Of a stretch of 21,598 nucleotides of DNA, positions 1 through 21,598 are shown one piece after another. This DNA comes from a virus. The position numbers and the translations under genes were made by a program. Within the stretch, counting starts at the first letter, position 1, and each line of letters begins with the position of its first letter. The stretch is from the IMG/VR virus record IMGVR_UViG_3300020156_000083, positions 1 through 21,598 of that record. One strand, given 5' to 3'. The notes under the pieces were generated by a model. The model was not told where the DNA came from and searched no databases. It saw only the letters and a list, made by a program, of their open reading frames with translations.

Positions 1-1
1 G

Positions 2-772
2 CAAGGCCTGCGCACGCCCGGCCTCGCGGTGATCCTGGTCGGCAGCGATCCTGCCTCTCAGGTTTATGTCTCGCACAAGCGTAAAGACTGTGAAGAGGTT
101 GGCTTCCTCTCTCAAGCCTACGACCTGCCCGCCGAAACCACGCAAGTCGCGCTGACCGATCTGATCGATCGCCTCAACGACGACCCGGCAATCGACGGCA
201 TCCTGCTGCAGCTGCCACTGCCCGAGCATCTCGACGCATCGAAACTGCTGGAACGCATCCGCCCGGACAAAGACGTCGACGGTTTCCACCCGTATAACGT
301 CGGTCGCCTGGCCCAGCGCATCCCGCTGCTGCGTCCGTGCACACCCAAGGGCATCATGACCCTGCTGGAAAGCACGGGTGCCGATCTGTACGGAATGGAC
401 GCCGTGGTCGTTGGCGCGTCCAACATCGTAGGCCGCCCGATGGCGATGGAACTGTTGCTGGCCGGCTGCACCGTCACCGTGACTCACCGCTTCACCAAGG
501 ACCTGGCCGGCCACGTCGGCCGCGCCGATCTGGTGGTCGTGGCCGCCGGCAAGCCGGGCCTGGTCAAGGGCGAGTGGATCAAGGAAGGCGCGATCGTGAT
601 CGACGTCGGCATCAACCGTCAGGACGACGGCAAACTGGTCGGTGACGTTGTCTACGAAACCGCCCTGCCCCGCGCAGGCTGGATCACACCGGTGCCGGGC
701 GGCGTCGGCCCGATGACCCGTGCCTGCCTGCTGGAAAACACGCTTTATGCGGCAGAAACGCTGCACGCCTGA
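2..772 (+). CDS. folD: FolD, bifunctional methylenetetrahydrofolate dehydrogenase/cyclohydrolase (5' end cut off by window)
   Basis: Cytoplasmic one-carbon enzyme that interconverts 5,10-methylene-THF, 5,10-methenyl-THF and 10-formyl-THF with NADP. The reading frame is open from base 2 and gives 256 residues. Family members are about 284 residues, so roughly the first 28 residues and the start codon lie outside the window. Visible family signatures are the substrate-site segment YVSHKRKDC, which contains the catalytic lysine, the PCTPKG motif, the Rossmann segment around [11 protein letters not shown], and the C-terminal PGGVGPMT motif. No frameshift or stop is seen, so the gene appears intact apart from the window edge. 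It is followed 19 bases later by a strong terminator. It is host housekeeping DNA and marks the chromosomal flank of the prophage. Confidence 0.97.
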
Positions 773-790
773 GTGACATTTTCAGCTTTG

Positions 791-820
791 AAAAAACCCG
801 CCTTGTGCGGGTTTTTTATT
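791..820 (+). terminator. Intrinsic terminator of folD
   Basis: An 11-bp stem (791-801 with 807-817), mixed A/T and GC-rich, encloses a 5-base loop and is followed by further T residues. The A-run on the left arm makes it potentially bidirectional. It begins 19 bases after the folD stop codon. Confidence 0.92.
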
Positions 821-971
821 GTTTGAGAAAAAACTGTAACCGTTCGCCGGAAACCCCTCTTTTTACAGGCCTTTTCACGAGATTTTCAGCTCGTTCAAAC
901 AACCATCGACAGATCTTCAGCCATACTCCTAGTATTATTTTTGGGTTTTGCTATGTGGTTCTGGGTGGTGG

Positions 972-991
972 ACCCCAATGTTTATTGGGGT
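972..991. repeat. Perfect inverted repeat (hairpin)
   Basis: ACCCCAAT at 972-979 pairs with ATTGGGGT at 984-991 around a four-base GTTT loop. It is followed by only three T residues, so it is a weak terminator candidate at best. It lies inside the gene-free junction region and could instead be a protein-binding site. Confidence 0.6.
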
Positions 992-1037
992 TTGCCTACC
1001 CTGCGACACCCACTGATATGCTGCGAAACACATGCAG

Positions 1038-1055
1038 TGGTACAAAAATTGGTAC
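1038..1055. repeat. Direct repeat TGGTAC-N6-TGGTAC, possible integrase-site element
   Basis: Two identical TGGTAC hexamers lie 12 bases apart, centre to centre, separated by AAAAAT. Short directly repeated motifs with helical spacing are typical of integrase arm-type sites beside attachment cores. That use is inference from position next to the suspected junction. Confidence 0.3.
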
Positions 1056-1152
1056 GAGCTTTTTCCCTTCTGCGGCGTCCTGCCGATTGAACACCAATCC
1101 AAAATCCTACAGTTCGTCGCTTCACCCTCGCCCGCCCTTATTGCCTCGATTA

Positions 1153-1168
1153 CTGTATATACAAACAG
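1153..1168 (+). promoter_or_regulatory. LexA (SOS) box
   Basis: The 16-mer CTGTATATACAAACAG keeps the invariant CTG-N10-CAG frame and matches the E. coli/Pseudomonas consensus CTGTATATATATACAG at 14 of 16 positions. It ends 19 bases before the GTG start of the next gene, where bound LexA would block the promoter or early transcript. It predicts DNA-damage induction of the two-gene unit 1188-2300. Confidence 0.88.
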
Positions 1169-1187
1169 TAATCAGCAAGGCATCCCC

Positions 1188-1550
1188 GTGGACAACCTCA
1201 TAGAAGACACCGACGATTGGCTCGGTAACCCGACCCCGCTCGAAACCTGCCGACACCAGCTCAGGATGTACGAAAACGAATTCGAAGCGCTCACTCTCAA
1301 GCTGCAGCGGGCACTGGAAAATATTCAGGGACTGATCCAAGACAATGATGCGCTCATTCAGGAGCGGAACTCTCTGAAGGCAAAGCTTCAATATGCCGAG
1401 GGGGATTTACTGAGCGAAAAGCGAAGGCTCGCCGACATCGAGCACAATAGAAATCATCTGTTCGATGAGAACCAGCGCCTGCTCAGAGAAGCCCGAGATC
1501 GGGAGGAGTGGGGATTTCATTGCGAATGTTGCGCCGAAAAAGGTTTGTGA
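1188..1550 (+). CDS. SOS-regulated coiled-coil protein of unknown function
   Basis: A 120-residue protein. The GTG start at 1188 is chosen because AAGG lies 7 bases upstream and the LexA box would fall inside the gene with any earlier start. Residues about 1-25 are acidic with a TDDWLGNPTPLE stretch. From about residue 30 to 105 the sequence is a continuous charged heptad-like helix (many E/K/R/L/Q), strongly suggesting a parallel coiled coil. The C-terminus ends in a short Cys-rich tail with CECC, which could bind metal or form disulfides. No enzymatic motif is visible and I do not recognise the family. It lies 54 bases upstream of the SRAP gene on the same strand with no terminator between, so the two are probably cotranscribed from the LexA-controlled promoter. 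Confidence 0.75.
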   Translation: MDNLIEDTDDWLGNPTPLETCRHQLRMYENEFEALTLKLQRALENIQGLIQDNDALIQERNSLKAKLQYAEGDLLSEKRRLADIEHNRNHLFDENQRLLREARDREEWGFHCECCAEKGL

Positions 1551-1604
1551 CGAAGCCAGCGCGGGCGGGTCTACGCTGAATCAGATCCATCCGAGGGCAT
1601 GGCA

Positions 1605-2300
1605 ATGTGCGGACGACTTTCCCAGTACAGCGGCATTCACGACTTTGTGGCGGCACTGAGCATGCCAAACGCGCTCATCAACTCAACCGGCGAACAGCCC
1701 TTTGAGCGGTACAACGCCGCGCCAACCACTCAGCTTGCCCTCTTCCACCAGGAGGGCCAGTTCCTGCACGCGGACATGGTCCGCTGGGGATGGCGCCCGC
1801 ACTGGGCAAAGGATCGCGCCGCGCCAATCAATGCCCGAGTGGAGAAAGTCGCCCATGGCCCGTTCTTCCGCGCGATATGGCCGCACCGGGCAATCATCGC
1901 GATCAACAACTGGTTTGAATGGGTAGACGAAGGCGGGCCGAAGAAGCAGCCATACCTGATCAGACATCGCGACCAATCCCCGATCCTCTGCGCTGCGATC
2001 GGCCAATACCCAAGCGATGAGCACGGCCCAAGCGAACACGACGGCTTTGTGATCATCACAGCCGACAGCGCCGGCGGCATGGTCGATGTTCACGATCGGC
2101 GCCCCGTCGTTCTCCCGCCAGAGCTTGCCCGGGAGTGGCTGGACCCGGCCACGCCGAAAGAACGCGCCGAACAAATGGTGCTGCATGAGGGCGAGCCTTC
2201 CGAGGCATTCGAATGGTTCAAGGTCGACCGCGCCGTGGGCAATGTCCGCAATCAGGGCCCGGATCTGATTAAGCCGATCGAGGAAAACAGCCTGTTCTAA
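1605..2300 (+). CDS. SOS response-associated peptidase family protein (SRAP; YedK/HMCES-like)
   Basis: Members of this family bind abasic sites in single-stranded DNA and form a protective thiazolidine crosslink through the amino-terminal cysteine once Met1 is removed. The second of two in-frame ATGs (1605) is chosen because it places the essential Cys at position 2 (MCGRLSQ) and because GAGG is 8 bases upstream; the ATG at 1599 would bury the cysteine. Key family residues are present: Cys2, Asn76 in INAR, Glu105 in NNWFEW, and His163 in the VHDRRPVVL motif. The 231-residue length is usual for the family, so the protein looks active. It lies downstream of the LexA-controlled coiled-coil gene. 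Its stop codon overlaps the stop of the convergent gene at 2297-2527. Confidence 0.93.
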   Translation: MCGRLSQYSGIHDFVAALSMPNALINSTGEQPFERYNAAPTTQLALFHQEGQFLHADMVRWGWRPHWAKDRAAPINARVEKVAHGPFFRAIWPHRAIIAINNWFEWVDEGGPKKQPYLIRHRDQSPILCAAIGQYPSDEHGPSEHDGFVIITADSAGGMVDVHDRRPVVLPPELAREWLDPATPKERAEQMVLHEGEPSEAFEWFKVDRAVGNVRNQGPDLIKPIEENSLF

Positions 2301-2527
2301 GTCGAAGTCAGCGCTCGCAGACGGTTCTCTGTCGCGTTGTCGAAGATCACGTAGAGCTTATCGATGGTGGACTCGGTTAAGGCCCGCGCCGACTCCAGGC
2401 CATAGACGAACCCCTCAGCCCTAGCGCCCGCCTTGGCTGCGATGATCATCGAATCTGCACGCGCAATCTCAGCCAGAAGCTTGTCTGCAGCGCGCTCAAT
2501 GTTCGGGCTCAGTTCCACACCTTCCAT
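2297..2527 (-). CDS. Small protein of unknown function, last gene of the late operon
   Basis: A 76-residue protein with a good AGGAGG ribosome-binding site 4-5 bases before the ATG at 2527. It is predicted largely helical and rich in Ala, Glu and Arg (IERAADKLLAEIARADSM, then GLESARALTESTIDKLYVIF). There is no signal peptide, membrane segment or metal motif, so it is not an obvious holin or spanin. It follows the endolysin gene by 48 bases on the same strand and is the last gene of the prophage late direction before the convergent SRAP gene. I do not recognise the family. Position suggests a lysis-cassette or operon-end accessory protein, but this is inference. Confidence 0.68.
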   Translation of the reverse strand: MEGVELSPNIERAADKLLAEIARADSMIIAAKAGARAEGFVYGLESARALTESTIDKLYVIFDNATENRLRALTST

Positions 2528-2575
2528 GCCGCCTCCTGCCTTATTGGGATCAGCAACAGGATAGCGACATCTGCC

Positions 2576-2998
2576 TCAGGGCACATCCTTGAAGAAGACG
2601 TGGTTACCGAGTTTCAGCGTCTGTTTGGCCTTTGCCGCCCAGGCCGGCGCCTTGATGCTGGTGGCGTAATAGTGGGTGGCTCCGCCGGTAGGATCCGGCA
2701 CCTTGCCATCGATAACCTGATCAGCAGCAATTCGGCACTGCGCCAGTTCGCGGAACGGGATCTGCTTCACGCCGATCAGGAACTGATAGTTCGGGTCCGT
2801 CTTGTTCCAGCAGCTGAACTGCCATGGCTTTTGGCAGACGCCGGCGTAACCCTCTCCCCACCACGACTTTTCCTTCCCATCGAACACGCGGTTGCGGATC
2901 GTCCAGGCCACGGCGACCTGGCCGGCCGCTCCCTCTCCTCGCGCCTCGCCCCACAGGGTCCGGGCGAGGATGTCTCGGTCTTTATCGGTTACAGGCAT
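2576..2998 (-). CDS. SleB-type cell wall hydrolase (prophage endolysin)
   Basis: A 140-residue protein of the Hydrolase_2/SleB family of peptidoglycan lytic enzymes, probably the phage endolysin. The diagnostic segment LARTLWGEARGEG near the N-terminus contains the expected catalytic glutamate (Glu18). Further conserved features are the IRNRV motif, the CQKPWQFSCWN segment and a downstream GGATHYYA motif. The start at 2998 is chosen because TGGAGAAAAGTT precedes it with suitable spacing; longer in-frame starts overlap the preceding gene and its terminator. There is no signal peptide or N-terminal anchor, so release would need a holin, and none is visible in this window. It lies at the distal end of the late operon after the fibre genes and is preceded by a terminator-like hairpin. 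Confidence 0.9.
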   Translation of the reverse strand: MPVTDKDRDILARTLWGEARGEGAAGQVAVAWTIRNRVFDGKEKSWWGEGYAGVCQKPWQFSCWNKTDPNYQFLIGVKQIPFRELAQCRIAADQVIDGKVPDPTGGATHYYATSIKAPAWAAKAKQTLKLGNHVFFKDVP

Positions 2999-3013
2999 AA
3001 CTTTTCTCCAGGC

Positions 3014-3040
3014 AAAAAAAAGCCCGCTCAGTGGCGGGCT
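3014..3040 (-). terminator. Intrinsic terminator-like hairpin before the endolysin gene
   Basis: On the - strand a 7-bp stem AGCCCGC/GCGGGCT (3040-3034 with 3027-3021), with a 6-base loop, is followed by a run of seven T residues. It overlaps the stop codon of the fibre-assembly gene and ends 16 bases before the endolysin start. It would reduce endolysin transcription unless late transcription is antiterminated. Confidence 0.85.
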
Positions 3041-3380
3041 ATTGGGATTGAGGGAGCGCGGGCCAATCAGGGACATAGGGCCAGCCCTCGCGCTCTGGCG
3101 TTTTGCTCAGCGCGATCAGGTATCGTTTCCAAGCCTTCCAGAGCGCCCGGTCTTCTTCGGTGATCTCGTCCAGGTCTACCCCGGCCTGCAGAGGGCTGAT
3201 TGCGGTGTTGGCCTGCTCGATCAGCAACCGCAAAGCCGCCATGGAATCCCGATTCTGGTCATCAAGTGCAACTTTCTCGATTAACCATGCGGGTATCTCG
3301 TCGACCAGCGTTTCGCCGGGATCAATCGGCCATCCGGGCTCAACGCCTCGCCATGAGTTTTGCGTGATCGCGTAAGGCAT
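3039..3380 (-). CDS. Tail fibre assembly protein (chaperone)
   Basis: A protein of 113 residues resembling the small tail-fibre assembly proteins found directly downstream of Pseudomonas prophage fibre genes. They begin with a YAIT...WR motif (here MPYAITQNSWRGV) and end with a Trp/Pro-rich segment preceded by a helix (ALWKAWKRYLIAL, then EREGWPYVPDWPALP). Such proteins help fold or trimerise the adjacent fibre. I prefer the ATG at 3380, which has GGAG 8 bases upstream. The ATG at 3386 forms an ATGA overlap with the fibre stop but sits only 2 bases after GGAG. Both starts keep translation coupled to the fibre gene. Confidence 0.85.
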   Translation of the reverse strand: MPYAITQNSWRGVEPGWPIDPGETLVDEIPAWLIEKVALDDQNRDSMAALRLLIEQANTAISPLQAGVDLDEITEEDRALWKAWKRYLIALSKTPEREGWPYVPDWPALPQSQ

Positions 3381-3382
3381 GC

Positions 3383-4567
3383 TCATCGCTCCATCCCGTA
3401 ACCACAAACATCGATAGTCGCCGAACCACCAGCAGCGGCGACCGCGTATGTGATAGCCATGTTTCCATCCATCACGAAATCAAACTGAACACGCGCACCC
3501 GCGTCGGCGATCATCATCGGAGCGGAGCCTGCGGCCGGGACGGAGATAAATACGACCTGGCCGGCGGCGCTCACCCGGAGGACAACCGATTGGCAACCCT
3601 GCGGAACGACTGGACCGAGTCCTACCGCTGTGTAAGCCGTGGCAGTGCCCCCTGACAGGCGCCGGAATGGCGTGATGCTGGTGTTGGTCGTATAGAAAAT
3701 CATGTTGGTAGCCGAAAGCTGGAAACCGTAAAGGGTCCCGCCTGCACCGGTTCTCAGCGCACAAATAAATCGGCGCGAAGAATCACCCGCTTTCGTTCGA
3801 GCTCTTCCGAAATACGGCGCGCTGTAGATTGTTGGCGAAAGCTCGATGGCCGCAACACCCGCGTTTTCGTAGAGATACGCGAAATAGAAAACGTCAGGGG
3901 TCAACCCACCGATACCTGAAATCGTGATGGGCGTGGAAAGTCTAAGGTTCTTGCCAGTGCCCGGAATGAACGCCGCTCCCGGCGAAAAGGTGATCGAGCT
4001 GCTGCTGTTCCAAGTTGGAATCAAGCCCTCGATGTAACCGTCAGATACGCCGTTCGTTTTGTTTAGGGAGGCCTGAAGCTTGCCGAATGCTCCAATGATG
4101 CTGTCCGTTGCGACCACCGCACCAGACGCGCCGGCGTCCAGCCCGGTAAGGACCGAAGCCAGTACGCGCGGGTTTGTGAGGTATTTGTTGGTGATGCCTT
4201 CGAGGATACCGTCCGAGTTGGACAGATTCAGCGCGGCGCGCACGCCAGCCTGCGTGGGGTCATTCCCCAGCACCGCCAGCACGCCACCAAACTGATTGGT
4301 CAGCGCTCGAAGAGCATCCGCCGAATCCTTGGGATAACCCTGCATGGGCGCAATGGCATAACCACCTGCCGCGTTCGTCGCACCGATGTAGTTCGGCGAG
4401 ATCGAAAGCGTGGTGTTGCTCGCGATGTTCGTCACCTCGTACCAGCCACCGTCAGGGCCGCGGAAAGCATCGCCGACCCGGGAGTTGGTAACGAATGATG
4501 TGCCCGTGCCGTTCACGGTATTGGAATTTTGGACGACAGAAACCGTCCCGGCTTTGTACCAGGGCAT
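3383..4567 (-). CDS. Tail fibre protein
   Basis: A 394-residue fibre protein. The first 100 or so residues (MPWYKAGTVSVVQNSNTVNG..., GDAFRGPDGGWYEVTNI..., YAIAPMQGYPKDSADALRAL) form the conserved attachment domain seen on many Pseudomonas prophage fibres. The centre and C-terminus are rich in Gly, Ser, Thr and Ala, beta-strand like, and probably carry the receptor-binding part, which is variable in such proteins. The start at 4567 is chosen because TGGAG lies 7 bases upstream and it gives the usual N-terminal sequence. The fibre would bind the host surface at the tail tip. The gene lies between two small tip-associated genes and the assembly chaperone. No frameshift is visible. Confidence 0.9.
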   Translation of the reverse strand: MPWYKAGTVSVVQNSNTVNGTGTSFVTNSRVGDAFRGPDGGWYEVTNIASNTTLSISPNYIGATNAAGGYAIAPMQGYPKDSADALRALTNQFGGVLAVLGNDPTQAGVRAALNLSNSDGILEGITNKYLTNPRVLASVLTGLDAGASGAVVATDSIIGAFGKLQASLNKTNGVSDGYIEGLIPTWNSSSSITFSPGAAFIPGTGKNLRLSTPITISGIGGLTPDVFYFAYLYENAGVAAIELSPTIYSAPYFGRARTKAGDSSRRFICALRTGAGGTLYGFQLSATNMIFYTTNTSITPFRRLSGGTATAYTAVGLGPVVPQGCQSVVLRVSAAGQVVFISVPAAGSAPMMIADAGARVQFDFVMDGNMAITYAVAAAGGSATIDVCGYGMER

Positions 4568-4592
4568 CGAATATCTCCAGTGAGTTTGAGAG

Positions 4593-5255
4593 TCAGGCCA
4601 GCAATTTGGCGCAAAGGAAAGGACGGTGCCCCTGATCGGTCCACGCGTTGGATGCAAGGCTGTACATCAGAATTCGACCATTGGCGTAATCAACGCCGAG
4701 CGCACAGCTGCCACCGGACGAGTTGTTGTGACAGGTCATCGTGAAGGGGTTGATTGAAACGTACTCGCCCGCCCCGAGCGCCTTGTTAATGCCCCAGATA
4801 TAGCGCTGGCCAACGCTCAATTGCTCGGCGCCGAGATACGTCCAGTTACCGGCAGCGAACGTCACCACAACCGCCGGCGCTCCGCTGTCGTAGCAAAGCA
4901 CGCCGTTCTGATCCCACAAGCGCAGGCCGTAAGTGGATGTACCCATAGACGCCCAAGCAGCCACGAAATACTGACCGCTAAGTGACTCGTTGACTTTGGA
5001 GGCGTTCATCGAGAACCCGGTCCAGTTGCCCGGTCCACCGGTAAACCACACCGAATACGGCACCTGGATCAATCCCGTTTGATCAGGTCGAATGAACACC
5101 AGGGGCGGGTCTTGACTAGTCACGGCACGCGGAAAGGTGGCTGTGGCTGTAGCAACGCCGGAGTAAGACCCCTTCGTCAACATGCACAGCCTGGGCGCAT
5201 CTGAATCGATCTGAACAAAAGCGTTGTCGTTGATGCTCTGGAATCCGAAACTCAT
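4593..5255 (-). CDS. Tail tip/fibre-associated protein of unknown function (larger paralogue)
   Basis: A 220-residue protein, soluble, beta-rich, with many Gly/Ser/Thr/Asn residues and no membrane segment. Its first ~30 residues (MSFGFQSINDNAFVQIDSD) resemble the start of the product of the next upstream gene (MALFGLRVFDPSGQLAMDT). Both also carry a similar later strand (PPLVFIRPDQTG / CVFMIIPTRAQD), suggesting related folds. I believe this corresponds to a DUF6453-like family found beside J genes, but I cannot confirm that. The start overlaps the upstream stop as ATGA (5252-5255), indicating translational coupling. Location between J and the fibre points to a tail-tip accessory or receptor-interaction role. 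This is inference. Confidence 0.8.
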   Translation of the reverse strand: MSFGFQSINDNAFVQIDSDAPRLCMLTKGSYSGVATATATFPRAVTSQDPPLVFIRPDQTGLIQVPYSVWFTGGPGNWTGFSMNASKVNESLSGQYFVAAWASMGTSTYGLRLWDQNGVLCYDSGAPAVVVTFAAGNWTYLGAEQLSVGQRYIWGINKALGAGEYVSINPFTMTCHNNSSGGSCALGVDYANGRILMYSLASNAWTDQGHRPFLCAKLLA

Positions 5256-5608
5256 GTCGAAAACCTTATCGCGTAAGCCTTGGAAACAATCCGCGACTGG
5301 AGAGTCGAAGCGCTGGTCGACGGGTTTTTCGGCAGAACGACCACCTGACCGACTGACGTTGTTACGTAGGGGTAAGAACGAATGTTACCCGAGGAGTCAT
5401 TTTCTGATGGCTGCACGTCCTGCGCTCTCGTTGGGATGATCATGAACACGCAATTAGCCGGATTGAATCCGGGGATGCTCAGGGTGTAGCTGGGCGTGGT
5501 ACCGCTAAAATCGATCACGCCCTGCCAGATCACCTGATAGGTAAAGCTGTTGGTGTCCATGGCGAGCTGACCGCTCGGATCAAAGACACGCAGGCCAAAT
5601 AACGCCAT
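5252..5608 (-). CDS. Small tail tip-associated protein (shorter paralogue)
   Basis: A 118-residue protein that begins 3 bases after the J stop codon and ends in an ATGA overlap with the next gene. It is predicted beta-rich and has no signal peptide. Its N-terminus and one central strand resemble the 220-residue neighbour downstream, so the pair may come from duplication or form a heteromer at the tail tip. Position directly after J is shared by small J-associated proteins in many siphoviruses. The function is not known to me. Confidence 0.8.
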   Translation of the reverse strand: MALFGLRVFDPSGQLAMDTNSFTYQVIWQGVIDFSGTTPSYTLSIPGFNPANCVFMIIPTRAQDVQPSENDSSGNIRSYPYVTTSVGQVVVLPKNPSTSASTLQSRIVSKAYAIRFST

Positions 5609-5611
5609 TGA

Positions 5612-8600
5612 TTACCCCAGATAGCCGAGACGGACACGCAGCACGTTGTTGGAGTCGTAGACCGAGACGTTCAGTGAATTGATCACCAGCCGCCCCTGCC
5701 CCGGTACGATACCGTTGATCTCCAGTGTTCCGTCTTTATTGAGAATCCATCCCTGTTGCCCAGCGATGTAATTGATTGAACTGATGTAGCTTCCGATCTT
5801 CGCGTTGGTGATCGTTCCGTCCTGGATGAACGCTGAGTTCATGAACACCTGGCCGCCCTGAACCGCAAACGGCACCGCAATGGCACCGCCGGCGATGGTG
5901 TTGACGATGGCGAACCGGTCCGCGCTCACCAGAAACTGGCTCTGCAAACCGGCGCCGGTGTTTTCGATGCCGAGCCCAATACCAGCCGCAACGTACTGAC
6001 CGTTCGCCGTGACCTGCATTTTCACCGACCACATCGTCGACAACTTGCCGTCGGTGTTCGCAAAGGCGGTTGAGGTTTCCTGAATAGCGGCTGAGTTCTC
6101 GCCGATTTTCACGTTGACCTGGGTGATCGCCTGCGCAGTGGCTTCCTTGTCGGTGGCGACGACTCGTCTAAGGTCCGTCACGTTCGCCGCGCTTTCCGCC
6201 ACAGCCGCATCAAGGGTCGTGAGTTTCTGTGCCGTGGCAAGATTTTCGGACGCCCTGACCCGATCTTCGTTCGCGATCGCCGCAGTGCTGCTCCACCCCT
6301 TCAGGGCGTCGTCCATATCTCCCTTACCATCATCATCGCGAAATGAGGCGCGCAGAGCGTCGAACGCAGTCGACTGCGCCGTGACCACGCCGTCAAGCTC
6401 AGTGATCTCGGCTGTATTGGTCGCCACTTGCTGGGCAAGCCCATTGGCCGTTTCCACCGTCTGACCTACGTCGAGCCAGTAGAGCGAATTCGGCGGTGGG
6501 GTTTTGATAGGCACCGGGCCGGTGGCCTGATAGATCCGCTTGCCCTGCACCACCAGGTCGTACTCTTCGTAGGTGGCTTCCGGGTCGTAGCCTTTCAGTC
6601 CGTCGAGCGCATCGATCTGCGCCTGCAAGCCTGGGATCTTCTCGATTTCATCAAGCAGATCCTGACCGAGCTCCGTTTCGGTGATTTGACCGGCGATCAT
6701 TTCCAGAATGGCAGCGGCGTCAGAACTGGATTGCCCCTGCACGCCAAGCCCGATCGGATACCAAGGCCCGATGTTGCCGATTTTGTCGACGATTCGTCCC
6801 CAGAAATACAGGGTCACGCCGGCGCGCAGGCCGAGCATGGAGAAATCACTTTGCGGATAGGCCAGGTCTGTCAGCTTCGTTGCCGCTTCCAGCGAGGTCG
6901 TGGGACCGTACCAGATCTCTGTGCGCTGGCTGTCCTCCGCGCCAGCAGGGAAACCCCACTTCAAATAGATGCCGAACAGCAATGGCGTGGCAGTCAGGTA
7001 GCTGAGCGCCGGTGGCAACCCCTGCTTACCGCTGAGGTTGGTCAGGATCGAGTTGCGCCAAATCGACGAGATGTCGAAAGCGCTTACCGCGCGGACGCGG
7101 GCCACGTATGCGCCAGCATAAATACCGACCACGTCCACATTGGTCATACCGGTGCGCTGCAGCTTGATCCAGTTGCCGCTGTCTTTGCGCCACTCCACGT
7201 CATAGCCGACTGCGCCATCCACGGCTGGCCAACTGATCGTCATGGTGGCCACGGCCAGCCCCTGGACAACCGACGACGTCGACGACAGCGAAACGCTCGC
7301 CGGTGCCGGCACAACGGTGATCGGAATCACGCTGATCGGTCGTTCTTCCAGGCGCGCGCCGGTGTCGATGAAAGCGAACTTGCTTGGCTCGAACTGCAGC
7401 GCGCTGATTTCATAGTCCCCCTCGGTAGTGCGCTTGGTGCGCAGCACCCGATACAGCGGGATCGCCAGGTCATTGGCATCAAGCGCCCATTGAAGTTGCG
7501 CCACCGGTGCCTGACTGTAGTTTGTGGTAACTGTTACAGCTCTGCCGTTGACGCTCTGCACGGTGCGCCCTTCAGCGCGGCCGCCCGGCAGGTTGATGAT
7601 CAGCCGATCACCGGCCTTGGCTTGTGTGTCGCGATCGAGGGTGATGACCCGACCAGCCGCCGCCGATATCCGGCCGCCCACTTCACGCCCCGCCAACAGC
7701 GAATCCGCGACAGGGATGATGTGCCCGGGCAGAGGGATCACGCCTTCCATGCCGGTTTTGAAAGAGACGGTGCGGTCTTGGTTGTTGCTGAGGATCGCCC
7801 ACTTGCCGCGGCGCTGGGCCTCAGATGCGCGGGTGCAGCCAATGGCGCTCAGTTCGGTCGGGCGATCGCCGTAGCGGCGTTGCAGATCCAGATCAGCGAA
7901 CGGAATGACGTCAGTATCGTAGTTGTTCGCCGGGTTGTCGTAGCTCACCAGCGCCCGGGTGTAACGCGTCTTCGCCGAGGCACTGCCATAGGAGAACTTG
8001 CCGTCGATGACGTTCGACCGGGTGAACACATAGTCGAAGTCCTGCGCGCGCGGCATGTCAGCCTGCATCACCAACTGGCCCTGTGCCCAGTACGTCATGC
8101 CCCGATAAATGGCCGAGATATCGCGCAGCAGCGACCACGCATCGGCCTTGCCCTGCAGGTTCATGTCGCAGAGGAAGCGTGGTTCCTGACCGCCCAACCC
8201 GTTCGGAACCCACTGGTCGCAATATTGGGCGATCCGGTAAAGCTCCCATTTGTCGACCATGAATGATTTGATGCGCTTGCCCAGGCCGAAGCGGTCCTCG
8301 GTGCAGATGCCGTAGGTAATCCACGCCGGGTTATTGGTCCAAGCCGACTTCATCGAACCGTCCCACGTCCCGGTATAGGTGCGCTGGATCGGGTCGTAAT
8401 TGCTCGGCACCATCCAGCGGCGCGCCTTGCACTTCACGGTGACGGCCGGGATGTTGGTGAACTGCTCGGCGTCGAATTCGATATAGAGCAGCGCAGTGTT
8501 CGGGTAGCGCAGCTTGGCGTCGATCACCTCGGTGTAACCGGCCACCAGCATGGTGTCGGCGATCTTGTTGGTGTTCTGGTTCGGCGTAAGGCGGCGCACA

Positions 8601-9175
8601 CGGATCTGCCAGCCAGTTGTTGCATCCGGTAGATCGATGCGGCGTGAGCGCTCGTAGCGCGTGGTGGTCTTGCCGTCGACGGCGTCCACCAGCACCTGCT
8701 GATAGGCGCCGCCATCGGTGGCGACGTCGATCGCGTACTCGATCCGGTAGCCGCCGACATTGCCCTGGTCATCCGAGCGTTGCAGTGCCGGCCACGCCAA
8801 CCGCATGCGCACGGCGGAAAGCTGGGTGTTGGTGATCGAGCGAACCCACGGCGAATCGCTGCGCAGCTCAATGTTCAGCGACGTCTCGTTCTCTACGGAC
8901 GGAATGCCCGGGATGTAGGTCTGATCCACCGAGCCCGGGCGCCAGTCCCACTTCACGTTAGGGAAGTTGTAGTTGCCGCTGGCATCGCGGATCGGCGTGT
9001 TGTCCAGGTAGATGTCGTAATCGGTTGGGACGCTGTCGAACTCACCCTCGCCCACGGCGATCAGGAGCTTGGCCAGGTTGGTCGAGCGCAGGCTGTCGCT
9101 GGCTTCGGTCGGCGATTTCGGCTTGCTGCTGCCGCCCTTCTCGCCGTGGATATCGATCTGTGCTGCTGCGCCCAT
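5612..9175 (-). CDS. Tip attachment (host specificity) protein, lambda gpJ-like
   Basis: A 1187-residue central tail-tip protein that ends the tail and contacts the receptor. The N-terminal half carries the conserved J core (for example DYDIYLDNTPIRD, EDRFGLGKRIKSFMVDKWELY, WSLLRDISAIYRGMTYWAQG). A fibronectin type III-like domain lies at about 625-700 (TISWPAVDGAVGYDVEWRK). A helical, low-complexity stalk follows at about 910-1040, then a DUF1983-like C-terminal domain (MQVTANGQYVAAGIGLGIE, at about 1050-1130). The ATG at 9175 is chosen because GGAGG is placed 5-6 bases upstream; an earlier in-frame start would run into the terminator hairpin. The length is close to that of lambda gpJ (about 1130). 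In the lambda order it follows L, K and I, as here apart from two insertions. Confidence 0.96.
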   Translation of the reverse strand: MGAAAQIDIHGEKGGSSKPKSPTEASDSLRSTNLAKLLIAVGEGEFDSVPTDYDIYLDNTPIRDASGNYNFPNVKWDWRPGSVDQTYIPGIPSVENETSLNIELRSDSPWVRSITNTQLSAVRMRLAWPALQRSDDQGNVGGYRIEYAIDVATDGGAYQQVLVDAVDGKTTTRYERSRRIDLPDATTGWQIRVRRLTPNQNTNKIADTMLVAGYTEVIDAKLRYPNTALLYIEFDAEQFTNIPAVTVKCKARRWMVPSNYDPIQRTYTGTWDGSMKSAWTNNPAWITYGICTEDRFGLGKRIKSFMVDKWELYRIAQYCDQWVPNGLGGQEPRFLCDMNLQGKADAWSLLRDISAIYRGMTYWAQGQLVMQADMPRAQDFDYVFTRSNVIDGKFSYGSASAKTRYTRALVSYDNPANNYDTDVIPFADLDLQRRYGDRPTELSAIGCTRASEAQRRGKWAILSNNQDRTVSFKTGMEGVIPLPGHIIPVADSLLAGREVGGRISAAAGRVITLDRDTQAKAGDRLIINLPGGRAEGRTVQSVNGRAVTVTTNYSQAPVAQLQWALDANDLAIPLYRVLRTKRTTEGDYEISALQFEPSKFAFIDTGARLEERPISVIPITVVPAPASVSLSSTSSVVQGLAVATMTISWPAVDGAVGYDVEWRKDSGNWIKLQRTGMTNVDVVGIYAGAYVARVRAVSAFDISSIWRNSILTNLSGKQGLPPALSYLTATPLLFGIYLKWGFPAGAEDSQRTEIWYGPTTSLEAATKLTDLAYPQSDFSMLGLRAGVTLYFWGRIVDKIGNIGPWYPIGLGVQGQSSSDAAAILEMIAGQITETELGQDLLDEIEKIPGLQAQIDALDGLKGYDPEATYEEYDLVVQGKRIYQATGPVPIKTPPPNSLYWLDVGQTVETANGLAQQVATNTAEITELDGVVTAQSTAFDALRASFRDDDGKGDMDDALKGWSSTAAIANEDRVRASENLATAQKLTTLDAAVAESAANVTDLRRVVATDKEATAQAITQVNVKIGENSAAIQETSTAFANTDGKLSTMWSVKMQVTANGQYVAAGIGLGIENTGAGLQSQFLVSADRFAIVNTIAGGAIAVPFAVQGGQVFMNSAFIQDGTITNAKIGSYISSINYIAGQQGWILNKDGTLEINGIVPGQGRLVINSLNVSVYDSNNVLRVRLGYLG

Positions 9176-9191
9176 GCTTTCCTCCAGGCAT

Positions 9192-9214
9192 AAAAAAACC
9201 GCCTCGCGGGCGGT
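9192..9214 (-). terminator. Intrinsic terminator-like hairpin before the J gene
   Basis: On the - strand a 6-bp GC-rich stem (9214-9209 with 9203-9198), with a 5-base loop, is followed by seven T residues. It lies 17 bases before the J start codon and downstream of the small gene 9508-9774, which may be its natural partner. J expression would then need read-through or antitermination. Confidence 0.85.
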
Positions 9215-9305
9215 GTGGGTGTCCATACAGCGTGGATGAAATGCCAGTAGCGACCACGTGCTTTGGGGGAGTAATTTTCTGACCTCTCACAACCAAGGAG
9301 CGGCC

Positions 9306-9551
9306 ATGTCTATCAGAAGCCTCGCAAGAAACCTTCCGAAAGACCCTGATAACGCAGACTGCGTGCTGGGTTGGGGTGTCGTGCAAAGCACGCCATGGCG
9401 ATTCGTCGACATCTATGCTTCAAAAGAGGCAGCAGAAGCCGAGGCCAAATCTCGAGGGCCAAGGTATCAAGTCGAATACGGATCTCACCGACTTGGCTCC
9501 GATGATTTTATGGGTGGGCTGGAGCAGCCTTTGCCGGCTCACTCAAGCTGA
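9306..9551 (+). CDS. Small protein of unknown function, antisense to the late operon
   Basis: An 81-residue protein on the + strand inside an otherwise - strand operon. Support: a strong AAGGAG ribosome-binding site 5 bases before the ATG at 9306, ordinary residue composition, and location in a gap between I and J that no - strand gene fills at 9215-9507. It contains VLGWGVVQSTPWRFVDIYAS followed by KEAAEAEAKSRG, a compact alpha/beta pattern, with no signal peptide or membrane segment. Its 3' 44 bases overlap the convergent gene 9508-9774. It is a candidate moron expressed from its own promoter, though I could not identify a good promoter. I do not recognise the family. Confidence 0.6.
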   Translation: MSIRSLARNLPKDPDNADCVLGWGVVQSTPWRFVDIYASKEAAEAEAKSRGPRYQVEYGSHRLGSDDFMGGLEQPLPAHSS

Positions 9552-9774
9552 AACCCATGCGGCAGTTGCCAGAGATAAGAGCGGCGGTAAGGCCTGGCTT
9601 GCCGCAATACTTTCGCGTGTAGCCGCTTGGCGATGAGCATTTGCCAAAGAAGCGCTCTCGATGGATTTCGCGCCCGTTGTCCAGAACGGCCACCACCGCT
9701 TCGTCACCACAAACCACTCCACCTTCAAGTCGATGCAGGTCGTGGATGGTGATGCTGTAGGTCACTTTGGTCAT
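9508..9774 (-). CDS. Small protein of unknown function between I and J
   Basis: An 88-residue protein whose ATG overlaps the stop of the I gene (ATGA at 9771-9774), strong evidence that it is translated as part of the late operon. The N-terminal half reads like a small beta-sheet domain (TKVTYSITIHDLHRLEGG, EAVVAVLDNGREIHRERFF). Three of its four cysteines lie in the second half. The C-terminus is low-complexity (SEPAKAAPAHP) and overlaps the 3' end of the opposite-strand gene by 44 bases. No known domain is recognised. The terminator-like hairpin at 9192-9214 lies downstream of it. Confidence 0.65.
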   Translation of the reverse strand: MTKVTYSITIHDLHRLEGGVVCGDEAVVAVLDNGREIHRERFFGKCSSPSGYTRKYCGKPGLTAALISGNCRMGFSLSEPAKAAPAHP

Positions 9775-10379
9775 GCCTTATCCTCCGCCAGGATCGAGGC
9801 CGAGATGATCATCCCGCCCCACCGGCGTTCGCCGATGCAGATCGGTACCGGATTGCCGCTGGCTGTGGTGTTCTTGGCGCTGCCGAAGGCATAGGACGGT
9901 GAGTTCTCGGGGGATGCGCTTTGCGAGAGCCCCTTTGCCTGCGGACTGAGCATTTGGATCACACCGCCTGCGGTCGAGGCGATACCGCCTGCGATCAATG
10001 CCGCACCTTGAGCCGTGGTAGACCCGTAGGCGAAAAAACCAACGGCGATTAGGACGATTCCCAAAACGGTCTGCATCAACCCTGCGCGCTTGCTTCCCGA
10101 GACGACTGGGACGATTCGGACCTCACGAGTACCACCCAGATCAAAACCCTCTACCGCTTCGTTCTTCCGATTGCGAAAGATGGCGAATCGCATCCCTAGC
10201 CGATCAAGACGCCGGATCTCATCCTCAAAACCCTCCAGCGTCACCTTCAACGCCTTCAACGCCTCCCAAACACGCTTACTGTCCACTTGACGACGATGGA
10301 CTCGCCCAAACTTCTTGGCCAATGAGCCAGATAGAAGGATCGTAGTCATTGGATTGTAAGTAGCTGCAACGTCAGCCAT
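9771..10379 (-). CDS. Tail assembly protein, lambda gpI-like
   Basis: A 202-residue protein with the layout of lambda gpI. An N-terminal soluble domain begins TTILLSGSLAKKFGR, with FRNRKNEAVEGFDLG further on. A hydrophobic Gly/Ala-rich segment lies at about 105-145 (two membrane-like helices, VLGIVLIAVGFFAYG and AALIAGGIASTAGGVIQML). The C-terminal tail has GNPVPICIGERRWGG, typical of this family. It is needed for assembly of the tail tip with J, K and L in lambda; whether it stays in the particle is unclear. The start at 10379 has GGAG 6 bases upstream. In lambda it directly follows K; here 1.8 kb of accessory genes intervene. Its stop overlaps the next gene's start. Confidence 0.9.
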   Translation of the reverse strand: MADVAATYNPMTTILLSGSLAKKFGRVHRRQVDSKRVWEALKALKVTLEGFEDEIRRLDRLGMRFAIFRNRKNEAVEGFDLGGTREVRIVPVVSGSKRAGLMQTVLGIVLIAVGFFAYGSTTAQGAALIAGGIASTAGGVIQMLSPQAKGLSQSASPENSPSYAFGSAKNTTASGNPVPICIGERRWGGMIISASILAEDKA

Positions 10380-10394
10380 GTTCTTCTCCGAGCA

Positions 10395-10419
10395 CAAAAA
10401 AGCCCGCTGATGCGGGCTT
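10395..10419 (-). terminator. Intrinsic terminator after the lipoprotein gene
   Basis: On the - strand an 8-bp stem AAGCCCGC/GCGGGCTT (10419-10412 with 10407-10400), with a 4-base loop, is followed by a T-run. It lies just downstream of the lipoprotein stop and 16 bases before the I start. It closes the accessory cassette, a typical moron feature. Confidence 0.87.
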
Positions 10420-10429
10420 GGGAATGCAT

Positions 10430-10831
10430 TTAAATTGCCGTGGGTGAAATGTCGAAATTGTCGCCCGACAGCGTGATTCGACGCCTGACCGTCTCACCGG
10501 TTTTTACATCAACCTCGCGCTCAACCAAACCCCATCCACCACATGCGGCGCTCGGCTTGATTCCAAGGATATGTTTTCCGGCCTTTACTCCAAACCGAGC
10601 CACCTCGCCTGAGGCGAATTCAGCTGCCAGGGTTCCATCAATGTACAGCCGGTAATTGCAGCCTGATCCATATAGGCCGCTGTCACGCGTAACAACAAGC
10701 TGGGATTCAGACTTCCCACTGAAGGCGAAAAGCCGATTTCTCGGCACTGGATCAGCCTTGTCGGCCGGAACTGGCGAAGTCGCACACCCCGCCAACAGCG
10801 CTACCGCCATCGCTCCTACGATCAATTTCAT
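10430..10831 (-). CDS. Lipoprotein, probable lysogenic-conversion (moron) gene
   Basis: A 133-residue protein with a short hydrophobic signal peptide ending in a lipobox (LLAGC, lipidated Cys16). Residue +2 of the mature protein is Ala, so by the Lol rule it should go to the outer membrane. The mature part is beta-rich (CNYRLYIDGTLAAEF, ARFGVKAGKHILGI) with two further Cys residues that could form a disulfide; it resembles a small Ig/PEGA-like fold. The ATG at 10831 is preferred over the GTG at 10840 because AGGAG lies 8 bases upstream of it. The gene has its own AT-rich upstream region and its own terminator. Lambdoid phages carry small lipoproteins such as Cor near tail-tip genes that block receptor use by related phages. 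A similar role here is inference. Confidence 0.83.
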   Translation of the reverse strand: MKLIVGAMAVALLAGCATSPVPADKADPVPRNRLFAFSGKSESQLVVTRDSGLYGSGCNYRLYIDGTLAAEFASGEVARFGVKAGKHILGIKPSAACGGWGLVEREVDVKTGETVRRRITLSGDNFDISPTAI

Positions 10832-10840
10832 GCAGGTCAC

Positions 10841-10910
10841 TCCTGTGGGAAAGGGCTGGAAGTATTGTACTTAACCTCGCAATAAATCACTTCGAATAAG
10901 ATTACGGCAG
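10841..10910 (-). promoter_or_regulatory. AT-rich leader with candidate promoter of the lipoprotein gene
   Basis: This 70-base spacer is much more AT-rich than its surroundings (22 of 60 G+C in bases 10861-10920, counted by hand). It contains a good -10-like TACAAT on the - strand (10869-10864) inside a palindrome AAGTA-CAA-TACTT (10860-10872), which could be an operator. No convincing -35 element is seen at 16-18 bases, so the promoter call is tentative. Confidence 0.4.
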
Positions 10911-11303
10911 CTACCCTTTACCTACAGTTTCGTTTTGAGAAATTCTGCGTAGATCGTTTAGTACTCGCTCACTGTTGGCGACGTGCAGCTTCGCCTCACC
11001 AGCTCGAAACTCTTCTCGAATATCGTAATCAGCGATTGCTCTCATCTGCTTCTGTTTGCGAATTGTTCGACCTAAAGCTGCTAAGCCTCTACCGGCAAGC
11101 TCATAGCGATAAATCAAGCGTTCGTGTGTTGCGAGATTTTTGTCTGCTGGGCATTGCGGAAGCTTTAGGATTCCGGCTGCAGCTAGTGCTTCGTGGTAAA
11201 GCGCGTAATAGCTTCGGCTTACCGCCGCCCGCGCGCAACACTCTCCATCTGCTCCGGCCAGCTCTTTGGCTAATCCCAACAGATCGCTGCTAGATACCGA
11301 CAT
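10911..11303 (-). CDS. HEPN domain-containing protein (UPF0332-like), candidate ribonuclease toxin
   Basis: A 130-residue all-helical protein. It shows the hallmark AAVSRSYYALYHEAL helix, in which Arg30 and His37 form the R-x6-H motif of HEPN proteins, and the second conserved block MRAIADYDIREEF followed by AKLHVANSERVLNDL. In active HEPN enzymes the Arg and His form a composite RNase site across a dimer. UPF0332/HEPN proteins are often toxins or RNA-targeting effectors in defence loci, but some are not catalytic. The ATG at 11303 is chosen because it starts the family fold directly; upstream in-frame residues belong to the overlapping gene. It overlaps the TPR-like gene by 14 bases, implying coupled translation. 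The DNA is lower in GC than the tail genes, suggesting separate acquisition. Confidence 0.85.
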   Translation of the reverse strand: MSVSSSDLLGLAKELAGADGECCARAAVSRSYYALYHEALAAAGILKLPQCPADKNLATHERLIYRYELAGRGLAALGRTIRKQKQMRAIADYDIREEFRAGEAKLHVANSERVLNDLRRISQNETVGKG

Positions 11304-12183
11304 TGTAGGCGACTCCAATTTCCTTGAGAGAACCCACTGCATGAGGGTATACGCCGATAGAAAAAATACTGTCAATCGGCCCTTCAAACTGCGCCGAAAG
11401 TGCCGTATCGATCTCGCGATCGATGTCAACAAGACGCTCGATATCATCACGAACCACGAAGCGGAACAATATGCCCTCGCCACGCATTGCAAAGACGTCA
11501 TAACCGATGAAGGGATGGTATGACATTTTCTTGACTATCTCGGCTGCGACTGCGAGCCGATCAGAAACTTCGCGATCATTGCCGTTAATTTCTTCGATAA
11601 GCTCAGCGGCACAAGTTATGCGTTCGACATACCCCCCCGTAGATCCGGCTGCTTTATACAGATCTCGAGCGCGTCCAAACAACCCCAAATGAACGCATTG
11701 ATCGGCAACCGCTTCAAGGTCGCGGTGCTTCGCCTTGTCTAGCTTGACTCGCTCAATCTCGTCTATCGCCATTTTTATTTCCCCGCAGATGTAGAGGGCA
11801 TGAGACGCAGAAACGGCTTTGGCAATGGGAGGTAATCCTTCAGCTTCAGCTTGCTGGAACAGCCTCAATGATGCGTCAGGCTTCATCAGATACGCGCAGA
11901 GATACGCCTGCTCATGTAGAACAAATGGACGGCTCGGGTCACCGGACGGAAGTACGGCTAGAAGGCCGTCAAGCTCATTGTGAAGGCGGCGTACCGCTAT
12001 TTGATTCACCACGTGAGTATCAGCGATCGCATCCCACATGGCTCGTCGCTGGTCGGCGAACTCGGCAATAGCGAGCTTAGGCTGTCCCTGCATAAAATCT
12101 GACTCGGAGTTAGAGCGATTGGCAAGCTTAGTTTCAATCAGCTCGGAGGTCGATACTGGTTGCCTATACACTTTATATCTCAA
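11290..12183 (-). CDS. TPR-like helical-repeat protein, partner of the HEPN gene
   Basis: About 297 residues if translation starts at the TTG at 12183, seven bases upstream of which lies the stop region of the K gene. GAGGTGAG in the K 3' end could serve as the ribosome-binding site. The first ATG in frame (12093) would give 267 residues but has poor Shine-Dalgarno support, so the start is uncertain. Residues about 92-190 look like consecutive TPR-type helix pairs (EQAYLCAYLMKPDASLRLF, ALYICGEIKMAIDEIERV, ADQCVHLGLFGRARDLYKA). The C-terminal third is a mixed alpha/beta region without a recognised motif. No membrane segment or nuclease motif is seen. Low GC (hand counts of 28/60 and 29/60) separates it from the neighbouring tail genes. 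It could be antitoxin, sensor or scaffold for the HEPN protein; this is inference. Confidence 0.75.
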   Translation of the reverse strand: MRYKVYRQPVSTSELIETKLANRSNSESDFMQGQPKLAIAEFADQRRAMWDAIADTHVVNQIAVRRLHNELDGLLAVLPSGDPSRPFVLHEQAYLCAYLMKPDASLRLFQQAEAEGLPPIAKAVSASHALYICGEIKMAIDEIERVKLDKAKHRDLEAVADQCVHLGLFGRARDLYKAAGSTGGYVERITCAAELIEEINGNDREVSDRLAVAAEIVKKMSYHPFIGYDVFAMRGEGILFRFVVRDDIERLVDIDREIDTALSAQFEGPIDSIFSIGVYPHAVGSLKEIGVAYNVGI

Positions 12184-12187
12184 GCAC

Positions 12188-12952
12188 TCATCTCACCTCT
12201 TCTGCGCCATTGTGGCGCAGCACCAGCCGCGTACGCTCGAGCCAAGGCCCGCCGAAGACAATGACCTCAGATGGCCTGCCATACAGGTGGTGCAGCAGGA
12301 AAGGCCCAGGTCCGAACGTCGCCGCGTCCTCACCGGGCAGCGCCGGATCGGTGCCGAGGAAAATCCCAGCGTGATTCGGGTAAACGGTGCGCCCTACCTC
12401 CATCACGATCATGTCGCCGCGCTGCGGCTGGTCGACGCGGTAGAAGCCGGCGGCCTCGTAGTTCTCCTCGTACAGGCTGGTGTTGTCCTTGCTCTCCCAC
12501 CAACCATCGGCGCGTTTGAAGGCTTCAAACTCCACCCCCCACTCGCGCTTGTACCAATCGGCGCAGACCTGCCAGCAGTCCCAGGCACCGTGCACGAATG
12601 GCCGTTTCAGCAGCTGTACTTCGCCGGTCGGCACGATGGTGCGCAGATCGCCCTCGGGCCAGCTCAGGATGTGCCAGGGCATGGCCGTGGCCTCGCACAT
12701 GGCGAGGTCGCGCGGTGACGGCCTGCTGGTGGCGTCCGGATGTGAATGGACCACGCCGATCACTTCGCCGATGTCCTCGGCTGCCGCGTACTGCTTGGGA
12801 TCGATCCGAAACTCTTCGTTCGGCTCAGTCGAGACATTGGTGCAGGGGAAGTATTGTTGCTTGCGCCCGATCGCCAGCAGCAGCCCGCAGCACTCTTTCG
12901 GGTACTCGGCCGCCGCGTGCGCCTGGATCGCGCTTAAGATGTGCTTTCGCAT
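12188..12952 (-). CDS. Tail tip assembly protein with JAMM peptidase and NlpC/P60 domains, lambda gpK-like
   Basis: A 254-residue two-domain protein. The N-terminal JAB/MPN domain has the full JAMM metal site: Glu20 in PKECCGLL, His69 and His71 in HSH, and Asp82 (H-x-H-x10-D). The C-terminal NlpC/P60 domain has the catalytic cysteine Cys126 in WDCWQ and His194 in NHAGIFLG. It is needed for tail assembly and probably also for peptidoglycan cleavage during DNA entry. The ATG at 12952 lies 1 base after the L stop. All catalytic residues are present. The gene is of normal length, so the downstream insertion did not truncate it. Confidence 0.94.
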   Translation of the reverse strand: MRKHILSAIQAHAAAEYPKECCGLLLAIGRKQQYFPCTNVSTEPNEEFRIDPKQYAAAEDIGEVIGVVHSHPDATSRPSPRDLAMCEATAMPWHILSWPEGDLRTIVPTGEVQLLKRPFVHGAWDCWQVCADWYKREWGVEFEAFKRADGWWESKDNTSLYEENYEAAGFYRVDQPQRGDMIVMEVGRTVYPNHAGIFLGTDPALPGEDAATFGPGPFLLHHLYGRPSEVIVFGGPWLERTRLVLRHNGAEEVR

Positions 12953-12953
12953 G

Positions 12954-13703
12954 TCAGCTCCGTGCGATCAGAGAAACAGCTGGGAAGCCACCAAACGGCA
13001 GCGGATTGCCTTCGCCGAAGCGCGGGATGCAACCCTTGCCGAGCGTGGCGTCGCATTGATCCAGTTCAGGGTTATCGGTGATGACGCCGTCTTTCGTGAC
13101 GTACGGACCGGTGTAGCCGCAGTTCGGCCCGCGATATCCGCCGGTGAGGCACCAATGGCAAAGGGTTGTGGCCTGCCGCCCGATCGACTCATTACCGACA
13201 TCGCCAGGGCTGGCCAGCTCCCAACTGACCGTTTCGCCGTCCTCGTTCGTTTTCTGGTCGATGTACCAGACCTCGATCGTCTCTTGGGTTGGATCTGCCG
13301 TGGGGTTGCCGGCGGGGAAGTTCGCTGCGTCGAGGTAGCTGCCGAGCGTGTGACGCATCGTCAGCTTAAATTCGAGCAGGTCTTCGAACGCCAGACAAAG
13401 CGCGGTGATGCGCCCGTTGACGTTGCCCACTGACAACGTCGGCCGGACCGCCGTGCCGTCGCCGTTCGCCTCGATGCCGTCGATCTGCATCGGCCAGGCG
13501 CTGTACTCGTTGCCCTGCCAATAAATCGCCTTCGCTGGCAACTGATCGGCATTGGCGCCGGCGGCGATCAGGTCGGCTGGCGTGTGCGGTATCGCGTGCC
13601 CGTGGAAGCGCAGAACGTCCGCGCCATAGTCCGTGCCGTCCAATTCAAAAAGCAGCACTTCGCTGCCAGGCTCAAGCACCTGGATGTCACTGATCAGCGG
13701 CAT
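12954..13703 (-). CDS. Minor tail protein L (probable Fe-S tail tip protein)
   Basis: A 249-residue protein of the lambda gpL family that joins tail tube and tip. Conserved blocks include SVGNVNGRITALC and LEFKLTMRHTLGSYLDAANF. The C-terminal region has Cys185, Cys195, Cys217 and Cys225, plus Cys182 in a CHWC motif. This matches the cysteine pattern that binds a [4Fe-4S] cluster in lambda gpL, so the cluster is probably conserved. The gene lies between M and K in the canonical order, with a 1-base gap to K and 9 bases from M. Confidence 0.93.
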   Translation of the reverse strand: MPLISDIQVLEPGSEVLLFELDGTDYGADVLRFHGHAIPHTPADLIAAGANADQLPAKAIYWQGNEYSAWPMQIDGIEANGDGTAVRPTLSVGNVNGRITALCLAFEDLLEFKLTMRHTLGSYLDAANFPAGNPTADPTQETIEVWYIDQKTNEDGETVSWELASPGDVGNESIGRQATTLCHWCLTGGYRGPNCGYTGPYVTKDGVITDNPELDQCDATLGKGCIPRFGEGNPLPFGGFPAVSLIARS

Positions 13704-13712
13704 GATCGCCCC

Positions 13713-14054
13713 TTATGGATGAAATGCACGCTCAAACGTGGCGGTGAGTTTGAAAACACCGCCGCCCACCGGAGTGGGCACGGGGTTCTTGCAGGTGAAC
13801 AGGCCAAGCTGGCCAAGGGGTGTGGTCCACAGGAAGGCTTTCGCGCCGGCGTGCCGATCGAGGAACGCCATGATCTCCAGCACCTTGGCTTGAGGGCCGC
13901 TGTAGGTGATCGGGTAAGCGTCTTCCTTGTTGTTCGGCCCGTCGCCAACTTCCTGTTTGTAGCCGTCGCCAAACCGCGAGGTGCGCACCCGATAGGAAAT
14001 CTCGGGTGAGTCGCCGTGCTGGGTCGGCCAGGTGAATTTCTCGATGGCCATCAA
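13713..14054 (-). CDS. Minor tail protein M
   Basis: A 113-residue tail tip protein of the lambda gpM/Phage_min_tail family. Visible family features are an early FTWPTQHGDSPEISYRVRTS segment, RFGDGYKQEV, and a C-terminal FKLTATFERAF strand. In lambda it joins the tip after tape measure assembly and supports tube polymerisation. The ATG overlaps the tape measure stop as ATGA (14051-14054), so translation is coupled. Length is typical of the family. Confidence 0.92.
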   Translation of the reverse strand: MMAIEKFTWPTQHGDSPEISYRVRTSRFGDGYKQEVGDGPNNKEDAYPITYSGPQAKVLEIMAFLDRHAGAKAFLWTTPLGQLGLFTCKNPVPTPVGGGVFKLTATFERAFHP

Positions 14055-17000
14055 CCCCTCCCGTTCGTGAGTTTCCAGATTGAGCCGCCGGGCTGCAGCG
14101 CTCGCGCGATCGCGGTTTCAGCTTCGGCTTTCGCTGCTTGCTGAATCCCTTTGCCAAGCTGCGTGGAGTCTTCCGTGCTGGCGGTTCCGCCAGTGCCTTG
14201 GGTTTGTACCGATACCGCGACGGGGAAGTTGTAAACGTTGCCGCCACCACTCCCGCCGCCACTGATTGCGCGCACACCCAACTGCCCGCCGGCGGTGCGG
14301 GTCAGCGGCATGATTGCCTCTGGCCCTGCCTCGCCCATGACGCCGGTCTGCCCGCCTGCCATTCCGAACGCTGTCGGCTTGCTCACCACGGAGTTGGTAA
14401 ACGCAGCGCCATTGGCGAACATCTGCACACCGTTGGCCCAAGCCCCGCCGTCAGCCTGGAAATACGTGGACGAGTAACCAGCCTGTGAAGCCCCGAGGTT
14501 AGATGACGTTGCACCAGCAGATCCTGCCGCCAATCCATTTCCTCCACCGCCTCCGGTGAAGTAGCTGGTTGCGGCGCCGACCAGGCTGCTCAGCAGCGTC
14601 GAACTGGCCTGACGGGTCGCGATCCGCGCCATATCCGCCAGAATCGACTTGGTGAAGTCAGCAAACGACAGCTTCCCGGTCATGGCGAAGTTGACGACTG
14701 CGTCTTCCATCGAGCTGAAGGCGTTGCCGAACAGAGTTTTTGTTTGGCCGGCAATGTTGCTCGCCGAGTCCAGGTAATTGGCCCAGGCCGACGTTGCGCC
14801 CTTGGTCCAGTCCCCTTGTGCTTTTTCAACATCAGCGTAGTTCTGCCGGATCTGATCGGTCGCGGCTTTGTTCGCATCGGCGAGCGCCTGCGACTTCCGA
14901 GAGAATTCCTCTTCCGACATGTTGCGGGATGGGTCAGCTCGCTGATTTTCCAGCTCGAGCGATTGCTGAGCGAACCGATCTTGCTGGCTGTTCAGCTCAC
15001 CGTTCAGGGCGTTCTGCCGATCACCCTGGCCAACGCCAAGTACCGCCCGCTGCCCTGCCAGTTCCAATGCCCGTTGCTGCTGGCTCAAAGCCTGAATATA
15101 CGAGGTGATCGCACGCTCCTGCTTCGCTAACCTTCCGGTTTCGCTCGTAGCGAGCACTTCGAGCTGGCTGTCAGCTTCCTTTTGGGCCTTGACCATGCCC
15201 GCGCGAGCATCGGCAATTTTCTGGTCCAGCTGAATGCTTTGCGCGGCAGAGGTTGTCTTCTTTGACTTTGCGGCTTCCAGCGCAGCGATCTCAGCCTCGT
15301 AGGCTGCGGTCACTTCTTCGCGCTCGTTGCCGATCAACGCTTCGCGCTTCATGGCATAGTCGGCCTGAGAAACAAGTCCGGCCTTTTGCGCCGCCTCCAG
15401 TTCCTTCTGAGCGTTTTTATAGTCAGCGCTGATGGCGGCCAAGGCGTTTTTGGCGTCATTGAAGCCTGTCAGGTCGACTTGAGAAGCCGCCGATTTTGGA
15501 TCTTTGTTTTTATCTTCAAGCCCTTTCTTCAGCGTGTCGTAGGCGCCGCCAGAGAACTTGCTGCCGTCGTAAAATACGCCATCAAGCAGGGGCGACTTCT
15601 GTCCTGTTTTCTCCGCATTTTCGTACAGCGTTTTGAACTGCTGGTTGAGCTTATCCAGCGCGGCCTTGCGCTTGTTTAGCGGATTAATGTCATCAAGCTG
15701 CGCATCGAGCGCTTTCTGAACTTCGATAGCCTTCTGATTGCCGTCTGTGTTCTCACCGGTGGCGATCGCCAAATCGGTGCTGGCCGACATTCTGGCTTTG
15801 AGGCCGGCGAGCTTTTTCTCCAAAGCTTCGGTTGAGTCGTCATGCACGCCAGTGCCCAGGCCCAACGCCGTGTTCAGAGAGCTGAGACCGTTGGAGATTG
15901 CACCCGCTACTCCGCCGCCCTTGCGGGTATCCAGAATGCGCTGGGTGATCTCGATCTGCTTGGCCAAGTCCGGAAATATTTCCGAACGGACCTCGGCGTA
16001 CGCCCCTTTGATGGCGGACTTGATTTTGTCCCAGTCGCGCTCAACATCTGACAGAGAAGCCCGATAGGCTTCCAGTCGCTTCAGCGCCGCCTGATTCACA
16101 TCTTCACTCAGAACATCAAGCGCACGCTGGCTCTCGCCCTGATCATCAAGCGCTTTGATAACCTGATACTGCTCGAGGGTCAGCAACCCATACTGACCAC
16201 TGATCTTGCCCGCGGCCTCTGTTGCCGTGTCGCCAGCGGTGGCGAAAGACTTGGCGAGTTCGGCAGCGCCCTGGCCGGTTACTTCACTCACGGCCGCTGC
16301 GGCTTCAGCCAGATTACGCATTTGCGTACCGCTGGTAGCTGCTCCGGATGCAAGCGAAACAACTGCCTCGCGGGCGCCGGACAGATTGCCGGTGACGCGC
16401 CCAGCGCCGTCAGCCATATCCTTCAGGCTGGCGATTGTCTGCCCAGCACCATTCGTACCGCCGTTGATAGCGGCGTTGAACTCGCGAGCCTGCTTCATTG
16501 CATCGAAGTAGGCGTACCCGAGCGAACCGATTACAGCGACCAAAAGACTGGCCGGGATCAGCATCCCTGCGAGGCTTTTCGCCGATTCTCCGGCGCCAGC
16601 GCCCAGCTGAGCGATCGCGCGCGCACCACTGCCCAGATCGCCTGCCTGAATGGCATTGGCGAGCTGCATGACGTTTTCTTGAGCTTGGCGCGTGCCGAGC
16701 TTTAGCTTATCGAATGCGCCCGCGGCTTCAGTCAGGCCCGCTCGGTCCTTGCCGATTTTGGCCAGGGCTTCGTTATAGCGCTCGGCATCAATCTGCCCAG
16801 CTTTGTGCAGGTCGTTTAGCGCCCTCTCCTGAGCCTCCAGCTTCGCCAACTTGGCGGTCACTGGATCAATGCCGTTGACGGTGCGCTTCAGCGCCTCAAT
16901 CTGGCGATTCTCAGCCTCAATCAGCTTTTGCTTCTGGGCCAGCTCTTTGGCTTCCGCCTTTTCAATCTTGTCGTAGGCCTTACCCAGTTGATCCTGGTAC

Positions 17001-17401
17001 TTGGCCTGCTCCTCGATGGTGACCAAGCCGCCCTTACGGGCGCGCTCTAGCAAACCTTCGGCCTGAACCAGCGATTCCATGCTCGAGATATTGCCCGTCA
17101 TCGCCTTGTCGAGTTGACTAATGACGGAGATTTCCGCTACTGCGCTATCAGTGGCTTTGCGGCTTGCCCCGGCTTGACGATCCCTCGCTGCCGTCGATTT
17201 ATCGATGCTTTGCGCAACGTCCGCTTCTGCTTGGGAAACCCTCTTACCGGTGTTGGCCAGGCCTTCGCCCGTTTTGCCCAGGTCATCAATGGCCTTCTGG
17301 GCGCCTTCTGCCGAATCGACGAGCTTATCCAGATCGTCAGCAGCCTTTGCAGCTTGTGACGACTCGACCGCAATACCCAGGGAAGCGAAGTTGGTGCTCA
17401 T
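14051..17401 (-). CDS. Tape measure protein (tail length)
   Basis: A 1116-residue protein that sets tail length and is ejected with DNA. Residues 1-270 are a long Ala/Lys/Glu-rich helical coiled coil. A hydrophobic membrane-like segment follows at about 276-300 (AGMLIPASLLVAVIGSLGYA). More long helices extend to about 900, and a C-terminal domain at about 900-1116 contains VNFAMTGKLSFADFTKSIL and GVMGEAGPEAIMPL, typical of lambda-family tape measures. At the usual ~0.15 nm per residue the tail should be about 165 nm, a rough inference. The start overlaps the upstream chaperone-extension stop as ATGA (17398-17401). This is the longest coding region on the late strand besides J and lies directly after the chaperone pair as usual. 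Confidence 0.96.
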   Translation of the reverse strand: MSTNFASLGIAVESSQAAKAADDLDKLVDSAEGAQKAIDDLGKTGEGLANTGKRVSQAEADVAQSIDKSTAARDRQAGASRKATDSAVAEISVISQLDKAMTGNISSMESLVQAEGLLERARKGGLVTIEEQAKYQDQLGKAYDKIEKAEAKELAQKQKLIEAENRQIEALKRTVNGIDPVTAKLAKLEAQERALNDLHKAGQIDAERYNEALAKIGKDRAGLTEAAGAFDKLKLGTRQAQENVMQLANAIQAGDLGSGARAIAQLGAGAGESAKSLAGMLIPASLLVAVIGSLGYAYFDAMKQAREFNAAINGGTNGAGQTIASLKDMADGAGRVTGNLSGAREAVVSLASGAATSGTQMRNLAEAAAAVSEVTGQGAAELAKSFATAGDTATEAAGKISGQYGLLTLEQYQVIKALDDQGESQRALDVLSEDVNQAALKRLEAYRASLSDVERDWDKIKSAIKGAYAEVRSEIFPDLAKQIEITQRILDTRKGGGVAGAISNGLSSLNTALGLGTGVHDDSTEALEKKLAGLKARMSASTDLAIATGENTDGNQKAIEVQKALDAQLDDINPLNKRKAALDKLNQQFKTLYENAEKTGQKSPLLDGVFYDGSKFSGGAYDTLKKGLEDKNKDPKSAASQVDLTGFNDAKNALAAISADYKNAQKELEAAQKAGLVSQADYAMKREALIGNEREEVTAAYEAEIAALEAAKSKKTTSAAQSIQLDQKIADARAGMVKAQKEADSQLEVLATSETGRLAKQERAITSYIQALSQQQRALELAGQRAVLGVGQGDRQNALNGELNSQQDRFAQQSLELENQRADPSRNMSEEEFSRKSQALADANKAATDQIRQNYADVEKAQGDWTKGATSAWANYLDSASNIAGQTKTLFGNAFSSMEDAVVNFAMTGKLSFADFTKSILADMARIATRQASSTLLSSLVGAATSYFTGGGGGNGLAAGSAGATSSNLGASQAGYSSTYFQADGGAWANGVQMFANGAAFTNSVVSKPTAFGMAGGQTGVMGEAGPEAIMPLTRTAGGQLGVRAISGGGSGGGNVYNFPVAVSVQTQGTGGTASTEDSTQLGKGIQQAAKAEAETAIARALQPGGSIWKLTNGRG

Positions 17402-17721
17402 TTTTGATCTCTCTGTTCCGCCATCACCTGCAGGGCTTCAGCCTCCATCCGCCGGAAGTCGCTGAAAATGGTTTGTCGCTGGCTGATCGGTACGCCACAC
17501 ATTCGAATCACACCGGATAGAACGCTGTAGTCCATCCCTGTTGCGCCGCACGCGCCTGTGCGCCACTGGGTGCTCATAGCCTCAAAGACCTTGAAGGCGT
17601 TCCAGTTCTCCGGCCAGATGCCGACTTCCTTGTCGGGGATGTCCTGGCGCGACAAACCGAAGGCCATCAGGTCCGCATCTGATGGCCCTGGCTCGTACAA
17701 GGCGCGGGAGGCGCTTAGGAG
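17398..17721 (-). CDS. Tail assembly chaperone extension (gpT-like part, made by -1 frameshift)
   Basis: A 107-residue stretch following the slippery site (LLSASRALYEPGPSDADL..., then IWPENWNAFKVFEAM and a GMDYSVLSGV segment) that resembles the DUF1799-type second half of tail chaperone pairs. Its frame is -1 relative to the upstream chaperone. It has no ribosome-binding site of its own: the only early start is a TTG at 17700 without a Shine-Dalgarno. This argues for translation as a fusion of about 232 residues with the product of 17715-18095, like lambda gpGT. Such fusions recruit tail tube subunits to the tape measure. It ends in an ATGA overlap with the tape measure gene. Confidence 0.8.
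   Translation of the reverse strand, partial: LLSASRALYEPGPSDADLMAFGLSRQDIPDKEVGIWPENWNAFKVFEAMSTQWRTGACGATGMDYSVLSGVIRMCGVPISQRQTIFSDFRRMEAEALQVMAEQRDQK
17662..17687 (-). other. Strong hairpin downstream of the frameshift site
   Basis: A perfect 9-bp stem (GGCCATCAG at 17662-17670 with CTGATGGCC at 17679-17687) has an 8-base loop. On the - strand it begins 33 bases after the slippery heptamer. A smaller GCGC/GCGC hairpin (17702-17714) lies only 6 bases after the heptamer and is better placed to act as the frameshift stimulator. Confidence 0.6.
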
Positions 17722-18095
17722 TTTCCCAAGCGAGCCTCACTGAAAGCTTCCGCGTAAGCGTTCAGCACAGCCTTGGGGGCCGAGTTGATCGAGTTGACAA
17801 GGATGCGCACGTTTTCAGGCGTGAACTTCTCTTCGATATCCCAGCCGACTACAACCGCCAGGACCTGTTCAACCTGCAGATCGATTTGAGCAGCCGTGAA
17901 CGCCTTGAGGTCCATGTCGCCGACGTGCTTGCTCAATTCGTCGTGTCGCTCATTCCAGGCGGTATACAGATCCGCAAGCGCTGTGCGGTCCAGGTACTTG
18001 AACTCGAACTCCACCTTTTCGGCGCTATAGCCGGCCCGCTGGATCATCACCGGCGCTTTGAAGGTCGGCTTCTGTATCAACTTAAATTTGGCCAT
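17715..18095 (-). CDS. Tail assembly chaperone (gpG-like part)
   Basis: A 126-residue protein with the position and fold of lambda gpG. It starts MAKFKLIQKPTFKAPVMI, has a central charged helix (TALADLYTAWNERHDELSKH), and ends with helices (VRILVNSINSAPKAVLNAYA). It coats the tape measure during tail assembly and is not part of the virion in lambda. The last codons, TTG GGA AAC TCC TAA, contain the slippery heptamer, so a minority of ribosomes should continue into the -1 frame. It starts 3 bases after the tail tube stop. Confidence 0.88.
   Translation of the reverse strand: MAKFKLIQKPTFKAPVMIQRAGYSAEKVEFEFKYLDRTALADLYTAWNERHDELSKHVGDMDLKAFTAAQIDLQVEQVLAVVVGWDIEEKFTPENVRILVNSINSAPKAVLNAYAEAFSEARLGNS
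17721..17727 (-). promoter_or_regulatory. Programmed -1 ribosomal frameshift heptamer GGGAAAC
   Basis: On the - strand GGGAAAC reads in the zero frame as G GGA AAC, the exact X XXY YYZ pattern. Slippage moves ribosomes into the frame of the downstream extension, which is open from this point to 17398. The zero-frame stop TAA follows only one codon later. The site is where lambda-like phages make gpG/gpGT. Confidence 0.88.
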
Positions 18096-18098
18096 GGC

Positions 18099-18755
18099 TT
18101 ACACCGTGGCCGCGTAGCGAGTTGGGCGACCGGTCAATGCAATGCTGATGACACGGGTCATCAGGTTGTTGCGGGACATGGTCGGTGTCGAAGTGATCGA
18201 CACGTAGCCGTTGTAGATGATGCTGCTGCCGCCAGGAAGGTTGAGCCGGAGCAGGCGCGCTTGCTTGTCATCATCGGCGGCCTCGCAGACCTCCACATAG
18301 GGCTTGGAGGGATCATCGGCAACGGTGATGGTCAGCGTGATCGGATTTTTGGTGGTTGGCATCTGGCGATCATCATCGTCGGCCAGGAAGCCAAAGGTCA
18401 GAAATTGCTGATCGCCGCCGCTGGAGTTCAGCTCGGTGATCTGCGAGATCTCAGTGAAACCAGTCACCTCTCGTACCGAGCCAATGCCCGAGCCGGCCGG
18501 ATACTGCTGGACGTTCACCGTATTCACGTTTTCCAGCGCGAAAGTGCCGCTGGCGATCTCACCGACTCGTACGCCCCGCCCTTCGAGACGGGTCCAGCCA
18601 GAGTTGACCGCAATAACATCGCCTTCGGCCAAGCCATGCGCTGCTGCGGTGGCGACTGCTGGGTTGGCGTTGGTCAAGGCAGTGAATGGGATCGCCGGGC
18701 CGTAAGTGGCAGCAATCTCGAAGGTGGCGCCGTTGGGCATTTGGATGCCGGCCAT
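18099..18755 (-). CDS. Major tail tube protein
   Basis: A 218-residue beta-rich protein in the position of lambda gpV, forming the stacked rings of the tail tube. It shows the repeated beta pattern expected (FTALTNANPAVATAAAHG, DVIAVNSGWTRLEGRGVRVG, FTEISQITELNSSGGDQQFL). The ATG at 18755 (MAGIQMPNGATF) is chosen because GAGG lies about 8 bases upstream; a longer reading would overlap the hairpin at 18782-18803. It is flanked by tail terminator and chaperone genes, the usual order. A high copy number is expected, which fits the separate hairpin-leader at its 5' side. Confidence 0.9.
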   Translation of the reverse strand: MAGIQMPNGATFEIAATYGPAIPFTALTNANPAVATAAAHGLAEGDVIAVNSGWTRLEGRGVRVGEIASGTFALENVNTVNVQQYPAGSGIGSVREVTGFTEISQITELNSSGGDQQFLTFGFLADDDDRQMPTTKNPITLTITVADDPSKPYVEVCEAADDDKQARLLRLNLPGGSSIIYNGYVSITSTPTMSRNNLMTRVISIALTGRPTRYAATV

Positions 18756-18779
18756 GGGTGTGTCCTCTTTCAGAAATGA

Positions 18780-18803
18780 CAAAACCCGCAAAGATGCGGG
18801 TTT
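18780..18803 (-). terminator. Terminator-like hairpin before the tail tube gene
   Basis: A 9-bp stem (18795-18803 with 18782-18790) with a 4-base AAGA/TCTT loop; its T-containing arm runs into a short T-run (TTTTG) on the - strand. It lies between the tail terminator gene and the tail tube start. It is weaker than the other three because the T-run is short, and it may protect the 5' end of the tail tube message instead. Confidence 0.65.
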
Positions 18804-18826
18804 CGGGGTATGCCCAACGGGCGTAT

Positions 18827-19246
18827 TCAAGTGGCGATGTCAGCTCGATACTCGAACGACACCGGTACAGTGTATGTGGGTGGGTCAGGTATCCCGGGGC
18901 CGGGATCAACTGGCGACATCGTGACGACGGTGAGGCCTGCCTTTGTGTCTCGCGCATAAAGCGGGAACAGCATGGTCAGCTCCGCCACAAGCGGGTTGGT
19001 CTTCGCCTTGCCGGTGCCGGCCGGCGCCACAATGCTGACTTGGTAGACGCCGATGAACGCGCGGTGGTCGCCAGCGAGCGTGCTGCTCGCGGTATCACCC
19101 GGCAGCAAGAACGCCCGCAGATAGGTTTCGCCGTCGGCCGGATCGTATTGGATGTTTTCGAACACAACCTTGATCGGCTCCGACCGGGCCTTGCTCCAGG
19201 CAATGAGCTTGGCCTCGTAGATCGAGGCAATAATGGCGTGACTCAT
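18827..19246 (-). CDS. Tail terminator protein (gpU-like)
   Basis: A 139-residue protein that caps the finished tail tube and joins it to the head. It starts with a helix (MSHAIIASIYEAKLIAWSKA) followed by beta strands, including VVFENIQYDP, FIGVYQVSIV and YTVPVSFEYRA at the end, a pattern of tail terminator-like proteins (DUF4128). Length and position before the tail tube gene match. The start overlaps the preceding gene as ATGA (19243-19246). Confidence 0.85.
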   Translation of the reverse strand: MSHAIIASIYEAKLIAWSKARSEPIKVVFENIQYDPADGETYLRAFLLPGDTASSTLAGDHRAFIGVYQVSIVAPAGTGKAKTNPLVAELTMLFPLYARDTKAGLTVVTMSPVDPGPGIPDPPTYTVPVSFEYRADIAT

Positions 19247-19899
19247 ACCCTGTTGTTCCTTGTGGCTTCGTCGACGATCTGCTGAAAACGGGCCAGGGTG
19301 ACGCGCACCATGCCGCCCGGTGCCTGCTTGGAGTGGCCGTACTCTAGAGGCACAGCATATGGCAGGTTATTCACGATGTAGGCCGTCTCGCCCGCGGTGA
19401 GTGTCTGGACCTGAAGGCGCAGCTTGGCCAGCGTCACACCGCCAGCCGGATCGACCTGATCAAGCGTGCCCTCCGTGGGTGTGCCGATGGAAAACTGCCA
19501 GTTACCACGAAACCGTCCGCCGACGTAATCCTTGCCTGCCACCAGGCCATTCACATTGAAATTCTGGTCGCGCTCGGTCTTTGTCAGGGGTTTGGCATAC
19601 TTAACACCCCGCCGCAGCTTTCCGGCCTTCGTGAAGTTCGATTCATTGAGGTTGATGATCGTGTTGCGCACTGCGACCTTGAAGTCATAGTCGTCGGCTG
19701 CGCGGGTGTTGGTCTGGCGGTGAGCAACGTTCGCTGCCCAGATTTCAGGATTTCCCACCGGTGACATGCGGATAACGCTGCTGCCGATCTCGATCACGAT
19801 CTCGCGGATGGTTGCGTCGATTCCGGCTTGAGCGCGCTCAGCGAAGTCGCGGATATTCTCGGCGAAGCTGCCGTTCATGCTCGCATATTTGCTCGCCAC
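19243..19899 (-). CDS. HK97 gp10-like head-tail/neck protein
   Basis: A 218-residue protein starting at a GTG (19899) with AGGA 6 bases upstream, 1 base after the previous stop. The N-terminal helix FAERAQAGIDATIREIVIEIG followed by VIRMSPVGNPEIWA, then GGRFRGNWQFSIG and a late LPYAVPLEYGHSKQAPGGMVR, is typical of gp10/minor tail proteins that sit at the head-tail interface. Its length is above the ~130 residues of HK97 gp10 but usual for this Pseudomonas-type variant. Its place between neck and tail terminator genes supports the call. Confidence 0.83.
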   Translation of the reverse strand: MASKYASMNGSFAENIRDFAERAQAGIDATIREIVIEIGSSVIRMSPVGNPEIWAANVAHRQTNTRAADDYDFKVAVRNTIINLNESNFTKAGKLRRGVKYAKPLTKTERDQNFNVNGLVAGKDYVGGRFRGNWQFSIGTPTEGTLDQVDPAGGVTLAKLRLQVQTLTAGETAYIVNNLPYAVPLEYGHSKQAPGGMVRVTLARFQQIVDEATRNNRV

Positions 19900-19900
19900 A

Positions 19901-20293
19901 TCATTTCCTCAGCTGTGCCGTCCACGTTGCATCTGCAGGATCGGCGGACACGTTCATCACACGCATGCCGTTGACGATATCGCCGATGGCGGGCTCGGCC
20001 GGTACAGCTGTTGGCGAGTCCGCCTCCGAAACGAACAGCTCGTTTTGCAGCACCAGCAGCTTCTTGTCGGTGGTTTGGATCAGTGAGCCATCTATTTCCT
20101 TGGACAGGTAGCTGCCCAAGACGCCGCGACCCATGTAAGTGATGGTGGTCTCCGGCGTCTCGCCGCCCAGGTCGGGATCATACTCGCCAGGAATCTTGCG
20201 GACGCCCTCCACTGGCTTTACCGCGTCGGCTAGGCCGTCAGGATCGTCGAAAGCCTCTGCCATTTCGGCCTGAATCTCTTCACGCATGCCCAT
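19901..20293 (-). CDS. Head-tail joining/neck protein (often misnamed glutamate 5-kinase)
   Basis: A 130-residue protein. The ATG at 20293 has AGAGGA just upstream and lies 2 bases after the previous stop; a longer frame would overlap that gene. An N-terminal acidic helix (MREEIQAEMAEAFDDPDGLA) is followed by a beta-rich domain (TTITYMGRGVLGSYLSKEID, KKLLVLQNELFVSE, GDIVNGMRVMNVSADP), the shape of small head-tail stopper proteins such as lambda gpFII-like. Homologues are sometimes labelled glutamate 5-kinase in databases; no kinase motif is visible and this label should be ignored. Confidence 0.75.
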   Translation of the reverse strand: MGMREEIQAEMAEAFDDPDGLADAVKPVEGVRKIPGEYDPDLGGETPETTITYMGRGVLGSYLSKEIDGSLIQTTDKKLLVLQNELFVSEADSPTAVPAEPAIGDIVNGMRVMNVSADPADATWTAQLRK

Positions 20294-20295
20294 GA

Positions 20296-20673
20296 TCAGA
20301 TCCTCTTGAGCATCATCACGCCGGAGCGCTTGATCCAAGGCTCCAGCAGCGCCAGGGCGAAGTTCACACCCGCCGACTGATCAGTAGATCCGGCCACGTA
20401 GGTCTTGCTCACGGACGTGCCGGACTGAGCCGATACCGTCTTGCTTTGCACTTCCTTCTGAGTGGCCGTGTACAACTTGCCCGCCGCCGCCTCTTTGGCG
20501 ACCTGGGCGCCGGCTGTTTTGATCTCGGCCGGAACCGTATCGGGAACAACCCGCTTGATCTTGGCCGTGAGCCAGGCGTTGGCCATGGTCACAGCAAGGA
20601 CCGGATCACCGGTGCCGGCCCAGCCAGGACCCAGCGAAGCGTCAACATCGGCAACGGTGATGAAGTCGGTCAT
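20296..20673 (-). CDS. Head-tail connector protein (DnaT-like fold)
   Basis: A 125-residue protein, mostly helical, with MTDFITVADVDASLGPGW at the start and WIKRSGVMMLKRI at the end. It resembles the phage proteins labelled DnaT-like ssDNA-binding, which by location and helical fold are more likely gp6-like head-tail connectors. The ATG at 20673 is chosen because AAGGA is 7 bases upstream; the ATG at 20679 has only 1 base of spacing. It follows the HeH protein gene by 10 bases and precedes the neck gene by 2. Confidence 0.75.
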   Translation of the reverse strand: MTDFITVADVDASLGPGWAGTGDPVLAVTMANAWLTAKIKRVVPDTVPAEIKTAGAQVAKEAAAGKLYTATQKEVQSKTVSAQSGTSVSKTYVAGSTDQSAGVNFALALLEPWIKRSGVMMLKRI

Positions 20674-20683
20674 GTGCATGTCC

Positions 20684-20989
20684 TTATTCGGCTGGCACCA
20701 GAGCCTGCAGGTCTTCTTTCTTGGCAGCTGCGTCGAAGGTGATGCCCTTCGCCGTCAGCCACTCTTTCAGCTCCGGCACCTTCATTTTCAGAGGGTCGGT
20801 TTCAGCATTTTCAGGCTCCTTGCCGTCCGAAACTTTGATGCCCGCCGCTTCGTATGCATCGTAAATTTCAGGCGCATCACCCTCGATGACCACCTCAGTG
20901 GCAGTGCCAATGACGCCGAAGAATTCGCTCAGCAGGCGGTAGCACACGCCGCGCTCTTTGCCCGGTTTGTCCGTGTAGATAACTTTCAT
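20684..20989 (-). CDS. Small protein with C-terminal HeH/LEM-like domain
   Basis: A 101-residue protein. Residues about 67-98 (KMKVPELKEWLTAKGITFD, then KKEDLQALV) form a helix-extended loop-helix (HeH/LEM/SAP-like) motif often found at the ends of phage structural proteins. The first 60 residues (VIYTDKPGKERGVCYRLLS, TATEVVIEGDAPEIYDAYEA) form an unrecognised alpha/beta domain. GAGGTG lies 4-5 bases before the ATG. Position after the major capsid gene suggests a head-associated or DNA-binding accessory role, but function is unknown. Confidence 0.78.
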   Translation of the reverse strand: MKVIYTDKPGKERGVCYRLLSEFFGVIGTATEVVIEGDAPEIYDAYEAAGIKVSDGKEPENAETDPLKMKVPELKEWLTAKGITFDAAAKKEDLQALVPAE

Positions 20990-21006
20990 GAGTCACCTCA
21001 ATGCAG

Positions 21007-21030
21007 CCCGGCGCCCTTGCAGACGCCGGG
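21007..21030. repeat. GC-rich stem-loop after the capsid gene
   Basis: CCCGGCG (21007-21013) pairs with CGCCGGG (21024-21030) across a 10-base loop. No T-run follows on the - strand, so it is not a standard terminator; it may stabilise the 3' end of capsid mRNA or tune expression of the next gene. Confidence 0.5.
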
Positions 21031-21046
21031 GTAAGTGAAGGCCAGA

Positions 21047-21598
21047 TTACGGCGTAGTGGTACCGCTGATGACGGCGGCGAATGGGACCTGCTTGCGGCT
21101 GAACACGCGCTCCCAGTTCGCAGCAGCGGCATACTGGGTCGCGGTCGGGCTGAGGTTCTGAGCTTCGGAGCCTTTCCAGCTGAAACCAGCAGGCTGGAGA
21201 ATGTAGGTTTTCCGCTCCCACAGCACCTCAGCACCGCCGCCATTACCGCCGCCCGGCTTGCGCTCGATCTCCACCGGCACCTTCGGCGTGCCTTCGCCGT
21301 AGCCGAACGCGCCTTGGCCGAAGAACACCGACAGATATTTGCCGGCGCCGTACACCAGGCCGTCGTCCATGAACACTGGCTTACCCAGATAGGTGGCCAA
21401 GATGATCTTGCCGTCGGAATCGCGCAGATACTCGATGAGGTCCTGCTTTACCATCTGGTTCATCACCACCGAGTGCACGCCGATCGCGCCGAACTGATCG
21501 GCCGCATCGCCAGCGGTGAACGCGGCATCCTGAAACGCGTTCGCGCTGATGGCCGCGCCTGCGTCGATCACCATGTCACCGCCGTTGTTGGCAATGTT
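21047..21598 (-). CDS. Major capsid protein, C-terminal part (5' end outside window)
   Basis: The frame is open to the right edge and gives 183 residues of the C-terminus. Segments such as DQFGAIGVHSVVMNQMVKQD, LIEYLRDSDGKI, YLGKPVFMDDGLVYG, YLSVFFGQGAFGYGEG and a Trp-rich WERKTYILQPAGFSWKG are typical of phage major capsid (coat) proteins. The expected full length of 300-350 residues means about half lies beyond the edge. Position just upstream of connector, neck and tail genes supports the call. The start codon is not visible; the internal ATG at 21574 is not the start. Confidence 0.85.
   Translation of the reverse strand, partial: NIANNGGDMVIDAGAAISANAFQDAAFTAGDAADQFGAIGVHSVVMNQMVKQDLIEYLRDSDGKIILATYLGKPVFMDDGLVYGAGKYLSVFFGQGAFGYGEGTPKVPVEIERKPGGGNGGGAEVLWERKTYILQPAGFSWKGSEAQNLSPTATQYAAAANWERVFSRKQVPFAAVISGTTTP

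Follow-up and report, generated by a model that had tools for sequence, protein, structure and literature searches.

Terminator-type hairpins and similar leaders ahead of late genes of a Pseudomonas prophage

Introduction

Terminators standing directly before late genes are already known from lambda-like phages and are an ordinary part of their architecture. In the coliphage-type records N15, HK225 and phiKO2, rho-independent terminators are annotated directly before J, and in phiKO2 another is annotated before I, after a putative moron; the hairpins of the prophage studied here stand in like positions. Unlike our locus, N15 and HK225 have no hairpin before I, as judged by eye, and the J leaders of all three phages lack TGCCTGGAG. 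No hairpin was found ahead of J in Proteus phage Pm34. Conserved sequences ahead of genes are also known elsewhere: the SAS/ESAS elements of cluster K mycobacteriophages precede the starts of unrelated genes, and about half of them have an upstream inverted repeat (PMC3203893). A TCTG-like box has been mentioned downstream of intrinsic terminators, although not of every one (PMC8355165), and AlpA of Pseudomonas aeruginosa is an antiterminator whose sequence does not resemble that of Q (PMC7969949).

The stretch of DNA analysed here (the window, 21,598 nucleotides of IMG/VR record IMGVR_UViG_3300020156_000083) is part of the late region of a Pseudomonas prophage, and the record breaks off inside the capsid gene. 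A first-pass annotation had described a hairpin, a T-run and a leader of nearly the same sequence before I, J and the endolysin gene, and had explained them by antiterminated late transcription, by mRNA processing or stability, or by spread of the unit through recombination. Here we compare these units with those of relatives and weigh the three explanations.

Results

Hairpin-leader units of the window

The units and the genes around them are as follows.

2576..2998, minus strand: endolysin, Hydrolase_2 (PF07486)
2999..3014, minus strand: endolysin leader TGCCTGGAGAAAAGTT, with a TCTG-like box (CCTG, 10 nt after GCGGG) and a putative Shine-Dalgarno, GGAG
3021..3040, minus strand: putative endolysin terminator hairpin, then T-run; same slot in 93/94 relatives
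5612..9175, minus strand: J, tail tip/host specificity protein
9176..9190, minus strand: J leader TGCCTGGAGGAAAGC, with a TCTG-like box and a putative Shine-Dalgarno
9198..9214, minus strand: putative J terminator hairpin, then 7 T; same slot in 86/89 relatives, fold z-score weak
9306..9551, plus strand: cargo ORF in the I-J slot, phrog_4280, on the opposite strand
9508..9774, minus strand: cargo ORF in the I-J slot, phrog_38193
9771..10379, minus strand: I, tail assembly protein, phrog_32
10380..10394, minus strand: I leader TGCTCGGAGAAGAAC, whose box has diverged and reads CTCG
10400..10419, minus strand: putative I terminator hairpin, then T-run; same slot in 72/75 relatives
10430..10831, minus strand: cargo gene for a lipoprotein, phrog_890, immediately upstream of the I hairpin
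10911..12183, minus strand: further K-I cargo, an ORF of 297 aa and a second ORF, HEPN-like by eye, neither with a Pfam family at E 0.001
18099..18755, minus strand: tail tube protein, PF08813
18780..18805, minus strand: fourth putative terminator hairpin, ahead of the gene for the tail tube, with TCTG 10 nt after GCGGG

All three units, as well as the fourth hairpin, occur where the annotation had placed them. The endolysin unit reads AGCCCGC-CACTGA-GCGGGCT, a T-run (8 T after the C of GCGGGC) and TGCCTGGAGAAAAGTT-ATG(2998); the J unit CCGCC-CGCGA-GGCGG, 7 T, A and TGCCTGGAGGAAAGC-ATG(9175); and the I unit AAGCCCGC-ATCA-GCGGGCTT, a T-run, G and TGCTCGGAGAAGAAC-ATG(10379). With their G+C-rich stems, short loops and directly adjoining T-runs, the hairpins have the features of intrinsic terminators and probably act as such. 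The total of terminator-like sites is barely above chance, since a consensus scan of positions 1-20000 found 27 against 18.5 (sd 4.6) in shuffled sequences; of the five minus-strand sites that contain five or more G-C pairs, four are the hairpins before I, J, endolysin and tube. RNA folding gave z-scores of -2.2 for I, -1.8 for endolysin, -3.7 for tube and -0.2 for J, whose lowest single-strand fold is a different structure and not the terminator hairpin. The decisive support for the units is comparative and comes from the sequences of relatives.

Among IMG/VR relatives, a hairpin with T-run within 45 nt of the gene start was found at I in 72/75, at J in 86/89, at endolysin in 93/94 and at tail tube in 21/23 (21/28 with looser start placing). 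Within the same distance, the starts of 16 other genes had none (for example U 0/30, G 0/31, M 0/68, p118 0/60, p220 0/81 and lipoprotein 0/54), and four further genes had one near the start in a minority of relatives. Stem types lean by slot, with CCGCC in 56/72 at I and 73/86 at J and CCCGC in 78/93 at endolysin, and endolysins unrelated to each other carry the same hairpin-leader unit. The hairpins and leaders are present in close relatives, and not absent or unrelated there, which would have been the sequence part of the outcome that the annotation had named as refuting its view.

Leaders

The endolysin and J leaders match TGCCTGGAGRAAAG exactly and are its two exact sites in the window, where about 0.0003 would be expected with equal base frequencies. 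With up to three mismatches there are five sites against 3.2 expected, which is not significant. Since the I leader is not among these five, the near identity claimed for the three leaders holds for endolysin and J but is looser for I; several close relatives have TGCCCGGAG as their I leader.

Judged from its sequence, the leader most plausibly combines two elements, the TCTG-like box that is known to follow intrinsic terminators and a Shine-Dalgarno. The box stands at 10 nt in the endolysin and J units (CCTG) and in the tube unit (TCTG), and I has CTCG instead. After chromosomal terminators, TGYCYG was found in 9/54 cases in P. protegens and 6/39 in P. fragi, against 2/270 and 0/195 in the respective control windows. 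In viral terminators, the distance between stem and YCYG is 10 nt in 32/33 cases with a start and in 13/14 without one. The similarity of the leaders does not imply a shared origin, because their first half resembles the box that follows Pseudomonas chromosomal terminators and because N15, HK225 and phiKO2 retain the J hairpin with another leader.

The leader pattern is present in at least 120 IMG/VR stretches (permuted control: 0) and at 38 sites in 32/149 Pseudomonas genomes (reversed pattern: 0), some of these genomic sites not preceding a gene. Together with the conservation of the slots, these controls rule out chance as an explanation. A sigma-54 promoter in the T-run/TGCC region was weighed by eye and set aside, and the matches of a full-text literature search for TGCCTGGAGAAAA concerned other subjects only.

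Cargo slots

Cargo is present or absent at the same place among relatives, as in morons: 38/87 unique I-J intergenic sequences have an insert and 49 have none, and K-I spacing ranges from 428 to 4651 nt. The hairpin tracks cargo at the L-K junction (3/5 with cargo vs 2/80 contiguous, Fisher p 0.001) but not at J, where it occurs in 33/35 junctions with cargo upstream and in 51/52 without. Insulation from cargo is thus insufficient alone, since hairpins are kept in the cargo-free junctions of J and in 13/70 cargo-free fibre junctions, and a role as moron terminator only is ruled out for J.

Upstream of the lipoprotein gene, an extended -10 motif, picked after inspecting the output of the sigma-70 scan, occurs at 28/54 loci, at 27 of which it lies 33-37 nt from the start, and at most once per gene among control genes. 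The window's own copy has TACAAT about 38 nt upstream and not this motif. The plain sigma-70 scan gave equal numbers of hits upstream of the lipoprotein (6/54) and upstream of the lysin (6/94).

Candidate late antiterminators

The search for a Q-like antiterminator, suggested by the annotation, was made in relatives. Among 17 long relatives, 11 encode a P0001-like protein (family 1) and the other 6 a P0002-like protein (family 2); in the five neighbourhoods examined (Medea1, phiAH14a and the relatives behind L725, L727 and L729), the candidate gene follows ninG. Along most of their length, three P0001-like proteins (L725, L727 and L729 relatives) match phrog_304, "anti-termination protein Q-like" (E 5e-6 to 2e-5), but the Medea1 member and all of family 2 match only PHROGs of unknown function, with no Pfam, NCBIfam or PDB sequence match and no fold match, their models being weak (mean pLDDT 64). 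PF06323 was hit in 3/17 long relatives, the same three that match phrog_304, always below the cut-off, and in none of the control genomes; PF06530 was found in 0/14 relatives and PF03589 in 0/17.

Downstream of the candidates, TTGAC lies within 40 nt of the family 2 gene in 37/39 unique loci and TTGACTTCCCG within 800 nt of the family 1 gene in 52/57, and strict terminators follow the candidate genes in only 8/14 and 11/14 cases. When 28 candidate genes were sampled, none was followed by a sigma-70 pattern whose -10 box is TANNNT. We infer that the candidates may be late antiterminators and the conserved downstream sequences late promoters, and that the window phage probably carries such a gene beyond the end of its record.

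Discussion

We consider it probable (about three chances in four) that the hairpins are terminators at the edges of variable late-operon modules, which shield late genes from cargo transcription and are overridden by a phage antiterminator. In the lysogen, these terminators would halt transcripts from cargo promoters, such as a putative one of the lipoprotein before I, ahead of essential and lytic genes. During lytic growth, polymerase would start at a late promoter beside the post-ninG antiterminator gene, become termination-resistant there and then read through the hairpins. Each leader would consist of an ordinary Shine-Dalgarno and, overlapping with it, a TCTG-like box some 10 nt behind the stem. 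Antiterminated late transcription, one of the annotation's proposals, is supported but not proven by the presence of family 1 or family 2 in each of the long relatives, and AlpA offers a precedent for an antiterminator unlike Q in sequence. The poor fold of the J hairpin and the lack of a hairpin ahead of J in Pm34 count against the overall reading.

Recombination would explain part of the evidence. If the hairpin-leader were a crossover site for module exchange, and the I, J and lysin units had a common recombinational origin, one would expect what is seen at module boundaries and variable slots, where the hairpins lie, in the single unit shared by unrelated lysins, and in a leader pattern that recurs in viral and Pseudomonas sequences, where its permuted and reversed forms, respectively, gave no site. 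Yet stem types lean one way at I and J and another at lysin, and two facts make it less likely that the leader points to nothing but a common mobile origin: the box after chromosomal terminators and the other leaders behind the J hairpin of N15, HK225 and phiKO2. Such an origin is not required for the leaders, whose likeness is explicable without it, and we find this account possible but doubtful.

The tail tube protein is needed in many copies. Its gene also stands behind a hairpin, which speaks against the idea that hairpins keep the amounts of I, J and lysin low or define stable ends of the mRNA; this attenuation or processing is unlikely, despite the retention of the J hairpin in cargo-free junctions and a P22 moron which, according to the epsilon34 paper, is thought to influence the amount of tailspike made (PMC2629481). 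Still far less credible is an RNA switch in which base pairing between the leader and the 3' arm of the hairpin masks the Shine-Dalgarno. When the J unit is folded in isolation, its best structure has this pairing, and the potential for it exceeds that of swapped partners at J (reached by 0/300 shuffles) and for I, J and lysin jointly (1/300), relatedness being uncontrolled in both figures, but it is weak at I (31/300) and without excess at lysin (159/300) or in an independent viral set (98/300), which leaves the switch unsupported.

Insulating terminators overridden by antitermination would account for essential late genes standing behind terminators, and the composite of box and Shine-Dalgarno would explain simply why the leaders look alike. 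More tentatively, YGYCYGGAG, with its box 10 nt after the stem, could be a recurrent dual-purpose element at the starts of virion and lysis genes in unrelated phages, permitting module swaps under antitermination, with phrog_3373 (distantly Q-like) and phrog_3412 (without known relative) as two families of late antiterminators in Pseudomonas phages. These candidates, two widespread families of unknown function, are the useful lead.

Comparison with known systems

Like SAS/ESAS, the leaders are conserved sequences just ahead of the starts of unrelated genes. Unlike them, they do not fit, on reading, the consensus GGGATAGGAGCCC, and SAS/ESAS are accompanied by 17-bp imperfect repeats and not by a terminator with T-run. 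The cargo resembles phage morons in its variable content at fixed slots, in the terminator after it and in the promoter-like motif that half of the relatives have ahead of the lipoprotein, whereas the J hairpin, unlike a moron terminator, persists in the empty slot. Late antitermination of the Q type (lambda Q, AlpA) differs in that no candidate has a match above a curated cut-off and family 2 is without a recognised relative. The candidates share with it a gene after ninG in the neighbourhoods examined, a conserved non-coding sequence, often an early terminator and, for some of family 1, a distant match to phrog_304.

Conserved hairpins before late genes

The window, a 21.6-kb virus record, carries on its minus strand late genes of a lambda-like Pseudomonas-type siphophage in the order capsid end, tube, tape measure, M, L, K, cargo (variable extra genes), I, cargo, J, fibre, fibre assembly and endolysin, the names U, Z, G and GT being given from gene order alone.

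Features of the window
2-772, plus strand: host folD (PF02882, PF00763)
1599-2300, plus strand: SRAP gene (PF02586) on the opposite strand, at the prophage end
3021-3040, minus strand: hairpin before the endolysin gene
9198-9214, minus strand: hairpin before J
10400-10419, minus strand: hairpin before I
10911-12183, minus strand: two cargo ORFs in the K-I interval, neither with a Pfam match
18780-18805, minus strand: hairpin before the tube gene

The 297-aa cargo ORF has no relative among the loci compared, and the shorter one looks HEPN-like by eye. The units of hairpin, T-run and leader that the first-pass annotation placed before I, J and the endolysin gene are all present, the J hairpin being weak by single-strand folding. 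The likeness that it saw among the leaders holds for endolysin and J, which are nearly identical, but is looser for I.

Comparison with related prophages, which it had proposed, establishes that this layout is real and strongly conserved. Gene starts were projected by tblastn onto relatives' loci (the 80 listed for I plus the 80 listed for endolysin, of at least that many each). A start was accepted when the match began no later than residue five, with a start codon nearby and 80 nt available upstream; duplicates were dropped. Among the listed relatives, a hairpin with T-run lies within 45 nt of the start of I in 72/75 cases, J in 86/89, lysin in 93/94 and tube in 21/23 (I 67/71 and tube 21/28 under looser start placing). 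The three J misses and the single lysin miss are units with damaged stems, and the three for I comprise one broken stem, one hairpin with a short T-run and one case with no T-run. Hairpins precede a minority of starts for fibre (13/73), K (5/85), L (5/73) and fibre assembly (1/15), and none at this distance for U (0/30), G (0/31), GT (0/15), H (0/10), M (0/68), Z (0/8), lipoprotein (0/54), HEPN-like (0/3), SRAP (0/33), plus-strand cargo (0/8), hh (0/4), g101 (0/1), p88 (0/8), p118 (0/60), p220 (0/81) and p76 (0/23).

I and J are 55-60 nt apart in 49/87 unique intergenic sequences; in the other 38 the slot is filled (202-1105 nt, cargo of several kinds), the hairpin, where found, lying on the J side. 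With another de-duplication, the J hairpin occurs in 33/35 cargo-bearing and 51/52 contiguous junctions; for fibre-lysin the figures are 66/66 and 5/5. At L-K, where cargo is rare, hairpins occur in 3/5 cargo-bearing versus 2/80 contiguous junctions, and the latter two look spurious. K and I are never contiguous, being at least 428 nt apart in 80 unique sequences, and the 12 shortest intervals all contain a lipoprotein-like ORF by eye. Tail fibre junctions without cargo carry terminators in 13/70, as if a swapped module were marked.

Composition of the leader

According to a de novo scan of relatives' loci and an IMG/VR pattern scan, the unit precedes genes for J, tape measures, sheath, tube, fibres, baseplate and capsid. 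It also stands before several lysins that are unrelated to one another: Hydrolase_2, Glyco_hydro_19, Phage_lysozyme, Peptidase_M15_4, endolysin PHROGs 873 and 90, and CHAP, whose match is below cut-off. The IMG/VR scan gave at least 120 sites; among the matches listed, 117 had a hairpin, which the T6 built into the pattern itself favours, and 119 a start and ORF. A permuted leader pattern hit 0 stretches in IMG/VR, the real count being a lower bound. Bacterial genome contigs gave at least 121 sites, with a hairpin in 97 and an ORF of at least 30 aa in 84 among the matches listed. At L421 and four similar genome loci, T-run and leader pattern precede an ORF that is Abi-like by eye, and no hairpin was found.

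We also collected terminators in IMG/VR blind to the leader (one stem type, at least 122 unique). Among those listed, 58 had a Shine-Dalgarno sequence and start within 35 nt; YGYCYGGAG followed 24 of these versus 0/290 control windows, and 0/64 terminators without a start, a zero that arises partly by construction. The shorter TGYCYG was present after 8 of the 64 listed viral terminators that lack a start (control 2/320); in chromosomal stretches of 400 kb each it followed 9/54 terminators for P. protegens (control 2/270) and 6/39 for P. fragi (control 0/195); a TGCC-type match was absent in 45 kb of E. coli, whose 13 terminators are too small a sample to tell. YCYG stands 10 nt from the stem at 32/33 and 13/14 listed viral sites with and without a start, respectively, and at 7-13 nt in the two Pseudomonas chromosomes. 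Because this box follows viral terminators without a start as well as chromosomal terminators, and TCTG 3' of terminator hairpins is a conserved feature according to excerpts of PMC8355165, the leader probably consists of a terminator tail in its first half and a Shine-Dalgarno sequence in its second. At several places in Pseudomonas genomes, some of which by eye follow tRNA genes, the complete pattern occurs although no gene comes after it; this, too, points to a terminator feature more than to a start signal. The shared origin that the first-pass annotation drew from leader likeness is not needed as an explanation of the units. At six Pseudomonas terminators (L402, L404, L488, L493, L507, L515), several directly after a tRNA-like end, TTTTTTATGCCTGGAGAAAAG follows, mostly with no gene.

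Candidate antiterminator genes

In the relatives Medea1 and phiAH14a, the gene after ninG encodes a protein without annotated function, of phrog_3373 (P0001, family 1) and phrog_3412 (P0002, family 2), respectively; no relation between the families was found.

Candidate antiterminator genes of the two families after ninG
Locus L518, 9788-10369, minus strand
Locus L519, 20268-20954, plus strand
Locus L727, 1327-2004, plus strand

The proposed hunt for a Q-like gene covered 17 long records, picked by length from the 80 listed I-relatives (L073 and L080, about as long, were left out). It yielded candidates in 17/17, P0001-like in 11 and P0002-like in the other 6, some distantly Q-like but none matching above the Pfam cut-off. 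Seven of the eleven P0001-like proteins are distant (24-28% identity). Three of these distant proteins have 225 aa, and their genes immediately follow ninB- and ninG-like ones. All three are strong matches to phrog_3373; they also match phrog_304 ("anti-termination protein Q-like") across most of the protein (E 5e-6 to 2e-5) and, below cut-off, PF06323 (0.012-0.04; 3/17 relatives, none of the control genomes). The record of L035, one of these three, has phrog_4280-like cargo in common with the window. The profiles PF06530 and PF03589 matched in 0/14 and 0/17 relatives, and structure models of the candidates (weak, mean pLDDT 64) match nothing.

Downstream of family 2, TTGAC lies within 40 nt in 37/39 unique loci (40 examined), followed by a conserved repeat and, in most cases, a hairpin. 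Downstream of family 1, TTGACTTCCCG occurs within 800 nt in 52/57 unique loci of 80, and a loose pattern detects a hairpin-like stretch in 49/57. Two distant family-1 genes are followed within about 110 nt, by eye, by a conserved stretch, then hairpin and T-run. When 14 loci per family were scanned strictly, 8 and 11 of them had a terminator no more than 420 nt away, and none matched a sigma-70 pattern with TANNNT. Late antitermination, one reading offered at first pass, is supported by the candidate genes after ninG in relatives, but not proven.

Comparison with known systems

The architecture of hairpins before late genes is of an already known kind. Terminators in front of J are annotated in the records of N15, HK225 and phiKO2; that of phiKO2 has a further one in front of I, behind a putative moron. 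By eye, hairpin and T-run precede J in nine of ten annotated phages, Pm34 being the exception, and I in five of the nine in which I is visible. Parts of PMC3029335 and PMC2629481 deal with morons and boundary sequences, and the nearest start-associated repeat that we found to the hairpin-leader unit is SAS/ESAS (excerpts of PMC3203893). The layout after the candidate genes resembles both the pR'-tR' region of phage YA3 and the AlpA promoters, as presented in sections of PMC7326022 and PMC7969949, respectively.
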